Source of the DNA: Bordetella hinzii LMG 13501
GTDB lineage: Bacteria; Pseudomonadota; Gammaproteobacteria; Burkholderiales; Burkholderiaceae_B
Assembly (NCBI RefSeq): GCF_001548475.1
Contig: NZ_LRUJ01000009.1
Location: 1 to 64,000 of the forward strand
Direction: 5' to 3'
Length of the DNA stretch: 64,000 nucleotides
Shown here: piece after piece, positions 1-64,000 of the stretch
How positions within the stretch are numbered: position 1 is the first letter of the stretch
Layout: the number at the start of each line of letters is the position of its first letter
Made by a program: the position numbers and the translations under genes
Notes under the pieces: generated by a model
What the model saw: only the letters and a program-made list of their open reading frames with translations
Told to the model about the DNA's origin: nothing
The model's database searches: none

Positions 1-259
1 GGCCGTCGTCCAGGCCGCGCCGCGCCTTGAGCCCAGCCTGGCCCCGGCCGACCCGCCGCCGCCTCCTTTTGCCTCCGCGGCCGCCGAGGCCGCGCTTGCG
101 GCCTTGCCGCCCGCCGAGCCCGTGGCGGCCGTCACGCCCGCGGCCGAGCCGGCGCCTGTCGCCACCGCCGCGACCTCTTTGCAGAGCGTGTTCGCGCGCC
201 TGGCCAAGGCGCCGGGCGCGGGCCAGGCTCCACCCTCACCCAGCACGGCGAAAGAATGA
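1..259 (+). CDS. bcsP: C-terminal part of a BcsP-like cellulose biosynthesis protein (partial)
   Basis: Only the tail is in the window; the frame is open from base 2 to a TGA at 257-259. The 85 or so visible residues are low complexity, dominated by Ala and Pro, and end with the short segment SLQSVFARLA followed by a disordered tail. Proline/alanine-rich proteins with a short SVFARL-type motif encoded directly upstream of bcsQ are typical of BcsP (BcsR-related) in betaproteobacterial cellulose operons; the diagnostic N-terminal BcsR-like motif lies outside the window, so the name rests mainly on position. The stop overlaps the bcsQ start (ATGA), implying translational coupling. It could be another proline-rich accessory protein. 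Confidence 0.5.
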   Translation, partial: AVVQAAPRLEPSLAPADPPPPPFASAAAEAALAALPPAEPVAAVTPAAEPAPVATAATSLQSVFARLAKAPGAGQAPPSPSTAKE

Positions 260-1035
260 AAACCATAGCCATCGTCTCCGCCAAGGGCGGGGTAGGAAAG
301 ACAACCATCGCGGCCACCCTGGGGCTGGCCCTCAGCCGCGCGGGACATCCCGCGCTGGTGCTGGACCTCGACCCGCAGAATGCGCTGCGTTTTCACCTGG
401 GCGCCGACACCGAGGCCGCCGAGTCCGGGCTGGCGCGCGCCAGCCTGGCCGGCATGCGCTGGCGCGACGCGGCCGTGCAGGGTGATGCCGGCCTGCACCT
501 GGTGCCCTTTGGGCAGTTGAACGAAACCGACCGCCTGGCGCTGGAGCAGCAGATGCTGCGGGAGCCGGACTGGCTGGCCCGCCATCTGCGCGAACTGGAC
601 TTGGCGCCGGGCACGCTGGTGCTGATCGACACGCCGCCCGGGCCTTCCGTCTATGTGACCCAGGCGCTGCGCTGCGCCGATCTGGTGCTCGTCGTGACGC
701 TGCCCGACGCGGCCTCTTACGCCACATTGCCCCAGGTCGAAAGCCTGATCGCGCAATATGCCCAGGGCCGCGAGGGTTATCTGGGCCATGCCTTCATCGT
801 CAACCAGGTCGACAGCATGTCGGCGCTGGCCAAGGACACGCTGCGTGTCATGCGCAGCATCCTGGGCGAACGGATGGGCGGCGTGGTCCATCGCGACGCC
901 ACGGTCAGCGAAGCGCTGGCTTTCGGCAAGACCGTGATCGACCATGCGCCGCAAAGCCAGGCATGCAGCGATATCCTCGCCAGCGCGCAATGGCTGCGCC
1001 AGCAGCTGACCGACGCCAAAAAGGATCGTCCATGA
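256..1035 (+). CDS. bcsQ: Cellulose biosynthesis ParA/MinD-like ATPase BcsQ
   Basis: A 259-residue MinD/ParA-type ATPase (YhjQ/WssA family). The deviant Walker A KGGVGKTT is at residues 10-17, followed by LDLDPQN near residue 38 (Walker A') and LIDTPPG near 123 (Walker B). In cellulose operons this protein is thought to help localise or assemble the synthase at the inner membrane. The start overlaps the upstream stop by ATGA, and its own stop overlaps bcsA in the same way, so it is translated as part of a tightly coupled operon. Length is normal for the family. Confidence 0.93.
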   Translation: MKTIAIVSAKGGVGKTTIAATLGLALSRAGHPALVLDLDPQNALRFHLGADTEAAESGLARASLAGMRWRDAAVQGDAGLHLVPFGQLNETDRLALEQQMLREPDWLARHLRELDLAPGTLVLIDTPPGPSVYVTQALRCADLVLVVTLPDAASYATLPQVESLIAQYAQGREGYLGHAFIVNQVDSMSALAKDTLRVMRSILGERMGGVVHRDATVSEALAFGKTVIDHAPQSQACSDILASAQWLRQQLTDAKKDRP

Positions 1036-3224
1036 GATCGTCGAGCCGAGAGACCGCGGCGCGCAATCCGCGTCTTGCGCGCCTGGGCAACGAGCTGCTG
1101 TCCTGGCGCATCTGGAAGATGGGCTGGGTGCGCGTCCTGTCGCTGGTGCTGGCCGGCGCGCTGTCGGTGCTGGCGGTCGCCGTGGAGATGGGGCTGTTCC
1201 AGCAGATGGTGTTCGCGGCGTTCTGCGTGATCGTGGCCTTGCTGCTGCATCGCGTGGGCGGCCGCCTGGCCACGCTGACCATGGTGATGCTCTCGGTCAT
1301 CACCTCGCTGCGCTATATGTATTGGCGCATCACGGACACCATAGGTTTCGACAATGTGCTGGACGCCTTTTTCGGCTATGGACTGCTGTTGGCGGAAATC
1401 TATGCGCTGACGGTCATGCTGTTGAGCTATTTCCAGTCGGCCTGGCCCCTGCGGCGCAAACCCGCGCCGCTGCCCGCCGACCGCGACAGCTGGCCGACGG
1501 TGGATGTCTATGTGCCGACCTATAACGAGCCGCTGGAGGTGGTGCGCCAGTCGGTGTTGGCCGCGCAATCGCTGGACTGGCCCGCCGACAAGCTGCGCGT
1601 GTATGTGCTGGATGACGGCCGGCGGGCGGAGTTCCGCGAGTTCTGCGAACGGGCGGGCGTGGGCTATCTGACCCGCCCGGACAACCGGCACGCCAAGGCG
1701 GGCAACATCAATGCCGCCCTGGCCAGGACCGACGGCGAATTCGTGGCGGTGTTCGATTGCGACCACGTGGCGGTGCGCTCTTTCCTGCAGATCTGCATGG
1801 GATGGTTCATCAAGGACAAGCGGCTGGCGCTGCTGCAGACGCCGCACGTCTTTTTCTCGCCCGATCCTTTCGAACGCAACCTGGGGATCTTCCGCAATGT
1901 GCCCAATGAGGGCGAGCTGTTCTACGGCGTGGTGCAGGATGGCAACGACCTATGGAACGCGACCTTTTTCTGCGGTTCCTGCGCGGTGATGCGGCGCAGC
2001 GCGCTGGACGCGGTGGGCGGGGTGGCGACCGAGAGCGTGACCGAGGACGCCCTGACCGCGCTGAAGATGAACCGCCAGGGTTTCAACACGGCCTATCTGG
2101 CGGTGCCGCAGGCCGCCGGGCTGGCGACCGAAAACCTGTCGCGCCACATCGGCCAGCGCACGCGCTGGGCGCGCGGCATGGCGCAGATCATCCGGATCAA
2201 CAACCCGCTCTTGGGCAAGGGCCTGAAGCTGGGGCAGCGGCTGTGCTACCTGAGCGCGATGCTGCACTTTTTCTTCGGCTTGCCGCGCGTGGTCTTCCTG
2301 ACCGCGCCGCTGGCCTATCTATTCTTCCATGCCAATGTGTTCCAGGCGTCGGCCATCATGGTGGCGGCTTACGCCTTGCCGCACATCATCCTGTCCAGCC
2401 TGACCGGTTCGCGCATCCAGGGGCGGTTCCGCCATTCGTTCTGGAACGAGGTCTACGAGTCGGTGCTGGCCTGGTACATCATGCGCCCGGCGCTGGTGAC
2501 GCTGATCAGCCCCAGGACCGCGCAGTTCAATGTGACGGCCAAGGGCGGCATCATCCGCGAAGCCTATTTCGACTGGACGCTGGCGCGTCCCTACGTCATC
2601 CTGCTGGGGCTGAACCTGATCGGTTTCATCGTCGGCGTGGTGAGCCTGGCCGCCGGCTATGGGGGCGTGGGCGCGCGCCTGACCATCATCCTGAACCTGG
2701 TCTGGACCGTCTACAACATCATCATGACCAGTGCCAGCGTGGCCGTGGCCGGCGAGGTCAGGCAGCTGCGCAATGCGCCGCGGGTGGCGATCTCGCTGCC
2801 GGCCATGCTGGTGCTGCCCGACGGGCGCACCGTGGCCTGCCGTACCAGCGATTATTCGCAGGGCGGCCTGGGCCTGGTGCTGCCGGCCGGCGTGGTGGTG
2901 CCCAATGGCATGCCGCTGAGCGTTTCCCTGTTCCGCAATGACGAAGAGGCCATGTTCCCGGCGCTGGTGACCTTCAGCCGGGGCGACCGCCTGGGCGTGA
3001 GCTTCCAGTCGCTGACGCTGGAGCAGGAGCGCGAGCTGGCGGAAATGACCTTCGGCCGGGCCGATACCTGGGCCGCCAATTGGGGCAATAACACGCCCGA
3101 TTCTCCGCTGGCCGCCCTGGGACAGATCAGCACGATAGGAATGCGGGGTTTCACCTTGTTGCTGCGCCAGCTGCGCGACCGCAGCCTTGCGGCCGTGCGC
3201 CGTCCCATGCCTACGAAAAACTAG
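1032..3224 (+). CDS. bcsA: Cellulose synthase catalytic subunit (UDP-forming) with PilZ domain
   Basis: A 730-residue inner-membrane GT2 glycosyltransferase that polymerises UDP-glucose to beta-1,4-glucan and threads it through its own membrane channel. Visible catalytic landmarks are PTYNE near residue 162, DDG near 194, DCD at about 242-244, TED near 336 and the Q-R-T-R-W motif near 374. Hydrophobic segments flank the GT domain (about 30-130 and 400-570). A C-terminal PilZ domain has the R580-N-A-P-R584 and D607-Y-S-Q-G-G motifs that bind c-di-GMP, so activity should be c-di-GMP dependent. I chose the ATG at 1032, which overlaps the bcsQ stop; an in-frame extension upstream to 963 lies inside bcsQ and is unlikely. 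Confidence 0.97.
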   Translation: MRSSSRETAARNPRLARLGNELLSWRIWKMGWVRVLSLVLAGALSVLAVAVEMGLFQQMVFAAFCVIVALLLHRVGGRLATLTMVMLSVITSLRYMYWRITDTIGFDNVLDAFFGYGLLLAEIYALTVMLLSYFQSAWPLRRKPAPLPADRDSWPTVDVYVPTYNEPLEVVRQSVLAAQSLDWPADKLRVYVLDDGRRAEFREFCERAGVGYLTRPDNRHAKAGNINAALARTDGEFVAVFDCDHVAVRSFLQICMGWFIKDKRLALLQTPHVFFSPDPFERNLGIFRNVPNEGELFYGVVQDGNDLWNATFFCGSCAVMRRSALDAVGGVATESVTEDALTALKMNRQGFNTAYLAVPQAAGLATENLSRHIGQRTRWARGMAQIIRINNPLLGKGLKLGQRLCYLSAMLHFFFGLPRVVFLTAPLAYLFFHANVFQASAIMVAAYALPHIILSSLTGSRIQGRFRHSFWNEVYESVLAWYIMRPALVTLISPRTAQFNVTAKGGIIREAYFDWTLARPYVILLGLNLIGFIVGVVSLAAGYGGVGARLTIILNLVWTVYNIIMTSASVAVAGEVRQLRNAPRVAISLPAMLVLPDGRTVACRTSDYSQGGLGLVLPAGVVVPNGMPLSVSLFRNDEEAMFPALVTFSRGDRLGVSFQSLTLEQERELAEMTFGRADTWAANWGNNTPDSPLAALGQISTIGMRGFTLLLRQLRDRSLAAVRRPMPTKN

Positions 3225-3238
3225 AGGACGATAGACCG

Positions 3239-5551
3239 ATGACTTCCAGGCTTGATGCTTGGCCGCCCAGGCCTTGCCCGTCCCCCGCGCTGCCCGCCTT
3301 GCGGCTGGCCCTGATGTCGGCCCTGCTGGCCCTGGGGCTGCCGGCCGCGGCCCAGCAGGAGACCGCCGCGCCGCCTGCCGCCCATGGCGCGCCCGCCCAG
3401 ACCCTGCCGCCCGGCGCGCAGGTCTACTCCGTGCCGCTGTCGCGCTTGAGCGGACAGAGCGCGTTGCCCTTGCGCGGCGTGGACGGCGTCAACGGGCTGG
3501 GCTTTTCGGCCCGCCGCGACCAGCGCATCATCGGCGCGCGCGTCAATCTCGATTACAGCTATTCGCCGGCGCTGCTGCCCGACCTGTCGCACCTGAAAGT
3601 GCTGCTCAATGGCGAGGTGGCCGGCAGCGTGGCCCTGCCCAAGGAGGCGGCCGCCACGCCCACGCGCCAGACGGTCGAGCTGCCCCTGCCGGCGCTGGCC
3701 GATTACAACCGGCTGGACGTGCAATTGATCGGCCACTACACGCTGGGCTGCGAGGATCCGGTGCACTCCAGCCTGTGGGCCGATGTCGCCGGCAGGAGCA
3801 CGCTGGACCTGACCGTCATGCCGGTGGAGCTGCCCAATGACCTGGCGTTGCTGCCCGTGCCCTTCTTCGATAGCCGCGATATCCGTCCGCTGGAGCTGCC
3901 CGTCGTGCTGGGCCGCCAGCCGGATGCGGCGCGTCTGGAGAGCGCGGGCATCCTGACTTCCTGGTTCGGCGCGCTGGCCGGTTATCGCGGCGCGCGTTTC
4001 AGCGCCCGCATCCAGGACCTGCCCGCCTCGGGCAACGCGGTGGTGCTGCTGCAGCCGGGCGATACCGTGGCCGGCGTGCAGACGCCGCCCATCGACGGTC
4101 CTTCGGTGGCCATGGCCACGCATCCGCGGGACCCTCACGGCAAGCTGCTGCTGGTCATGGGGCGCGACGCCAAGGAACTGAAGCAGGCCGCCACCGCCCT
4201 GGCGCTGGGCAGCGAAACGCTCTCCGGCCCGCAGGCGCGTTTTACGCGCCTGACGCCGCCCCCGCCGCGCAAGCCTTTCGATGCGCCCAATTGGCTGCGC
4301 AGCGACCGGCCGGTGGCTTTCGGCGAACTGGTCTCCACGCGCGACCTGAATGTGTCGGGCCACCGCCCGCCACCCGTGCATATCAGCCTGCGCATGCCGC
4401 CGGGCTTGTTCGGCTGGCATAGCGACGGCGTGCCCGTCAACCTGATCTACCGTTATTCGCCGCGCCCCGGCGCCAAGCAGTCGGTCATGGAGATGATGGC
4501 CGGCGAGCAGCTGGTGCGCAGTTTTTCGCTGCATGAAGGCACGGGCGTTTTCAGCCGCCTCAATGGCATGCCGGCATCGGAAGGACAGGCCAAGGTGATG
4601 GTGCCGACCTATCTGCTGCCGCCGTTGACCGCGCTGCAATTCCGCTATGTCTATGAATACGCCAAGTTGGGCGAATGCCAGAACAGCATCCTGGACAACG
4701 TGCGCAGCGCCATCGACCCGGGCTCGACCATCGATGTGTCGGGCCTGCCGAAGTATGCGCCCATGCCGGACCTGTCGCTGTTCGCCGACGCGGGCTTTCC
4801 GTTTACCCGCATGGCCGATCTTTCCGAGACGGCGGTCGTGATGCCGGAGGGCGCCGGCACGGCCGACTACGCCGCCTATCTGACGCTGCTGGGCGTGATG
4901 GGGCAGGCCTCGGGCTATCCGGCCATCGGCGTGACCGTCGGGCAGGCCGCGCAGGCCGAGGCCTTGCGCGACAAGGATCTGCTGGTGCTGGCGTCGGGCG
5001 ACAACCAGCCCCTGCTCAAGCAATGGCAGGGTTTGATGCCCAGCGGCTTCGAGGGCCGCGAGCGGCGCTTCAGCCTGTCGGACTGGATAGACAACCTGGC
5101 CGCCTGGTTCGGCCCGGATCCGCGCGACCGCAAGCGCCGCGCCGATCTCCAGCTGGACTACGCCGGCAGCGGCGTGCTGGCCACGCTGGCCGGCATGGAG
5201 TCGCCGCTGAGGGCGGGCCGCAGCGTGGTCGTGGTCTCGGGCACCAGCGCCGACGGGCTGGCCACGGCCGTGCAGGCCCTGCAGGCCAACCGTGACAACG
5301 AGAGCCGGGCCGACAATCCGCAGGACCGCATTGGAGGCAGTCTGACGGTGATCAACGAAAAGCAGGCCTACACCTTGCAGGACGAGCAAAGCTATTACGT
5401 AGGTTCGCTGCCCGCCTGGCTGGGCCTGCAATGGTTCTTCGCGCGTCATCCGCTCACGCTCGTGGGCGCCTTGCTGCTCAGCGCGCTCGTCATCGCCGTG
5501 TTGCTTTACCTGTCGCTGCGCGCCCGCGCGCAACGCCGCCTGGGATCGTGA
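3239..5551 (+). CDS. bcsB: Cellulose synthase periplasmic subunit BcsB, first tandem copy
   Basis: A 770-residue BcsB-family protein with a secretion signal, Gln/Pro/Ala-rich linker, the long periplasmic carbohydrate-binding and flavodoxin-like region, and one C-terminal transmembrane helix (about residues 740-762) that docks on BcsA. Family blocks are clear: VDGVNGLGFSARRD, YSPALLPDLSHLKVLLNGE, IGHYTLGCEDPVHSSLWA and GFPFTRMADLSETAVVMP. The start has an AGAGGACG ribosome site 14 bases after bcsA. The stop is two bases before the next gene, which is a second BcsB of identical length with the same block order, so this is a tandem duplication. Whether both copies join one synthase complex cannot be told from sequence. 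Confidence 0.94.
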   Translation: MTSRLDAWPPRPCPSPALPALRLALMSALLALGLPAAAQQETAAPPAAHGAPAQTLPPGAQVYSVPLSRLSGQSALPLRGVDGVNGLGFSARRDQRIIGARVNLDYSYSPALLPDLSHLKVLLNGEVAGSVALPKEAAATPTRQTVELPLPALADYNRLDVQLIGHYTLGCEDPVHSSLWADVAGRSTLDLTVMPVELPNDLALLPVPFFDSRDIRPLELPVVLGRQPDAARLESAGILTSWFGALAGYRGARFSARIQDLPASGNAVVLLQPGDTVAGVQTPPIDGPSVAMATHPRDPHGKLLLVMGRDAKELKQAATALALGSETLSGPQARFTRLTPPPPRKPFDAPNWLRSDRPVAFGELVSTRDLNVSGHRPPPVHISLRMPPGLFGWHSDGVPVNLIYRYSPRPGAKQSVMEMMAGEQLVRSFSLHEGTGVFSRLNGMPASEGQAKVMVPTYLLPPLTALQFRYVYEYAKLGECQNSILDNVRSAIDPGSTIDVSGLPKYAPMPDLSLFADAGFPFTRMADLSETAVVMPEGAGTADYAAYLTLLGVMGQASGYPAIGVTVGQAAQAEALRDKDLLVLASGDNQPLLKQWQGLMPSGFEGRERRFSLSDWIDNLAAWFGPDPRDRKRRADLQLDYAGSGVLATLAGMESPLRAGRSVVVVSGTSADGLATAVQALQANRDNESRADNPQDRIGGSLTVINEKQAYTLQDEQSYYVGSLPAWLGLQWFFARHPLTLVGALLLSALVIAVLLYLSLRARAQRRLGS

Positions 5552-5553
5552 TC

Positions 5554-7866
5554 ATGAAAAAGAACAGTCTTTCGACCCAAACGCCGCAAGCCCGCGTGTG
5601 GCCGCGCCGCCGCGCGCTGTCGCGGCTGTCGCTGGTGCTGCTGACCAGTTGCTCGCTGCTGGCCCAGGCGGCCGAGACGCCGGCGCCGGCCCCCGAGCCG
5701 GCGCCGGCACCGCCGCCTTTCAAGGCCGACCAGCGTTACACCTTCAAGCAGCTGGGCGCGCAATATCCGCTCAACCTGCGCGGCGTGGACGGCAGCAATA
5801 CGCTGAACTTCAGCGTGCGCAACGACCGCGTGGTGACCGGCGCGCGGGTGGACCTGCGCTATGCCTATTCCCCGGCGCTGCTGGCCGACCTGTCGCACAT
5901 CAATGTGCTGCTCAACGACGAGGTCGCCGCCACTATCCCGGTGCCGCGCGAGACGGCCGGCAGCAATCTGCGCCAGACCATCGAGATCCCGCCGTACCTG
6001 ATCACGGCCTATAACGACCTGCGCCTGCAGCTGATCGGCCACTACACGCTGGACTGCGAAGATCCGCTGCACTCCAGCCTGTGGGCCAATATCAGCAACC
6101 TGAGCACGCTGGACCTGGCGACGGCGGCCCTGCCGCTGCCCAATGACCTGGCCAACCTGCCGCTGCCGTTCTTTGACCGGCGCGACATGCGCAAGCTGGT
6201 CCTGCCCTTTGTGTTCCAGACCGAGCCCGACGCGGCCATGCTGGAAGCCGCCGGCACGATGTCGTCGTGGTTCGGCGCGCTGGCCGGCTACCGGGGCGCG
6301 GAGTTCCCCGCGGCCGTCACGCAGTTGCCCGAGCGCGGCAATGCGGTGGTGTTCGCCATGGGCAACGCCGTCTCCGGCCTGGGCCAGACGCCGGTGAATG
6401 GCCCCGCCGTGGCGGTCGTCACCCATCCCAACGACCCGGACGGCAAGCTGCTGCTGGTGATGGGCCGCGACGGCAAGGACCTCAAGCAGGCCGCTGCCGC
6501 GCTGGCGCTGGGCAGCCAGACGCTGGCCGGGCCGTCGGCGGCCATTACCCGGCTGGCCGACCTCAAGCCGCGCCAGCCCTACGACGCGCCGCGCTGGCTG
6601 CGCACGGACCGCCCGGTGAGTTTCGGCGACCTGATCGATCCCAAGCGCCTGAACGTCTCGGGTTTCAGCCCCGACACCATACGCATCGACGTGCGCGTGC
6701 CGCCCGACCTGTTCGGCTGGCAGGAAAAGAAGGTGCCCATCGACCTGCGCTACCGCTATACCCCGCAGCCCACGTCGCTGAACTCCTCGTTGCTGTTCAG
6801 CGTGGGCGATGAGTTCGTCAAGTCCATGCCCTTGTTCGCGCTGGAGCGCATCGAGGGCGGCGACAAACTGCGCGCCGAGGTGCTGCCCGATGAGAGCCTG
6901 CCCATGCGCGCCCGGCTGGATGTGCCGCTGGAATTGCTGAAGTCGCGCGGACAGCTGCAGTTCCGCTATATGTACGACTACATCAAGCAGGGCGAGTGCC
7001 GGGACATCATCGTCGACAATGTGCGCGGCATGATCGAACCCGAGTCGACCATCGACCTGACGGGCTATCCGCATTTCATCCTGATGCCGGATCTGCGCGC
7101 CTTCAGCGAATCGGGCTTTCCCTTCACGCGCCTGGCGGACCTGTCGGAGACGGCGGTGGTGCTGGATGAGCGCGCGGGCGCCGAAGTCTATTCGGCCTAT
7201 CTGAACGTGCTGGGCCGCATGGGCGACGCCACCGGCTACCCGGCCACGGGCGTGACCGTGGCCCGCCCGCAGCAGCTCGATGCCCAGGCCGGCAAGGACC
7301 TGCTGGTGATCGCCGCCGGATCCTCGCACCCCCTGCTCAAGAGCTGGGCCGCCCGCATCCCGGGCAGCTATGAGGCGGGCGCGCATTTCACCCTGTCGGA
7401 CCTGGTCTATCGCGTGACGGACTGGTTCCATGCCGACCCGCGCCTGGACCGGCGCGCGCCGCGCGCGGCCATGAGCTATACCAGCGAGGGCGTCAGCGCC
7501 GTCGTGGCGGGCTTCGAGTCGCCGCTGGCCGCGCGCCGCAGCGTGGTGCTGCTGGCCAGCAGCCAGCCCGAGGGCCTGGCCGCGGCCGTGGCCGCGCTGC
7601 GCGGCGGCGAGGGCTATGACAAGGCGGTGCAAGGCAGCCTGGCGGTGATACGCGGCAAGCAGGTCGATGCGCTGGTCGCCGACCAGACCTATACGCTGGG
7701 CAGCCTGCCGCTGCTCAAGCGCATCGATTGGTCGATTTCCTCGCTGCTGCCCGGTTATACCTTGCTGCGCCTGGCGGTGATGGCGCTGATCTGGCTGGCC
7801 GGCATCGCCGTGGCGCTGGCCGTGCTGCGCGCGCTGGCCCGCCGCTTGCGCAAGAAGGCGGAGTGA
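5554..7866 (+). CDS. bcsB: Cellulose synthase periplasmic subunit BcsB, second tandem copy
   Basis: A second 770-residue BcsB. The start ATG at 5554 lies two bases after the first copy's stop and begins MKKNSLSTQTPQ followed by a basic stretch and a hydrophobic signal; an open extension upstream falls inside the first copy. It keeps the BcsB blocks (YSPALLADLSHINVLLNDE, IGHYTLDCEDPLHSSLWA, GFPFTRLADLSETAVVLD) and a C-terminal membrane anchor (about 740-762). By eye the two copies are similar along their whole length but well diverged, with different linkers, which argues for an old duplication under selection and not a recent assembly artefact. The stop overlaps the bcsZ start (TGATG). Confidence 0.93.
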   Translation: MKKNSLSTQTPQARVWPRRRALSRLSLVLLTSCSLLAQAAETPAPAPEPAPAPPPFKADQRYTFKQLGAQYPLNLRGVDGSNTLNFSVRNDRVVTGARVDLRYAYSPALLADLSHINVLLNDEVAATIPVPRETAGSNLRQTIEIPPYLITAYNDLRLQLIGHYTLDCEDPLHSSLWANISNLSTLDLATAALPLPNDLANLPLPFFDRRDMRKLVLPFVFQTEPDAAMLEAAGTMSSWFGALAGYRGAEFPAAVTQLPERGNAVVFAMGNAVSGLGQTPVNGPAVAVVTHPNDPDGKLLLVMGRDGKDLKQAAAALALGSQTLAGPSAAITRLADLKPRQPYDAPRWLRTDRPVSFGDLIDPKRLNVSGFSPDTIRIDVRVPPDLFGWQEKKVPIDLRYRYTPQPTSLNSSLLFSVGDEFVKSMPLFALERIEGGDKLRAEVLPDESLPMRARLDVPLELLKSRGQLQFRYMYDYIKQGECRDIIVDNVRGMIEPESTIDLTGYPHFILMPDLRAFSESGFPFTRLADLSETAVVLDERAGAEVYSAYLNVLGRMGDATGYPATGVTVARPQQLDAQAGKDLLVIAAGSSHPLLKSWAARIPGSYEAGAHFTLSDLVYRVTDWFHADPRLDRRAPRAAMSYTSEGVSAVVAGFESPLAARRSVVLLASSQPEGLAAAVAALRGGEGYDKAVQGSLAVIRGKQVDALVADQTYTLGSLPLLKRIDWSISSLLPGYTLLRLAVMALIWLAGIAVALAVLRALARRLRKKAE

Positions 7867-9077
7867 TGCCCGGGCCGGCCCGAGCGCGGTCTCCCGCATG
7901 GCGCCCGCGCGCCATGCTGGCGGCGCTCGCGCTCGGGCTGGCCGGCCAGGCGGCCGCCGCGCCCCGATGCACGGCGGTCAGCTGGCCGGAATGGTCGGCT
8001 TTCGTGACGCATTTCGTCCAGGCCGACGGGCGGGTGGCCGACGGCAGCACACCGCGCCAGATAAGCACTTCGGAAGGACAGTCGTATGCCATGTTCTTCG
8101 CCCTGGTGGCCAATGACCGCGAGACCTTCGGGCGCCTGTGGCGCTGGAGCGTCTCCAACCTGGCCCGGGGCGATGCGGCCCGGCATCTGCCGGCGTGGTC
8201 CTGGGGCAGGCGCGATGACGGCGCCTGGGGCGTGCTGGACGCCAATTCGGCTTCCGATGCCGATTTGTGGTTCGTCTATGCCTTGCTGGAGGCGGGGCGC
8301 TTGTGGCGCCAGCCCGGCTATACCCGCGATGCGCTGGCGCTGCTGGCGCAGGTCGAGGCCGGCGAGATCGCCGATCTGCCGGGGCTGGGCAGCATGCTGC
8401 TGCCCGCGCCGCAGGGCTTTGTCCAGCCCGGCCTGTGGCGGCTGAACCCGAGCTATATGCCCGTGCCGGTGCTGCGGCGGCTGGCGCAGGCTTCGCCGCA
8501 AGGGCCCTGGAACGCCGTTGCCGCCAATACATTGCGGGTCATCCAGGCCACCGCGCCCAAGGGCTATGCGGCCGACTGGGTGGCCTACCGCGGCGTGCCG
8601 GCGGACGCCGCACCCGCGGCGATGGTGGGGCATTACGAGAATGATCCCGTGCACGGCGCCAAAGGCAGTTACGATGCGATCCGTACCTATCTGTGGGCGG
8701 GTATGACGCCGCCCGGCGATCCCGTCGCCCGGCCCTTGCTGGCGGCCTTGTCGGGCATGGCCGCCTCGGTCGCGGCCGAAGGCGTGCCGCCCGAGGCGGT
8801 CGATGTGGACAGCGGCCGTGCGCAGGGCCGTGGGCCGTTCGGTTTTTCGGCGGCCTTGCTGCCGTATTTCCAGGCCCGGGGGCAGGAAGACCTGCTGCAG
8901 GGCCAGTTGCGCCGCGTGCGGACCGAATGGGCCGCTAGCCGCGAGGCCGGGTCCGCGCGGCAGCCGCCTTATTACGATTATGTGCTCAGCCTGTTCGGCA
9001 CCGGCTGGTTCGATCAGCGTTACCGGTTCGGCAACACGGGCCGTGTGTCATTGGAGTGGGAGAAGAAATGTCCTTGA
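7866..9077 (+). CDS. bcsZ: Periplasmic endo-1,4-beta-glucanase BcsZ (GH8)
   Basis: A 403-residue secreted cellulase of glycoside hydrolase family 8 that trims or edits nascent cellulose in the periplasm. A signal peptide ends around AAAAP at residue 33. The catalytic-acid block STSEGQSYAMFFAL places the general acid at E70, and the second conserved acidic block ANSASDADLWFVYAL is around residues 126-140. The length fits BcsZ/WssD. The ATG at 7866 overlaps the stop of the second bcsB; its own stop lies ten bases inside bcsC. The position between bcsB and bcsC is the usual one. Confidence 0.94.
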   Translation: MPGPARARSPAWRPRAMLAALALGLAGQAAAAPRCTAVSWPEWSAFVTHFVQADGRVADGSTPRQISTSEGQSYAMFFALVANDRETFGRLWRWSVSNLARGDAARHLPAWSWGRRDDGAWGVLDANSASDADLWFVYALLEAGRLWRQPGYTRDALALLAQVEAGEIADLPGLGSMLLPAPQGFVQPGLWRLNPSYMPVPVLRRLAQASPQGPWNAVAANTLRVIQATAPKGYAADWVAYRGVPADAAPAAMVGHYENDPVHGAKGSYDAIRTYLWAGMTPPGDPVARPLLAALSGMAASVAAEGVPPEAVDVDSGRAQGRGPFGFSAALLPYFQARGQEDLLQGQLRRVRTEWAASREAGSARQPPYYDYVLSLFGTGWFDQRYRFGNTGRVSLEWEKKCP

Positions 9078-12000
9078 ACCGCCATAAACTGGCCATCGGC
9101 GTTCTGGCCGCCCTGATGCACCAGAGCGGATGGGCGCAGCCGGCCGCCACCGCCTCCCTGCTGGAGCAGGGCCGTTATTGGCAGAACCAGGGCGATGCCA
9201 AGCGCGCCGCCCAGGCGTGGGAAAAACTCCTGCTGTCCGAACCGGCGCAGCAGGAGGCGCTTTATGGACTGGGGCTGGCGGCCGTGCGCGAAAAGCGCTT
9301 CAGCGACGCCCAGGGCTATCTGAACCGGCTTCAGCAGCTCAATGCCACCGGCACGTTCACCAAGCGCCTGCAGCAGGACATCGCGCTGGCCAGCGGCCCG
9401 GGCGCGGCCGAGCTGGAGCGCGCGCGCATGCTGGCGGCCTCGGGCGAGATCGACCAGGCCATGCAGGCCTACGACCGGGCCCTGCAGGGCCGCGAGCCGC
9501 AGGGCAATATCGCCCTGGAGTACTACAGCTTCCTGGGGTATACGGACAAGGGCTTGGCGCCGGCCATCAGCGGCCTGCAGCGGCTGTCGCGCGAGATGCC
9601 GGGCAATCCGTATGTGCAGCTGGCCTTGGGCAAGCATCTCATCCGCGACGAGAACCGCCGCGCCGAAGGCGTGCGCCTGCTGGGCCAGCTGGCGCAGCGC
9701 AAGGACGTCGGCGCCGACGCCACCGAGAGCTGGCGTGCCGGCCTGATGTGGCTGGGCGCGCCCAGCGCCGCCGAGAAGCCGCTGTTCGAGGCCTATCTGA
9801 AGGCCCATCCCGACGATAAGGAAGTGCGCGCCGTCTACGACAACCCGGCGGCCAAGCGCGGCGCGCCGGCCGTGGCCTGGCGCCAGGATCCCCGGCTGGC
9901 GCGCGGTTTCGCGGCCCTGAAGAACCGTGACCTGCCGGCCGCCGAGGCGGCCTTCCAGGAAAAACTGCGCGCCACGCCCAATGACCCCGACGCCCTGGGC
10001 GGCCTGGGCCTGGTGCGCATGCAGCAGGATCGCACCGTCGAGGCCCAGGAGCTGTTGTCGCGCGCCGCGGCGCGGCCCGGCGCCGGGCGCAATTGGAGCC
10101 GCGCCCTGGGCGGGGTGCGCTACTGGAACCTGCTCGACCAGGCCGAGGCCGCGCGCCAGCGCGGCGACAGCGACGGCGCGCGCCGCCTCCTGGAGCAGGC
10201 CATCCGCCTGGATGGCGGCGCGGCCGGTGCTTATAACGCCATGGGCCGCCTCTATGCGGGCGCGGGCGACATGGCCAATGCCGAAAAGACCTATCGCGCC
10301 GTGCTGGCGCGCCACAAGAATGATCCCGAGGCGGTGCGCGGCCTGGCCGACGTGCTGGCCCGGACCAACCGCCCCGAGGAAGCCCGGCGCCTGATCGCTT
10401 CGCTGCCGCCCGGCCAGGCGGGCGACGTCGACCGGCTGCGGGCCTCCGTCGCGGCCGGCCAGGCGCGCGAGGCCGAGAAGCGCGGCGACGCGGCCGGCGC
10501 CCGCCGCTTGCTGGAAGATGCGCGCGCCGCCGATCCGCGCAATCCTTGGATCGCCTATGAGCTGGCGCGCCTGATGCTGCGCGGCGGCGAGCCGGCGCGC
10601 GCCCAGCAGCTGATGGACGAGGCCTTGCGCCTCCAGCCGGACTCGGCCGACGCCCTCTACGCCAGCGCGCTGCTGGCTTCCGAGAGCGGCGACTGGGGCC
10701 GCGCCTATGACACGCTGGCGCGCATTCCGGAGAGCCGGCGCTCGCCCGACATGAAGAGCTTCCAGCGCAATGTGTGGGTGCACGAACAGGCTTCGCAGGC
10801 CGCGCGCCTGGCGCAGGCGGGCGACACGGCGCAGGCGCGCAAGCGCCTGGAGGGGCTGGAGACGACGGCCGCGGGCGATCCGCAGCTGCTCGGCGCCATC
10901 GCCCAGGCCTATGTGGATGCCGGCGATACGCCGCGCGCGCTGGCCTTGATGCGGCCGCTGGTCAACGGATCCCGTCCGGCCGGCCCCGATGTGCTCATCC
11001 CCTATGCCGGCGTGTTGCTCAAGAGCGGCGATGATCCGGGCACGGCCGCCGTGCTGCGCCAGGTGCAGAAGCTGCCGATGGATCCCGACCAATACCGCAG
11101 CTTCCAGGATCTGGTGAGCCTGTACACGGTGCGCCAGGCCGAGGCCATGCGCCAGCGCGGCGACCTGGTGGCCGCCTACGACATCTTGCAGCCGGTGCTC
11201 AAGCGCCGGCCCGACGACCCCTCGGCGCAGGGCGCGCTGGCGCGCATGTATGTCGCTGCCGGCGACCGCGACAAGGCGCTGGAGATCTATCGCCGCCTGC
11301 AGGCGCGCGACCCCGACAATGCCCAGCTGCAGATCGCCGTGGCCGGCATCGCCGCCGAGGCCGATGATTGGCGCTCGGCCGAGACGGCCATCGACCGCGC
11401 TCTGACGCTGGCGCCGCGCGATCCGGACGTGCTGGCCGGCGCCGCCCGCCTGTACCGCTCGCGCGGCAAGACCTCGCGCGCCGCCGATCTGTACCGCCAG
11501 GCCATCGCGGCGCAGGAGTCGCGCGGCGCCACGCTGGCGCTGGCCGACAGCGGGGGCGCCAATCCCAACGGCAATCCCTTCGTCGGGCTGCCGGGCCAGC
11601 GGGCCCGGGCCACCAGCCTGTCCCAGGTGCTGGGCCAGGCGCTGGATGAGCCGCTGATCGCCGCCTATGGTGCGGGCGCCGATGTTCCGCCGGCCCCGGT
11701 GCGCGAAGAGCCCTATGCCATTGCCGCCTCGATGCCGCAGGACACGCGGCCGGCGGCGCCTGCCGGCGCGCCGGCGGGCGGGGCGGCCGCCGCCTATGCG
11801 GGCGGCATCGCCACGCGCACCGGGCCGGGCGCCGACAACCTGCCGCCGGCCGCGTATGGGGCCAGGGCCGATGCCGCGCCGCGTTCGCTCAGGCAGGAGC
11901 TGGACGAGGTCATGCAGGAGCGCAGCGCCGAAATCCGGGCCGGCGCCTTCGTGCGTTCGAACAACGGCGAATCCGGCATGAGCAAGCTGACCGAGGTCGA

Positions 12001-13081
12001 TGCGCCCATCGAGGCGCTGATCCCAGCCGGCGACGGCAAGATCTCGCTGCGCGCCACGCCCGTCACGTTGACCGCCGGGAGCCTGGACAGCAGCTATTCC
12101 AGCAGCAGCCGTTTCGGCGGCGGGCCGGTGGCCGCGGCTGCCCAGGCGCAGGGTCTCGTGGGCTCGGCCGGCAGCCAGCGGGATAGCGGCGTGGGCTTGT
12201 CGGCGGGCTATGTGGCGAATGGCCTGTCGGCCGACATCGGCACCACGCCACTGGGTTTCGAGTATTCCAATGTGGTGGGTGGCCTGCGGCTCAACGGGCC
12301 CATCAGCCGCGCGGACGGCAACTGGTACAGCCTGGACCTGTCGCGCCGCGCCGTGACCGACAGCCTGCTGTCCTTTGCCGGCACCCGCGACAATCGCACC
12401 GGCCAGCGCTGGGGCGCGGTGACGGCCACCGGCCTGGAAGGCCAGATCGGCATGGACAACACGGATTATGGCGTCTATGCCTACGGCTCCTGGCGCAGCC
12501 TGGACGGCCACAATGTCGAGTCCAACTCGCGCACCGAGGTGGGCACGGGCATCTATTGGCACCTGATGCGCGAGTCCAACCGCATGCTGACGGCCGGCCT
12601 GAACCTGGGAGCCATTTTCTACGACAACAACCAGCGCTTCTTTACCTACGGCCACGGCGGCTATTTCAGTCCGCAGCAGTTCTACGCCCTGAGCGTGCCG
12701 GTCACCTGGGCGCAGCGCGATGGCCGCTTCACCTACAAGCTGCAGGGCTCGGTGGGTATCCGCCACTTCAAGGAAGACAGCGCGGATTACTTCCCGACCA
12801 ACAGCGGCCTGCAGGCGGCGGCCAACGCGGTCAACCAGGGCTTGTTCGGCACCCCGGCCGTCTATGACGGACAGTCGCGCACCGGCGTGGGCTACAACCT
12901 GGCGGCGGCGGCCGAGTACCAGCTCACGCCCAAGCTGTTCCTGGGCGGCACGCTGGCCATGGACAATGCTTCCGATTACCGTCAGTACGCCGGCGGCCTG
13001 TACCTGCGCTATGCCTTCTATCCGCAGACCCGTCCGCTGGATCTGCCAGTCAATCCTTATCAGTCGCCGTATGCCCGCTAG
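9068..13081 (+). CDS. bcsC: Cellulose export outer-membrane protein BcsC (TPR + beta-barrel)
   Basis: A 1337-residue protein that carries cellulose across the periplasm and outer membrane. It has a signal peptide (MSLNRHKLAIGVLAAL), then a superhelix of TPR repeats from about residue 30 to 850 (many A-x-G-LA-x-x-x-A patterns), a low-complexity Pro/Ala linker near 880-950, and a C-terminal BCSC_C barrel from about 970 to the end, closing with a Tyr-rich strand and YQSPYAR. I chose the ATG at 9068 because it follows GGAGAAGA; a GTG at 9056 is the in-frame alternative. The gene overlaps bcsZ by 10 bases. Confidence 0.95.
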   Translation: MSLNRHKLAIGVLAALMHQSGWAQPAATASLLEQGRYWQNQGDAKRAAQAWEKLLLSEPAQQEALYGLGLAAVREKRFSDAQGYLNRLQQLNATGTFTKRLQQDIALASGPGAAELERARMLAASGEIDQAMQAYDRALQGREPQGNIALEYYSFLGYTDKGLAPAISGLQRLSREMPGNPYVQLALGKHLIRDENRRAEGVRLLGQLAQRKDVGADATESWRAGLMWLGAPSAAEKPLFEAYLKAHPDDKEVRAVYDNPAAKRGAPAVAWRQDPRLARGFAALKNRDLPAAEAAFQEKLRATPNDPDALGGLGLVRMQQDRTVEAQELLSRAAARPGAGRNWSRALGGVRYWNLLDQAEAARQRGDSDGARRLLEQAIRLDGGAAGAYNAMGRLYAGAGDMANAEKTYRAVLARHKNDPEAVRGLADVLARTNRPEEARRLIASLPPGQAGDVDRLRASVAAGQAREAEKRGDAAGARRLLEDARAADPRNPWIAYELARLMLRGGEPARAQQLMDEALRLQPDSADALYASALLASESGDWGRAYDTLARIPESRRSPDMKSFQRNVWVHEQASQAARLAQAGDTAQARKRLEGLETTAAGDPQLLGAIAQAYVDAGDTPRALALMRPLVNGSRPAGPDVLIPYAGVLLKSGDDPGTAAVLRQVQKLPMDPDQYRSFQDLVSLYTVRQAEAMRQRGDLVAAYDILQPVLKRRPDDPSAQGALARMYVAAGDRDKALEIYRRLQARDPDNAQLQIAVAGIAAEADDWRSAETAIDRALTLAPRDPDVLAGAARLYRSRGKTSRAADLYRQAIAAQESRGATLALADSGGANPNGNPFVGLPGQRARATSLSQVLGQALDEPLIAAYGAGADVPPAPVREEPYAIAASMPQDTRPAAPAGAPAGGAAAAYAGGIATRTGPGADNLPPAAYGARADAAPRSLRQELDEVMQERSAEIRAGAFVRSNNGESGMSKLTEVDAPIEALIPAGDGKISLRATPVTLTAGSLDSSYSSSSRFGGGPVAAAAQAQGLVGSAGSQRDSGVGLSAGYVANGLSADIGTTPLGFEYSNVVGGLRLNGPISRADGNWYSLDLSRRAVTDSLLSFAGTRDNRTGQRWGAVTATGLEGQIGMDNTDYGVYAYGSWRSLDGHNVESNSRTEVGTGIYWHLMRESNRMLTAGLNLGAIFYDNNQRFFTYGHGGYFSPQQFYALSVPVTWAQRDGRFTYKLQGSVGIRHFKEDSADYFPTNSGLQAAANAVNQGLFGTPAVYDGQSRTGVGYNLAAAAEYQLTPKLFLGGTLAMDNASDYRQYAGGLYLRYAFYPQTRPLDLPVNPYQSPYAR

Positions 13082-13105
13082 CGCGCGTTATCAAGGAGTA
13101 TCGCC

Positions 13106-13768
13106 ATGCTGACTTCACTTTTTGCCGGCTTGAGCATCTTGCTCATCGGCGACAGCCATCTGGCCGCGCCTGGCTATCTGATCACGACCCTGCAGGATGA
13201 CCTGGTCAAGCAGGGCGCGGTCGTGCGCACCATCGGCGTTTGCGGCAGCAATGCCGGCGACTGGCTCAAGGCCGCGCCCAGCACCTGCGGCGGCGCCGAG
13301 CGGCTCAACAGCGGCAAGATCGAATTGAAAGGCAGCGCGGCCCGCACCACGCCGGTCACCGAGCTGATCGCGGCCAACAAGCCCAATCTGGTGCTGATCG
13401 TGCTGGGCGACACCATGGCCGGCTACACCAATCCGGCCTTTCCCAAGACCTGGGCCTGGCAGCAGACGACGGCGCTGACCAAGGCCATCGCCGGCACCGG
13501 CACGGCCTGCGTCTGGATCGGTCCGGGCTGGGGCACCGAAGGCGGCAAGTACAACAAGAATTTCGCGCGGGTCAAGCAGGTATCGGCTTTTCTGGGCAGC
13601 AATGTCGCGCCCTGCGCCTATATCGATTCGACGCAGTTCTCCACGCCGGGCCAGTGGCCGACCACGGACGGCCAGCACTACACCAACACGGGCTACAAGG
13701 CCTGGGGCGACGCCATCGCCAAGCAGCTGGCCGGGCTGCCCCAGGTCAAGGCGCTGCAGAAAAAATGA
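13106..13768 (+). CDS. wssF: WssF-like SGNH-fold protein of the cellulose acetylation module
   Basis: A 220-residue protein with a hydrophobic N terminus and an SGNH/GDSL hydrolase layout: the Ser block LIGDSHL near residues 11-17, an Asn-containing GVCGSNAGDW block near 45, and a D-x-x-H block TTDGQHYT near the C terminus. It sits between bcsC and an AlgF-like gene, the position and size of WssF in the Pseudomonas fluorescens wss operon, where wssFGHI are needed for cellulose acetylation. A role in acetyl transfer or acetyl-group handling is inferred; its exact reaction is not established. An AAGGAG ribosome site precedes the ATG. Confidence 0.75.
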   Translation: MLTSLFAGLSILLIGDSHLAAPGYLITTLQDDLVKQGAVVRTIGVCGSNAGDWLKAAPSTCGGAERLNSGKIELKGSAARTTPVTELIAANKPNLVLIVLGDTMAGYTNPAFPKTWAWQQTTALTKAIAGTGTACVWIGPGWGTEGGKYNKNFARVKQVSAFLGSNVAPCAYIDSTQFSTPGQWPTTDGQHYTNTGYKAWGDAIAKQLAGLPQVKALQKK

Positions 13769-13802
13769 CGCGCGGCGACGCGCAGCACTGAAAGGACCAG
13801 GA

Positions 13803-14477
13803 ATGACTGCTTTTCTCTGGCGTGGCCTGGCTGGCCTGTCGATCGCCCTGTTTGCCGTGGGCGCCGGCGCGGCGCAGATCCAGCTCTATGAAACCGGGCC
13901 GGCGGAGGACGCCTCCTTCGTGCGTTTCGTCAATGGCGGCGGCGAGCCGATGGAGGTCGGCGCCAAGGGCTCGCAGGCCCGCATCAAGCTGGATGCCGCC
14001 CATCCGGCCTCGGATTTCATGCCCGTGAAGGCGGGCGCCAAGATGCAGGGCATGCTGCAAAGCGCCGGCAAGACGCGCGAGGTCGAGGTGTCGGTGCAGC
14101 CGGGCGAGTTCGCCTCGGTGGTCGGCCTGCCGGGCAAGGACGGGCTGCGTGCCGTCATCGTGCGCGAGCAGCCCGAGGACTTCAACGCGCTGAAGGTGTC
14201 CGTCGGTTTCTACAACCTGGATCCGGCTTGCGCGCAGGCCGGCCTGTTGGCCGTGCCGCGCAATCTGGCCATGTTCGAGAATGTCGCCGAGGGCGGGGTC
14301 GCGCGCCGCCTGGTCAACCCGGTGTCGCTGCGCGTGCAGGCCCGTTGCGGCGGACAGGCGGCGGGCCCGGAGCTGGACCTCGGCGCCCTGCAGGCCGGGG
14401 AGCGCCATACCGTCTTGCTCTTGCCTTCCGACCAGGGGCCGCGCCTGCTGCACGCGGCCGACCAGACCGCGCGCTAA
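13803..14477 (+). CDS. wssG: AlgF/WssG-like periplasmic acetylation protein
   Basis: A 224-residue secreted protein. A signal peptide runs to about residue 22 (ends GAGAAQ), followed by IQLYETGPAEDASFVRFVNG, which is the typical mature start of AlgF-family proteins. AlgF/WssG works with the MBOAT and AlgJ-like proteins to acetylate a surface polysaccharide in the periplasm. The start ATG at 13803 follows AAAGGACCAGGA; an upstream in-frame extension runs through wssF and is rejected. It is flanked by wssF and an MBOAT gene, which supports the assignment. Confidence 0.82.
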   Translation: MTAFLWRGLAGLSIALFAVGAGAAQIQLYETGPAEDASFVRFVNGGGEPMEVGAKGSQARIKLDAAHPASDFMPVKAGAKMQGMLQSAGKTREVEVSVQPGEFASVVGLPGKDGLRAVIVREQPEDFNALKVSVGFYNLDPACAQAGLLAVPRNLAMFENVAEGGVARRLVNPVSLRVQARCGGQAAGPELDLGALQAGERHTVLLLPSDQGPRLLHAADQTAR

Positions 14478-14489
14478 GCCGCGGAGCCG

Positions 14490-14508
14490 GCGGGGAAAAC
14501 CTCCCCGC
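14490..14508 (+). other. Intercistronic stem-loop between wssG and wssH
   Basis: A perfect 7-bp inverted repeat, GCGGGGA / TCCCCGC, encloses a 5-base loop in the 69-base gap between the AlgF-like and MBOAT genes. It is not followed by a T-run, so it is more likely an mRNA processing or stabilising hairpin, or a weak attenuator, than a full terminator. The next gene also lacks a strong ribosome site, so expression may step down here. Confidence 0.45.
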
Positions 14509-14546
14509 TCCGATAACAATACATCCGGCCGACCCGGCCGTTCGCC

Positions 14547-15956
14547 ATGGTCTTCGCGTCCCTCGAATTCCTGACGCTGTTCCTGCCGCTGTTCCTGGCC
14601 ATCTATGCATTGACGCCGCAGCGGGCGCGCAACTTCGTGCTGCTGGTCGGCAGCTGGATTTTCTACAGCTGGCTCAAGCCCATCTACCTGCTGCTGCTGG
14701 TGGGGGTGACCGTGGTGGCCTGGGCCGGCGGACTGCTGCTGGAGCAATTCCAGGCCGGCCATCGCCGCAAGGTGCTGCTGGTGCTGCTGCTCGCGGCCAA
14801 CACGGCCACGCTGTGCTGGTACAAGTATGCCAACATCCTGGTGGCGACCTTCAATGACATCGCCGGCATGGCCGGCGCCGTGCCCCTGTCCTGGGAGCGG
14901 GTCGCCTTGCCGGCCGGCCTGTCCTTCTTCGTGCTGCAGGCCATCTCCTACCTGGTCGACGTCTATCGCCGGGATGTGCGCGCCGAGCGCAACTTCATTG
15001 ATTTCGCGGCCTACAAGGCCATGTTCGGCCAGCTGATCGCCGGTCCCATCATCCGCTGGGCCTGGGTGGAAAAAGAGATCGCCCACCGCAGCATGGACTG
15101 GCAGAACTTCTGCCTGGGCGCGCGCCGCTTCATGGTGGGCATGAGCATGAAGGTGCTGGTGGCCGATACGCTGGCGCCGGTGGTCGACGCCGCCTTCGCC
15201 TTGCCCGCGCCGACGCTGGCCGATGCCTGGATAGGCTGCGGCGCCTACACCCTGCAGCTGTTCTTCGATTTTGCCGGGTACAGCGCCATGGCCATCGGCC
15301 TGGGCCTGATGATGGGCTTTCACCTGCCGGAGAACTTCAATCATCCCTACCTGGCGCGCAGCATCCAGGACTTCTGGCGGCGCTGGCACCTGTCCTTGTC
15401 CAGCTGGATACGCGACTACCTCTACATCCCCATGGGCGGCAACCGCCTGGGCGTCTGGAAAACCTATCGCAACCTGCTCCTGACCATGGGCATCGCCGGC
15501 CTGTGGCATGGCGGCGAAAGCTGGAACTTCCTGCTCTGGGGGCTGGCCCACGGCCTGGCCCTGGCCCTGGCGCGCGCCTGGAACGGCACCGGCCTGCCCG
15601 CGCCGCCCGGCTGGCTGTCGCGGCTGGCGACGTTGCTTTTCGTGATGCTGGCCTGGACGATATTCCGCGCCGCCGATTTCCACGCCGCGCTGGCCATGTA
15701 TCGCGGCCAGTTCGGCCTGAATGGCATCGCCCTGGGCGATAGCCTGGCCTATGTGCTGCGGCCCACGCATTGGCTGGCCGCGGCGCTGGGGGTGGTCTGC
15801 GTGATCCTGCCCGCGCTGCAGCCCTGGTGGGCCACCCGGCCCGCCGGCCGGCTGCGCACGGCCTGGAGCGCGCTCTGGCCGGTGGCCGGTTTCCTGCTGG
15901 CCTATGCCCTGATCGCCGCGCGCGGCGCGGTGCCTTTCCTCTACTTCCAGTTCTGA
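14547..15956 (+). CDS. wssH: MBOAT-family O-acetyltransferase (AlgI/WssH-like)
   Basis: A 469-residue polytopic inner-membrane protein of the membrane-bound O-acyltransferase family that would pass acetyl groups from the cytoplasm to the periplasmic acetylation machinery. AlgI-type motifs are clear: QDFWRRWHLSLSSWIRDYLY followed by IPMGGNR, and the catalytic-His block GLWHGGESWNF, followed by GLAHGLALAL. Multiple hydrophobic helices span the chain. The ribosome site upstream of the ATG is weak. It lies between wssG- and wssI-like genes, as in the cellulose acetylation module of Pseudomonas fluorescens. Confidence 0.93.
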   Translation: MVFASLEFLTLFLPLFLAIYALTPQRARNFVLLVGSWIFYSWLKPIYLLLLVGVTVVAWAGGLLLEQFQAGHRRKVLLVLLLAANTATLCWYKYANILVATFNDIAGMAGAVPLSWERVALPAGLSFFVLQAISYLVDVYRRDVRAERNFIDFAAYKAMFGQLIAGPIIRWAWVEKEIAHRSMDWQNFCLGARRFMVGMSMKVLVADTLAPVVDAAFALPAPTLADAWIGCGAYTLQLFFDFAGYSAMAIGLGLMMGFHLPENFNHPYLARSIQDFWRRWHLSLSSWIRDYLYIPMGGNRLGVWKTYRNLLLTMGIAGLWHGGESWNFLLWGLAHGLALALARAWNGTGLPAPPGWLSRLATLLFVMLAWTIFRAADFHAALAMYRGQFGLNGIALGDSLAYVLRPTHWLAAALGVVCVILPALQPWWATRPAGRLRTAWSALWPVAGFLLAYALIAARGAVPFLYFQF

Positions 15957-15960
15957 GCCG

Positions 15961-17103
15961 ATGAGCGCCCCTCACGATACCCCGGCCGCGCCTCCCGTCG
16001 CCCATGCCTCGGCCGCCAATCGCCGCGCCAGCCGGCTGGCGGGCGTGGTGCTGGTCCTGTTCATGGCCGGCGCGGCCCTGAGCAACGCCTGGTGGAGCAT
16101 GCGGCACGACGTGCTGCCGGAGGACAGCTCGGTCGGGCGCGTGCTCGACGGCGGCGTGACGCATGATCTTTCGCTGCGCCTGGCCGACATGAGCTTCAGC
16201 ACGGAAGCCGCCCGCCTGCAGCGCGGGCTGGGCTGGCTCACGCTGCGCGACCTGGGGCCGCGCGTGCGCCGCGGCTGCGCCGGCTGGCTTTTCCTGGGCG
16301 ATGAGCTGCAGCCGCATCCCGGCGCCGAACAGAACCAGGCCGAGCGGGCCCGCATCGTGGCCGCCACGCGCGACGCGCTGGCCGCCCGCGGCATCGAATT
16401 GTTGGTGGCCGTGGTGCCGGACAAGAGCCGTATCGAGGCCGAACGCCTCTGCGGCCTGCATCGCCCGGCGTCCTTCCAGGATCGTCAATCGCGCTGGATC
16501 GGGGTCCTGCGCGCGCAGGGCGTGCGCGCCGTGGACTTGAGCGCGGCCCTGGGCGCGGTCGAACAGGGCGCTTTCTATCGCAATGACACCCATTGGAACG
16601 AAGCCGGGGCCGGCGCCGCCGCGCGCGCCATCGCCGACCAGGTGCGCGCCAGCGGCGTGCCCTTGCAGGCGCCGCAGCGCTGGCGTGTGACGGCCGAGCC
16701 GCCGGCGCCCCGGCCCGGAGACCTGGTCAGGCTGGCGGGCGTGGACTGGCTGCCGCTGGCGCTGCAGCCCAGCCCGGAGATCGTCTCGCTGCACCGCTAT
16801 ACGCCCGAGGCCGCGGCCGCGGCCCAGGACGCCGACGATCTCTTCGGCGACAGCGCCCTGCCCACCCTGGCCCTGGTCGGAACCTCTTTCTCGCGCACCT
16901 CCGAATTCCTGCCCCAGCTGTCGCAGGCCCTGGGCGTGGCCATCGGCAACTTCGCCCGCGACGGCGGCAAGTTCGGCGGCGCCTTGCAGGCCTACTTCAA
17001 CAGCCCGGCCTGGAAGCAAAGCCCGCCGCGTCTGCTGATCTGGGAAGTGGATGAGCGCGACCTGGGCACGCCGCTGACGGACGAGGACAGGGTGAAGCCC
17101 TAG
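15961..17103 (+). CDS. wssI: AlgJ/AlgX-like periplasmic O-acetyltransferase (WssI-like)
   Basis: A 380-residue protein with one N-terminal membrane segment (about residues 27-45) and a periplasmic SGNH-like acetyltransferase domain. Catalytic blocks of the AlgJ/AlgX type are visible: NDTHWNEAG (Asp and His of the triad, near residue 207) and LVGTSFSRTSEF (Ser nucleophile block, near 305). It would complete acetyl transfer onto cellulose exported by BcsA-BcsC. It starts four bases after wssH and is the last gene of the operon. The gene beyond it is on the opposite strand. Confidence 0.85.
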   Translation: MSAPHDTPAAPPVAHASAANRRASRLAGVVLVLFMAGAALSNAWWSMRHDVLPEDSSVGRVLDGGVTHDLSLRLADMSFSTEAARLQRGLGWLTLRDLGPRVRRGCAGWLFLGDELQPHPGAEQNQAERARIVAATRDALAARGIELLVAVVPDKSRIEAERLCGLHRPASFQDRQSRWIGVLRAQGVRAVDLSAALGAVEQGAFYRNDTHWNEAGAGAAARAIADQVRASGVPLQAPQRWRVTAEPPAPRPGDLVRLAGVDWLPLALQPSPEIVSLHRYTPEAAAAAQDADDLFGDSALPTLALVGTSFSRTSEFLPQLSQALGVAIGNFARDGGKFGGALQAYFNSPAWKQSPPRLLIWEVDERDLGTPLTDEDRVKP

Positions 17104-17112
17104 CGCGCCACC

Positions 17113-17125
17113 GGTGTCAGGCACC
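17113..17125. repeat. Short REP-like interrupted palindrome after the cellulose operon
   Basis: GGTGTCAGGCACC lies ten bases past the wssI stop, in the convergent gap before the GNAT gene. GGTG/CACC form an interrupted dyad. Similar short palindromes occur as dispersed repeats in other proteobacterial genomes; only one copy is in this window, so repeat status is not demonstrated here. Confidence 0.3.
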
Positions 17126-17185
17126 CCGTGGCAGGCGTTTGCGATCCCGAATCGCCGGCGCCCGAGGCCTGGCGCGCGGGACGCC

Positions 17186-17635
17186 TCAGAGCAGCTTGAC
17201 CATGAACACGCTGTGCGGGTCGGGGCGGTAGTCGCCGAAGGGCGGGCATTCGGCATAGCCTTGGCGGCGGTAGAAGGCCAGGGCCTCGGTCTGGCGCGCG
17301 CCGGTTTCGAGGTGGATGCGGTGGATGCCGGCGTCGGCCGCGGCCGCCTGCAGGCGGGCCAACAGCGCCTGGGCCACGCCCTGGCCGCGCGCGGCCGGGC
17401 GCACGTACATGCGCTTGAGCTCGGCATAACCCCGGGCGAGCAGGACGCCGCCGCAACCCAGCGCCTGGCCGGCCTGGTCGCGCGCCACAAGGAAGACGAC
17501 GTCGGGGCCGCACAGGGTGTCGAGGTCCACGCCGTGGTGGCTTTCGGGCGGCGAGAGCGGGATCTGGTAGGCGTCGAGGGCTTCGATGAGCGCGCTGACG
17601 TCGGGCGTGCGCGCGTTTTCGGGCGAGATCTTCAT
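17186..17635 (-). CDS. GNAT family N-acetyltransferase
   Basis: A 149-residue GCN5-related acetyltransferase. The acetyl-CoA pyrophosphate-binding motif ARGQGVAQALL lies near residues 83-93, preceded by the beta-strand ELKRMYVRP, and the C-terminal block ALAFYRRQGY is typical of the fold. The substrate (small molecule or protein N terminus) cannot be predicted. It is convergent with the cellulose operon and 55 bases downstream of a LysR gene on the same strand, with no clear functional tie to either. Confidence 0.85.
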   Translation of the reverse strand: MKISPENARTPDVSALIEALDAYQIPLSPPESHHGVDLDTLCGPDVVFLVARDQAGQALGCGGVLLARGYAELKRMYVRPAARGQGVAQALLARLQAAAADAGIHRIHLETGARQTEALAFYRRQGYAECPPFGDYRPDPHSVFMVKLL

Positions 17636-17690
17636 GTCGGGGCGTCGAGGGCAGGCAAGCGGCCGATCCTCGCACGGCGGCCGGGGCCGG

Positions 17691-18611
17691 TCAATGCTTG
17701 CGGGCCGGCACGGGCGGGGACTCGATGCCGCGGCCCAGGCGCTGCAGCTCGTCCATGATCTGCCGCAACAGCCGGGACGGCTGGCATTCGCGGCGCACGT
17801 ACATGCCCACCGAGCGCGACAGCGCGCCCTTGAGCCGGGTTTTGCCCACGCCGCGTTCGGCGGCGTTGTCCAGCGAAGACTCGGGCAGCAACGCGATGCC
17901 GCAATTGTGCTGCACGAAGCGGGCGATGGTGTTCAGGTCGCGCAGGGCATAGAGCGGGTTGAAGGGCTGGGCGGCCGCCTGGAAGGCGCGTTCGGTCAGG
18001 CTGCGCACGCTGGTGCCCGCCGGCATGCTGATCAGGGGCAGGGTGGCCAGCTCCGCGGGCAGCCAGCGGGTCACGCCTGGCGTGATGCGCGCGCTGTGAA
18101 AGAGCACGAAGGGCTCGGTGAAAAGCTCTTCGTAGATCAGGTCGGCGGCGCCTTCCTCGCTCATGGTCGTCACGGCGACATCCACGCGCCGCTCGCGCAG
18201 CAGGTCCAGCGCCTCGTTGGCGATAGGGTCGAAGACTTCGACGCGGACCTGGGGCCGCTGATGCGCCAGGCGCTGGATCAGGCGCGGAATGAGCGAGGCC
18301 GCCAGGGTGGGCAGGGCGGCCACGGCCACGCGGTTATGGCGGTCGCGCAGCCGCTGGTCCAGCTCCAGCATGCCTTTCTCGTGCAGGGCGGTGATCTTGC
18401 GCGCGGTCTCCAGGATGCTCTGGCCTTCGCGCGACAGGCGCACCATGCGCGTGGTGCGCTCGAACAGCTGCACGCCCAGTGTCTCTTCGGTTTCCTTGAG
18501 CAGCTTGCTCAGGGTGGGCTGGGTGACGTGCAGCAGTTCCGCGGTCTTCTGGAAACTCAAGGTCTCGGCCAGCAGCACGAAGATGCGCAATTGTCTCGGC
18601 GTCAGATTCAT
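17691..18611 (-). CDS. LysR-family transcriptional regulator
   Basis: A 306-residue LysR regulator. The N-terminal winged helix-turn-helix (about residues 1-60) includes AETLSFQKTAELLHVTQPTL and SKLLKETEETLGVQLFERT, followed by the co-inducer-binding periplasmic-binding-like domain. It is divergent from an SDR-SDR-CMD-Bug-BKACE unit, with 92 bases between the start codons, so it most likely controls that unit and itself. The likely inducer is a substrate or intermediate of that pathway, but this is inference. Confidence 0.9.
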   Translation of the reverse strand: MNLTPRQLRIFVLLAETLSFQKTAELLHVTQPTLSKLLKETEETLGVQLFERTTRMVRLSREGQSILETARKITALHEKGMLELDQRLRDRHNRVAVAALPTLAASLIPRLIQRLAHQRPQVRVEVFDPIANEALDLLRERRVDVAVTTMSEEGAADLIYEELFTEPFVLFHSARITPGVTRWLPAELATLPLISMPAGTSVRSLTERAFQAAAQPFNPLYALRDLNTIARFVQHNCGIALLPESSLDNAAERGVGKTRLKGALSRSVGMYVRRECQPSRLLRQIMDELQRLGRGIESPPVPARKH

Positions 18612-18631
18612 TCTGTTTGTCTATCAATCAC

Positions 18632-18645
18632 GTTCAAATCGGAAC
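18632..18645. promoter_or_regulatory. Candidate dyad in the LysR/SDR divergent promoter
   Basis: GTTC-N6-GAAC lies in the only non-coding stretch between the LysR start (18611) and the first SDR start (18704). Arms are only four bases, so this is a weak candidate operator; it is listed because no better dyad is seen in the interval. Confidence 0.25.
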
Positions 18646-18703
18646 TTAACCTGCGTCTACGCTTGGCTTAGCCTGTGCTTCACGGACTATCTATGGAGCT
18701 GGG

Positions 18704-19498
18704 ATGTTTCGTCTCGATGGCAAGGTGGCCCTGGTGACCGGTTGCGGCACCCTGGGCGAGGGCTGGGGCAATGGCAAGGCAACGGCGGCGGCGCTGGCCA
18801 GGCAGGGGGCGGCGGTGTTCGGCTGCGACCTAGACATCGACGCGGCGCGCCAGACCGCGGAGGCGGTGGCCGCCGAGGGCGGGCGTATCTCGGTGCGGCA
18901 ATGCGATGTCACGCGGGCCGACGAGGTCGTCGGCCTGGTGCAGGCCTGCATGCAGGCGCATGGCCGCATCGACATCCTGGTCAACAACGTCGGCCGCTCG
19001 GAGCCGGGCGATCCGGTCTCCATGGCGCAGGAGACGTGGAATGAGCAGCTGCAGGTCAACCTGACCTCGGCGTTTCTGTGCTGCAAGCACGTGATTCCCC
19101 TCATGAAGCGCGCCGGCGGAGGTTCGATTATCAACATTTCATCCATCGCCGGGTTACGTTATGCGGGCAAACCCCAGGTGGGCTATGCGGCGGCCAAGGC
19201 GGCCTTGATGCAGATGACGGCCACGACCGCCGTCATCCATGCGCGCGACGGCGTGCGGCTGAATTGCGTCGTTCCGGGGCTGATGTTCACGCCCCTGGTG
19301 CAGCGCCTGGCGCAGAAATACGCCCAGGGCGATTACGAGGGCTTCGTGGCCCGCCGGCATGGCCAGGTGCCCATGGGGCGCATGGGCGACGCATGGGATG
19401 TCGCCCATGCCGTCGTGTTTCTGGCCAGCGATGAAAGCCGCTACATCACGGGCCAGCAGATCGTGGTCGATGGCGGCATCACCATGGCCACGGCCTGA
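18704..19498 (+). CDS. SDR-family oxidoreductase (first of a tandem pair)
   Basis: A 264-residue short-chain dehydrogenase/reductase. The cofactor loop is GCGTLGEGWGNG (residues 13-24), longer and more Gly-rich than the usual GxxxGIG. Other motifs are NNVG (94-97), N119, the Ser block INISS (143-147) and the catalytic Y161-x-x-x-K165. The end IVVDGGITMATA is typical of the family. A GGAG site precedes the ATG. It is the first gene of a unit with a second SDR carrying the same unusual loop, a CMD-like protein, a Bug receptor and a BKACE enzyme, so it probably oxidises a hydroxy acid or related intermediate of an imported carboxylate. Confidence 0.9.
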   Translation: MFRLDGKVALVTGCGTLGEGWGNGKATAAALARQGAAVFGCDLDIDAARQTAEAVAAEGGRISVRQCDVTRADEVVGLVQACMQAHGRIDILVNNVGRSEPGDPVSMAQETWNEQLQVNLTSAFLCCKHVIPLMKRAGGGSIINISSIAGLRYAGKPQVGYAAAKAALMQMTATTAVIHARDGVRLNCVVPGLMFTPLVQRLAQKYAQGDYEGFVARRHGQVPMGRMGDAWDVAHAVVFLASDESRYITGQQIVVDGGITMATA

Positions 19499-19512
19499 CG
19501 GGGAGGGCGGCG

Positions 19513-20331
19513 ATGCCGATATCGGACAAAGCGGGCGGCCGCTTGGCGGACAAGGTGGCGCTGGTTTTCGGCGCGGGCTGTGTCGGCCCGGGCTGGGGCA
19601 ACGGGCGCGCCATCGCGGTGCGCTTCGCGCAGGAAGGCGCCATCGTGATCGCGGTGGACAAACGGCCCGAATCCCTGCCCGAGACGCTGGCGCTGGCTGG
19701 CGATTGCCGCGAGCGCATCGAGACCCATATCTGCGACGTCGGCGACGCCGGCCAGGTCGCCGAGCTGGTCGCGCGCGTGCTGCGGCGCCACGGACGCATC
19801 GACGTGCTGGTCAACAACGTCGGCGGGCCCGTGCCGGGCGGGCCCACCGCCCTGTCCGGCGAGGACTGGCAGCGGCAACTGGACCTGAACCTGACCTCGG
19901 TGTTCACCACCTGCCGGCAGGTGCTGCCCATCATGCAGGCCCAGGGCAGCGGCGCGGTGGTCAATGTCTCGTCGACCTCGGCCATCCGCTGGACGGGGGC
20001 GCCGCAGGTGGGCTACGCGGCGGCCAAGGCGGGCGTGATGCAGTTCGGCCGGGTGGCCGGCGTCGAACTGGCCGCCCAGGGGGTGCGCATCAACACCGTG
20101 CTGCCGGGCCAGTTGCATACGCCCTTGGTGGATGCCTTTCTCGCCGGGCAGCAGAGCGAGGGCGATGTCCAGGCGCTGCTGGAGCGGCGGCGCCGGCGCA
20201 TTCCCCTGCCCACGGAGGGTGATGGCCGGGACACGGCCAATGCGGTGTTGTTTCTGGCCTCGGATGAAGCCCGCTTCATTACCGGGACCGAGCTGGTGGT
20301 GGACGGGGGCATGAGCGCCCGTTGCGATTGA
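19513..20331 (+). CDS. SDR-family oxidoreductase (second of a tandem pair)
   Basis: A 272-residue SDR paralogous to the preceding one. The cofactor loop GAGCVGPGWGNG (residues 20-31) has the same WGNG extension, NNVGG lies at 101-105, the Ser block is NVSS (151-154), and the catalytic pair is Y168-x-x-x-K172. It starts 14 bases after the first SDR behind a GGGAGGGCGG ribosome site. Two adjacent SDRs sharing a rare loop suggest consecutive or stereospecific oxidations of one substrate family. The exact substrate is unknown. Confidence 0.9.
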   Translation: MPISDKAGGRLADKVALVFGAGCVGPGWGNGRAIAVRFAQEGAIVIAVDKRPESLPETLALAGDCRERIETHICDVGDAGQVAELVARVLRRHGRIDVLVNNVGGPVPGGPTALSGEDWQRQLDLNLTSVFTTCRQVLPIMQAQGSGAVVNVSSTSAIRWTGAPQVGYAAAKAGVMQFGRVAGVELAAQGVRINTVLPGQLHTPLVDAFLAGQQSEGDVQALLERRRRRIPLPTEGDGRDTANAVLFLASDEARFITGTELVVDGGMSARCD

Positions 20332-20348
20332 CTTTCTGGAGCAAGACG

Positions 20349-20861
20349 ATGGCGCGAATCGACTATGCGGACATCAGCCGGCCGGAGCTGCGGCCCTTGG
20401 TGGAGCGTATCCAGCGGGAGCGGTCCAGCCTGCCCAACCTCTACCGCATGCTGCTCAACAGCCCCGCGGTGGCGCAGGGCTGGCTGGCCTATCTGACGGC
20501 GATACGCCAGCAGAGCCGCCTGCCGCCCAGTCTGCGCGAAATGCTCATCCTGCGCGTGGCGGTGTTGAACCAGGCGGACTATGAATTCGAGCAGCACCTG
20601 CCCATCGCCCTGCGCGAAGGCTGCAGCCAGGCCCAGGTGGAGGGCCTCGGGCGCGGCGACTTCGCAGCGCTTGGCGCCGGCGAGCGCGCCGCGATGCGCT
20701 ATTGCGACGAGATGACGCGCGATATCCGCGTGCAGGACGCGACCTTCGCGGCGCTGCGCGCCGCCTTCGGCGACCAGGAGATCGTGGAGATCACCGCCAC
20801 GGTCGCGGCCTACAACATGGTGTCGCGCTTCCTGGAAGCCATCCAGATCGATCACGAATAA
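20349..20861 (+). CDS. Carboxymuconolactone decarboxylase-like (AhpD fold) protein
   Basis: A 170-residue all-helical protein of the CMD/AhpD superfamily: LPNLYRMLLNSPAVAQGW, then LREMLILRVAVLNQADYEFE followed by QHLPIA, then a C-terminal helix TATVAAYNMVSRFLEA. The redox CxxC of AhpD is absent; the equivalent region reads NQADYEFEQH, so peroxidase recycling is unlikely and a decarboxylase or lactonase-like or unknown role is more plausible. I chose the ATG at 20349 behind TGGAG over a TTG at 20322 that overlaps the previous stop. It lies mid-unit between two SDRs and a Bug receptor. Confidence 0.82.
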   Translation: MARIDYADISRPELRPLVERIQRERSSLPNLYRMLLNSPAVAQGWLAYLTAIRQQSRLPPSLREMLILRVAVLNQADYEFEQHLPIALREGCSQAQVEGLGRGDFAALGAGERAAMRYCDEMTRDIRVQDATFAALRAAFGDQEIVEITATVAAYNMVSRFLEAIQIDHE

Positions 20862-20904
20862 CGGCTCATTCGAAAGCCGGCAGACCCCCTATGAGGAGAC
20901 AAGC

Positions 20905-21870
20905 ATGCATAGCGTCAACCGATGCAGGGCCGCCCTGGGCGCGCTCGCGCTGAGCCTGGTGTTCGGCGGCCCGGCGCACCCCGCCTATCCGGCCCGGCCG
21001 GTGCAGCTGATCATTCCGTTCTCGCCCGGCGATACGGACCAGATGCTGCGGCCGATCACCGAAAAGATGGGCCAGTACCTGGGGCAGCCCATCGTCATGA
21101 ACTACAAGCCGGGCGCCGGCGGCGGCATCGGCGCGGCCTATACGGCCTCGGCGGCGGCCGACGGCTATACCCTGGTGGGCAGTTCGCCGGGCGCGCTGGT
21201 GGTCGTGCCGCTGGCCAACAAGGAGATCAAGTACACAACGGATTCCTTCGCGCCCGTGGCGGCGATTTCGCTGGGCGGCATGATGATCGTCGCGCCGGGC
21301 AAGTCCAAGTACAAGACGCTGGCCGACGTCGTGGCCGATGCCCGCGCGCGCCCCGACGGGATTGCCTATGGGACCTCGGGCGCGATGGGGATCAGCCATC
21401 TGCTGGGAGAGACCTTCGCCTCGGAGGCGCAAATCAAGCTGCGCCACATTCCGTTCCAGGGCAGTACGCCGGCCGTCACGGCCCTGCTGGGCGGGCACAC
21501 GGATATCGCGGTAACGGCGGTGGGGCCGGCCCAGGCGCATATCCAGTCCGGCGGCTTGCGGCCGCTGGCGGTGTTCAGCAGCAAGCGGCTGGCCGCCTAT
21601 CCGGATGTGCCGACGTTGCGCGAACTGGGCTATGACGTGGGCAGTCCCACCCTCTACGGCCTGATGGCGCCCAAGGGCACGCCGCCCCAGGTCATCGACA
21701 CGCTGTACCAGGCCGCGCGCAAGGTGGTGGCCGAGCAGGGCGACGAGGTGAGCAAGACCCTGGGGACGATAGGCGCGGAGGTCAGCGTGCTCGGGCCGCG
21801 GGAATATGGCGCCTATCTGCAGGAGCAGCGCGCGCTATTCTCGCGGGCCATAGGCCTGATCCGCGAATGA
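20905..21870 (+). CDS. Bug-family (TctC-like) periplasmic solute-binding protein
   Basis: A 321-residue tripartite-tricarboxylate-transporter receptor of the Bug family. It has a signal peptide to about residue 27, then YPARPVQLIIPFSPGD, GAGGGIGAAYTASAAADGYT and YGLMAPKGTPPQVIDTLY, which are family hallmarks. It binds a carboxylated small molecule in the periplasm; no TctA/TctB membrane partners are nearby, as is common for orphan Bug proteins in Bordetella. A small 5-bp stem (CGGCT/AGCCG) lies in the 43-base gap before it, and a GAGGAG ribosome site follows. Confidence 0.92.
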   Translation: MHSVNRCRAALGALALSLVFGGPAHPAYPARPVQLIIPFSPGDTDQMLRPITEKMGQYLGQPIVMNYKPGAGGGIGAAYTASAAADGYTLVGSSPGALVVVPLANKEIKYTTDSFAPVAAISLGGMMIVAPGKSKYKTLADVVADARARPDGIAYGTSGAMGISHLLGETFASEAQIKLRHIPFQGSTPAVTALLGGHTDIAVTAVGPAQAHIQSGGLRPLAVFSSKRLAAYPDVPTLRELGYDVGSPTLYGLMAPKGTPPQVIDTLYQAARKVVAEQGDEVSKTLGTIGAEVSVLGPREYGAYLQEQRALFSRAIGLIRE

Positions 21871-21897
21871 GCGTCCCCCCGTTCCAGGAGCCCGCGC

Positions 21898-22803
21898 ATG
21901 AAACGTGTCATCATCACCTGTGCGCCCACCGGCGCCATCCATACGCCCAGCATGTCGCCGCATCTGCCGGTGACCGCCGGGGAGATCGCCCAGGCGGGGC
22001 TGGCGGCGGTCGAGGCCGGCGCGGCCATCCTGCACCTGCACGCGCGCGACCCGGCCGATGGCCGTCCCTCGCAAGATCCCGCGCTGTTCGAGCCCTTTCT
22101 GCGCACTATACGGTCGGCCTCGAACGCGGTCATCAACATCACGACCGGCGGCAGCCCCCACATGACGGTCGATGAGCGCTTGCGGCCAGTCATCGCCTTC
22201 CAGCCGGAGCTGGCATCGCTGAACATGGGCTCGATGAACTTCGGCCTGTATCCGATGCTGGAGCGCTTTCCCGGCCTCAAGCATGCCTGGGAAAGAGAAC
22301 ACCTGGAAAACAGCCGCAATCTGGTGTTCAAGAACACCTATGCCGATATCGAGCGCATCCTCACGATCGGCGCGGCCCAGGGCACCCGCTTCGAGTTCGA
22401 ATGCTACGACACCAGCCATCTGTACAACCTGCGTCATTTCGTCGACCGGGGGCTGGTGTCCGGGCCGCTTTTCATCCAGTCCGTCTTCGGCGTGCTGGGA
22501 GGCATCGGCACGCATCCGGAAGACCTCATGCACATGCGGCGCACGGCCGACCGCCTGTTCGGCGACCAGTACCAGTGGTCCATCCTGGGGTCGGGGCGCG
22601 CGCAGATCCCCTTGGCCAGCATGGGCGCGGCAATGGGCTCGCATGTGCGGGTGGGCCTGGAGGATTCGCTCTGGAACGGGCCGGGGCGGCTGGCCGAAAG
22701 CAGCGCCGAGCAGGTCCGGCAGATACGCAAGGCGCTAGAGGCGTTGCACCTGGAAGTGGCCAGCCCCGACGAGGCGCGCGAGCTGCTGGCCTTGCGCGGC
22801 TAG
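21898..22803 (+). CDS. BKACE / DUF849 beta-keto acid cleavage enzyme
   Basis: A 301-residue TIM-barrel protein of the BKACE family (Kce-like). These enzymes condense a beta-keto acid with acetyl-CoA, giving acetoacetate and a new CoA ester. The start MKRVIITCAPTGAIHTPSMS, the Zn-binding H46-L-H48 in LHLHARDP, TGGSPHM near 83-89, and VGLEDSLW near 252-259 (Glu of the metal site) are family hallmarks. It ends a unit that also supplies a Bug receptor and two SDRs, which could generate the keto acid. The stop shares the tetranucleotide CTAG with the stop of the convergent RpiR gene. Confidence 0.92.
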   Translation: MKRVIITCAPTGAIHTPSMSPHLPVTAGEIAQAGLAAVEAGAAILHLHARDPADGRPSQDPALFEPFLRTIRSASNAVINITTGGSPHMTVDERLRPVIAFQPELASLNMGSMNFGLYPMLERFPGLKHAWEREHLENSRNLVFKNTYADIERILTIGAAQGTRFEFECYDTSHLYNLRHFVDRGLVSGPLFIQSVFGVLGGIGTHPEDLMHMRRTADRLFGDQYQWSILGSGRAQIPLASMGAAMGSHVRVGLEDSLWNGPGRLAESSAEQVRQIRKALEALHLEVASPDEARELLALRG

Positions 22804-23675
22804 CGCGGCCGGCTGTCCTTGAGATAGACGGCGAATTCCTTGAGCTGGGCCTCGCTCTTTTCGATCTCGCGCAGGTTGGCTCGCCCGCCGCTGGCCACCA
22901 GCAGCGCCACCAGGGTCTGGGCCACGGCCAGGGCGGGCACCACGGAAGGAAAGAGCGAGGGCGTGGCGTTGGAGACGAGGATCAGGGCCGTGGCCGGCGC
23001 GGCGATGGGCGAGACGGCGCTGTCGGTCACGCTGACGATGCGCAGGCCCCGCCCATGCGCGAACCGCACGGCCGAGACCGTGTCGCGCGCATAGGGCTCG
23101 TAGCTGAAGATCAGCAGGGCATCCTCGGGCCCGGCGTGGCGCAGATCATCCGCGAAGGTGCCCGCGATGCCCGAGAGCAGCGTGGTGTTGTGCTTGAACA
23201 TGCCGCAGGCATAGTTGAAATAAAAGGCCGCCGGAAAAAGGCTGCGCAGGCCGCCCACGTAGATATGGCGCGCCTGGCCCAGCAGCCCGGCGGCGGCCTC
23301 CACGGCCTGCAGGGCGGCCGGCTCCAGCAGCGCCGCCAGATTGCGGCCATCGGCCAGCGCCAGCTCCTGCGCCAGGTGCTGGGTCTTGCCGGGGCGAGTC
23401 TGCAGCGCGGTGGCGCGTTCGGCGAAAGAGGCGCCGCCTTGCGCGAGCCAGTCGCGGTAGACGGCGCGCAGGGCCTCGTAGCCCTCGAAGCCCAGTTCGC
23501 GCGCCAGCCGGTGCATGGCGCTGGACTGCAGTCCCGCTTCGGCGGCCGCCGCCCGCATGGACAGCAGGGCGACCGATTTGGGATTGTCGATGGCATAGCG
23601 CGCGGCGCGCTGCAGGGTGGGCGGCAATTCGGCATACCGCTGCTCGATCAGTTTGTCGACCGCTGGCTTGTCCAT
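22800..23675 (-). CDS. MurR/RpiR-family transcriptional regulator (HTH + SIS)
   Basis: A 291-residue regulator. The N-terminal RpiR helix-turn-helix (about residues 1-75, with LSMRAAAAEAGLQSSAMHRL) is followed by a SIS domain (about 120-260, with ARHIYVGGLRSLFPAAFYFN and DALLIFSYEPYARDT) that binds phosphorylated sugars or other ligands. It lies 25 bases downstream of the aminotransferase on the same strand, so it is probably in its operon and may regulate it through the twin palindromes at 25064-25103. A GAGGA site precedes the ATG. Confidence 0.9.
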   Translation of the reverse strand: MDKPAVDKLIEQRYAELPPTLQRAARYAIDNPKSVALLSMRAAAAEAGLQSSAMHRLARELGFEGYEALRAVYRDWLAQGGASFAERATALQTRPGKTQHLAQELALADGRNLAALLEPAALQAVEAAAGLLGQARHIYVGGLRSLFPAAFYFNYACGMFKHNTTLLSGIAGTFADDLRHAGPEDALLIFSYEPYARDTVSAVRFAHGRGLRIVSVTDSAVSPIAAPATALILVSNATPSLFPSVVPALAVAQTLVALLVASGGRANLREIEKSEAQLKEFAVYLKDSRPR

Positions 23676-23700
23676 CGATGATCCTCGTGTTCCGGAGCGC

Positions 23701-25032
23701 CTATTTTACGGATGCGACGACGGCGTCCAGCGCCTGGCCCAGACACTCCACGGCCGCGTCCAGCTCCTCGGCGGTCGTGAGGTAGGGCGGGGCCAGCAGG
23801 ACATGATCGCCGCGTTCGCCGTCCACCGTGCCGCCGCCGGGGTAGCAGAGCAGGCCCCGCGCCAGGGCTTCCTGCTTCAGGCGGGCGTGCAGCTGCAAGG
23901 CCGGGTCGAAGGGGGTGTCGGGGTCGCGCCGGGCCACCAGCTCGATGGCCTGGAACAGGCCGCGGCCACGGATGTCGCCGACATGCGGGTGATCGCCGAA
24001 GCGTTCGCGCAGGCGGGCGCCCAGGTGCTCGCCCAGGCGGGCCGAGCGCGCGACCAGTCCGTCGCGCGCCACGATGCGCTGCACGGCCAGGGCCGCCGCG
24101 CAGGCTACCGGATGGCCCACATAGGTGTGGCCGTGCTGGAACGCGCCGCTGCCGTCCACGATGGTCTGCACGACCTTGTCATGCGCCATGACGGCGGCGA
24201 TCGGCTGATAGCCGCCGCCCAGGCCCTTGGCCAGGCAGAGCAGATCGGGCGTGACCGCTTCATGCTCGAAAGCATGGTAATGGCCGGTGCGCCCCAGGCC
24301 GGACATGACCTCATCCAGGATGAGCAGCACGCCATAGCGGTCGCACACCGCCCGCATCTTGCGGAAGTAGCCGGGCACGGCGCAGACCGCGCCGGCGGTG
24401 GCGCCGACCACGGTCTCGGCAATGAAGGCGCTGACGCTGTCCGGACCCAGGGCGAGGATCTTCTGTTCCAGCTCGGCGGCCAGGCGGTCGCCGTAGGCGG
24501 CGTCGCTCTCGCCCGGCTCGCGATGGTGGCGCGCGAAGCACGCCGAGACATGGTGGCTCTCGGGCAGCAGCGGCTGGTAGAGGGCGCGGCGGCCGCGGTG
24601 CCCGCCGATCGCCAGCGCGCCCAGGGTGTTGCCGTGATAGCTCTGCCACCGCGCGATGGTGTGGCGGCGCTGCGGCTGGCCGCGCTCCACATGGTATTGG
24701 CGCGCCATCTTGAGCGCGGTTTCCACCGCCTCCGAACCGCTGGACAGGAAATACACCTGCGACAGGCCGGCCGGGGAGCGGCTGGCCAGCAGCTCGGCCA
24801 GGGCCTCGGCGGGTTCGGAGGTGAAGAAGCTGGTGTGGGCGTATTCCAGCTGGCGGATCTGGGCGATGACCGCCTCGGCGACCTCGGGATGGCCGTGGCC
24901 CAGGCAGGAGACGGCCGCGCCGCCCGAGCCATCGTAATAGCGCCGGCCCTGGGCGTCGATCAAGAAACTGCCCTGGCCGCGCAGGGCGAGGGCGGGCGGT
25001 TTGCGGGGCGTGCGATGAAAGATGTGGGTCAT
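23701..25032 (-). CDS. Class III PLP-dependent aminotransferase
   Basis: A 443-residue fold-type I transaminase. Landmarks are YDGSGGAAVSCLGHGHP, FLSSGSEAVETALKMARQY, ILDEVMSGLGRTG (the Asp that contacts PLP), the PLP lysine in CLAKGLGGGYQP, and HGHTYVGHPVACAAAL. Homologues usually begin MTHIFHR-like, so I chose the ATG at 25032. In-frame ATGs at 25068 and 25077 would place an operator palindrome inside the coding region, although the one at 25068 has a better ribosome site (AGGA). The substrate is unknown; linkage to RpiR, Bug and M81 genes suggests an amino acid or amine imported for catabolism. Confidence 0.9.
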   Translation of the reverse strand: MTHIFHRTPRKPPALALRGQGSFLIDAQGRRYYDGSGGAAVSCLGHGHPEVAEAVIAQIRQLEYAHTSFFTSEPAEALAELLASRSPAGLSQVYFLSSGSEAVETALKMARQYHVERGQPQRRHTIARWQSYHGNTLGALAIGGHRGRRALYQPLLPESHHVSACFARHHREPGESDAAYGDRLAAELEQKILALGPDSVSAFIAETVVGATAGAVCAVPGYFRKMRAVCDRYGVLLILDEVMSGLGRTGHYHAFEHEAVTPDLLCLAKGLGGGYQPIAAVMAHDKVVQTIVDGSGAFQHGHTYVGHPVACAAALAVQRIVARDGLVARSARLGEHLGARLRERFGDHPHVGDIRGRGLFQAIELVARRDPDTPFDPALQLHARLKQEALARGLLCYPGGGTVDGERGDHVLLAPPYLTTAEELDAAVECLGQALDAVVASVK

Positions 25033-25063
25033 GGCCGGGCCTGTTGACGGTCGGAGGGAGTGG

Positions 25064-25103
25064 ATCATATGATTCATCCTAGCAAAATTTAGATCATATG
25101 ATC
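25064..25103. promoter_or_regulatory. Twin identical palindromes in a divergent promoter
   Basis: ATCATATGAT occurs at 25064-25073 and again at 25093-25102, the second extended to GATCATATGATC. Their centres are 29 bp apart. They lie in the AT-rich gap between the aminotransferase/rpiR operon and the Bug/M81 operon. Each contains TATGAT, resembling a -10 box, so a bound repressor could block promoters in both directions. The adjacent RpiR protein is the likeliest ligand, which is inference. Confidence 0.6.
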
Positions 25104-25141
25104 AACCGCGGCAGGGCCGCGATCCGCCAGAGGGGTCAAAT

Positions 25142-26125
25142 ATGCGCAGTTTCCGGGGCAGGGTTTTCAGGGTATGGATGGCGCCGCTCATGCTGGCGAT
25201 GCTGGGCGCGGCGCAGGCCGCGCCGCCATGGCCGGCCGGACCGGTCAAGCTGGTGGTGCCGTTCGCGGCCGGCGGCACCACGGACCTGCTGGCGCGCATC
25301 GTGGCCGAAGGCTTGTCCAAGGGACTGGAGCAGACGGTCATCGTCGAGAACAAGCCGGGGGCGGGCGCCAATATCGGCGCGGCCGAGGTGGCGCGCGCCG
25401 CGCCCGACGGCTATACCCTGCTCATGGGCACGCCCGGCCCCTTGGCCATCAACCCTTATATCTACCCCAAGATGAGTTTCGATCCTGCGCGCGATTTCGC
25501 GGCGGTGTCGTACGTGGCCGATGTGCCCAATGTCATCCTCACCCACCCGGCCAGCGGCATCAAGGACATCCCGGATCTGTTGGCGCGCGCGCGCCGCGAG
25601 CCCGGCAAACTGAACTGGGGCTCGCCGGGGGTGGGCAGCACTGGCCATATCGCGCTGGAGCTGCTCAAACAGCTGGCCAAGGTGGACATCTCGCATGTGC
25701 CCTACAAGGGCGCGTCCCAAGCCTCGGCCGATCTGTTGGCCGGCCATATCGAGCTGGCCGGCGACAATGTGCCCACGGCGCTGGAGAATGTCCGCGCCGG
25801 CAAGCTGGTGGCGTTGGGCGTGGCCAGCCAGCAGGAGATCGAAGTGCTGCCCGGTGTGCGGCCGGTCGGCCAGACCGTGCCGGGTTATCTGCTGCCGTCG
25901 TGGTTCGTCATCGTGGCGCCGGCCGGCACGCCCCAGCCCGTGGTCGACCGGATCGCCGCCACCATCGATGCGTTCGAGCGCCAGCCGGCCACCGTCGAGA
26001 AGTTCCGCGCGCTGGGCGCCGTGCCCGTGGGCGGCAAGCCCGAGCGGCTGGCCGCCCACCTGAAAGCCGAGCAAGCGCGCTACGGCGAGCTGCTCAAGGA
26101 CATGAAAGGGAATATCCAGCAATGA
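25142..26125 (+). CDS. Bug-family (TctC-like) periplasmic solute-binding protein
   Basis: A 327-residue Bug receptor with a signal peptide (to about residue 28), then WPAGPVKLVVPFAAGGTTDL, NKPGAGANIGAAEVARAAPD, HVPYKGASQASADLLAGHIE and VAPAGTPQPVVD. The start ATG follows AGAGGGGTCAAAT; a second ATG at 25098 is out of frame. It would bind a small acid or amino-acid-like ligand in the periplasm. The stop overlaps the M81 gene (ATGA), so the two are coupled, and it is divergent from the aminotransferase/rpiR operon. Confidence 0.92.
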   Translation: MRSFRGRVFRVWMAPLMLAMLGAAQAAPPWPAGPVKLVVPFAAGGTTDLLARIVAEGLSKGLEQTVIVENKPGAGANIGAAEVARAAPDGYTLLMGTPGPLAINPYIYPKMSFDPARDFAAVSYVADVPNVILTHPASGIKDIPDLLARARREPGKLNWGSPGVGSTGHIALELLKQLAKVDISHVPYKGASQASADLLAGHIELAGDNVPTALENVRAGKLVALGVASQQEIEVLPGVRPVGQTVPGYLLPSWFVIVAPAGTPQPVVDRIAATIDAFERQPATVEKFRALGAVPVGGKPERLAAHLKAEQARYGELLKDMKGNIQQ

Positions 26126-27609
26126 GCACCAAGCGACTTGCCGTGGCGCGTTTCTGGTTCGAGGGCAATGCCTTCGGGCCGGTGCCGGCGACCCAGGCCC
26201 GCTTCGACGAATATGAATGGCAGGCCGGCGTCCAGGCGCTCGAGGCCATGCGTGGCACGGCCACCGAGTTGGGCGCGGTCGCCCATTTCGCCGATGAACA
26301 TCCCGATTGGGAGGTGGTCGTCCTGCGCTGCGCCGCGGCCCTGCCCGCCGGGCCCATCGCCGAGGATGTCCTGCAGCGATTTCTGGGCGAGGTGGAGGCC
26401 GGCCTGGCCCGGGGCCGCTGGGACGCCGTCTATCTTTCCCTGCATGGCGCGGCCATCACCGCCGGGCGCGAGACCCCCGAGCTGGACATCGCGCGCCGGG
26501 TGCGCGAGTGGCTGCCGGATGTCCCGCTGGGCGCCAGCTTCGATCTGCACGGCAACCTCCCGCCGGCCTGGGCCGAGGTGCTGGATGTGGCCTCGGTCTA
26601 TCGCACGCATCCCCATGTGGACATGGCCGAGACGGCCGCCCGCGTGCTCGATGGACTGGTCCGCTGCGCGACCGAAGGCCTGCGCACGGCGCGGGTCCTG
26701 CTCAACGAGGGCGTGATCCTGCCCAGCATCAATATGCGCACCGCGCCGGGCGGCCCGATGCACACGCTGGAGCAGGCCGCCCGCGAGGCCACCGTCGCGC
26801 CCGTGCTGGAGGTCGCCGTCTTCGGCGGCTTCCCCTATGCGGACACCGCCGCCACCGGGGCGGCCGTGTTCGCCATCAGCGATGCGCGCGCCGATCCGGA
26901 CGGCGCGGCGGCGCGCCGCGCCGCGCGCGCCGTGATGGACCGCATCCATGCGTTGGCGGCCGACTTCCGCGTCAGCCTGCCCGACCCGGCCCAGGCGCTG
27001 GCGCACGCGCTGGCCAGCCCTCTGCCCGGCCTGATCGCGGTGACGGACTCCGGCGACAACCCCTTGTCCGGCGGGGCGGGCGACACCCCCGGGCTGTTCG
27101 CGGCCTTGGTGGCCGCCCGGCCGCGGGTGCCCACGCTGTTCGCCAGCTTTGCCGATCCGCGGGCCGTCGCCGCGGCGCGCCAGGCCGGCGTCGGCCAGAC
27201 GGTCGCGCTGACGCTGGGCGGGCGCAATGGCCCGCGGTTCGGCGCGGGCGTGCCCGTGCGGGCGGTGGTGCGGCGCCTGACCGATGGCGAATTCGTCAAT
27301 AGCGGGCCCATGCACCATGGGGTGGCGCGCAGCTGTGGCGCGAGCGCGCTCTTGCAGCTGGCGGACCTGCCCGAGGTGTCCGTCATCGTGACCGAGCGCG
27401 TGGTGGCCGGCGATGACCCGGCGTTCTATGCCTTGCACGGCGTGGATACGGCGCGGCTGCGGCTGCTCTGCGTCAAGGCCAAGAACCACTTCCGCGCCGC
27501 CTTCGCGCAACGCTGCGCGGAGATCATCGATTGCGATGCGCCCGGCCCGGCCTGCCTGGATCTGTCCAGGCTGCCTTTCAGGCATCGCCATATCCCAGCG
27601 GGATACTGA
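26122..27609 (+). CDS. M81 (MlrC-like) family metallohydrolase
   Basis: A 495-residue protein of the M81/MlrC family, named after microcystinase C, with the N-terminal DUF1485 part and the C-terminal MlrC part. Motifs include ARFWFEGNAFGPV, LSLHGAAIT, the metal-site-like FDLHGN, and YRTHPHVDMAETA; DSGDNPLSGGAGDTPGLF marks the C-terminal half. Most family members have unknown substrates, and many sit with transporters in catabolic operons, so hydrolysis of an amide or peptide-like small molecule is plausible. The start ATG at 26122 overlaps the Bug stop. A long upstream extension of the same frame across the Bug gene is an artefact. Confidence 0.88.
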   Translation: MSTKRLAVARFWFEGNAFGPVPATQARFDEYEWQAGVQALEAMRGTATELGAVAHFADEHPDWEVVVLRCAAALPAGPIAEDVLQRFLGEVEAGLARGRWDAVYLSLHGAAITAGRETPELDIARRVREWLPDVPLGASFDLHGNLPPAWAEVLDVASVYRTHPHVDMAETAARVLDGLVRCATEGLRTARVLLNEGVILPSINMRTAPGGPMHTLEQAAREATVAPVLEVAVFGGFPYADTAATGAAVFAISDARADPDGAAARRAARAVMDRIHALAADFRVSLPDPAQALAHALASPLPGLIAVTDSGDNPLSGGAGDTPGLFAALVAARPRVPTLFASFADPRAVAAARQAGVGQTVALTLGGRNGPRFGAGVPVRAVVRRLTDGEFVNSGPMHHGVARSCGASALLQLADLPEVSVIVTERVVAGDDPAFYALHGVDTARLRLLCVKAKNHFRAAFAQRCAEIIDCDAPGPACLDLSRLPFRHRHIPAGY

Positions 27610-27620
27610 GGGGCGGCCCG

Positions 27621-28556
27621 TCACGCCGGCGGCCGGCCCGGCGCGTCTCGGGCCGCGCCCAGCAGTGTGGACAGGTAATGCGCGACATCCTCGGTGTCAT
27701 GGCCATGGCGGGCATTGAAAGTGCCGGACTTCTCCCACCACATTCCATCACCCCGCGCGAAGGCGACGCGGTAGCGCCGCATGACATCGTCGGGCGCCTC
27801 GCGCAGGTCGGCGCGCAGCTTGTCCAGGGTCCATAGGGTTTTGTCGAAGGTCTGTCCCGTCGAGCGTTCCAGCACCTGCGCCAGTTCGCCATAGGAAAGC
27901 GTGTCGCCGGCAACAAAGACCACCTCGTTGGCAATGCGCGGTTCGGCCATCAAGATGGCCGCGGTCAGCTGGCCGATGTCCCGCGGCGAAGTCACGGTCA
28001 CCTTGGTGTCCCAGCTGCCCAGCCCGTGCACGGTTTTGCGGGCCAGGTCCACCACGCCGAATGCCGGCTCGAACAGAAAGCTCGTGAACATGCCCGTCGA
28101 GACGATCACCCATTCCGTCCGCCGCTGGGCGCGCAGCAATTGACGCACCTCGTATTGCTCGTCGAAGACCGGTTGGCCGCTGCCCCGGCCCACTACGTCA
28201 TAGTCCACGCCAAACTGCCAGGGCACATAGCGCTCGACACCCGCGCCGAGGACGGCGCGAGTGATCTTGAGCTGGGTCCCCGGCCCGGCCACAAAGCCGG
28301 TGCAATTGATAATGGTCTTGTAGCGCCGGAACAGGTTCTGCAAGGCGGCTTCGTCCGCGGAGAGGTCAAAGCCGATGACGTTCACTCCCAGCTGCCGCAG
28401 TTCGGCGTCCGGCCCCTCGGCCGAGTGTGGCGACACGAGCGCCGTGACGGGTCTGTGCGGGGGGCGGACGCGCGGGGCGAGCGCCCGCAGCACGGCCATG
28501 CCCAACTGGCCGGCCCCGAGCACGAGAATAGCCTGGTGTTGCGAGTCATGAGACAT
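27621..28556 (-). CDS. NmrA-like NAD(P)-binding oxidoreductase
   Basis: A 311-residue atypical SDR of the NmrA/isoflavone-reductase type. The Rossmann motif LVLGAGQLGMAVL is near residues 11-23, INCTGF near 85, RYVPWQFGVDYDV near 108, and a C-terminal substrate region includes FVAGDTLSYGELAQVL. It may be an aromatic alcohol reductase or a redox-sensing protein; the family includes both. It is divergent from a LysR gene across 212 bases and convergent with the M81 gene, with 11 bases between the stops. The ribosome site is weak. Confidence 0.82.
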   Translation of the reverse strand: MSHDSQHQAILVLGAGQLGMAVLRALAPRVRPPHRPVTALVSPHSAEGPDAELRQLGVNVIGFDLSADEAALQNLFRRYKTIINCTGFVAGPGTQLKITRAVLGAGVERYVPWQFGVDYDVVGRGSGQPVFDEQYEVRQLLRAQRRTEWVIVSTGMFTSFLFEPAFGVVDLARKTVHGLGSWDTKVTVTSPRDIGQLTAAILMAEPRIANEVVFVAGDTLSYGELAQVLERSTGQTFDKTLWTLDKLRADLREAPDDVMRRYRVAFARGDGMWWEKSGTFNARHGHDTEDVAHYLSTLLGAARDAPGRPPA

Positions 28557-28695
28557 GGTTATTATTTCCGGATTTCAAATGGAGTGGAGGCGGGGCGACG
28601 GAGAATCACCAGCTGTCGCCAGCGTTATCCTGAAAAAAACCCCGTTTTTTCCATCATGAGCGAAATCCAGGATGCGAAAAAGCCTTCTACGAGCA

Positions 28696-28714
28696 CTTTA
28701 CTGTTTGAATAAAG
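28696..28714. promoter_or_regulatory. Candidate LysR box between nmrA-like and lysR genes
   Basis: CTTTA-N9-TAAAG forms a dyad containing a T-N11-A core (T699, A711), the usual LysR-type half-site geometry, in the AT-rich 212-base divergent gap 28557-28768. A second AT-rich dyad, GAAAAAA/TTTTTTC, lies at about 28632-28651. The remaining bases of the gap hold nothing else I can name. Confidence 0.45.
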
Positions 28715-28768
28715 ACAATAATCATGCGGCAGCGGGCAGGCGTCTCGGCTGCCCGGGGAGTCATCAAG

Positions 28769-29668
28769 ATGGATAGACTGCAGGCCATGCAGACGTTCGT
28801 GAGGGTCATCGAGGCGGGCAGCTTCAGGCAGGCCGCCGACACGCTGGGCGTGTTGCCTTCGACCGTGACGCGGACCATCCAGGAGCTGGAGGCCCACCTG
28901 GGCGCAAGGCTGCTGAATCGGACCACGCGCGCACTGAGCGCCACCGATGCCGGGCTGCGCTACTACGACAGCTGCAAAGCGCTGTTGCGCGGCGTGCAAG
29001 AGGCCGAAGCGTCGGTCGCGCAGCGGGCGGGGCCCCTGCGCGGCACTATCAAGATCGGCGCCACGTCATCCCTGGCCAGGCATTTCATCATCCCGGCGCT
29101 GCCGGCGTTCTCGCGCCGGCATCCCCGGATCGACCTTGAGTTCCACCTGGCCGATGCTCCCATCGATCTCGTCCAGCAAGGGATCGACTGTGTCATCAGG
29201 ACGGGGCCGCCGCAGCCCTCGCAGCTGGTCGCCCGGCGCGTCGGCCGATTCGATTGGCAAGTGTGCGCTTCGCCGGACTATCTCGCGCGCAACGGTGTGC
29301 CCGAGAGCCCGCAAGCGCTCCGGCAGCATACCGCCGTGGGCTATATCGGCGGTCGTCCCGGACGCTATGCCGCCTGGGTTTTCCGCGGCGCCGACGGCCT
29401 GCTCGCCATCGAAATGAAAGAGACCGTCCGCGTCACCGATACCGACGCCTATGTGGCCGCCGGACTCGCCGGACTGGGCCTGATCCGCGTGGCCGGCTAC
29501 ATGGTGCGCGAGCACCTGGCCGAGGGCCGCCTGGTCCGGCTGCTGGACACCGCCGAGGCGCCTTCGGAGCCAATCTCCATCCTGTATCCGCAAAGCCGGC
29601 ATCTTTCGCCGGCCGTCCGCGCCTTCATCGATTGGAGCAGTGACGTCATCGCCAGCCTGTCTGCCTAG
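28769..29668 (+). CDS. LysR-family transcriptional regulator
   Basis: A 299-residue LysR protein beginning MDRLQAMQTFVRVIEAGSFR, the standard start of the CrgA/DsdC-like group, with the HTH segment ADTLGVLPSTVTRTIQELE. I chose the ATG at 28769 because GGGGAG lies correctly upstream; an earlier in-frame ATG at 28724 would add 15 residues atypical of the family. It is divergent from the NmrA-like oxidoreductase, its probable target, and its stop is seven bases from that of the convergent TonB receptor gene. Confidence 0.9.
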   Translation: MDRLQAMQTFVRVIEAGSFRQAADTLGVLPSTVTRTIQELEAHLGARLLNRTTRALSATDAGLRYYDSCKALLRGVQEAEASVAQRAGPLRGTIKIGATSSLARHFIIPALPAFSRRHPRIDLEFHLADAPIDLVQQGIDCVIRTGPPQPSQLVARRVGRFDWQVCASPDYLARNGVPESPQALRQHTAVGYIGGRPGRYAAWVFRGADGLLAIEMKETVRVTDTDAYVAAGLAGLGLIRVAGYMVREHLAEGRLVRLLDTAEAPSEPISILYPQSRHLSPAVRAFIDWSSDVIASLSA

Positions 29669-29675
29669 GAGCGCG

Positions 29676-32099
29676 CTACCAGCGATAGGCCAGCTTGGCC
29701 ATGATGGTGCGTTCCAGGCCGTAGTAGCAGTTGGTGGCGCTGTCGCAGGCGGCGACATAGCGTTTGTCGAACAGATTGCTTGCGTTCAACGACAGCTGGT
29801 ATTGGCCGATGTCATAGCGCAAGGCCGCGTCCACCAGGGTGTAGGCGGGCACGCCGACGGTGTCCGGGATGTCGTTGGTCGAGCCCATGTAGCGCACGCC
29901 GGCGCCTAGCCAGAGGCCGGCCAGCGGCCCGCTGGAGGCCAGGCGGTAGTCGGCCCACAAGGAGGCCATGTGGTCGGGTATATAGGGCGGGCGTTTGCCG
30001 CGATTGACCGCCGTGGCCGCCGCCTTGGTGACTTTCACGTCGTTATAGGTGTAGGAGGCCATGAGATTGAACCTTGGCGTGACCTCCCAGCTGCCTTCCA
30101 GTTCGATGCCGCGGGAGCGCACCTCGCCGGTTTGGACGCTAAACCCGGGATGGGCGATGTCGGCCGTCAGGACATTGCGCTGTCGTAGGTCGAACAGCGA
30201 AACCTGGGCGAAGCCGCGCGCGCCCTGCGGCTGGTACTTGACGCCGACTTCATACTGCTTGCCGCGCGTGGGCTTGAAGGGCGAGCCGCCAAAGTCCGTG
30301 CCGCTGGTGGGCTCGAAGGACTCCGTATAGGAGGCATAGGGAGCGAGGCCATTGGGAGCCAGGTAGACCAGGCCGATCTTGCCGCTGAATTGTTCGTCAT
30401 CCGCGCGCGTGCTGCGCACCGCCCCTGTGGACAGCGTCGTTTCGTCGGTGCGGGAGCGGGCCCAGTCATAGCGGCCGGCCACCTGCACAGCCCAGCGGTC
30501 GTAGAGTTTCAACTGTTCTTGCGCGTAGAGACCGAACTGGCGGCGGACCTGGCCGGTACCGTTGGAGGCTTGGGGACGCGCGCCAGGGAAGGGCGCGCCA
30601 TACACCGGATCAAAGGCATCGATCGGGTTTACGGGCGCCGTGCGCAAGCCATAGAGACGGTCAAGGCGCGACTCCTGGTAATCGGCGCCTAGCAGCAGCG
30701 TATGCTCGGCCGGGCCGTGGCGCAGATTGAATTGAGCCTGATTGTCGAGCGAGAAAAGATGGAAGCCCTCCTTGCTGACCAGGGAAATGCGGCGCAGATC
30801 CGTATAGGGTTCGCGAACCTGCACCCAGCCTCCATTGGCGCCCAGGCTGCGGTAATCGACCTCCAGGGTGGAGTAGCGCAGGTTTTGCCGCAGCGTGACC
30901 GTGTCGTTGACCCTGTGTTCGGCCAGGTACCCCACCTGTATCTTGCGCCGGTCCGTCTTGTCGAAACTGGGGTCGCCGGAGAAAAAGTCCACCGGGATAT
31001 GGCCGTTGGCCACGGGCCAGAGGGTGCCGGCGGCGGGCAGGAAGTTGGCCGTGTTGCCGGTGCGATCGTGCTGGTATTGCGCCAGCAGCGTGATCGAGGT
31101 GTCAGCGTTGGGCCGCCAGGTAAGCGAGGGCGCCAGCAGGACGCGGTCGTCGTCAACGTGGTTGGTCTGGGTGCCGCCCTGGCGTCCGACCGCTGTCAGG
31201 CGGTAGAGCCAATGGCCATCGTCATCCAGCGGCCCGGTGATGTCGCCCGAGATCTGCTTGCGGTCGAAGCTGCCATACTGTACGGCCAGCTCGCCGCCGC
31301 GCGTGTCCTGAGGGCGTTTGCTGACCTGATTGACAAGCCCGCCGGGCACGGTCTGGCCATAGAGCACCGACGACGGTCCGCGCAGGACTTCCAGCCGCTC
31401 CAGCGTATAGGGATCGACTTCCCAGCCGCCATAACCGCCCGGATAGGCCAGCTTCAGGCCGTCCAGATATTGGCCGTTGTTCGCCACATTGAAACCGCGC
31501 ACATAGTAAGTGCCGCGGCGCGTGTCGTAGATGGGCTCGGTGCGCACGCCGGCGCTGTAGCGCAAGGCTTCATCCACCCGGCCGACCCCCTGGGCCTGCA
31601 TCTGCGCCTGGGAAATGACGCTGACGGACTGCGGCGTCTCGATCAACGGCGTGTCGGTCTTGGTGGCGGTGGCGCTGCGGGAAGCGATATAGCCGTCGAC
31701 CGGTCCCCAGGCTTGTTCGCCGCCTTGCACGGCAATCGGCGCCAACGTGCTGACGTCTCCCGTGGGCAGCCGCTGCAGGGTATAGCTGCCGGGGCCGCAC
31801 GGGATCGCCTTGAGGCCCGTTCCCGCCAGCAGGCTCGCGAATGCCTGCTCGGGACTCGGGCTGCCGGACAGGGCCTGGCTGCGCAGGCCGGCGGTGAGCG
31901 CCGGGTCGAAAGACAGCGTCAGGCGGGCCTGTTCCGCATAGGTGTTCAGTGCCGCTGTCAGGGGGCCGGCCGGGATATCCACCCGGGGCGCGGCGGCCGG
32001 CTGGAGCAAAGCTTGCGCATGGGCCGCGGGGTATGAGCAGGCGGCGGCGAGGGCGGCGCATAGCGCCAGGGCGCGCCCGCGCGGGGCAAGGTGACTCAT
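29676..32099 (-). CDS. TonB-dependent siderophore receptor with STN signalling domain
   Basis: An outer-membrane ferric-siderophore transducer of about 807 residues. It has a signal peptide (ends AAHAQA), an N-terminal STN domain (VDIPAGPLTAALNTYAEQAR to SYTLQRL), a plug with TPQSVSVISQAQMQAQG, GGLVNQVSKRP and LRGPSSVLYGQ, and a 22-strand barrel ending in the aromatic Trp of KLAYRW. The STN domain shows it signals through the adjacent FecR to the FecI-like sigma factor when ligand binds. I chose the ATG at 32099, preceded by GGAGAGG; an upstream ATG at 32129 lacks this. The siderophore is unknown. Confidence 0.95.
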   Translation of the reverse strand: MSHLAPRGRALALCAALAAACSYPAAHAQALLQPAAAPRVDIPAGPLTAALNTYAEQARLTLSFDPALTAGLRSQALSGSPSPEQAFASLLAGTGLKAIPCGPGSYTLQRLPTGDVSTLAPIAVQGGEQAWGPVDGYIASRSATATKTDTPLIETPQSVSVISQAQMQAQGVGRVDEALRYSAGVRTEPIYDTRRGTYYVRGFNVANNGQYLDGLKLAYPGGYGGWEVDPYTLERLEVLRGPSSVLYGQTVPGGLVNQVSKRPQDTRGGELAVQYGSFDRKQISGDITGPLDDDGHWLYRLTAVGRQGGTQTNHVDDDRVLLAPSLTWRPNADTSITLLAQYQHDRTGNTANFLPAAGTLWPVANGHIPVDFFSGDPSFDKTDRRKIQVGYLAEHRVNDTVTLRQNLRYSTLEVDYRSLGANGGWVQVREPYTDLRRISLVSKEGFHLFSLDNQAQFNLRHGPAEHTLLLGADYQESRLDRLYGLRTAPVNPIDAFDPVYGAPFPGARPQASNGTGQVRRQFGLYAQEQLKLYDRWAVQVAGRYDWARSRTDETTLSTGAVRSTRADDEQFSGKIGLVYLAPNGLAPYASYTESFEPTSGTDFGGSPFKPTRGKQYEVGVKYQPQGARGFAQVSLFDLRQRNVLTADIAHPGFSVQTGEVRSRGIELEGSWEVTPRFNLMASYTYNDVKVTKAAATAVNRGKRPPYIPDHMASLWADYRLASSGPLAGLWLGAGVRYMGSTNDIPDTVGVPAYTLVDAALRYDIGQYQLSLNASNLFDKRYVAACDSATNCYYGLERTIMAKLAYRW

Positions 32100-32171
32100 G
32101 GGGGCCTCTCCAGATTGAAGGTTTCTCATGAGTCATGACGAAGCAGGCGGCCCGAGGGACAGCGCGGATAC

Positions 32172-32220
32172 AAAAAAAACTGTCCGCCCCGGGTTTTCCC
32201 GCGGCCTTCCCGCCGCGGAC
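32172..32220 (-). terminator. Rho-independent terminator after fecR-like gene
   Basis: Read on the minus strand, a stem with outer arms GTCCGC and GCGGAC (32215-32220 with 32182-32187) and an inner CGGG-AAAA-CCCG hairpin is followed by AG and eight T residues (A-run 32172-32179 on the plus strand). It lies between the FecR gene and the TonB receptor gene, so the sigma/anti-sigma transcript should mostly stop here and the receptor should have its own promoter. Confidence 0.75.
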
Positions 32221-32236
32221 GCGCCGCGAGGAAGCC

Positions 32237-33214
32237 TTACGGTGCCGTCGCAGCGGGGGCGCGCGGGCGAACCGTGACCAGCCAGGGGGTGTAGCGCCTG
32301 ATCATGATCGGCAGGCTGGAGGCCAGCGAGTCGAGCGCCCGGTCGGGCGCGTCCAGCGGGAAGACACCCGAGACGCGCAGGTCGGCCAGGGCGGCCGCAT
32401 CGTACTGCAGGCGGCCAGGCCGGTAGCGGCCTAGTTCGGCCAGTACCTCGGCCAGCGGCCGGTCGTCGACCACCAGGCTGTGCCGCGTCCAGGCCAGGGC
32501 ACGCTGCGGGTCGATCCCGGCCAGGTTCTGCACCCGACCGCCGCTCAGGCGCACGCGCTGGCCGGCCGACAGCTCGGCGCACGGCGGTTGGGCGGCGCAG
32601 GCGCGCACGCGCGACTCGGCCACGGTGACATCGGTGTGTTCGGCCTCACGGCGCACAAGGTAGCGGGTGCCCAGCGCCTGCGCCGTGCCGTCGGCGGTCT
32701 GGACCACAAAGGGGCGTTTTCCGCGCGCGACGTCGACCAGGACCTCGCCCTGCCGCAAGACGACCAGGCGTTGGCTATCGTCAAAGCGGATGTCGATGGC
32801 CGAATCGGTGTTGAGCGTGATGCGGCTGTGATCCTCCAGTTCGATCACGCGCCATTCGCCCACGCGGGTGTGGTGGTCGGCCAGGAGCCAGCCGGGAGAG
32901 GCCAGCTGCCACAGCACGGCCGCGCCCAGCAGCAGGGCCAGCGCGGCGGCGCCCGCCTTGGCGCGCGCCGGCGCGCGCCGCCGCTTTGCCGTCGCCTCTT
33001 CGAGCAGGCGCCGGGCCGTGGCGGGCGATGCGCAGGCCGCGGCCTTCTCGAAATCTTCCCATAGGGCCTGCAGGCCGCGATAGGCGCGTTCGTGCGCGGG
33101 GTCGGCCTGGCGCCACTGAAGACAGGCTTCGCGCTCGGCCTCGGTGGCGGATTCCTCGCCCAGCCGCGCCATCCAGTCGGCGGCCCGGGCCACGATTTCG
33201 GGGCGGGGCGTCAC
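32237..33214 (-). CDS. FecR-family anti-sigma / sigma regulator
   Basis: A 325-residue inner-membrane protein. An N-terminal cytoplasmic DUF4880 domain (about 1-80, with WMARLGEESATEAEREACLQ and ERAYRGLQALWEDFE) binds the sigma factor. One transmembrane helix follows (about 85-105). The periplasmic FecR domain has RITLNTDSAIDIRF and GTAQALGTRYLVRRE, and a C-terminal DUF4974-like region contacts the receptor STN domain. Its start overlaps the ECF sigma stop, so the pair is translationally coupled. It relays the siderophore signal from the adjacent TonB receptor. Confidence 0.92.
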   Translation of the reverse strand: MTPRPEIVARAADWMARLGEESATEAEREACLQWRQADPAHERAYRGLQALWEDFEKAAACASPATARRLLEEATAKRRRAPARAKAGAAALALLLGAAVLWQLASPGWLLADHHTRVGEWRVIELEDHSRITLNTDSAIDIRFDDSQRLVVLRQGEVLVDVARGKRPFVVQTADGTAQALGTRYLVRREAEHTDVTVAESRVRACAAQPPCAELSAGQRVRLSGGRVQNLAGIDPQRALAWTRHSLVVDDRPLAEVLAELGRYRPGRLQYDAAALADLRVSGVFPLDAPDRALDSLASSLPIMIRRYTPWLVTVRPRAPAATAP

Positions 33215-33726
33215 GGCGTCTCCGAGACCAGGTAGCAGTGGGCGAGCGCCCGCGCGACATATTGCTTGACCATGCTGGCGGACACGCCCAGTTCGGCGGC
33301 GATCTCGTGATAGGTCCAGCCGTCGAGACGGTGCAGCAGGAATGCGGTGCGTGGCTTGGGCGGCAGGTCATCGAGCAGCCGCGCCAGCCGCGCCAGCGTC
33401 TCGACGGTTTGCAACAGCTGTTCGGGGGAGGGGGCCTGGGCTTCGCCGTGCAGCACGGTCCAGCTCTCCAGGCAGGCTGATTCGATCTTGCGGCGCCGGG
33501 CATCGTCGATCAAGAGCCGCGTGGCCGTCGTGGTCAGGAACGCCCGCGGCGTGCGGATCCGTTCCAGATCGGCATGGCTGGCCAGGCGCAGGAACGTATC
33601 CTGCGCGAAGTCCATCGCGTCGCAGGCCGAGCCCAGTTTGCGGCGCAGCCAACCGACCAGCCAGCCGTGATGATCGCAATACCACGTCAGGAGCGCGGCG
33701 TGGCGGACGGGATCGGAGGAGGGCAT
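33211..33726 (-). CDS. FecI-like ECF RNA polymerase sigma factor
   Basis: A 171-residue iron-starvation-type ECF sigma factor. Region 2 contains DAMDFAQDTFLRLASH and TPRAFLTTTATRLLIDDARRR; region 4 contains LDDLPPKPRTAFLLHRLDGW and TYHEIAAELGVSASMVKQYV. I chose the ATG at 33726; an in-frame extension to 33804 would run over the Fur-like site. It is controlled by the downstream FecR protein and should drive the TonB receptor gene at 29676-32099. Upstream sequence suggests repression by Fur-iron. Confidence 0.92.
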   Translation of the reverse strand: MPSSDPVRHAALLTWYCDHHGWLVGWLRRKLGSACDAMDFAQDTFLRLASHADLERIRTPRAFLTTTATRLLIDDARRRKIESACLESWTVLHGEAQAPSPEQLLQTVETLARLARLLDDLPPKPRTAFLLHRLDGWTYHEIAAELGVSASMVKQYVARALAHCYLVSETP

Positions 33727-34057
33727 GGCGCGCAATAGTGATTGAAAATAAGAACGATTCCCAATCATATCAAAAAGGCACTCCCCTGCGCAGGCTGCGA
33801 ACAAGGCCGCCGGTCAGTCCGGCGGTGCGGTGTCGATGCCGCTCGCTCAGGGTCTTGATAGCACAGTGCCATGACGGGCGTTTTTAGCGCGGCACGCTTT
33901 TACATTGCGTGCCCGTCGCGCCACAGTCCGTGGCGGGTCGGCGGGGATTCGGGGTTTGTCACCGAATGTCCAAATGCGACTTCTAGTATTTGCATCCGCG
34001 GCGCCGCCGTCTTCCGGACGGCTTGGCGCCTGCCTCTTCAAATCCAAGGAACATCGC
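33727..34057. promoter_or_regulatory. Divergent intergenic region, sigma factor / porin
   Basis: This 331-base gap holds the Fur-like site near the sigma gene, a 7-bp hairpin CCGCCGG-TCAGT-CCGGCGG at 33808-33826, and a dyad GGCACGC-N9-GCGTGCC at 33891-33913 nested inside wider arms GACGGGC (33873-33879) and GCCCGTC (33911-33917). Porin promoter elements are not certain; TTGTCA at 33956 and the AT-rich TAGTAT near 33984 are the best candidates but are spaced too widely. AAGGA at 34046-34050 is the porin ribosome site. Confidence 0.45.
33744..33762 (-). promoter_or_regulatory. Fur-box-like site upstream of the ECF sigma gene
   Basis: On the minus strand this reads GGGAATCGTTCTTATTTTC, which agrees with the 19-base Fur consensus GATAATGATAATCATTATC at 11 positions by hand alignment. 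It lies 18 bases upstream of the sigma start, in an AT-rich patch unlike its surroundings, as expected for iron control of a FecI-type operon. Confidence 0.5.
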
Positions 34058-35170
34058 ATGAAAAAGACTTTGCTCGCAGCCGCCGTCCTCGCCACCATGG
34101 CGGGCGCCGCCCAAGCCGAAACCACCGTGACGCTCTACGGCCTGATCGATACCGGCCTGGCCTATCAGCGCCTCTCGGGCCCGAACGACTACCGCGAATC
34201 CAAGGTCGGCATGACCAACGGCGTGTCCAGCGGTTCGCGCTGGGGCCTGCGCGGCACCGAAGACCTGGGCGATGGCCTGAGCGCGGTGTTCACGCTGGAA
34301 AGCGGCTTCAACTCGGCCAACGGCCAGTCGGGCCAGAGCACCCGCCTGTTCGGCCGCCAGGCGACCCTGGGCCTCAAGAGCAGCGCCTGGGGCCTGCTGG
34401 AGTTCGGCCGCCAGACCAATATCGCCTCAAAGTATTTCGGCGCGATCGATCCCTTCGGCGCCAGCTACGGCCAGGCCACGGTCGGCACCGCCTTCAGCGC
34501 CGCCAACACGGTCCGCTACGACAATATGGTCATGTACCAGACCCCGTCGTTCAGCGGCTTCCAGGCCGGCGTGGGCTATTCGTTCAACGTGGCCGACACC
34601 ACCGCCGCCCAGACCGGCTTCAAGACCAACCAGAATACGCGCGGCATCACCGCCGGCCTGCGCTATGTGAACGGTCCGCTGAACGTGGCCCTCACCTACG
34701 ACCAGCTCAACATGGCGGACCAGCTCAAGACCGACACCTCGCCCAAGTCGTGGATCCTGGGCGGTTCGTATGACTTCGAAGTGGTCAAGCTGGCCCTGGC
34801 CTTTGGCCAGACCCGCGACGGCTGGTTCACCGGCACGGGGGTCAACGCCTTCGGCAGCGGCAGCCCGGAAGCCTCCGGCTTCCCGAGCAACACCGCCAAG
34901 GCCGACTTCAAGGCCAATTCCTACCTGGTGGGCCTGAGCGCGCCGATCGGTGGCGCCAGCAACGTCTTGTTCTCGTGGCAGCGCGTCGATCCCAAGAACG
35001 ACCTGTTGACCAAGGACGACGCCACGATGAATGTCTACAGCCTGGGCTATACCTACGACCTGTCCAAGCGCACCAATCTGTACGGCATGGTTTCTTACGC
35101 GACCAACTTCGCCTTCCAGGATGAGGTGAAGAGCACGGTGGTCGGCGTTGGCCTGCGTCATCGCTTCTAA
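34058..35170 (+). CDS. Gram-negative general porin (OmpC/Bordetella porin type)
   Basis: A 370-residue trimeric outer-membrane porin. It has a classical signal peptide (MKKTLLAAAVLATMAGAAQA), mature start ETTVTLYGLIDTGLAYQ, the porin block SRWGLRGTEDLGDGLSAVFT, RQATLGLKSSAWGLLEFGRQ, and the C-terminal VGVGLRHRF ending in Phe for BAM recognition. It allows diffusion of small hydrophilic solutes. I chose the ATG at 34058 behind AAGGA. Codon use shifts to a more uniform high-expression pattern (for example GGC, CTG, AAG), consistent with an abundant protein. It is followed by two inverted repeats and a convergent ferredoxin gene. Confidence 0.96.
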   Translation: MKKTLLAAAVLATMAGAAQAETTVTLYGLIDTGLAYQRLSGPNDYRESKVGMTNGVSSGSRWGLRGTEDLGDGLSAVFTLESGFNSANGQSGQSTRLFGRQATLGLKSSAWGLLEFGRQTNIASKYFGAIDPFGASYGQATVGTAFSAANTVRYDNMVMYQTPSFSGFQAGVGYSFNVADTTAAQTGFKTNQNTRGITAGLRYVNGPLNVALTYDQLNMADQLKTDTSPKSWILGGSYDFEVVKLALAFGQTRDGWFTGTGVNAFGSGSPEASGFPSNTAKADFKANSYLVGLSAPIGGASNVLFSWQRVDPKNDLLTKDDATMNVYSLGYTYDLSKRTNLYGMVSYATNFAFQDEVKSTVVGVGLRHRF

Positions 35171-35222
35171 GCCCTGACCCGGACCGGACGGCATCGTTGC
35201 TTGCCGCCGGTCCGCGCGACCG

Positions 35223-35316
35223 GGCTCGGCTGAGCGGGCTGGGCGTCTTACCCGGCCACAGACGCGAAAAAAGCGGCCACCTCCCTAGCTCCATCCCCAG
35301 TCCGCTCAGCCGAGCC
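35223..35316. repeat. Large inverted repeat (21-bp arms) downstream of porin
   Basis: The arms 35223-35243 and 35296-35316 are reverse complements at 20 of 21 positions (core GGCTCGGCTGAGCGG versus CCGCTCAGCCGAGCC) and flank 52 bases. The interior has a small GCGTC/GACGC stem next to an A6 run. No target-site duplication is evident. It could be a small non-autonomous element, a 3'-UTR structure or part of a bidirectional terminator. Confidence 0.7.
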
Positions 35317-35328
35317 TGTCGTCGCTGG

Positions 35329-35356
35329 CCCTTCGTCCCGGCACCGGGACGAAGGG
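35329..35356 (+). terminator. Perfect hairpin, terminator-like, after porin
   Basis: CCCTTCGTCCCGG and CCGGGACGAAGGG are perfect 13-bp complements separated by two bases; folded, this gives a 12-bp stem with a 4-base loop. A short TTTT tract follows after seven intervening bases (35364-35367). It lies in the convergent gap before the ferredoxin stop at 35375. It is a probable terminator for the porin, though the T-run is displaced. Confidence 0.6.
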
Positions 35357-35374
35357 CTGGGTGTTTTGGGGGCT

Positions 35375-35683
35375 TCAGTCGGGAAGCTCCACCCAGACCT
35401 GGCCTTCGGCCATCTTGACCGGATAGACGGGCAGCGGCTCGCGCGCCGGTCCATCGAGCACCTCGCCGGTCTTCACATCGAAGACCGCCTGGTGCAAGGG
35501 ACATTCGATACAGCCGTCTTCAAGGTAGCCGTCCGTCATGTAGGCATGCTGGTGCGTACAGATGTTGCCGGTGGCGAAGACAGCGTCGCCCACTTTGCAC
35601 AAGGCGATGTCGCGTCCGGCGATTTCGACGCCCAGCATGGTTTTGCCGTTCAGGTCGGCCGATGCGGCGGGATGCCACGTCAT
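35375..35683 (-). CDS. Rieske [2Fe-2S] ferredoxin
   Basis: A 102-residue Rieske ferredoxin with ligands C42-T-H44 and C61-P-L-H64, of the size and motif spacing of the small electron carriers of three-component ring-hydroxylating oxygenases. It should pass electrons from the FAD reductase at 44958-46181 to the Rieske oxygenase at 37898-39040. It is not in their operon but 43 bases downstream of the divergent LysR gene on the minus strand, so it is probably co-transcribed with the regulator. A GGAG site precedes the ATG. Confidence 0.92.
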   Translation of the reverse strand: MTWHPAASADLNGKTMLGVEIAGRDIALCKVGDAVFATGNICTHQHAYMTDGYLEDGCIECPLHQAVFDVKTGEVLDGPAREPLPVYPVKMAEGQVWVELPD

Positions 35684-35726
35684 GTTGCGGTTCTCCAGTG
35701 TGTGAGTAGAAAGAAAACGTGGGAAA

Positions 35727-36716
35727 TCAGCGGGGTTCGGACAGTTCGACGGCGTAGATGCGCGCCTCGATGGGCTTGGCCGCCGTCACTTCCTGCATCA
35801 CCCGGACGAAAGCCTGTTCGGCGCGCGAGAGCTGCGCCTTGGGGTTGCTGACCAGATAGACGTCGATGGGCGTCGGGTGCTCGAAGGGCGGCAGCCGCCA
35901 CAGCAGGCCATCGCGCACATCGCGCGCGGCCACATGCAGGGGCAGGGCGCCCACGCCCAGGCCGGCCAGCACCATGCGGCGGACTTCCTCCAGGTGGTCC
36001 GATATGCCCCGGAAAGGCATGGCCAGCTTGGCCTGGCGGTACATGCCGTTGATGGTCTGCAGCACTTCCGAGGCGGCCACCACCTTGAACGACACCGCGT
36101 TGTGGCCGGCCAGGTCTTCGAGCTTGAGGCCGCGCTTGCCGAACAGCGGGTGGCGCGGGCCGCAGAACAGGCCGAAGTACTCCTGGTAGAGATGGAAATA
36201 CTCCAGCTCCGCGACTTTGCTGCAGGCCAGCGACACGCCAAAGTTGATGGACCGGTTGAGCAGCGATTCGATCAGCGCCGAACTGGGCTGCAGGCAGATG
36301 TCCAGCGCGACCTGCGGGTAGCGCTGGTGAAAGGTGGCCAGGGTGTCGTCGATGATGTCGCTGACGATGTGGCTGGCCATGTGCAGCTGCAGCGTGCCGG
36401 CGATGGCCGAAGGATCTTCGCCGATAAGGCCGGGGATGTTGCGGATGGTGTGGAAGATCTCGCGGCATTCGCGATGCAGCAGCGCCCCTGTCTCCGAGAG
36501 GCTGAAGCGGGTGGAGCTGCGCTGCACCAGCTGCGTGCCCATGGTCTCTTCCAGGCGCTTGAGCGCGGCGCTGACCGCTGGCTGGGTGCGCCCCAGGATG
36601 TCGGCCGCCGCCGAGATGCCCTGCGCTTCGGCGATCACCAGAAAAGTGCGTAACAGGTTCCAGTCCAGGCTGCGGGCCAGCGAGCTTTCGGTCAGGAGTT
36701 TGGAGACAGGCTGCAT
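35727..36716 (-). CDS. LysR-family transcriptional regulator
   Basis: A 329-residue LysR regulator: LLRTFLVIAEAQGISAAADI and LGRTQPAVSAALKRLEETMG form the HTH, followed by a ligand-binding domain. I chose the ATG at 36716; an upstream ATG at 36767 would add 17 atypical residues encoded by the AT-rich operator region and lacks a ribosome site. It is divergent from the amidohydrolase/Rieske oxygenase/ABC transporter operon, which it probably activates in response to that pathway's substrate, and it precedes the Rieske ferredoxin in its own transcript. Confidence 0.9.
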   Translation of the reverse strand: MQPVSKLLTESSLARSLDWNLLRTFLVIAEAQGISAAADILGRTQPAVSAALKRLEETMGTQLVQRSSTRFSLSETGALLHRECREIFHTIRNIPGLIGEDPSAIAGTLQLHMASHIVSDIIDDTLATFHQRYPQVALDICLQPSSALIESLLNRSINFGVSLACSKVAELEYFHLYQEYFGLFCGPRHPLFGKRGLKLEDLAGHNAVSFKVVAASEVLQTINGMYRQAKLAMPFRGISDHLEEVRRMVLAGLGVGALPLHVAARDVRDGLLWRLPPFEHPTPIDVYLVSNPKAQLSRAEQAFVRVMQEVTAAKPIEARIYAVELSEPR

Positions 36717-36731
36717 CGGAGTTCTAGGGAT

Positions 36732-36772
36732 ATAAATGGTATTTATGATTGGATAATCAAAATCCATTTGAT
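36732..36772. promoter_or_regulatory. Two AT-rich operator-like dyads, lysR / catabolic operon
   Basis: ATAAAT-GGT-ATTTAT (36732-36746, containing a T-N11-A core) and ATCAAA-N5-TTTGAT (36756-36772) lie side by side in the 115-base divergent gap. Their centres are 25 bp apart, about 2.4 helical turns. The block is strikingly AT-rich compared with both flanking genes. It is the likely recognition and activation site pair for the adjacent LysR protein. Confidence 0.6.
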
Positions 36773-36831
36773 TTATATGACACGCTACCGGAACATGCGC
36801 ATCGGGTCAACGATTCAATGGAAGCGTCGCG

Positions 36832-37875
36832 ATGCATGTGGTTTACGCCGATCAACAGCAGCAACATCAGCCCGAGCATTTCATGGTGGCCGGCCGCGTG
36901 CGGCCCAATCCGGATGTCCCGGCGCGCCTGGCCGGGCTGCGCGAAGGCGTGGCGGCCATGGGTTACGCCATCCATGCGCCCGCGGACTTCGGCCTGCAAT
37001 ATCTGAGCCGCGTGCATACGGCGCGCTATCTGGATTTTCTTGAGCACGCGCATGCCTTGTGGTCCCGGCTGCCCAATGCCGGCCCGGAAGTCGTCCCCAA
37101 CGCCCATCCCCGCCGGCCCGATGCGCCCTATCCGCGCGGCATCGTCGGGCGGGCGGGCTTCCATATGTATGACCTGGCCTGCGCCATCGGCCCGCACACC
37201 TGGCAGGCCATGCGCTGGGGCGCCAACAGCGCAGCCAGCGCCGCGCGCGGCGTGGCCCAGGGCCGGATGGACGCGGCCTATGCGCTGTGCCGCTCGCCGG
37301 GCCACCACGCGGGCCCCGAATACGCGGGCGGCTTCTGCTATCTGAACGGAACGGCGGTGGCCGCCGAAGTGCTGCGCGAGCGCTTCGACCGCGTGGCCAT
37401 CATCGACGTCGATGTGCATCACGGCAATGGCACCCAGGACATCTTCTATGCGCGCGGCGATGTGCTGACCATTTCGCTGCATGGCGACACCGCCGAGTTC
37501 TACCCCTTCTATTGGGGCAGCTCCGAGGAGCGCGGCCAGGGCGAAGGCGAGGGCGCCAATCTCAATATTCCGCTGGCGCGCGGCACGGCCGACGCGGCCT
37601 ACCTGGCGCAGCTGTCGGCGGCGCTGGAGCGCGCCTCGCAGTGGGGCGCCCAGGCCCTGGTGGTGGCCCTGGGCTTTGACGGCTATGAGCGCGATCCGCT
37701 GGCCTGGCTGTCCATCAGCACCGACGGCTTCGGGCGCATCGCCCGGGCGCTGGCCGGCCTGGGCCTGCCCACCGTGCTGGTGCAGGAGGGCGGCTATATG
37801 TGCGAAGACCTCGCCGCCAATCTGCGCAGTTTCATGACGAATTTTGAAGCCGCCCACCGTGTGGAGCGGGGTTGA
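36832..37875 (+). CDS. Histone-deacetylase-superfamily amidohydrolase (acetylpolyamine amidohydrolase-like)
   Basis: A 347-residue arginase/deacetylase-fold zinc hydrolase of the class II HDAC / APAH type. The active-site His pair is H158-H159 (RSPGHHAG). The Zn site is D194 and H196 in IIDVDVHHGNGTQ plus D283 in LGFDGYERDPL, and the transition-state Tyr is Y322 in EGGYM. Length and order fit bacterial acetylpolyamine amidohydrolases, which remove acyl groups from amines. It is the first gene of an operon with a Rieske oxygenase and a peptide-type importer, so it probably deacylates an imported amide before or after ring oxidation; the actual substrate is unknown. Confidence 0.9.
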   Translation: MHVVYADQQQQHQPEHFMVAGRVRPNPDVPARLAGLREGVAAMGYAIHAPADFGLQYLSRVHTARYLDFLEHAHALWSRLPNAGPEVVPNAHPRRPDAPYPRGIVGRAGFHMYDLACAIGPHTWQAMRWGANSAASAARGVAQGRMDAAYALCRSPGHHAGPEYAGGFCYLNGTAVAAEVLRERFDRVAIIDVDVHHGNGTQDIFYARGDVLTISLHGDTAEFYPFYWGSSEERGQGEGEGANLNIPLARGTADAAYLAQLSAALERASQWGAQALVVALGFDGYERDPLAWLSISTDGFGRIARALAGLGLPTVLVQEGGYMCEDLAANLRSFMTNFEAAHRVERG

Positions 37876-37897
37876 CATCAATCAAGGGGTGAACACC

Positions 37898-39040
37898 ATG
37901 GCAGTCAAGGAAGTAGCGGTACGCATGTTCGACAAGACCTTCCGCGAGGTGACCCAGGCGTCGCATTCGCCGGGCTTTATCTACCACGACCCGGACGTGC
38001 TGGCGCGCGAGGAAGCGGAGATCTTCCGCCGCGACTGGCTCTGCCTGGCGCGCGAGGACGAGCTGGCCAAGCCGGGCGACTATATGGCCTTGCGCGTGCT
38101 GCGCGACCCGGTGCTGCTGTGCCGCGATGAGGCCGGCACCGTGCGCGCCTATGCCAATATGTGCTTGCACCGGGGCGTGGAGATCGCCACCGGCAAGGGC
38201 AATGCCGAGGAGTTCACCTGTCCTTACCATGGCTGGCTTTATGGCCTGGACGGCGCGCTCAAGGGCGCTTCGTATATGCGCGACGCCGAGGACTTCGACC
38301 GCAAGAATTGCCGGCTGCCCGAGCTGAGCGTGGGCCTGTGGGGCGGTTTCATCTTCGTGTCGCTGGCCAAGGAGCCCGTGCCGTTTGCCGATTTCATCCG
38401 CGACTTCGACGAGAAGTTCGGCTATATCCAGACCGGCCAGCTGAAGGTGGGCCTGCGCGTGGATGCCGAGCTCAAGTGCAACTGGAAGCTGATGGTGGAG
38501 AACTTCATCGACTTCTACCACGTGGGCGTGCTGCACAAAGACTCCATCGGCCGCTTCATGAAAACGGTGGACCTGCCCTATGACCTGCGCGCCAACGGGC
38601 AGGTCTTCATCGATGAATACGACGCCGGCACGCTGTCCAAGTCGGGCGACTTGACGTCGCGGCGCATCCCGGCGCTGGAGGGCAAGTCCGACCGTTATTC
38701 GGCCACCGGCCTGTTGAGCCCCAACCTCAATTTCTTCGTGCGTCCCGACTACATCTCGGTCTACACCAGCTGGCCGACGGGACCGGAGACCATGCGCTTG
38801 TCGGGCATGGTGCTATGGATGCCCGAGACGGTGGACGGCCCGCAGCGCGACCGCGTGGTGGGCGAGTTCAAGGAAATGCTGGACAAGGTGCTGGCCGAAG
38901 ACTTCTCCATGGTCGAGTCGCTGCAGAACGTCACGCGGGCGGCCTCCTTCGTGCCGGGCCGGATGTCGCGCCTGGAGAAAGGGGTGCAGCACTATATCAA
39001 GCACAATCTGGAGCGTCTGTTCGGCGCCGCCGGGGCTTGA
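37898..39040 (+). CDS. Rieske non-heme iron oxygenase, alpha subunit
   Basis: A 380-residue ring-hydroxylating oxygenase large subunit. The Rieske cluster ligands are C89-L-H91 and C108-P-Y-H111; the mononuclear iron motif is E201-N-x-x-D205-x-x-H208-x4-H213, and a C-terminal catalytic domain follows. No beta subunit is adjacent, as in alpha-only oxygenases of the phthalate/carbazole/demethylase type. I chose the ATG at 37898 behind AAGGGGTG. A matching ferredoxin (35375-35683) and reductase (44958-46181) are encoded nearby, completing a three-component system. The target ring or N-/O-methyl group cannot be read from sequence. Confidence 0.95.
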   Translation: MAVKEVAVRMFDKTFREVTQASHSPGFIYHDPDVLAREEAEIFRRDWLCLAREDELAKPGDYMALRVLRDPVLLCRDEAGTVRAYANMCLHRGVEIATGKGNAEEFTCPYHGWLYGLDGALKGASYMRDAEDFDRKNCRLPELSVGLWGGFIFVSLAKEPVPFADFIRDFDEKFGYIQTGQLKVGLRVDAELKCNWKLMVENFIDFYHVGVLHKDSIGRFMKTVDLPYDLRANGQVFIDEYDAGTLSKSGDLTSRRIPALEGKSDRYSATGLLSPNLNFFVRPDYISVYTSWPTGPETMRLSGMVLWMPETVDGPQRDRVVGEFKEMLDKVLAEDFSMVESLQNVTRAASFVPGRMSRLEKGVQHYIKHNLERLFGAAGA

Positions 39041-39042
39041 CG

Positions 39043-39888
39043 ATGGGCGGGCCCATCCAGTATTTCGCCGATGCCGGCGGCATCAATGTGCGCGTGCGCC
39101 AATGGGGCCATGCCGGTCCCGCCGTGCTGTGCGTGCACGGCCTCGGCTCGCATGCCGAGATCTGGGACGAGCTGGGCGCCCGCCTGGCCGCCCAGGGCCG
39201 TGTCTGCCTGGCCATCGACCTGCCGGGCCATGGCCTGTCCTATAAAGGCCCGGATTTCGACTATCGCGCCGCCGGCCATGCCGCCATGCTGGCCCGCCTG
39301 CTCGACAGCCTGGGACAGCAGGCGGTGGACGTCGTGGGTTCTTCGCTGGGCGGCCTGCATGCCGCGGCTTTCGCCACCACGCATCCGGCCCGCGCGCGCA
39401 GCCTGGCGCTGATCGGCGCCGTTGGCCTGGCGCCGCTGGCGCCGCAGCGGCGCGAGTGGACCGCGGGCTATCTGGCGCGGATGGACCGGGACGCGGTGGC
39501 CGAACGGCTGCGCGCGGGCGTGTACGACCCGGCGCGGGTCAGCGAGGCCTATATCGAGGAAACCTGGCGCATGAACAATTCGGCCGGCGCGGCCGAGTCC
39601 TTCGCGGCCATCGGCCGCTATTACCTGGGATCCATCAACGACGACATCCAGACGGACAGGCTGGCCGCCCTGGGCGAACGCCTGCCGCTGATGCTGATCT
39701 GGGGCGAGGACGACGTCACGGTCTCCTACGCCGATGCCCGCCAGGCCGCGGCCCGCCTGCCGCGCGCCCGCTTCGAAGCCTTGCCGCGCACGCGGCACAT
39801 CCCCCATGTCGAGCGGCCCGATGAGGTGGCCCGCTTGCTGTCGCAGCATCTTTCCGCCGTGTCAACGACCGTTCTGGAGTCCGCATGA
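39043..39888 (+). CDS. Alpha/beta hydrolase
   Basis: A 281-residue alpha/beta-hydrolase-fold enzyme. HGLGSHAEIWDEL gives the oxyanion region, AIDLPGHGLS is typical, the nucleophile elbow is VGSSLGG (S101), an acid residue lies in WGEDDVTVSY, and the catalytic His is in RHIPHVERPDE. The style matches C-C or ester hydrolases of aromatic meta-cleavage pathways. It is two bases after the oxygenase gene and overlaps the next (ATGA), so it is translationally coupled within the catabolic operon. It probably hydrolyses an ester, amide or ring-cleavage product; it does not look like NicD. Confidence 0.9.
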   Translation: MGGPIQYFADAGGINVRVRQWGHAGPAVLCVHGLGSHAEIWDELGARLAAQGRVCLAIDLPGHGLSYKGPDFDYRAAGHAAMLARLLDSLGQQAVDVVGSSLGGLHAAAFATTHPARARSLALIGAVGLAPLAPQRREWTAGYLARMDRDAVAERLRAGVYDPARVSEAYIEETWRMNNSAGAAESFAAIGRYYLGSINDDIQTDRLAALGERLPLMLIWGEDDVTVSYADARQAAARLPRARFEALPRTRHIPHVERPDEVARLLSQHLSAVSTTVLESA

Positions 39889-41453
39889 AGCAAGCCGATC
39901 TGTCTTCTTCGCTTACCCGCCGCGATCTCATCAAGGGAGCGGCCACCCTGGGCCTGGGCGCGGCCTGTGGCCTGGTCCTGCCTTTCGGCCAGGCCCGGGC
40001 GGCCGAGACGCCCGTCAAGGGCGGCCGCCTGAAACTGGGCCTGGCCGGCGGCCAGACCACCAATACCCTGGATCCGGCGCGCGGCGGCTTCGGCTCGCCG
40101 GTCGAGCGCACCATCAACTACACCCTGTACAACACCCTGATCGAGATCACGGAAGACGGCCAGGCCATTCCCGAGATCGCCACGCGCTGGGACGTGGGCC
40201 CGGGCGCGCGGGAATGGATCTTCCATATCCGCGAAGGCGTGACTTTCCACAATGGCAAGCCGCTGACGGCCGACGACGTCGTGTTCTCCCTGCGTCGACA
40301 CACCGGACCGGACACCAAGTCGGGCGCCGCCGGCCTGCTCAAGGAAATCACCACGATCGAGAAGGCCGGGCCGATGCAGGTCAAGGTGGTGCACGCCACC
40401 GGCAATGCCGACCTGCACTATCTGCTGTCGGACTACCACCTGAGCATCGTGCCGGACGGCCAGGCCACCATAGATGGCGTGGGCACCGGCCCCTACGTCC
40501 TGCAGCAGTACGAGCCGGGCGTGCGCTTTTTGGCCAAGCGCAATCCCAACTACTGGAAGGAAGGCCGCGCGCACGTCGACGAGATCGTGATCAATGTGGT
40601 CAACGACGACGCCGCGCGCCTGGCGGCGCTGCAGTCGGGCGAGGTGCAGGTCGTCAACCGCCTGGATCCCAAGACGGTCAAGCTGCTTGAGCGCTTGCCC
40701 AGCCTGCGGGTCATCAATGCCAGCGGCAATGCCTTCTATGCCATCAATATGCGGTCGGACCGGGGGCCTTTCGCCAATCCGGACCTGCGCCTGGCCATGA
40801 AGTACGCCATCAACCGCAAGCAGATGCTGGACCGTCTGCTCATGGGCTATGGCTCGCTGGGCAATGACCACGCGGTAGGCCGCTACATGCCCTTCTTCGA
40901 TGCCACGCTGGCGCAGCGCGAGCAGGACCTGGACCGCGCGCGCTTTCACTATAAGAAGTCCGGCCATAGCGGGGCGATCGACCTGCGCACCTCGACGGCG
41001 GCTTTCTCCAGCGCCATCGACATGGCGGTGCTGCTGAAGATGGATGCCGAGAAAGCGGGCATGAACATCAATGTGGTGCGCGAGCCGCAGGACGGCTACT
41101 GGGAGACCGTGTGGCGCTCCAAGGATTTCATGATCACCTATTGGGCCGGCCGCGCCGTGCCGGACCAGATCTTCACCACCGCCTATTTTTCCAAGGCCGC
41201 CTGGAACGACACGCACTGGGCCAACGCCCGCTTCGATGCGCTGCTGCTGGCCGCGCGCACGGAACTGGACCAGGCCAAGCGGGCGCAGATCTACGCGGAG
41301 ATGCAGGCGCTGATGCGCGATGACGGCGGGCCGGTCATTCCGTTGTTCAACAACTTCCTGGACGGGGCCAGCGCCAAGGTGCGCGGCAACCTGGGCGCGC
41401 CCAATATGGAACTGGCCGGCTGCCGCATCGCCGAGCGCTGCTGGCTGGCCTGA
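39885..41453 (+). CDS. Peptide/nickel-type ABC transporter substrate-binding protein (Tat-exported)
   Basis: A 522-residue DppA/OppA-family (SBP_bac_5) periplasmic binding protein. The N terminus carries a twin-arginine signal, TRRDLIK, followed by a hydrophobic stretch ending ARAAE, so it is likely exported folded through Tat. Family blocks include WIFHIREGVTFHNGKPLTAD, YNTLIEITEDGQAIPE and LRLAMKYAINRKQML. It would capture a peptide-like or oligo-amide ligand and pass it to the two permeases encoded next. A strong 10-bp hairpin follows it, suggesting higher expression than the permeases. Confidence 0.93.
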   Translation: MKQADLSSSLTRRDLIKGAATLGLGAACGLVLPFGQARAAETPVKGGRLKLGLAGGQTTNTLDPARGGFGSPVERTINYTLYNTLIEITEDGQAIPEIATRWDVGPGAREWIFHIREGVTFHNGKPLTADDVVFSLRRHTGPDTKSGAAGLLKEITTIEKAGPMQVKVVHATGNADLHYLLSDYHLSIVPDGQATIDGVGTGPYVLQQYEPGVRFLAKRNPNYWKEGRAHVDEIVINVVNDDAARLAALQSGEVQVVNRLDPKTVKLLERLPSLRVINASGNAFYAINMRSDRGPFANPDLRLAMKYAINRKQMLDRLLMGYGSLGNDHAVGRYMPFFDATLAQREQDLDRARFHYKKSGHSGAIDLRTSTAAFSSAIDMAVLLKMDAEKAGMNINVVREPQDGYWETVWRSKDFMITYWAGRAVPDQIFTTAYFSKAAWNDTHWANARFDALLLAARTELDQAKRAQIYAEMQALMRDDGGPVIPLFNNFLDGASAKVRGNLGAPNMELAGCRIAERCWLA

Positions 41454-41456
41454 AGG

Positions 41457-41480
41457 CATGGGCGCGCCCACGCGCCCATG
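41457..41480 (+). other. Intercistronic stem-loop after the binding-protein gene
   Basis: CATGGGCGCG-CCCA-CGCGCCCATG is a perfect 10-bp stem with a 4-base loop, extendable by one G-T and one G-C pair, in the 53-base gap between the binding-protein gene and the first permease. There is no T-run. Such hairpins after ABC binding-protein genes commonly stabilise the upstream message or give partial termination. Confidence 0.65.
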
Positions 41481-41506
41481 TCCGGAATAACAAGGGGGAA
41501 ATCCGC

Positions 41507-42460
41507 ATGACCTTATTGCGATTGATCGGGCGCCGGCTGGTCTGGGCCCTGATCACTTTATGGCTGGTATCGGTGTTCATCTTCATGGCTGTCGAACTCA
41601 TGCCCGGCGACGCGGCCGAGGCGCTGCTGGGCAAGGACGCCACGCCGCAGGCCGTGGAGAACCTGCGCCGGGCCTTGCGCCTGGACGAGCCCGCCACCAC
41701 CCGCTATCTGGCGTGGCTGGGCGACATGGCCGCCGGCAATGCCGGCCAGTCGCTGGTGACGGGCATGCCCATCGCGCCGGTGCTGGGCGAGCGGCTGGGC
41801 AATACCCTTTTTCTGGCCGTCAGCGCGGCGCTGGTCGCCGTGCCGCTGGCGCTGGCCCTGGGCCTGCTGTCGGCGCTCAAGCAGGGCACGGCGGCCGACC
41901 GCGTCATCTCGGTGGTGTCGCTGGCCTCGATCTCCTTTCCGGAGTTTTTCATGGGCTATGTGCTGCTGCTGGTGTTCGGCCTGCAGCTGGGCTGGCTGCC
42001 GGTGCTGTCCACCGTCAATCCGGATATGGCGCTGGGCGAGCGGGTATTGCGCATCGTGCTGCCGGCGCTGACCCTGGTCTGCATGGTCATGGCCTACATG
42101 ATGCGCATGACCCGCGCGGCCGTCATCAACGTGCTGTCCCATCCCTATATCGAGATGGCCCGGCTCAAGGGCTGCAGCCCCGGCCAGATCGTGCTGCGCC
42201 ACGCCTTCATCAACGCGGTCGGACCGGTCATCAATGTGGTGGCCATCAGCCTGGCCTATCTGGTGGTGGGGGTGGTGGTGGTCGAAGTGATCTTCACCTA
42301 TCCGGGCATGGGCCAATGGATGGTGGACGCCGTGTCCAAACGCGATATCCAGGTCGTGCAGGTCTGCGGCCTGGTCTTCGGCGCCGCCTATATCGGCCTG
42401 AACCTGGTGGCCGATGTCACGGCCCTGGCTTTCAACCCCAAACTGAGGCACCCGCGATGA
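41507..42460 (+). CDS. ABC transporter permease (DppB/OppB type)
   Basis: A 317-residue integral membrane permease with six predicted helices, a conserved N-terminal cap (LLRLIGRRLVWALITLWLVS, VELMPGDAAEALLG) and the cytoplasmic EAA-type loop YIEMARLKGCSPGQIVLRHA that docks on the ATPase. The C-terminal part VVVVEVIFTYPGMGQWMVDA is the DppB signature region. It pairs with the following DppC-type permease, whose start overlaps its stop (ATGA). It forms the inner-membrane channel for the ligand bound by the upstream Tat-exported protein. A GGGGGAAA site precedes the ATG. Confidence 0.94.
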   Translation: MTLLRLIGRRLVWALITLWLVSVFIFMAVELMPGDAAEALLGKDATPQAVENLRRALRLDEPATTRYLAWLGDMAAGNAGQSLVTGMPIAPVLGERLGNTLFLAVSAALVAVPLALALGLLSALKQGTAADRVISVVSLASISFPEFFMGYVLLLVFGLQLGWLPVLSTVNPDMALGERVLRIVLPALTLVCMVMAYMMRMTRAAVINVLSHPYIEMARLKGCSPGQIVLRHAFINAVGPVINVVAISLAYLVVGVVVVEVIFTYPGMGQWMVDAVSKRDIQVVQVCGLVFGAAYIGLNLVADVTALAFNPKLRHPR

Positions 42461-43284
42461 CGGCGATGATGAATGCCCTGGCCGCCTTCCGGCGTTCGGG
42501 CGCGGTGACGCGCATTGCCTTGCTGGTGCTGGCGCTGGTGGTGCTGGCCGTGATCGCCGGGCCCTGGCTCTGGCCGGTGGGCGCCGACGACATGGTGGGC
42601 GAGCCCTGGAGCCCGATGAGCTGGGCGCATCCCTTCGGCACCGACCAGTTGGGGCGCGACATGCTGGCGCGCGTGATCGAGGGTGGGCGCAACAGCCTGG
42701 CCCTGGCCGCTGTGATCGCCGCCGGCGCCTTCGCGCTGGGCACGGGGCTGGGCCTGGTGGCCGCCTTTTGCTCGGGCGCCGTCGATGCGGTGCTCTCGCG
42801 CGTGGTGGACTTGCTGATGTCGTTTCCGCCGCTGATCTTCGCCTTGCTGGTGATCTCGCTGCTGGGCAATTCCATTCCGGTCCTGATCGCCGTGCTGGTG
42901 CTGTTCGAGTGCCTGCGCATCTTCCGGCTCACCCGCTCGCTGGCCATGGATATCGCCGTGCAGGACTATGTAGTGGCCGCCCGGCTGCGCGGCGAAGGCC
43001 TGGGCTGGCTGCTGGGCCGCGAACTGCTGCCCAACGCCATGGGGCCGCTGGCTGCCGAGCTGGCCATCCGCTTCATGTTCAGCCTGCTGTTCATCAGTTC
43101 GCTCAGTTTCCTGGGCCTGGGCGTGCCGCCGCCGGCCGCCGACTGGGGCGGGATGGTGCGCGATAACGCGCCGGCCATCGGCTTCGGCCTGACCGCGCCG
43201 CTGTTTCCGGCGGGCATGATCGCCGTCGTGGCGGTCTGTGTGAATTTGCTGGCGGACGCCCTGCTGCGCCGCAAGGATGCTTGA
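42457..43284 (+). CDS. ABC transporter permease (DppC/OppC type)
   Basis: A 275-residue permease with an N-terminal helix, the DppC block HPFGTDQLGRDMLARVIEGG, the cytoplasmic EAA-type loop YVVAARLRGEGLGWLLGREL, and FLGLGVPPPAADWGGMV near the end. The start ATG at 42457 overlaps the DppB-type stop; the same frame stays open upstream through that gene, but this is a shadow. It is the second half of the heterodimeric channel and is followed two bases later by the fused ATPase gene. Confidence 0.94.
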   Translation: MTAMMNALAAFRRSGAVTRIALLVLALVVLAVIAGPWLWPVGADDMVGEPWSPMSWAHPFGTDQLGRDMLARVIEGGRNSLALAAVIAAGAFALGTGLGLVAAFCSGAVDAVLSRVVDLLMSFPPLIFALLVISLLGNSIPVLIAVLVLFECLRIFRLTRSLAMDIAVQDYVVAARLRGEGLGWLLGRELLPNAMGPLAAELAIRFMFSLLFISSLSFLGLGVPPPAADWGGMVRDNAPAIGFGLTAPLFPAGMIAVVAVCVNLLADALLRRKDA

Positions 43285-43285
43285 G

Positions 43286-44944
43286 ATGACCTCGCCATTG
43301 ATCGATATCCGGGATCTGCGCCTGGCCACCTCCGCCACGCCCTCGCGCGAACTGCTCAAGGGCCTGAGCCTGACGCTGCGCGCCGGAGAGGTGCTGGGCA
43401 TCATCGGCGAATCGGGCGCGGGCAAGTCCACCCTGGGCCTGGCGGCCCTGGGACACTTGCGCGCCGGCGTGCGTCACGCGGGCGGCCAGGTGCTCTACCG
43501 CGGCCAGGACCTGCTGGCCATGCCGCTGGCCCAGCGTAATCGCCTGCTGGGCCGCAAGCTGACCTATGTCGCCCAGTCGGCATCGGCCGCCTTCAATCCC
43601 GCCTATACCCTGGGCCGGCAGATGACCGAAACCCTGGTGCGCGACGGCATGCCCCGCGAGGCGGCGCGCCAGCGCATGGTGGCCTTGCTGCGCAAGCTGG
43701 ACCTGCCCGACCCGGAGCACTTCGGCGAACGCTATCCGCACCAGGTCTCGGGCGGACAGCTGCAGCGCGCCATGACCGTGATGGCCATGGTGTCCGAGCC
43801 GGAGATGGTGGTCTTCGACGAGCCCACCACCGCGCTGGACGTGACCACGCAGCTGGAGGTGCTGGCGGCCATCAAGAAGGCCATCCAGGGCCAGCAGAGC
43901 GCGGCGCTCTATATCAGCCACGACCTGGCCGTGGTGTCGCAGATCTGCGACCGCATCATGGTCTTGCGCCACGGCGAGCTGGTGGAGGCGGGGCCGGCGC
44001 GCCAGGTGGTCGATGACCCGGCGCGCGGCTACACCCGCGAACTGCTGGCGGTCAGCCGCCACCGCGGCGCGCCCGAGCCCGTGAGCCAGGAGGACGCCAT
44101 CCTGTCGGTCGACGGGTTGTCGCTCAGCTACGGGCCGGTGCAAGTGCTGCACGATGTCTCGCTGCGGCTGCGGCGCGGCACCACGCTGGCCGTGGTGGGC
44201 GAGTCCGGCAGCGGCAAGTCCACCCTGGCCAAGACCATCGTAGGCCTGGTGCCCGGGCCGCGGCAGACGCTGCGCTTTGATGGCCAGGTGCTGCCGGCGG
44301 CCTTGCGCGAGCGCTCGCGGGACACCCTGCGGCGTATCCAGCTGGTGTTCCAGACGCCCGACACGGCGCTGAACCCCAGGCTGACCATCGGCGAATCGCT
44401 GGGCCGGCCGGTGGCTTTCTACCATGGCCTGCCGGCCCCGGCCGTGGCGCGCCGCGTCGATGAGCTGCTGGCCGAGATCGAGCTGCCGGCCGAGGTGGCC
44501 CGCCGCTATCCGGGCGAGTTGTCCGGCGGACAGAAGCAGCGCGTCTGCATCGCGCGCGCGCTGGCCGCGCAGCCGGATGTCATCATCTGCGACGAGGTCA
44601 CTTCGGCCCTGGACCCTCTGGTGGCGCAAGGCATCATTGCCCTGCTGGCCCGCCTGCAACGCCAGCGCGGGGTATCGTACATATTCATCACCCACGACCT
44701 GGGCACCGTGCAGAGCATCGCGCACGACATCGCGGTCATGCGTGGCGGAAAGGTGGTCGACAGCGGCAGGCGAGACGACGTGCTGCCGCCGCGCCATCCC
44801 TATACCAGGCTGTTGTTCGGCGCCGAACCCCGCACCGAGGCAGGCTGGCTTGAACAGGCGCTGCGCGGGCGTTCGCGCGGCGAAGCCGGAGTTTCCGGCG
44901 AGTTGCAAAAGGCGGTGCCCGACGCACCCATGAGTATCGGCTGA
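43286..44944 (+). CDS. Fused DppD-DppF-type ABC transporter ATPase
   Basis: A 552-residue protein with two complete ABC domains in one chain. The first has Walker A GESGAGKST, signature VSGGQLQRA and Walker B VVFDEPTTALD; the second has Walker A GESGSGKST, signature LSGGQKQRV and Walker B VIICDEVTSALD. Fusion removes the need for separate DppD and DppF genes, and this unit completes a five-component importer with three neighbours. I chose the ATG at 43286 with AAGGA at good spacing; an ATG at 43277 is the alternative and would overlap the DppC-type stop. Confidence 0.95.
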   Translation: MTSPLIDIRDLRLATSATPSRELLKGLSLTLRAGEVLGIIGESGAGKSTLGLAALGHLRAGVRHAGGQVLYRGQDLLAMPLAQRNRLLGRKLTYVAQSASAAFNPAYTLGRQMTETLVRDGMPREAARQRMVALLRKLDLPDPEHFGERYPHQVSGGQLQRAMTVMAMVSEPEMVVFDEPTTALDVTTQLEVLAAIKKAIQGQQSAALYISHDLAVVSQICDRIMVLRHGELVEAGPARQVVDDPARGYTRELLAVSRHRGAPEPVSQEDAILSVDGLSLSYGPVQVLHDVSLRLRRGTTLAVVGESGSGKSTLAKTIVGLVPGPRQTLRFDGQVLPAALRERSRDTLRRIQLVFQTPDTALNPRLTIGESLGRPVAFYHGLPAPAVARRVDELLAEIELPAEVARRYPGELSGGQKQRVCIARALAAQPDVIICDEVTSALDPLVAQGIIALLARLQRQRGVSYIFITHDLGTVQSIAHDIAVMRGGKVVDSGRRDDVLPPRHPYTRLLFGAEPRTEAGWLEQALRGRSRGEAGVSGELQKAVPDAPMSIG

Positions 44945-44957
44945 CAAGGAAGCATAA

Positions 44958-46181
44958 ATGACGGAAACCATCGTGATCGCGGGCGCGGGACATGCCGCGG
45001 GCAAGGCGGTGCGGGTCCTGCGCGAGGAGGGCCATACGGGGCGCATCGTGCTGGTGGGCGAGGAAACCCATCTGCCCTACGAGCGTCCGCCGCTGTCCAA
45101 GGAGTATCTGAACGGCGCGCGCACGCTGGAGCAGTGCGCGATCAATCCGGCCGCCGCCTATGACGGCGTCGAGCTCTTCCTGGGCCAGCGCGCGCTGGCG
45201 CTGGACCCCGAGGGCCATGTGCTGTCCACCACGGCCGGCATGCTGCGCTACGACAAGCTGCTCATCGCCACCGGCGCGCGGGCGCGCGCCTTCCCCGGGC
45301 TGCCCGCCGCGCATCCGCGCGTGCATGTGCTGCGCGGCGCCGACGATGCGCTGCGGCTGCGCCAGGCGCTGGTGCCGGGCCGCCATATCGTGCTGATCGG
45401 CGGCGGCTTCATCGGCCTGGAGGTCGCCGCGACCGCGCGCGGCCTGGGCTGCGAAGTGACGGTGCTGGAATCCGCCGACGTGCCGCTGGCCCGCGTGACC
45501 GGCCGGCAAGTGGGCCGCTATGTCGAGTCGGTGCATCGCGCCCATGGCGTGAAGCTGCAGACCGGCAGGGTGGTCACGGGCGTGCGGACGCATGACGACG
45601 GCGTCGAGGTCAGCTGCCAGACCGGCGAGACCTGGCGCGCCGACGCCCTGGTGGTGGGGATAGGCGTGGTGCCCAACGTGGAGTTGGCGCGCGAGGCCGG
45701 CATCGAGTGCGAGGACGGCATCGTGGTCGATGCCCACGGCCGCAGCAGCGTGCCGGATGTCTATGCCACCGGCGATGTGACATCGCACCCCAACCGCCAT
45801 TACGGCCGCCGCATCCGGCTCGAAACCTGGGAGAACGCCGAGAAACAGACGGTGGCCGTGTGCCGCAGCATGCTGGGCCGCGAGACTGCTTATGACGAGA
45901 TCCCCTGGATGTGGACCGACCAGTTCGGTATGAACCTCCAGGTCGTGGGCCTGCCGGGTCCGGTGGACCAGGCCGTGGTGCGCGGCGATCCGGCCAGCGG
46001 GCGCTTCATCAGCCTGTCGCTGCATCAAGGCTGCCTGACCTTCGCGGTGCTGGCCAATATGGGACGCGAGCGCCGGGCGCTGACCACGCTCATCGCCAAC
46101 CGCACGCCGGTATCGGTGGCCGACCTGGCGAATGACGCGATCAACCTGCGCGATCTGGCCCGCCAGACCGCGGCGGCCTGA
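44958..46181 (+). CDS. FAD-dependent ferredoxin reductase of the oxygenase system
   Basis: A 407-residue pyridine-nucleotide-disulfide-type oxidoreductase resembling the reductases of class IIB/III oxygenases and rhodocoxin/putidaredoxin reductases. The FAD motif IAGAGHAAGKAVRVLRE (GxGxxG-type) lies near residues 7-23, with YERPPLSKEYLNG near 38-50. The NAD(P)H site is VLIGGGFIGLEVAATARGLG near 150, and the second FAD block is VYATGDVTSH. It should move electrons from NADH to the Rieske ferredoxin and then to the oxygenase encoded upstream. It begins 13 bases after the ABC ATPase gene. Confidence 0.93.
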   Translation: MTETIVIAGAGHAAGKAVRVLREEGHTGRIVLVGEETHLPYERPPLSKEYLNGARTLEQCAINPAAAYDGVELFLGQRALALDPEGHVLSTTAGMLRYDKLLIATGARARAFPGLPAAHPRVHVLRGADDALRLRQALVPGRHIVLIGGGFIGLEVAATARGLGCEVTVLESADVPLARVTGRQVGRYVESVHRAHGVKLQTGRVVTGVRTHDDGVEVSCQTGETWRADALVVGIGVVPNVELAREAGIECEDGIVVDAHGRSSVPDVYATGDVTSHPNRHYGRRIRLETWENAEKQTVAVCRSMLGRETAYDEIPWMWTDQFGMNLQVVGLPGPVDQAVVRGDPASGRFISLSLHQGCLTFAVLANMGRERRALTTLIANRTPVSVADLANDAINLRDLARQTAAA

Positions 46182-46195
46182 GCGAGGAGCGACCT

Positions 46196-46810
46196 GTGTT
46201 CTATCACTGCGACCGCAACGACCACGGCCTGCCTTACAACCCGTTCAAGGCCTGCGTCATTCCGCGCCCCATCGGCTGGGTGTCCACCCGCTCGCGCGCG
46301 GGCGTGCCCAACCTGAGCCCCTTCAGTTTTTTCTCGGCCGTCAATGAGCGCCCGCCCATGGTGGCGTTCTGCGCCAACGGCCGCCACGTGGCCGGCGGCG
46401 AAAAAGACTCCGTCCTGAACGCCCGCGAGACCGGCGAGTTCGTCGTCAATCTCGCGACCTATGCCTTGCGCGATGCCATCAACGCCTCGTCCGCCTCGGT
46501 GGAGCGCGATGTGGACGAATTCGGCCTGGCCGGCGTGACCGCCGTGCCCGCCCGGCTGGTCAAGGCGCCCTGCGTCAAGGAATCCCCCGTCCACCTGGAG
46601 TGCGCGGTGCACGACATCCTGGAGCTGCCCAGCAGCGAGGAGGGCTGGATCAGCCGCATGGTGATCGGCCGCGTGCTGGGCATCCATGTCGATGACGCCA
46701 TGATCGAAGACGGGATGGTCAAGGCCGAGCGGCTGCAAGCCATCTCGCGGCTGGGCTATATGGATTACGCCGTCACGCGCGAAGTCTTTCAACTGAACCG
46801 GCCCGCCTGA
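46196..46810 (+). CDS. Flavin reductase / FMN-binding split-barrel protein
   Basis: A 204-residue flavoredoxin-like protein of the flavin-reductase domain family (DIM6/NTAB). Typical segments are FKACVIPRPIGWVSTRS, NLSPFSFFSAVNERPPMVAF and SVLNARETGEFVVNLATYA. It uses a GTG start at 46196 behind a clear GAGGAG site. It could supply reduced flavin to a monooxygenase, but none is encoded here, so it may instead bind flavin in a side step or support the ring-cleavage dioxygenase. It lies within the catabolic operon between the ferredoxin reductase and the NicX-like gene. Confidence 0.85.
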   Translation: MFYHCDRNDHGLPYNPFKACVIPRPIGWVSTRSRAGVPNLSPFSFFSAVNERPPMVAFCANGRHVAGGEKDSVLNARETGEFVVNLATYALRDAINASSASVERDVDEFGLAGVTAVPARLVKAPCVKESPVHLECAVHDILELPSSEEGWISRMVIGRVLGIHVDDAMIEDGMVKAERLQAISRLGYMDYAVTREVFQLNRPA

Positions 46811-46830
46811 GGGCCGACAAGGGGGTTTCG

Positions 46831-47877
46831 ATGGGCCTGTCCGCCATCAAAGATCATCGTCTGTCCGCCGCCGCCCGGGTGCTGGTGAGCGGGCATTTCG
46901 CCGTCCAGGCGGGAGAGTGCGTGCTGATATCGGCCGATACGCGCACCGACCCCGAACTGCTCGATGCCGTGTTCGGGGCGGTGTGCGAGGCGGGGGCCAC
47001 GCCCCTGCTGGCGACCTTGCCCAAGCTGCCTTTCCAGGGCGCGTTGGCCGACCCCTATCTGCCGCGGGCTTTCGCGGCCGCCGCCGCCCAGGCCGACGTG
47101 TGGCTGGATTTCAGCTTTCCCTATATGGCCGGCTCGACGCCGCATGACGAGGCCATCAAGGCCGGACGGGTGCGCTACGGCCTGCTGGCCCTGCCCGATG
47201 GCGCCAGCCTGGCGCGCGTCTACGGCGGCGTGGATTTCGGCGCGCTGATGGATTTCCAGGTGGCGCTGGCCGAGTACCTGGACTCGCGCGCCGGCGCCGA
47301 GGCGCATTTCACCTGCCCGCTGGGCAGCGACGCCCGGTTCATCCTGCAGCCCGTCAAGCTCAAGCGCCACCGCGTGGCCAATGTGCCCGGCATCCATACG
47401 GTGCCGGGCGCGCAGAGCCTCTATCCGCAGCTCGACAGCGTGCGCGGGCGCATCGTGCTGCAGGCCCTGTTCGACGAGGTCTACCGGCCGCTGCGTCGTC
47501 CCATCACGCTGGAGGTCGACGGCCGCATCCGGGGTTTCTCGGGCGCGGGCGCGGAGGACGCGCCGCGCCTGGAGCGGGCCCTGCGCCGCGCGGGCAATGG
47601 CGAGTACGGCTATTTCGTGCATTTCACGCTCGGCTTTCATCCGGCGGCCTGTTTCACCGGCACCAACTTCATCGAGGACATCCGCCTGCCGGGGACCAAC
47701 GCCATCGGCATGGGGCTGCCCTGGTGGGAACCGGGCGGCGGCGAAAACCATCCCGACGGTGTCGTGTTCGACCAGACCCTCTCGGTCGACGCAGAGGTGC
47801 TGGTCAAGGACGGGCGCTTCCAGGGGCCGGCCGCGCTGCGCGGGCTGCATGAGCGGCTGGTGCCGCGCTTTTACTGA
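46831..47877 (+). CDS. NicX-like (2,5-dihydroxypyridine dioxygenase / M29-like) metalloprotein
   Basis: A 348-residue protein of the aminopeptidase-T-like family that includes NicX, the extradiol-type 2,5-dihydroxypyridine 5,6-dioxygenase of nicotinate degradation. Residues matching the NicX iron ligands appear conserved: H270 in LGFHPAA, and H307/D309 in ENHPDG. Length matches NicX (about 350). In this operon a Rieske oxygenase could hydroxylate an N-heterocycle that this enzyme then opens. True NicX function is not proven: M29-like peptidases share the fold. Its stop overlaps that of the convergent LysR gene by seven bases. Confidence 0.78.
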   Translation: MGLSAIKDHRLSAAARVLVSGHFAVQAGECVLISADTRTDPELLDAVFGAVCEAGATPLLATLPKLPFQGALADPYLPRAFAAAAAQADVWLDFSFPYMAGSTPHDEAIKAGRVRYGLLALPDGASLARVYGGVDFGALMDFQVALAEYLDSRAGAEAHFTCPLGSDARFILQPVKLKRHRVANVPGIHTVPGAQSLYPQLDSVRGRIVLQALFDEVYRPLRRPITLEVDGRIRGFSGAGAEDAPRLERALRRAGNGEYGYFVHFTLGFHPAACFTGTNFIEDIRLPGTNAIGMGLPWWEPGGGENHPDGVVFDQTLSVDAEVLVKDGRFQGPAALRGLHERLVPRFY

Positions 47878-48752
47878 GCGGCGCGTATGCCGGCGATCAG
47901 GGCCTGCACGTAGCGCGGCGCGGGTTGGCGCAAGACGATGCTGCGCTCGCGCCGCGCCCAGGCCTCGTCCAGGTCCAGCAGCGTCAGGCCCGCCTGGTGG
48001 CGGCGCGCCGCCGAGGCGGGCAGGATGCCGATGCCCACGCCGGCCTCGACCATGCGGCACAGGGCGTCGAATCCGCTGACCTGCACACGCCACTGGGGCG
48101 CCCGCCCCGCCTCGGCGGCTTGCTGTTCCAGGAAATGCAGCAAGCTGCTGCCGGCGTGCATGCCGACTTGCGGATAGTCCAGCGTCGCGGCAAAGCGCAC
48201 CCCGCTTTGCGCGGCCAGCGCATGCCCGTGGGCCACCGCCACCACCAGGCGGTCGGTCGAGAAGGGGATGACCCGCAGGCCGCGAACGGCGACCGGTCCG
48301 GCGACCACGCCCAGGTCGGCCGCGCCGTCGCGCACGCCCTGGGCGATATCCGGGTTGAGCTTTTCTTCCAGCGTGACGCTGATGGCCGGATGGCCGCGCA
48401 GGAAGTCGCGCAGCACGGCCGGCATGAATTCGCTGACGGCCGTGGTGTTGGCGTAGATGCGCACATGGCCGGTGATCTCCTGGCGGTGGCGGTCCATGGC
48501 GCTTTGCAGCAGCGCGGCATGCCGCATCATGCGCCGGGCGTGGCGCAGCAGGGTCAGGCCGGCCGGCGCCAGGGTCACGCCGGTGGGCTCGCGGTACAGC
48601 AGGCGCAGGCCCAGCCGGGCCTCCAGCGCCTTGATGCGCAGGCTGGCGGCGGCCAGCGACAGCGGCATGGCGCGGGCGGCCCGGGTGAGGCTTTTCTCCT
48701 CGGCCACCAGGATGAACAGGCGCAGGTCGGCCAGGTCAAAGCGGGGGGACAT
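47871..48752 (-). CDS. LysR-family transcriptional regulator
   Basis: A 293-residue LysR regulator starting MSPRFDLADLRLFILVAEEK, with HTH SLTRAARAMPLSLAAASLRI followed by KALEARLGLR. I chose the ATG at 48752; an open extension to 48830 overlaps the hydro-lyase gene. It is the last gene of a minus-strand unit after the Bug receptor and hydro-lyase subunits, ten bases below the beta subunit. This end-of-operon position is unusual for LysR and suggests feedback control of the unit or of a distant target. Confidence 0.9.
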   Translation of the reverse strand: MSPRFDLADLRLFILVAEEKSLTRAARAMPLSLAAASLRIKALEARLGLRLLYREPTGVTLAPAGLTLLRHARRMMRHAALLQSAMDRHRQEITGHVRIYANTTAVSEFMPAVLRDFLRGHPAISVTLEEKLNPDIAQGVRDGAADLGVVAGPVAVRGLRVIPFSTDRLVVAVAHGHALAAQSGVRFAATLDYPQVGMHAGSSLLHFLEQQAAEAGRAPQWRVQVSGFDALCRMVEAGVGIGILPASAARRHQAGLTLLDLDEAWARRERSIVLRQPAPRYVQALIAGIRAAQ

Positions 48753-48762
48753 GACGACGGGA

Positions 48763-49326
48763 TCAGCCGGCCAGCCGGGCACGGTATTTGGCGACCTCCT
48801 CATCGTAGAGGTCGCGGCCATGCGCGTCATTGGTGACCAGCAGCGGGAAACCCTCGATCTCCAGGCGCTGGATGGCTTCGGTCTTCAAGTCTTCGTAGGC
48901 CACGACGGTGGCGCGCTTGATGCAGGCGAACAGGGTGGCCGAGATGCCGCCGATGGCCGAGAAGCAGACCGCCACATTGCGCCGGCAATTCTCGCGCAGG
49001 GCCGGGCCGCGGTTGCCCTTGCCGATGGCGGCCTTCACGCCGTGGTCAAAGAGCACGGTGGCATAGGGGTCCATGCGATAGGCCGACGTGGGGGCGACCA
49101 CGCCGATGGCGTGTCCGGGCATGGTGGGGCCGGGCCCGCCGTAGAACACCGTCTGCCCGCGCAGGTCCACCGGCAGCGGCAGGCCCTGGCTGAGCAAATC
49201 GACCAGGCGCTTGTGGGCGGCGTCGCGCGCCATGTAGATCGTGCCGCTGAGCAGCACTTCGTCGCCGACATGCAATTGGCGGATGACCTCGTCAGTCAGC
49301 GGCGTGGAAAGCGTATGAATGGCCAT
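48763..49326 (-). CDS. Class I hydro-lyase beta subunit (fumarase/L-tartrate dehydratase type)
   Basis: A 187-residue small subunit of an Fe-S hydro-lyase. It has VGDEVLLSGTIYMARDAAHK near the start, the conserved YGGPGPTMPGHAIGVVAPTS, TSAYRMDPY near 82-90, and IGKGNRG near residue 108. It pairs with the alpha subunit encoded upstream with 10 bases between them. Together they would interconvert a hydroxy-dicarboxylate and an unsaturated dicarboxylate (malate/fumarate, tartrate/oxaloacetate or a methyl analogue). A frame extension upstream falls in the alpha gene and is a shadow. It resembles TtdB by size. Confidence 0.9.
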   Translation of the reverse strand: MAIHTLSTPLTDEVIRQLHVGDEVLLSGTIYMARDAAHKRLVDLLSQGLPLPVDLRGQTVFYGGPGPTMPGHAIGVVAPTSAYRMDPYATVLFDHGVKAAIGKGNRGPALRENCRRNVAVCFSAIGGISATLFACIKRATVVAYEDLKTEAIQRLEIEGFPLLVTNDAHGRDLYDEEVAKYRARLAG

Positions 49327-49336
49327 GCGGAAGTCC

Positions 49337-50179
49337 TCAGAGGATGGCGGTCTTGCGGCGCGAGGCGTGGCATTGGATGTTGACGGCGACCGGCAAGGCG
49401 GTGATGTGGCAGGCATAGGTTTCCACCGCCACCCACAGCGCGGTGCTGGAGCCGCCGTAGCCTTGCGGGCCGATGCCGCTGCGGTTGATGGCCTCCAGCA
49501 GCTCGGTCTCCAGGGCGGCGATATGGGGCGCCTCATGGTGCTGGCCGATATCGCGCAGGATGGCCTTCTTGGCGATCTCGGTGACCTTGTCGAAACTGCC
49601 GCCCAGGCCCACGCCCACGGTCAGCGGCGGACACGCCGCGCCGCCGGCCGCTTCGATGGCATTGAGCACGAAGCGCTTGACGCCTTCGACGCCCTCGCCG
49701 GGCAGCAGGAACTTCATCGTGCTCCAGTTTTCGCTGCCGCCGCCCTTGGGCAGCACGGTGATGCGTATCTGGTCGCCGGGCACGATGTCGGTATGGATGA
49801 CGGCGGGCGTGTTGTCATTGGTATTGACCCGCAGCAGCGGGTCGCCCACCACGGACTTGCGCAGATAGCCTTCGGCATAGCCTTTGCGCACGCCGGCGTG
49901 CACGGCCTGCTGGTAGTCGCCGCCGACGATGCGCACGTCCTGGCCCACATCGACATAGACGATGGCCAGGCCCGTGTCGTGGCAGTACGAGACATCGTTC
50001 TCGCGCGCGATGCGGTCATTGTCGATGAGCTTGACCAGCACGGACTTGCCCAGCGGCGAGATTTCCGTCTGGCGGGCGCGTTCGAAGGCGGCCAGTACAT
50101 CGTCGGGCAGCTTGCGGCAGGCCTCGATGCAGAGGGTGGCGATACAGTCGGTGATCTGGTCGGTATGTATTTGGCGCAT
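49337..50179 (-). CDS. Class I hydro-lyase alpha subunit, [4Fe-4S] (fumarase/L-tartrate dehydratase type)
   Basis: A 280-residue large subunit. Three Cys ligands of the [4Fe-4S] cluster are visible: C66 (SYCHDTG), C183 (AACPPLTVGVGLGG) and C270 (NIQCHASR). LPKGGGSENWSTMKFLLPGE is also characteristic. I chose the ATG at 50179; upstream residues to 50248 lie in the intergenic and Bug region. The two-subunit arrangement and the link to a Bug receptor and a UTRA GntR regulator favour catabolism of an imported hydroxy-dicarboxylate such as tartrate over housekeeping fumarase, but this is inference. Confidence 0.92.
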   Translation of the reverse strand: MRQIHTDQITDCIATLCIEACRKLPDDVLAAFERARQTEISPLGKSVLVKLIDNDRIARENDVSYCHDTGLAIVYVDVGQDVRIVGGDYQQAVHAGVRKGYAEGYLRKSVVGDPLLRVNTNDNTPAVIHTDIVPGDQIRITVLPKGGGSENWSTMKFLLPGEGVEGVKRFVLNAIEAAGGAACPPLTVGVGLGGSFDKVTEIAKKAILRDIGQHHEAPHIAALETELLEAINRSGIGPQGYGGSSTALWVAVETYACHITALPVAVNIQCHASRRKTAIL

Positions 50180-50205
50180 GGCGTATTCAAAGAGGGAAGG
50201 GGGCC

Positions 50206-51168
50206 TCAATCCAGCTTGACCTGGGCGTCGTTGACGATGCGCGTCCATTTGGCGACTTCGCCGCGGAGATAGTCCTGGAATTGCTGGGCCGTCTTGGGCT
50301 TGGCCGGGGTGAGCGCCAGCGTCTGGAAGCGCTGTGCCACCTCGGGCGCGCGCAGGATCTCGTTGACCTGGGTGTTGAGGGTTTCGATGATGCGCGGGTC
50401 GGTGCCCTTGGGCGCCAGCAGGCCGAAGAAGGCCACGGTGCTGAAGGCTGGATAGCCCTGTTCATGCAGCGTGGGCAGATCGGGCAGGTAAGGGCTGCGT
50501 TCATTGTCCAGCACGGCCAGGGCGCGCAGCTTGTTGGCCTTGATCTGCGGCAGGATGGCCGGCAGGGAATCGGAGGTGGCCGGGATCAGCCCGCCGATGA
50601 CCTGGGTCTGGGCTTCGGCGCTGCCCTTGAAGGGAATATGCACCATCTTGATGCCGGTCTCGTCATTGAAGACCTCCATCGTCAGGTGCTGGGTCGAGCC
50701 GTTGCCGGCCGAGGCATACGACAGGTCGCCTTTTTTGGCGGCCTCGACCAGCTGGGCGACCGACCGGATGCCGGATTGCGCGCCCACGGCCAGGATCTGG
50801 GGCGTGGCGGCGATATCGGCCACCGCCGCGAAGTCTTCCAGCGGCTTGTAGGCCAGGCGCGAGTACAGCGAGGGCGCGATCGCGAAGGGCCCGGTGCTGG
50901 TCAACAGCAAGGTGTAGCCGTCGTTCTGGGCGCGGGCCGCATAGCCGGTGCCCAGCGTGCCGCCGGCGCCGGCCTTGTTCTCGATGATGAAAGGCTGCCC
51001 GAGCTTCCTGGCCAGCTGTTCGCCCACGGTGCGGGCGATGATGTCGCCCGTCTGTCCGCCGGGGAAGGGCACGATGATGGTGACCGGCTTGTCGGGGTAG
51101 GCGGCCCAGGCCGAAGCCTGGGTGAAGAGGGCACAGCCCAGGGCCAGGTATTTGATGCGTTGCAACAT
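50206..51168 (-). CDS. Bug-family (TctC-like) periplasmic solute-binding protein
   Basis: A 320-residue Bug receptor with a signal peptide (ends ASAWAA), then YPDKPVTIIVPFPGGQTGDI, NKAGAGGTLGTGYAARAQND, VHIPFKGSAEAQTQVIGGLI and LLAPKGTDPRIIETLN. It is the first gene of a minus-strand unit with the two hydro-lyase subunits and is divergent from the GntR gene. The shared promoter carries a 33-bp near-palindrome, so its expression is probably repressed by GntR until the ligand, likely a C4-type dicarboxylate, is present. No TctAB membrane proteins are adjacent. Confidence 0.93.
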   Translation of the reverse strand: MLQRIKYLALGCALFTQASAWAAYPDKPVTIIVPFPGGQTGDIIARTVGEQLARKLGQPFIIENKAGAGGTLGTGYAARAQNDGYTLLLTSTGPFAIAPSLYSRLAYKPLEDFAAVADIAATPQILAVGAQSGIRSVAQLVEAAKKGDLSYASAGNGSTQHLTMEVFNDETGIKMVHIPFKGSAEAQTQVIGGLIPATSDSLPAILPQIKANKLRALAVLDNERSPYLPDLPTLHEQGYPAFSTVAFFGLLAPKGTDPRIIETLNTQVNEILRAPEVAQRFQTLALTPAKPKTAQQFQDYLRGEVAKWTRIVNDAQVKLD

Positions 51169-51206
51169 GAGGGGGTCTCCTCCCAGCGGCGTGAGCGCGC
51201 GGTTTT

Positions 51207-51239
51207 AATAGTAGATACCATTTAATGGTACGTACTATT
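51207..51239. promoter_or_regulatory. 33-bp near-perfect palindromic operator, Bug / gntR
   Basis: The centre TACCATTTAATGGTA (51216-51230) is a perfect 7-bp dyad around one T. Outer arms AATAGTA and TACTATT extend it to 33 bp with only two mismatched positions on each side. Within it lie two 12-bp sub-dyads, TAGT-N4-ACCA (51209-51220) and TGGT-N4-ACTA (51226-51237), each one base from the TGGT-N4-ACCA type site used by some UTRA GntR regulators, with centres 17 bp apart. Confidence 0.7.
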
Positions 51240-51344
51240 CTAGAGAGCGGCGGCCCGCTTCGTCAATCGGCATGGCGGCGCGCCGGCGGCGGGGGACGGG
51301 CTCGGTACAATACGGCGGCCCGCGCCACCATCAAGAAGCCCACC

Positions 51345-52082
51345 ATGGATGTCCGTTACACCGAGCTTGCGAGCGTGCTGGTCAAGCAAATCACCGAAGG
51401 CCCCTTGCAGGTCGGCGACCAACTGCCCAGCGAAGTCGCCCTGGCCGAAGAACATGGCGTCAGCCGCACCACGATACGGTCGGCCCTGAACATCGTCGAA
51501 GGGCTGGGCCTGATCAGCCGCAAGCGCCGCGCCGGGACGGTGATCGTGGCCAAGGAGACGCGCAACAGCTACACCAAGTCGCTCCATAACATCGAGGACC
51601 TGGTCAACTACGCCAGCTACACCGAACGCACCATCATCGACATCTCCGATGCGGTGGCCGACGAGCAGCTGGCCGCCGCGCTGGAGTGCCGCCCGGGCCA
51701 GAAGTGGCTCAAGATCCGCATGCTGCGCACCGAAAAAACGCCCGAGCGCGCGCCGGTGTGCTGGACCGACGCCTACCTCGATCCCAAGGAGGGCCTGCCC
51801 ATCCTGGACCAGATCCAGGATGGCACCGGCCTGCTGTGCACCCTGATCGAAAAAAACTCCGGCCGCGCCGTGCTGGACGTCAAGCAGGAGATCGCGGCCA
51901 CCTCGCTATCCGAAGGGGTCGCCCCCTATCTGCGGGCCACGCCGCACATGCCGGCGCTCGAAATCACGCGCCAGTACCTCGACCAGGCCAAGCAGAAATT
52001 CCTCATCACGGTCAGCACCTATCCGGCCGACAAATTCCGCTTCACCTTCTGGATGCACCGCGCCAAGGCCACCGAGCTCTAG
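51345..52082 (+). CDS. GntR-family regulator with UTRA ligand-binding domain (HutC type)
   Basis: A 245-residue repressor. The winged HTH (about 1-70) includes LQVGDQLPSEVALAEEHGVS and RTTIRSALNIVEGLGLISRK. The UTRA domain (about 90-235) includes WLKIRMLRTEKTPERAPVCW and TRQYLDQAKQKFLITVSTYP. I chose the ATG at 51345; an upstream ATG at 51225 would start inside the operator. It is divergent from the Bug/hydro-lyase unit and probably represses that unit and itself through the 33-bp palindrome. The ligand is presumably a substrate of the hydro-lyase. Confidence 0.92.
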   Translation: MDVRYTELASVLVKQITEGPLQVGDQLPSEVALAEEHGVSRTTIRSALNIVEGLGLISRKRRAGTVIVAKETRNSYTKSLHNIEDLVNYASYTERTIIDISDAVADEQLAAALECRPGQKWLKIRMLRTEKTPERAPVCWTDAYLDPKEGLPILDQIQDGTGLLCTLIEKNSGRAVLDVKQEIAATSLSEGVAPYLRATPHMPALEITRQYLDQAKQKFLITVSTYPADKFRFTFWMHRAKATEL

Positions 52083-52117
52083 GCGTTCCGTTTCCCTTCC
52101 CGAGCGAGTCCCTCACC

Positions 52118-53065
52118 ATGTCCATCCTGTCCCAGGCCGTCTGTGCGCCGGTCACGCGCAGCGCCTTTTTCCTGGTCGCCACGGTCAAGCCCGATGCGCG
52201 CAGCTGCGCCACGGTGCGCGAGTGCTGCGCCGATATCGCGGCGCTGGTGCGCTCGGTCGGCAAGCGCGTGCCGGACGGCCAGCTGTCCTGTGTGCTGGCC
52301 TTCAGCGCCCAGGTCTGGCCGCGCCTGTTCGGCGGTCCGGCGCCGGCCGGCCTGCATCCCTTCCGGGAATTCGGCGAGGGTGAACGCCGCGCCGTCGCCA
52401 CCCCCGGCGATCTGCTGCTGCATGTGCGCGCCGACCGCCAAGACCTGGGCTTTGAACTGCTGACCCAGCTCATGACGCGCCTGCAAGGAGCGGTCGACGT
52501 GGTGGACGAGGTCCAGGGGTTCCGCAATTTCGACATGCGCGCCATGATCGGCTTTGTCGACGGCACCGAGAATCCCGAGGGCGAGGCCGTGCCGGCCTTC
52601 ACGCTGGTCGGCGACGAAGATCCCGGCTTCCGTGGCGGCAGCTACGTCCTGGTGCAGAAATACCTGCACGACATGACCGCCTGGAACGCGCTCACGGTCG
52701 AGCAGCAGGAGCGCATCATCGGCCGCCGCAAGCTCTCGGACATCGAACTGGACGAAGAGACCAAGCCCGACTGGTCGCACAGCGCGCTCACCACGCTGGA
52801 GGACGAGGCGGGCAACGAGGTCAAGATCCTGCGCGACAACATGCCTTTCGGCCGCCCCGGCCATGGCGAGTTCGGCACCTACTTCATCGGCTATGCGCGC
52901 TCGCCCCGGCCCATCGAGCAGATGCTGGAGAACATGTTCGTCGGCAAGCCGCCAGGCAATTACGACCGCCTGCTGGACTTCTCGCGCGCGGTGACCGGCG
53001 GCCTGTTCTTCGCTCCCTCGGCCACCCTGCTCGAAGCCCTCGCCGAGCGCGCGCCCCAGGCCTGA
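52118..53065 (+). CDS. DyP-type heme peroxidase (YfeX-like)
   Basis: A 315-residue dye-decolorising peroxidase. The GXXDG motif is G145-F-V-D148-G with the distal acid, the proximal heme His is probably H221 (DWSHSALT), and a distal Arg lies in KILRDNMPFG, with GTYFIGYARSPRPIEQML near the C terminus. There is no signal peptide or twin-arginine motif, so it is the cytoplasmic YfeX/DypB class and not EfeB. The ATG at 52118 is chosen; its frame is open upstream across gntR but that is a shadow. It lies 35 bases after gntR and may be co-transcribed, with no obvious pathway link. Confidence 0.93.
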   Translation: MSILSQAVCAPVTRSAFFLVATVKPDARSCATVRECCADIAALVRSVGKRVPDGQLSCVLAFSAQVWPRLFGGPAPAGLHPFREFGEGERRAVATPGDLLLHVRADRQDLGFELLTQLMTRLQGAVDVVDEVQGFRNFDMRAMIGFVDGTENPEGEAVPAFTLVGDEDPGFRGGSYVLVQKYLHDMTAWNALTVEQQERIIGRRKLSDIELDEETKPDWSHSALTTLEDEAGNEVKILRDNMPFGRPGHGEFGTYFIGYARSPRPIEQMLENMFVGKPPGNYDRLLDFSRAVTGGLFFAPSATLLEALAERAPQA

Positions 53066-53078
53066 CCGCCACGGCCGC

Positions 53079-53107
53079 CCGGTCCGTTAGCAGCTGTAAC
53101 GGATCGG
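53079..53107. repeat. 11-bp inverted repeat between dyp and the signalling operon
   Basis: CCGGTCCGTTA and TAACGGATCGG are complementary over 11 bp (one G-T) around a 7-base loop. There is no T-run. It may terminate the DyP transcript, or serve as an operator, since its right arm overlaps the Pho-box-like repeat. Confidence 0.6.
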
Positions 53108-53111
53108 TCAT
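53094..53111 (+). promoter_or_regulatory. Pho-box-like direct repeat upstream of the Vre-like operon
   Basis: CTGTAAC-GGAT-CGGTCAT consists of two 7-base units with a 4-base spacer, the exact PhoB-box layout. The units match CTGTCAT at 5 and 6 of 7 positions. It ends 74 bases before the ATG at 53186. In Pseudomonas aeruginosa the vreAIR operon is under PhoB control, which makes this placement notable. The match is by eye only. Confidence 0.4.
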
Positions 53112-53185
53112 GCGCGCTGGCTACGATACGGCCCTCGAGAGGCGACGGTGTCGGCGCGGCGCCTTTTCTTCTTGGGAAGGCGCGT

Positions 53186-53839
53186 ATGGTGGGCGGGGAT
53201 AGGTCGGGCATATCGGTGCTGCGCCAGATGGGGCGGATGCTGGCCTGCGCCGGCATGCTGATGGCCCTGGCGCCGGCCCATGCCGGCGCGGAGGGCGGAC
53301 TGATCCAGTTCGATATCCCGGCCCAGCCGCTCGATGGCGCGCTGCTGGCCTATACGCGGGCGACGGGCTTGTCGGTGCTGGTCTCCAGCCGACTGAGCCA
53401 GGGGCAGTACGGCAGCGCGGTGCGCGGCCGCTATACGGCGCGCCAGGCGCTGGACCGCCTGCTGGCCAGCACACCCCTGCAAGCCCGCTATGTCAGCGAT
53501 TCGGCATTCACCCTGGTCGCGCCCGGGCCGCAGGGCCAGGCGGCCTTGAAGAACTATGCGGGCGTCATCCAGCGCACCCTCACGCGCGCCTTGTGCCATT
53601 CGCAGGCAGAGGCGTTCGGACGCTATCGCGCCGGCCTGCGGCTGTGGTTCACCCCGGCAGGGGCCATCGAGCGGGCCGAGCTGGTCTCCAGCAGCGGCCT
53701 GGGCGACACGGCCCTGCCCGACCGGCTGCGCGGCCTGTTGATGGACCGCCCGCCTCCGCCGGGCTTGGAGCAGCCGGTCGGCATTCTATTGACCCAGCAT
53801 GCCGATCCCGCGGCCGTGTGCCGTGCGGCGGCGCATTGA
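53186..53839 (+). CDS. Barrel-less STN plus TonB-C-like signalling protein (VreA-like)
   Basis: A 217-residue secreted protein. The signal peptide has a cleavage region near AHAGA, followed by an STN domain (IQFDIPAQPLDGALLAYTRA through DSAFTLVAPG, about 38-110) as in siderophore transducers. It then has a TonB-C-like domain (about 115-215, with AFGRYRAGLRLWFTPAGAIE) in place of a beta-barrel. This unusual architecture is that of Pseudomonas aeruginosa VreA, the sensor of the PUMA3 system. It is followed by ECF sigma and FecR genes, so it likely triggers the anti-sigma in the periplasm. GGAAGG precedes the ATG. TonB-like transport of energy is possible but unproven. Confidence 0.85.
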   Translation: MVGGDRSGISVLRQMGRMLACAGMLMALAPAHAGAEGGLIQFDIPAQPLDGALLAYTRATGLSVLVSSRLSQGQYGSAVRGRYTARQALDRLLASTPLQARYVSDSAFTLVAPGPQGQAALKNYAGVIQRTLTRALCHSQAEAFGRYRAGLRLWFTPAGAIERAELVSSSGLGDTALPDRLRGLLMDRPPPPGLEQPVGILLTQHADPAAVCRAAAH

Positions 53840-53848
53840 GGAGCGGGG

Positions 53849-54361
53849 ATGTCGGTCAGCCTGCGCGAGGTGTTTCTCAACCATTACGGGGCGTTGCGCA
53901 AGCGTCTGCAGTTGCGCCTGGGCTGCGAGGACCAGGCCAATGACGCGATGCAGGAGGCCTGGCTGCGCGTGGACGCCCTGGTCGATGACGCCAAGGTGGA
54001 ATACCCCTCGGCCTATCTGTTCCGCATCGCGGTCAATATCGCCGAGGACAACCGGCGCAGGGAGGCGCGCGTGCTATCGCTCGATGAGGTGGAAGCCCTG
54101 TATGACATGGCCGATGAAATGGCCGACACCGCGCGCATCGTGGCCGCGCGTTCGGAATTGCAGGCGCTGGAAGAGGCGCTGGAATCCTTGCCCCGCCGGC
54201 GGCGGGCCATTGTGATGGCCGCCCGGGTGGAAAACCTCACCCACCGCGAAATCGCGGAGCGTTTCGGCGTGTCCATGAGCACGGTGGAGAACGAGTTGCG
54301 CGTCGGGCTGGCCTATTGCTGCGATCGCCTGGGCCGGCGCGCGCGAGGAGGCCGGGTATGA
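53849..54361 (+). CDS. ECF RNA polymerase sigma factor (VreI-like)
   Basis: A 170-residue FecI-type ECF sigma factor. Region 2 is CEDQANDAMQEAWLRVDALV and YLFRIAVNIAEDNRRREARV; region 4 is LESLPRRRRAIVMAARVENL and THREIAERFGVSMSTVENEL. GGAGCGGGG precedes the ATG, nine bases after the sensor gene, and its stop overlaps the FecR start (ATGA). By context it should transcribe the adjacent giant adhesin gene and be held inactive by the FecR protein. Confidence 0.92.
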   Translation: MSVSLREVFLNHYGALRKRLQLRLGCEDQANDAMQEAWLRVDALVDDAKVEYPSAYLFRIAVNIAEDNRRREARVLSLDEVEALYDMADEMADTARIVAARSELQALEEALESLPRRRRAIVMAARVENLTHREIAERFGVSMSTVENELRVGLAYCCDRLGRRARGGRV

Positions 54362-55323
54362 AGCCTGCCGATGCGGCGATACCGCCCGCGCTGTGGCGCG
54401 AGGCGCAGCAATGGGTGGTGCGGCTGGCTTCCGGCCAGGTGACGGCCGGCGAGGGCCAGGCTTTCTCGCGCTGGTGCCGCCAGAGCCGCCTGCACGCCAC
54501 GGCTTTCGCCCAGGCGCGCTCGGTGTGGCGCGAGCTGGAGCCGGCGGCCCGCCGCGTGGCCCATCGCGAAACCCTGGCCCCGGCCGGGCGCGGCCGTCCG
54601 GCGCTGGCGCGGCGGGCTTTCCTGGGCACGGCGGCCGCCGCCGGCGCGGTCTATCTGGCCCTGCGCCCGCCCCTGGGGCTGTGGCCGGGCCTGGCCGAGA
54701 TGGGCGCCGATTTCCACACCGCCACCGGCGAACAGCGCGAAATCCAACTGGCCGGCGATGTGCAGGTGCTGATGAATACACAGACCCGGCTGTCGGCGCC
54801 CGCGCCCGGCGCGCTGACGCTGCACTCGGGCGAGGCGGAGTTCGCCCTGGGCAGCCGGCCGCCGGGGGCGGCGCCGCTGCGGGTGCGCGCGGGGCAAGGC
54901 ACGGTGGTGGCGCGGGCGGGCCGCTTCAATGTGCGCAGCCTCGGCGATCGCCTGTGCGTGACCTGCATGCGCGGAGAAGTCGAGGTGGAATATGGCGCCC
55001 GCACGGTCAGCTTGGGCGCCGACCAGCAGCTGGCCCTCGGTCCGGGCGAGCGTGGCCAGGTCGAGCCCGCCAGCCCGGCCGCCCTGGCCTGGCAGCGCCG
55101 CCTGCTGGTGTTCAACAAGGTGCCCTTGTCGGAGGTCGTCGATGAGGTCAACCGCTATCGCCGCGGCCGGCTGGTGCTGATGGGCGATGCGCTGGGACGC
55201 AATCTGGTGCAGGCCAGCTTTCCGCTGGAGCGCCTGGATGACGTGGTGGCGCTCATCCGCGATGCCTATGGCGCCTCGGTGACCCATTTGCCGGGCGGGG
55301 TCGTGGTGCTGCGGCCGGCCTGA
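54358..55323 (+). CDS. FecR-family anti-sigma factor (VreR-like)
   Basis: A 321-residue membrane-spanning anti-sigma. An N-terminal cytoplasmic domain (about 1-75, with LWREAQQWVVRLASGQVTAG, FSRWCRQSRLHATAFAQARS) is followed by RRAFLGTAAAAGAV at the start of the transmembrane segment, resembling a twin-arginine motif. The periplasmic FecR domain has EIQLAGDVQVLMNTQTRLSA and GTVVARAGRFNVRSL, and a C-terminal part (KVPLSEVVDEVNRYRRG) resembles a STN-interacting domain. It starts within the sigma stop and ends 135 bases before the adhesin gene. It should bind the sigma and respond to the VreA-like sensor. Confidence 0.92.
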   Translation: MKPADAAIPPALWREAQQWVVRLASGQVTAGEGQAFSRWCRQSRLHATAFAQARSVWRELEPAARRVAHRETLAPAGRGRPALARRAFLGTAAAAGAVYLALRPPLGLWPGLAEMGADFHTATGEQREIQLAGDVQVLMNTQTRLSAPAPGALTLHSGEAEFALGSRPPGAAPLRVRAGQGTVVARAGRFNVRSLGDRLCVTCMRGEVEVEYGARTVSLGADQQLALGPGERGQVEPASPAALAWQRRLLVFNKVPLSEVVDEVNRYRRGRLVLMGDALGRNLVQASFPLERLDDVVALIRDAYGASVTHLPGGVVVLRPA

Positions 55324-55458
55324 GTGCGGGCAGGGCGCCGGGGAATATGAATCTTTCGTGAACCCTCAAGGGCTCGGGGCCGCGCGGGCGTCTAGGTCAG
55401 CAGTACGCGACAGAACCCGCAGGCCGGGTCATGTCCCCATTCTTGCTGAAGGAACACC

Positions 55459-58400
55459 ATGCCTCGCTCCGCCCCGCTGCGCCATATCGCCCCCGCTGCC
55501 TCGCCCCTGTTCGGTATGTCCCGCCGCAAGACCCGCCGTCCGCGGTCCTGGTGGGGCCTGACGCCCGCCGCGGCGGCGGTCGCCGCCTTGTTGTGGACGT
55601 TGCCGGCCCAGGCCCAGCGGGCCGATGGCGCCTGGTTTGCCGGCGCGGCCAAGGGCCCGCGCGCGCCCCAGCCGGGCGTGGCGGTGCCTCCCACGGCCCT
55701 GCAGCAGGCCCAGGCGCGCCAGCAATTGTCGCGCTCCATCGGCAATCTGAACCGCTCGGTCAACGCCATCGCCGCGGCCCAGGCCGCGCAGGCGGCCGCG
55801 GCGGCGGCGGCCCGCGGCGGCGTGCCGGACGGCCTGGCCCCGGGGGGACTGGAGGTGGCGCAGGGCGAGGGCGCGCACTGGGAAGGGGCGCTGGCGCCCG
55901 TGCAAACCCAGGCCGGCGGCCGCACCCAGGTGCGGGTCCAGCAGACCGCCGAGCGCGCCATCCTCCATTGGGACCGCTTTGACGTCGGGCGCAACACCAC
56001 CGTCGATTTCCAGCAACGGCCGACCGACGCGGTGCTTAACCGCGTGGTGGGCGCCGATGCCCGGCCCAGCCAGATCCAGGGCGCCATCGAAGGCGCGGGC
56101 ACGGTGATGGTGCTCAATCAGAACGGCGTGGTGTTCCACGCCGGCAGCCAGGTCAATACGCGCAACCTGGTGGCGGCGGCCGCCACGCTGAGCGACGCGC
56201 AGTTCCGCGAGCGCGGCATCTATAGCAATGACAATGCGCCGGCGCTGCTCGACGCGCGGGGCGATGTGATCGTGGCGGCGGGCGCCAGCCTGCGGACGCG
56301 CAAGCCCGACAGTTCGACCAGCGGCGGGGGCTATGTGCTGCTGGCGGGCAAATCGGTGGACAACGCGGGCAGCATCCATGCGCCGCAGGGACAGGCCGTG
56401 CTGGCGGCGGGCGACAATTTCGTGATCCGCCGGGGCCAGGGCACGGTGGGCAACCAGGCGTCGACCACGCGCGGCAATGTGGTCGAACCGGGCGGCGCGG
56501 GACAGGTGCGCAATACCGGCCTGGTCCAGGCGCCCCTGGGCGATGTCACCCTGGCCGGCCACAAGGTGGAGCAGGCCGGCGTGGTGGCGGCCACCACCTC
56601 GGTCGACGCGCGCGGCACGGTGCACTTGACCGCGCGCGGCGCGGGCGCCGAGATCACCCTGGGCGAAGGCGCGGTGACCGCCGTGCTGGTCGACGCCAGC
56701 AAGTCGGCCGCGCTCGACGGCCAGCGCGACGCTTTGCTCAAGCCCTCGATAGGCTCCAATGAGGCCGTGCAGCGGGCCGATGACTACCGCCGCGATCTGT
56801 CGCTCATCGAGATCGACAGCGCCGGCTCGGTGCGCTTCGCGCCGGGCTCGCTCACGCTGGCCACGGGCGGGCAGGTGGTGTCCACGGCGGGCACGCGCAC
56901 CCTGGTCGAGCGCGAGGCCCAGATCGATGTCAGCGGCGCCATCGGCGTGGCGGTCGATATGTCGGTCAACAACCTGAAGGTCAATATCCAGGGCAATGAA
57001 CAGCGCGACGCCCCGGGCGCGCGCGATGACGCCACGCTGAACAACAGCGATGTCTGGCTCGATGTGCGCGAACTGCTGCGCGTGGCGGCCGGCACGGGCG
57101 GCTATGAGAGCGAGCGCTGGTATTCGGGCGGCGGGCTCTTCGAGGTGGGCGGCTATCTCGCCACGCGCGCGCTGCCGGCCAGTGTCTGGCTGGCCCAGGG
57201 CGGCGTCGTGCGCTTTCAGGGCGCGGAGGTGGTGACCCAGCAGGGATCTTCGATCAACCTGTCCGGCGGCACGCTGGACGTGCAGCCCGGCGAGCTGCGC
57301 CAGACCTGGCTGCGCGGCGCCGACGGCCGTCTCTATACCGCCGACCAGGCGCCGGCCGATCTGCTCTACCGGGGCGTGTACAAAGGCTATGAACTGGCCT
57401 CGGCGCGCTGGGGCGCGACGACGTATTACTACAACCCCCTGCTGGCGCCGGTCACGCGCCACGCGGCTGGCTATACCGTGGGCCGCGACGCCGGCACCGT
57501 GGTGGTGTCCACCGGCCGCGCGGTACTGGACGGCGACCTGGTCAGCGACGTCTATCAAGGGCCGATGCAGACCCAGGCCCCCGCGCGCAGCCTGGATGGC
57601 CTGCGGCAATCCCATCGCGCGCAGGCGCGCCGCGCCGAACTCGTGGTGGGCACCTACCAGGCCTGGTTCGACACCGCCACCGGCGGCCTGCGCTACGCCC
57701 TTGGCCCGGGCGCCGGCCAGGTATCGGTAGGCGATCATGGCCCGGCCGGGGTGCCGGATCTCGCCGCGCCGCTGCCGCCCGAGCGCCAGGGCGCCATTCT
57801 GCTGGACGCGGGCAGGCTCAACGACGCTCAACTGGGCGCGCTGCGCATCGCCGCTGCCGGGCAGATCAGCGTGGACTCGGCCCTGCGCCTGGCCGATGGC
57901 GGCGAGTTCACGCTGTACGCCCCGCAGGTGGCCATCAACGCCGATGTGGTCAGCCATGGCGGCCTCATGCGGCTGGGCAATGTGCTGAACCAGCCTTTGG
58001 GCGGACGTCTGCAGGATACGGCGCTGGCCGCCAGCGGCCGTCCGGCCGTGGTGATCGCCGACGGCAAGCGCCTGGACGCCAGCGGCGCCTGGAGCAACCT
58101 GCTGGACGATCCGGCCGGGCTGGCGCCGTGGCGCGATGGCGGCAGTATTTTTCTCGTCGGCTCGGGCGATGTGAATGTCGGGGCGGGCAGCGTCATCGAT
58201 GTGTCCTCGGGCGGCCTGCTGGGCGTCGACGGCACGCTCGCGGGCGGGACCGGCGGAAGCGTGACATTGGCGGCCGATACCTATTCGCCGGTGGGCAACA
58301 GCGATGGCCGGCTGCGCATGGACGGCACGCTGCGCGGCTATGGCGTGGATGGCGGCGGCACGCTCAAGGTGGAGACGGGCGGGCGGCTGGTGCTGGGCCG

Positions 58401-61400
58401 CGCGGCCGCCGGCGCCGAGGAAGTGGCGCTGGCGTCCGCTGTCTTGCAGACCGGCTTTGCCAAGTACGACCTCAACGGCCATGGCGGGCTGGAGGTCGCC
58501 GCGGGCGCGCGCCTGGAAGTGCTCAGGCCGCGGTTGACGCTGTCGCGGCCGATTTCCGAGGCGCCGGCCAGCGGCGCGCCCGCCGGGACGGCGCTCGCGC
58601 CCTGGCTGGCGCCGCTTTTCGTGGAAGACGCGCGGCGCGCCAGGCTGACGCAGCGCGCCGGCGCCAGCCTGGCGCTGCGCTCGGAGCGCGCCACGGCGGG
58701 CGGCGACATCCTGGTGGACGAAGGCGCGGTGGTGAGCGTGGATCCGGGCCAGTCGATCACGGTGGCGGGCGGCGGCCAGATGACGGTGCTGGGCACCTTG
58801 CGCGCGCAGGTGGGCGCCATCCGCATCCAGGACCTGCGCGTGCCCGACCAGGTCTATGCCCCCAGCGCGACGCCGCGTTCGATCTGGGTGGGCGAACATG
58901 GCGTGCTGGACGTCTCCGGCATCGGCTACACGGCCCGGGACCTGCAGGGGCGGCGTTATGGCGTGGTGCGCGCCGGCGGCAACATCGAGATCGGCGGCCA
59001 GATGGGCTGGGAGGAGGCCGCCTATGCCACGCGGGTGAGCGACCGCCACATCATCTTGCGGCCGGGTTCGCTGCTGCAGGCCTCGGGCACCCAGGTGACG
59101 CTGGATATGCCGGCCGGGGCGGCCACGGTGGCCTCGGCTGGCGGCACCATCGTGCTCGCCTCGGCCAATAGTCTTTACCTGGACGGCGACCTGCGCGCCG
59201 CCTCGGGCGGCGAAGGCGCCGGCGGCGGCACCCTGGGCCTGAGCCTGGGCGGCGCTTTCTATCTGCGCGGCGCCGCGCAGCCGGAGGTGCTGGCCGCCCG
59301 CTGGCTGACGCTGGCCCGCGAACAAGGCGCCAGCGTCCTGGGCGCCGGCCTGCGGCCGGGGCAGGCCGATCCCGCCTTGCGCTATGGCTACGCCCGGCTG
59401 GGCGCCGACACGGTCGCGGCCGGCGGCTTCGGCAGCCTGTCGGTGCTGGCCGATATGCAGGCCCAGGAGTCGCTGACGCTGGCGCTGCCGCAAAGCCTGC
59501 GCCTGGCCGGCAGCCTGCGCATGGCGCCGGATGCGCCGGCCGGCAGCATGGTGACGCTGCGCGCGCCCTATGTCCGCCTGCAGGGCGCCGCCTACCCGCT
59601 GTTGCAGGGCGGCGATAGCCTGGTCTATCCCGTCCGCGGCGATGTGGTGCCGGCCGACTATGCGGGCCTGGGCCACCAGCTCGCGGTGCGCGCCGGCCGT
59701 CTGATCGACCTGCGCGGCCTGGTGGACCTGGGCGCCTTCGAGGACGTGCTGCTCGACAGCGATGGCGATGTGCGTCTGCTGGCCGATACCGTCAGGGCGA
59801 GCTCCGCGCCGACCGAAGTGACGGCGCCCTTGAGGCTGACGGTCGCCGCGCGGCAGATCTATCCGGAGACGCACGGCGCGGGCCGCCTGGCCGCCGGTTT
59901 CTACCAGACCTATGGCGGCACGATCGACAACCCCGACGGTCTGCTGCGCATCGTGTCCAAGGGCGACCCGGGCGCGGCGCCCTATTCGGCCTTCGGCCAG
60001 ATCGAGCTGGCCGGATCGCGTATCGAGGTCGGCGGCACGGTGCGAGCGCCCTGGGGCCGCATCGTCCTGAACGGCTCGACGGTCAGGGGCGTGAATGTGG
60101 ATCTGCTGCCGGGCAGCCTGCTGTCGGTCAGCGGCGCGGGCCTGGAGATGATGTATGGCGGCACGGTCGATGGCATCAACTACAAGCAGCAGGGCAGGGA
60201 TGTCTCGCTCTCCGGCGTGGGAGGCACGGATTTCTCGGGCGGCGGCGAGCACGCGGTGAAGTTCGAGAATGTGAAGTCCGTCAATATCCAGCCCGGCGCG
60301 GTGCTGGATGTGTCCGGCGGCGGCAACCTGCTGGGCGCGGGCTTCATCAGCGGCCGGGGAGGGTCGGTCGACATCCTGCGCCATGCCCTGGCCGACGCCA
60401 ATCCCGGCTATGCCTATAGCCGCGGCGGCAACGCGGTCTATGCCATCGTGCCGGGCTATGCCGGCGCCTATGCGCCGACGGGCGGAGAAACAGGCGCGGG
60501 CATGCCCGAGCTCGGGCGCCAGGTCACGGTAGGCGCGGGCGTGCCCGGCCTGCCGGCAGGCACCTATACCTTGCTGCCCGCGAACTACGCGCTCATGCCG
60601 GGCGGCTTCCGGGTCGAGGTCGGCGCGCAGGGCATGCAGGCCACGCAGGGGGCGGTGGCCACCCGCAACGGTTCCTGGCTGGCCAGCGGCCGGATGGAGA
60701 ATGGCCTGCTGGGCACGCGCGAGGCGATGCCCACGGCGCTGATCCTCACCCCGGGCGCGGCCGTGCGCAAGCACTCGCAGTACAACGATATGTCGTACAA
60801 CGCCTTCGTGCTGGCCAGCGCGGCGCGCCTGAATGCGCCGCGCGGCATGACCACGCAGGATGCCGGCATGTTGCGTTTCTCCTTCCAGGCCGGGGCGGGC
60901 AAGGACGGCCAGTCGGCGCTGACCATGCGCGGCGAGGCGCGTTTCGATGCCGCGGGCCAGGGCATACGCGGCGGCCTGACGCTCTTGCCTTACCGGGCGG
61001 GCCTGGAGATCTTGAATCCGGGCCAGTCTTCCGTGCTGGGCGCCGAGGATGTCGCGCTGCGGGCCGACGAGATCGCCCGCTTCTCCCCCAGCTCGCTCAT
61101 CCTGGGCGGATGGCGCACGACGAGTCCCAAGAGCGGCGCCATGGGCATGCAAGGCGAAGCCAGCCATGTGCTGCTGCGGGATGGCGTGACGCTGGCCGCG
61201 CCCGACATCATTCTGGCGGCCGGCCCGACGGGGCGCATCACCATCGAGCAAGGCGCCATCCTCAATACCCTGGGCCGGGGCGCCGCGCCGCTGGACGCCC
61301 GCCAGGGGCGCTTCTATGACTCCGGCAGCGGCATGCTGGTGCTGTCCAACAGCCTGGTCGACATCACCTCCTCTTATTCGCTGGGCAGGACGGCCATCGA

Positions 61401-64000
61401 CATCGGCGCCTGCCTGTCCGCCGTCTGCTCGGGCCAAACCAGGCTCTATTCCGAGGGCTCGCTGGCGGTCCATACCGATGGCGCGTTCACGCTCGCCGAC
61501 GGGGCGTCCTACGGCACCCGCAACCTGGTGATGAGTGTGTCGGCCATCAATCTGGGCAGCAACGAGGCCTTGGCGCAGGCGCGCGCCCAGGGGCATTTGC
61601 CGCCGGGCATGACCTTGAACCAGGATCTGCTGGACAGCCTGCTGCGCGGTGCGGACCGCTCGGGCGTGGCGGGCGCGCCCGCGCTGGAAAGCCTCGTGCT
61701 CAGCGCGCGCGAATCGGTGAACATATACGGCGCCGCCGAACTCGATACGCGCGCCAACGGCGGCGCGCTGCAGCGGCTGGTGCTCGGCACGCCGGCCATC
61801 TACGGCTATGGCGCGGCCGGCGACGTGGCGCGCATCGCCACGGGCGAGTTCGTGTGGGCGGGCGCGCGCGGCGCCTCCAACGCCCCCGACCTGGGCAACG
61901 GCACACCGCAGGCGCCGGGCGGCGCGGTCCTGGACCGCCTCGGGAAGGGCGTCTTGGAAATCGCCGCCGACCGCATCCATCTGGATACCTTGCCTGGCGC
62001 GATGACCCCCGGCCTGGTGTCGGCGCAGCGCCTGGCCCTGGGCTTCGGACAGCTGCGCCTGGCCGCGGAGCAAGACATCTTCTTCGGCGGCAAGGGCGGT
62101 TTGTCGGTCTACGAGGCGCAGGAAGGCTATGTGACCGGCGAGGGCTGGCGCTACCGTGGCGGTGATCTGCTGCTGCGGGCGCCCTTGGTGCATGGCGGCG
62201 AGGGCGCATCGCTCGCCGTGCGCGCCGGCGGCGACCTGACCCTGGCGGGCAGCGCCGCCGGCACGGCCCGGGCCTCGACGCTGGGCGCCAGCCTCACGCT
62301 GGCGGCGCGCCAGCTGCGCATCGATACCGCGGTGGCGCTGCCTTCGGGCCGCCTGGTGCTCGATGCCGAGAACGCCATCGTGCTCGATAGCGGGGCGCGC
62401 ATCGATATGGCCGGCCGGGCCGTCTCCTTGCTCGACCAGACTCGCTACAGCTGGGGCGGCGATGTCGAGATGCAGAGCCGCAAGGGCGATGTCGACATGG
62501 CGCGGGATGCCGTGCTGGACCTGTCGGCACGGCACAACCGCGCCGGCACGCTGAAGGTCACCGCAATCGGCGAACAGGCAGGCGCCGTCAACCTCGCCGG
62601 CAGCATCCTGGGCGGCGCGACGGGCGTCTATGACGCGGGCGGGACTGTCGTGCCTTACGACGCGGCGCAGCTGTCGCTGCGGGCGCAGACGGTGGCCGAC
62701 TTCAGCGGCCTGAACCAGCGGCTGAACGCGGGAGGCGTGACGGGCGCCAGGCGCTTTCATATCCAGCAGGGCGACATCGTGGTGGGCGACGAAGTGCGCG
62801 CGCGCCAGGTCGAGCTGGTAGCCGATGGCGGCAGCATCATCGTCAACGGCCGCATCGACGCCAGCGGCGCCCAGGTCGGCAGCATCCGCCTGGCCGCGCA
62901 GCGCGATCTGGTGATCCATGGCACGCTGGATGCCCACGGCGCGCTGCTGCGGCGCGACAGCTATGGCCAAGTCATCGACAGCCCCAACCGCGCCGTCATC
63001 GAACTGACCGCGCGCCAGGGCAACCTGGAGCTGGGGCCGGCCAGCCGCATGGATCTGCGCGCGGGGACCGAAGAGGGCGCGCGGCATGACGGCCGCGCGC
63101 GCGGCACGGTGGATCTCAATGTGCGCCGCCTGGGCGGCGGCGACGGGCAGGGCGCCTTGCCGGGCTCGGGCGACGGCGCCGGCGATATCGCGCTGCGGGT
63201 GCAGGGCGCGCCGGCCATCGACGGCGCCCGCCTGGTGGCGGTCAACGCCTTCCGCCGCTATGACGATGCGCCGCTGGCCACGGTGCCCGATACCGACAAC
63301 AAGCGGCCGCAGCTCATCACCCAGAAATACCTCGACGACATCGACGTGCAAAGCTCGGCCTTCATGGACAAGGCGCTGGCCAATCCGGCCGTGCAGGCGC
63401 GCTTGCAGGCCTTGGGCGGCGCGCGCCTGCGTCCCGGCGTGGAGATCGTCAGCGCCACCCCCGATGGCAATCTGGTCGTCAGCGAAGACCTCGACCTGTC
63501 GGGCTACCGCTATGGGCCGCAGGCCAATCGCGATGTGCCGGCCCTGCGCGGCTTTGGCGAGCCGGGCGTGCTGTGGCTGCGCGCCGGCGGCAACCTGAGC
63601 ATCTACGGCAGCATCAACGATGGCTTCGCGCCGCCGCCGGACAGCCCTGATGACCGGGGCTGGGTGCTGACGGAGGGGCGCTATAACCCGAGCACCGGCA
63701 TGCTGCCTTTCGGCGGCGATATCGTGGTGCCCGTCGAGGGCGTGACGCTGGAGGCCGGCAGCCGCTTCCCCGCCGGCGCCAAGCTGAACTACGACATCAT
63801 GGTGGGCGCGGTGACGCTGCCGGCCGGCACGGAGCTGCCGGTCGCGGTGACGCTGGCCGCGCCGCATACGCTGCCGGCCGGCCTGGTGCTCACTGGCGAC
63901 ATCACGCTGACCGACGGCACGGTCCTGCGCGCCGGCACCGTGTTGTCGGAATCGCTATCGCTGGGCGCGGGCACCCGGCTGGGCGCCGGCACCCGCGTGC
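55459..64000 (+). CDS. Giant FHA-type two-partner-secretion adhesin (TpsA; PdtA-like), truncated by window end
   Basis: The frame is open from ATG 55459 (behind GAAGGAACACC) to the last base, giving at least 2847 codons. It has an extended basic N terminus (SRRKTRRPRSWWG), a hydrophobic signal ending LPAQAQ, a Gln/Ala-rich segment, then the TPS domain (about residues 150-310) with QIQGAIEGAGTVMVLNQNGV followed by VFHAGSQ, the NQNG variant of NPNG. A long beta-helix-like region rich in GG, L/V and D follows. Late blocks (about 2695-2715) include LWLRAGGNLSIYGSINDGFA, and the final 70 residues repeat AGT/LPAG units. It would be exported by a TpsB partner, not in the window. Regulation by the preceding Vre-like operon is inferred. 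The gene is surely longer than shown. Confidence 0.9.
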   Translation, partial: MPRSAPLRHIAPAASPLFGMSRRKTRRPRSWWGLTPAAAAVAALLWTLPAQAQRADGAWFAGAAKGPRAPQPGVAVPPTALQQAQARQQLSRSIGNLNRSVNAIAAAQAAQAAAAAAARGGVPDGLAPGGLEVAQGEGAHWEGALAPVQTQAGGRTQVRVQQTAERAILHWDRFDVGRNTTVDFQQRPTDAVLNRVVGADARPSQIQGAIEGAGTVMVLNQNGVVFHAGSQVNTRNLVAAAATLSDAQFRERGIYSNDNAPALLDARGDVIVAAGASLRTRKPDSSTSGGGYVLLAGKSVDNAGSIHAPQGQAVLAAGDNFVIRRGQGTVGNQASTTRGNVVEPGGAGQVRNTGLVQAPLGDVTLAGHKVEQAGVVAATTSVDARGTVHLTARGAGAEITLGEGAVTAVLVDASKSAALDGQRDALLKPSIGSNEAVQRADDYRRDLSLIEIDSAGSVRFAPGSLTLATGGQVVSTAGTRTLVEREAQIDVSGAIGVAVDMSVNNLKVNIQGNEQRDAPGARDDATLNNSDVWLDVRELLRVAAGTGGYESERWYSGGGLFEVGGYLATRALPASVWLAQGGVVRFQGAEVVTQQGSSINLSGGTLDVQPGELRQTWLRGADGRLYTADQAPADLLYRGVYKGYELASARWGATTYYYNPLLAPVTRHAAGYTVGRDAGTVVVSTGRAVLDGDLVSDVYQGPMQTQAPARSLDGLRQSHRAQARRAELVVGTYQAWFDTATGGLRYALGPGAGQVSVGDHGPAGVPDLAAPLPPERQGAILLDAGRLNDAQLGALRIAAAGQISVDSALRLADGGEFTLYAPQVAINADVVSHGGLMRLGNVLNQPLGGRLQDTALAASGRPAVVIADGKRLDASGAWSNLLDDPAGLAPWRDGGSIFLVGSGDVNVGAGSVIDVSSGGLLGVDGTLAGGTGGSVTLAADTYSPVGNSDGRLRMDGTLRGYGVDGGGTLKVETGGRLVLGRAAAGAEEVALASAVLQTGFAKYDLNGHGGLEVAAGARLEVLRPRLTLSRPISEAPASGAPAGTALAPWLAPLFVEDARRARLTQRAGASLALRSERATAGGDILVDEGAVVSVDPGQSITVAGGGQMTVLGTLRAQVGAIRIQDLRVPDQVYAPSATPRSIWVGEHGVLDVSGIGYTARDLQGRRYGVVRAGGNIEIGGQMGWEEAAYATRVSDRHIILRPGSLLQASGTQVTLDMPAGAATVASAGGTIVLASANSLYLDGDLRAASGGEGAGGGTLGLSLGGAFYLRGAAQPEVLAARWLTLAREQGASVLGAGLRPGQADPALRYGYARLGADTVAAGGFGSLSVLADMQAQESLTLALPQSLRLAGSLRMAPDAPAGSMVTLRAPYVRLQGAAYPLLQGGDSLVYPVRGDVVPADYAGLGHQLAVRAGRLIDLRGLVDLGAFEDVLLDSDGDVRLLADTVRASSAPTEVTAPLRLTVAARQIYPETHGAGRLAAGFYQTYGGTIDNPDGLLRIVSKGDPGAAPYSAFGQIELAGSRIEVGGTVRAPWGRIVLNGSTVRGVNVDLLPGSLLSVSGAGLEMMYGGTVDGINYKQQGRDVSLSGVGGTDFSGGGEHAVKFENVKSVNIQPGAVLDVSGGGNLLGAGFISGRGGSVDILRHALADANPGYAYSRGGNAVYAIVPGYAGAYAPTGGETGAGMPELGRQVTVGAGVPGLPAGTYTLLPANYALMPGGFRVEVGAQGMQATQGAVATRNGSWLASGRMENGLLGTREAMPTALILTPGAAVRKHSQYNDMSYNAFVLASAARLNAPRGMTTQDAGMLRFSFQAGAGKDGQSALTMRGEARFDAAGQGIRGGLTLLPYRAGLEILNPGQSSVLGAEDVALRADEIARFSPSSLILGGWRTTSPKSGAMGMQGEASHVLLRDGVTLAAPDIILAAGPTGRITIEQGAILNTLGRGAAPLDARQGRFYDSGSGMLVLSNSLVDITSSYSLGRTAIDIGACLSAVCSGQTRLYSEGSLAVHTDGAFTLADGASYGTRNLVMSVSAINLGSNEALAQARAQGHLPPGMTLNQDLLDSLLRGADRSGVAGAPALESLVLSARESVNIYGAAELDTRANGGALQRLVLGTPAIYGYGAAGDVARIATGEFVWAGARGASNAPDLGNGTPQAPGGAVLDRLGKGVLEIAADRIHLDTLPGAMTPGLVSAQRLALGFGQLRLAAEQDIFFGGKGGLSVYEAQEGYVTGEGWRYRGGDLLLRAPLVHGGEGASLAVRAGGDLTLAGSAAGTARASTLGASLTLAARQLRIDTAVALPSGRLVLDAENAIVLDSGARIDMAGRAVSLLDQTRYSWGGDVEMQSRKGDVDMARDAVLDLSARHNRAGTLKVTAIGEQAGAVNLAGSILGGATGVYDAGGTVVPYDAAQLSLRAQTVADFSGLNQRLNAGGVTGARRFHIQQGDIVVGDEVRARQVELVADGGSIIVNGRIDASGAQVGSIRLAAQRDLVIHGTLDAHGALLRRDSYGQVIDSPNRAVIELTARQGNLELGPASRMDLRAGTEEGARHDGRARGTVDLNVRRLGGGDGQGALPGSGDGAGDIALRVQGAPAIDGARLVAVNAFRRYDDAPLATVPDTDNKRPQLITQKYLDDIDVQSSAFMDKALANPAVQARLQALGGARLRPGVEIVSATPDGNLVVSEDLDLSGYRYGPQANRDVPALRGFGEPGVLWLRAGGNLSIYGSINDGFAPPPDSPDDRGWVLTEGRYNPSTGMLPFGGDIVVPVEGVTLEAGSRFPAGAKLNYDIMVGAVTLPAGTELPVAVTLAAPHTLPAGLVLTGDITLTDGTVLRAGTVLSESLSLGAGTRLGAGTRV

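Follow-up and report, generated by a model that had tools for sequence, protein, structure and literature searches.

A ten-gene operon of Bordetella hinzii LMG 13501 probably forms a module that is induced by, and breaks down, a small N-heteroaromatic compound, most likely one of the pyridine type. The operon lies in a window of 64,000 nucleotides (the whole stretch of contig NZ_LRUJ01000009.1 that was analysed), where its genes run in the same direction from 36832 to 47877 with intergenic gaps of at most 53 bp and encode an HDAC-fold deacylase, a Rieske oxygenase, an alpha/beta hydrolase, a four-gene importer of the Opp/Dpp type, a ferredoxin reductase, a flavin-reductase-like protein and a NicX-like protein (Table 1). 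Facing it on the opposite strand are lysR and, 43 bp downstream of lysR on the minus strand, a ferredoxin gene. The spacings from the HDAC gene to the NicX-like gene are, in order, 22, 2, -4, 53, -4, -8, 13, 14 and 20 bp, short enough that a single transcript is likely. An operon-like unit with a divergent lysR-ferredoxin transcript had been proposed in the preliminary description, and it is supported by these spacings and by its recurrence at distant loci; the coordinates and families named there were borne out by Pfam and NCBIfam scans. For the two permeases, the family assignment comes from their place in the operon and their homology to the permeases found at other loci. The starts of the Rieske oxygenase and the alpha/beta hydrolase are better placed at ATG 37898 and ATG 39043, respectively.

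Table 1. Genes and nucleotide sequence features of the operon and the divergent lysR-ferredoxin pair.
Feature	Coordinates	Strand	Evidence
Stem-loop past the ferredoxin gene, possible terminator	35325..35360	listed on +	16 pairs; consensus match only
Rieske-type [2Fe-2S] ferredoxin	35375..35683	-	PF00355 1.3e-18; C-x-H...C-x2-H motif
LysR-type regulator	35727..36767	-	PF03466 and PF00126 matches
Operator-like element ATAAATCAAATGGA (ATARATCAAATNNA), T-N11-A spacing	36763..36776	-	conserved in the lysR/HDAC promoter
HDAC-fold amidohydrolase, acetylpolyamine-amidohydrolase-like	36832..37875	+	PF00850 2.2e-68; PDB 3men 9e-95
Rieske oxygenase catalytic (alpha) subunit	37898..39040	+	PF00848 and PF00355
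Alpha/beta hydrolase	39043..39888	+	PF00561 3.1e-34; GSSLG nucleophile motif; nearest PDB HsaD 3.2e-20
ABC importer binding protein, family 5	39885..41453	+	PF00496 1.6e-75; nearest PDB AgaA 1.8e-32
ABC permease 1	41507..42460	+	ORF; counterparts at other loci
ABC permease 2	42457..43284	+	ORF, 4-bp overlap; counterparts at other loci
Fused double ABC ATPase	43277..44944	+	PF00005 in two stretches; two Walker A motifs
FAD ferredoxin reductase	44958..46181	+	PF07992 and PF14759
Flavin-reductase-like protein	46196..46810	+	PF01613 1.1e-20; nearest PDB 3bpk 4.3e-31, 4z85 1.4e-14
NicX-like putative Fe(II) ring-cleavage dioxygenase	46831..47877	+	predicted fold and iron triad

The gene-neighbourhood search suggested in the preliminary description revealed that the set recurs, with all twelve genes found in two species of Azospirillum, a distant genus of soil bacteria. 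Carriers of the cluster include Azospirillum canadense and A. rugosum. Because this is recurrence in another class of bacteria, the twelve-gene set is, judging from the genomes compared, a real unit whose grouping is beyond chance. A Rieske oxygenase gene is located near the NicX-like gene at 15 of 19 close loci and at 8 of 11 more distant loci; none was found near it at L013, L014, L022, L023, L084, L085 or L090, of which L022 provides no evidence of absence, its upstream flank being one long stop-free stretch that is probably masked (the genome has no Rieske match at 1e-40). At two of the three distant loci that lack a Rieske gene (L084 and L090), an FAD_binding_3 monooxygenase gene is beside the NicX-like gene instead. 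Over 24 loci, the distances between Rieske proteins and those between NicX-like proteins are correlated (r 0.66), and none of 5000 permutations gave a correlation as high. A fragmentary match in Burkholderiales (L005) was left out of the interpretation.

The NicX-like protein is a putative ring-cleavage dioxygenase according to its structure model (pLDDT 88.1). By sequence it has no match in Pfam, NCBIfam, PHROG or PDB except a weak Pfam match to M29 (0.048), and the PDB yielded nothing to E 1 with the single sequence or to E 10 with a profile. The best PDB fold is NicX (Z 29.1, E 2.4e-20, 320 residues aligned, rmsd 3.4), followed by M29 aminopeptidases (Z 20.5). NicX is the 2,5-dihydroxypyridine 5,6-dioxygenase of Pseudomonas putida KT2440 (PMC7910607). 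The two proteins are alike in fold, in length and in having two His and one Asp as iron ligands: all 19 sequences compared keep the triad H264/H307/D309, equivalent to His265/His318/Asp320 of NicX, without variation. They differ in that no sequence-level match to NicX exists and in that the fourth ligand of NicX, Ser302, is replaced by Gly in all 19 sequences; Arg293 of NicX aligns with Ile. The label NicX-like, which the preliminary description had applied, is thus right by fold and iron triad, not by sequence search.

A three-component Rieske system had also been predicted, and the family matches of the oxygenase, ferredoxin and FAD reductase support it, the separate ferredoxin and reductase genes that such a system requires both being present. 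The oxygenase possesses the motif C-x-H-x17-C-x2-H at residues 89-111 and a candidate iron-site motif, D205-x2-H208-x4-H213. In its Rieske motif and, probably, its iron motif it resembles single-subunit and alpha/beta Rieske oxygenases such as carnitine/glycine betaine monooxygenase, phthalate 3,4-dioxygenase and anthranilate dioxygenase AndA. Among NCBIfam models it scores best against glycine betaine monooxygenase (4.7e-41, 140.6 bits versus a cut-off of 670), while the PDB ranks phthalate 3,4-dioxygenase above carnitine monooxygenase, the second-ranked chain. The ferredoxin (best NCBIfam match AndAb, below cut-off) and the reductase (HcaD and AndAa, both below cut-off) resemble those of the AndA/Hca systems. 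In contrast to the named Rieske systems, the three components found here all fall under the NCBIfam cut-offs, and there is no beta-subunit gene among the operon genes.

The HDAC-fold protein is homologous over its whole length to acetylpolyamine amidohydrolases (3men, 9gkz, 3q9b) and retains their catalytic residues: 3q9b positions 195, 197, 284, 158, 159 and 323, which we take to be the zinc ligands, the His dyad and the Tyr, are conserved in all eight operon HDAC proteins. It differs from these enzymes in lacking Glu106 and Glu117 of 3q9b, presumably the residues that recognise polyamines, all eight proteins having Val and Ala there instead. The operon suggests a non-polyamine physiological setting for a bacterial HDAC-fold enzyme. 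Seven of the 19 relatives of the NicX-like locus have the HDAC gene. Those without it carry deformylase-like, dimethylformamidase-like or amidase genes, and so the HDAC-fold enzyme may act after ring cleavage. The idea that deformylase-like genes simply stand in for HDAC was considered and rejected, since L010, L011 and L012 have both. The two peptide deformylases of the B. hinzii genome are both on other contigs.

From these genes and their relatives, we infer the following reactions, their order and the class of substrate. LysR would sense the compound and drive both transcripts through one intergenic element, and the compound would be taken up by the Opp/Dpp-family importer, which is complete and of peptide type as previously described (binding protein, two permeases and fused ATPase). 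The ferredoxin reductase and Rieske ferredoxin would deliver electrons to the Rieske oxygenase, which may hydroxylate or N/O-dealkylate the compound; the NicX-like Fe(II) dioxygenase would then open the ring next to the nitrogen, and the product would be an amide of the N-formyl or N-acyl kind. Hydrolysis of amide (or C-C) bonds is the predicted task of the alpha/beta hydrolase and of the HDAC-fold enzyme, the latter acting at the outset on an acylated precursor or else once the ring has been cleaved. An N-heteroaromatic substrate is likely because genes for Mo-hydroxylase, flavin monooxygenase, nicotinamidase-like protein and true NicX surround the relatives: of the 11 further loci, five have the Mo-hydroxylase family, of which one member was scanned, a nicotinamidase-like gene is also found in these surroundings, and at L086 a true NicX homologue (1e-93) follows a Rieske gene. 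For the Mo and flavin enzymes, the top NCBIfam matches fall under the cut-off and carry names that are not specific to pyridines. Of the substrate previously envisaged, an acylated and probably N-containing aromatic molecule, the N-containing aromatic remains likeliest, but acylation is only one option, since the HDAC-fold enzyme could equally act after cleavage; full mineralisation is possible, with no clear downstream enzymes among the operon genes. Three LigB-type ring-cleavage genes were matched in the genome, all on other contigs. A more specific reading, offered tentatively and with less than even confidence, is that the NicX-like proteins are a distinct ring-cleavage family, with the fold and triad of NicX and an altered fourth ligand, that is paired with Rieske enzymes, and that, in the HDAC-bearing branch, HDAC was recruited to deacylate the ring-opened N-formyl or N-acyl product, possibly of an N-methylpyridinium betaine.

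Alternatively, an acylated aromatic amine or N-heterocycle might be imported and deacylated first by the HDAC-fold enzyme, leaving its core to the Rieske and NicX-like enzymes. This order seems possible if rather improbable: HDAC is the leading gene of the operon, its neighbour in all eight HDAC-bearing clusters is the Rieske gene, and a later hydrolysis could be served by the deformylase-like gene at L010-L012 or by the operon's own alpha/beta hydrolase, but HDAC is missing from the flanks of most relatives, where other amide hydrolases are encountered, and no other gene of the operon implies an acyl group.

An N-methylpyridinium betaine, for example homarine or trigonelline, is an unlikely though conceivable substrate, with the NicX-like protein cleaving an N-methyl dihydroxypyridine and amide hydrolases removing the N-formyl group. 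The glycine betaine and carnitine monooxygenase matches of the Rieske oxygenase point that way, as do a TetR family (cluster F2) near the NicX-like gene at 10 of 19 loci (BetI-type in the one member scanned), a dimethylformamidase-like family (cluster F17) at 4 of 19 (one scanned), and the catabolism of homarine, which reportedly leads to N-methylglutamate. Against a betaine, phthalate 3,4-dioxygenase outranks carnitine monooxygenase, the operon of the window has no BetI-type gene, and the work on homarine was not found in the open-access literature searched, where no such cluster is described for homarine among the matches listed and no Rieske enzyme tied to N-methyl pyridinium compounds was found. 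Utilisation of opines or peptides, with an M29-type aminopeptidase in place of the NicX-like dioxygenase and a Rieske enzyme that oxidises a side chain, is very unlikely. The opine-binding protein AgaA is the nearest relative of the family-5 binding protein, and M29 is both the next-best fold and the weak Pfam match of the NicX-like protein; however, NicX fits clearly better, all 19 sequences have His at the position of NicX His265, where the distant paralogue in the B. hinzii genome has Glu, and the relatives use different types of importer.

For the preferred reading, an N-heteroaromatic module, no named pathway with this gene set was found in the open-access literature searched, as the preliminary description had anticipated. 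The nic pathway uses a hydroxylase of the flavin type, and its gene set includes the NicC-type flavin hydroxylase and an isochorismatase-type NicF; neither family was found among the ten operon-region proteins scanned, and the NicX-like protein would work beside a Rieske enzyme instead. Open-access searches found no acetylpolyamine amidohydrolase in a Rieske catabolic gene cluster and nothing related for dipicolinate, and the available part of PMC5159870 contains nothing on a Rieske route. Riboflavin/lumichrome catabolism, which also includes a Rieske step, was considered and rejected, since its Rieske enzyme is made up of alpha and beta subunits and it relies on a catechol dioxygenase (PMC12746152). 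A comparable logic is that of the 4-hydroxypyridine pathway of Arthrobacter IN13 (KpiA/KpiC/KpiB), in which hydroxylation and pyridine ring cleavage lead to an N-formyl product whose hydrolysis falls to an alpha/beta hydrolase; in contrast, the IN13 enzymes are a flavin hydroxylase and an amidohydrolase-family dioxygenase, and no Rieske enzyme, HDAC or Opp importer appears in the part of the account available (PMC7356986). As a proposed catabolic module for N-heteroaromatics, the operon is open to experimental test, and no Pfam, NCBIfam or PHROG model names its key enzyme.

The operator-like element could be a handle for finding the inducer, and hence the substrate. It is exact and in the same location in all eight HDAC-bearing clusters, and its longer form has one exact occurrence in the B. 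hinzii genome. The listed start of lysR (36767) overlaps this conserved element, and so the true start is probably near 36716. A consensus scan of the lysR/HDAC gap found no sigma-70-like promoter. The dyad ATAAATGGTATTTAT at 36732 was dropped as a conserved element on account of its alteration in B. pseudohinzii. Terminator-like sites in the region, the stem-loop past the ferredoxin gene being a candidate, number 7 versus 5.6 (sd 2.2) in shuffles and are thus not above shuffles. Adjoining the operon, another LysR-type gene (47871-48830) has its sole close match (87%) in a second Bordetella genome, the rest being at most 48%.

All of the genes listed for this catabolic cluster by the preliminary description were found in the window by ORF listing and by Pfam and NCBIfam scans. 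The intergenic spacings of the ten genes of the operon are -8 to 53 bp, and because of this close spacing the ten are predicted to be co-transcribed. The opposite strand carries lysR and then the Rieske ferredoxin gene, beyond which is a long stem-loop.

Features of the window and of the own genome
Feature	Coordinates	Strand	Content
Ten-gene operon	36832-47877	+	In order: HDAC-fold amidohydrolase, Rieske oxygenase alpha subunit, alpha/beta hydrolase, binding protein, two permeases, fused double ABC ATPase, ferredoxin reductase, flavin-reductase-like protein, NicX-like protein
NicX-like gene	46831-47877	+	Last gene of the operon
Genes convergent with the operon	47871-51168		LysR, two fumarase/tartrate-dehydratase-like ORFs, tripartite-tricarboxylate-type receptor ORF (names read from sequence); same set in B. 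pseudohinzii
Far end of the window	53186-64000		FecR/FecI-like pair, then an open frame of >2800 residues that extends past the window; its start is signal-like, and by eye it would encode a large secreted or surface protein
Near end of the window	256-17103		Gene run resembling a cellulose-synthesis operon (by eye)
NicX-superfamily paralogue	G000:C4:60441-61421 (L027:946-1926)		Second NicX-superfamily protein of the own genome, a distant one, 2.8e-11 to NicX

With the NicX-like protein as query, 19 loci of relatives were found in the genome collection, and a Rieske gene (at least 36% identity) is near the NicX-like gene in 15 of them, 14 within the flank examined and one (L007) just outside. 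Of the other four loci, L013 has a 61% Rieske match on a different contig, L014 and L023 are on contigs of 6.1 and 7.6 kb, and L022, with an upstream flank that is probably masked, belongs to a genome with no Rieske match at 1e-40. Among 11 more distant loci (NicX-like proteins 43-56%), which come from only eight genomes and are not independent, eight have a Rieske gene and L084, L085 and L090 do not. Pairwise distances of the NicX-like and Rieske proteins correlate (r 0.66, n = 24 loci; none of 5000 permutations was as high). The HDAC gene adjoins the Rieske gene in all eight HDAC-bearing clusters (the window, B. pseudohinzii, two Azospirillum, Acidisoma, two Roseomonas and Ferrovibrio), and of the 19 loci, 12 have no HDAC gene in the flanks examined. 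Both Azospirillum clusters contain all twelve genes in rearranged order. The gene set is a real, conserved module.

Locus L018 (recorded as Bordetella sp. BOR01) is of a different branch (NicX-like 58%, Rieske 37%), with deformylase-like, BetI-type-family and hydantoinase A/B genes in its flank and no HDAC gene. On the 5′ side of the NicX-like gene in L007 and L008 are two ORFs that by eye resemble ethanolamine ammonia-lyase subunits (F31, F32), and F420-cofactor synthesis families (CofE, CofC, FbiC-like; L091 scanned) are close to it in L085 and L091.

The closest named relative of the NicX-like protein is that of Bordetella pseudohinzii (96%), followed outside Bordetella by two Azospirillum proteins (71-72%). 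It was found in two of 15 genomes of the genus Bordetella (the window's own and one other), in two of 399 Burkholderiales genomes at 1e-10 (the own genome and a partial match), and in one of 398 Pseudomonadota genomes at 1e-30 (the own genome; scoring was limited to each genome's top five first-look candidates). Of 385 genomes in a sample of Alphaproteobacteria around a Marivibrio genome, nine match at 1e-15, two of them already known (the Marivibrio centre and Ferrovibrio). The simplest reading would be horizontal transfer between Alphaproteobacteria and Bordetella.

For the NicX-like protein, searches of Pfam, NCBIfam and PHROG at 1e-3 and of PDB sequences gave no match; it hits M29 weakly (0.048), as do five of the 19 relatives (best 0.026). 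Its AlphaFold2 model (pLDDT 88.1) has NicX as its best fold match (Foldseek E 2.4e-20; Z 29.1, 320 residues, rmsd 3.4), with M29 aminopeptidases next (Z 20.5). According to PMC7910607, the NicX ligands are His265, Ser302, His318 and Asp320. In an alignment that included residues 144-336 of NicX, the positions of both histidines and of Asp320 are conserved in 19 of 19 NicX-like sequences, while Ser302 is Gly in all 19; opposite Arg293, an essential residue of NicX, is an Ile, and the next position is an invariant Arg. Because NicX is the best fold and both histidines and the aspartate are kept, the protein probably works like NicX, judging by the model and this triad; it is not a NicX in the strict sense, lacking Ser302 and the sequence similarity. 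The paralogue in the own genome has Glu at the His265 position and adjoins ORFs read as aminotransferase-like and enoyl-CoA-hydratase-like.

Judged by the gene surroundings of its relatives, the NicX-like protein belongs among N-heteroaromatic enzymes. In L086 (G1051:C65), a true NicX homologue (1e-93) and an aconitase/isopropylmalate-dehydratase-family gene come directly after a Rieske oxygenase gene, and the contig also carries a NicX-like gene and another gene of Rieske type. In L084 and L090, a FAD_binding_3 monooxygenase gene adjacent to the NicX-like gene apparently stands in the place of the hydroxylase. A molybdenum-hydroxylase large-subunit family (one member scanned) occurs in five of the 11 more distant loci, and L089 encodes an amidase together with a nicotinamidase-like protein whose match is below its cut-off. 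Since the NCBIfam matches of the molybdenum and flavin enzymes are also below cut-off, names do not fix their substrates. The best reading of the module, and a fairly probable one, is N-heteroaromatic catabolism; no description of such a module was found in the open-access literature searched.

The HDAC is nearest to acetylpolyamine amidohydrolases and keeps the catalytic positions of one of them (3q9b), but in all eight operon HDACs Val stands at the position of Glu106 and Ala at that of Glu117. Because these residues, which recognise polyamines, are replaced throughout, polyamines are unlikely substrates. The HDAC could equally open the pathway by acting on an acylated substrate or serve as an amidase after ring cleavage. 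The later placement would agree with the presence near the NicX-like gene of a deformylase family (F6) in six of the 19 loci and a dimethylformamidase-like family (F17) in four (one member of each scanned), but three loci carry an HDAC and a deformylase-like gene together, and in a known pyridine pathway (PMC7356986) this step belongs to an alpha/beta hydrolase, which the operon also encodes (nearest HsaD).

Among PDB chains, the Rieske protein matches phthalate 3,4-dioxygenase and carnitine monooxygenase best, and its best NCBIfam model, far below cut-off, is glycine betaine monooxygenase. The flavin-reductase-like protein is present in six of the 19 loci (B. pseudohinzii, Azospirillum and Reyranella type). 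The binding protein is nearest to AgaA. Because importer families vary among relatives (partly by reading of sequences), the imported solute is probably small.

All eight clusters with an HDAC gene contain, in the lysR/HDAC region, an exact copy of ATARATCAAATNNA, a pattern derived from the very promoters in which it was then counted; its T-N11-A spacing is that of LysR sites. With one mismatch allowed it occurs once in the 64-kb window. A longer form has one exact site in the 5.0-Mb own genome and three one-mismatch sites elsewhere, and its reversed control has zero. L013 and L017 have copies with one mismatch, Reyranella-type and remaining relatives otherwise have none, and in L012 a further copy is upstream of a solute-binding-protein gene.
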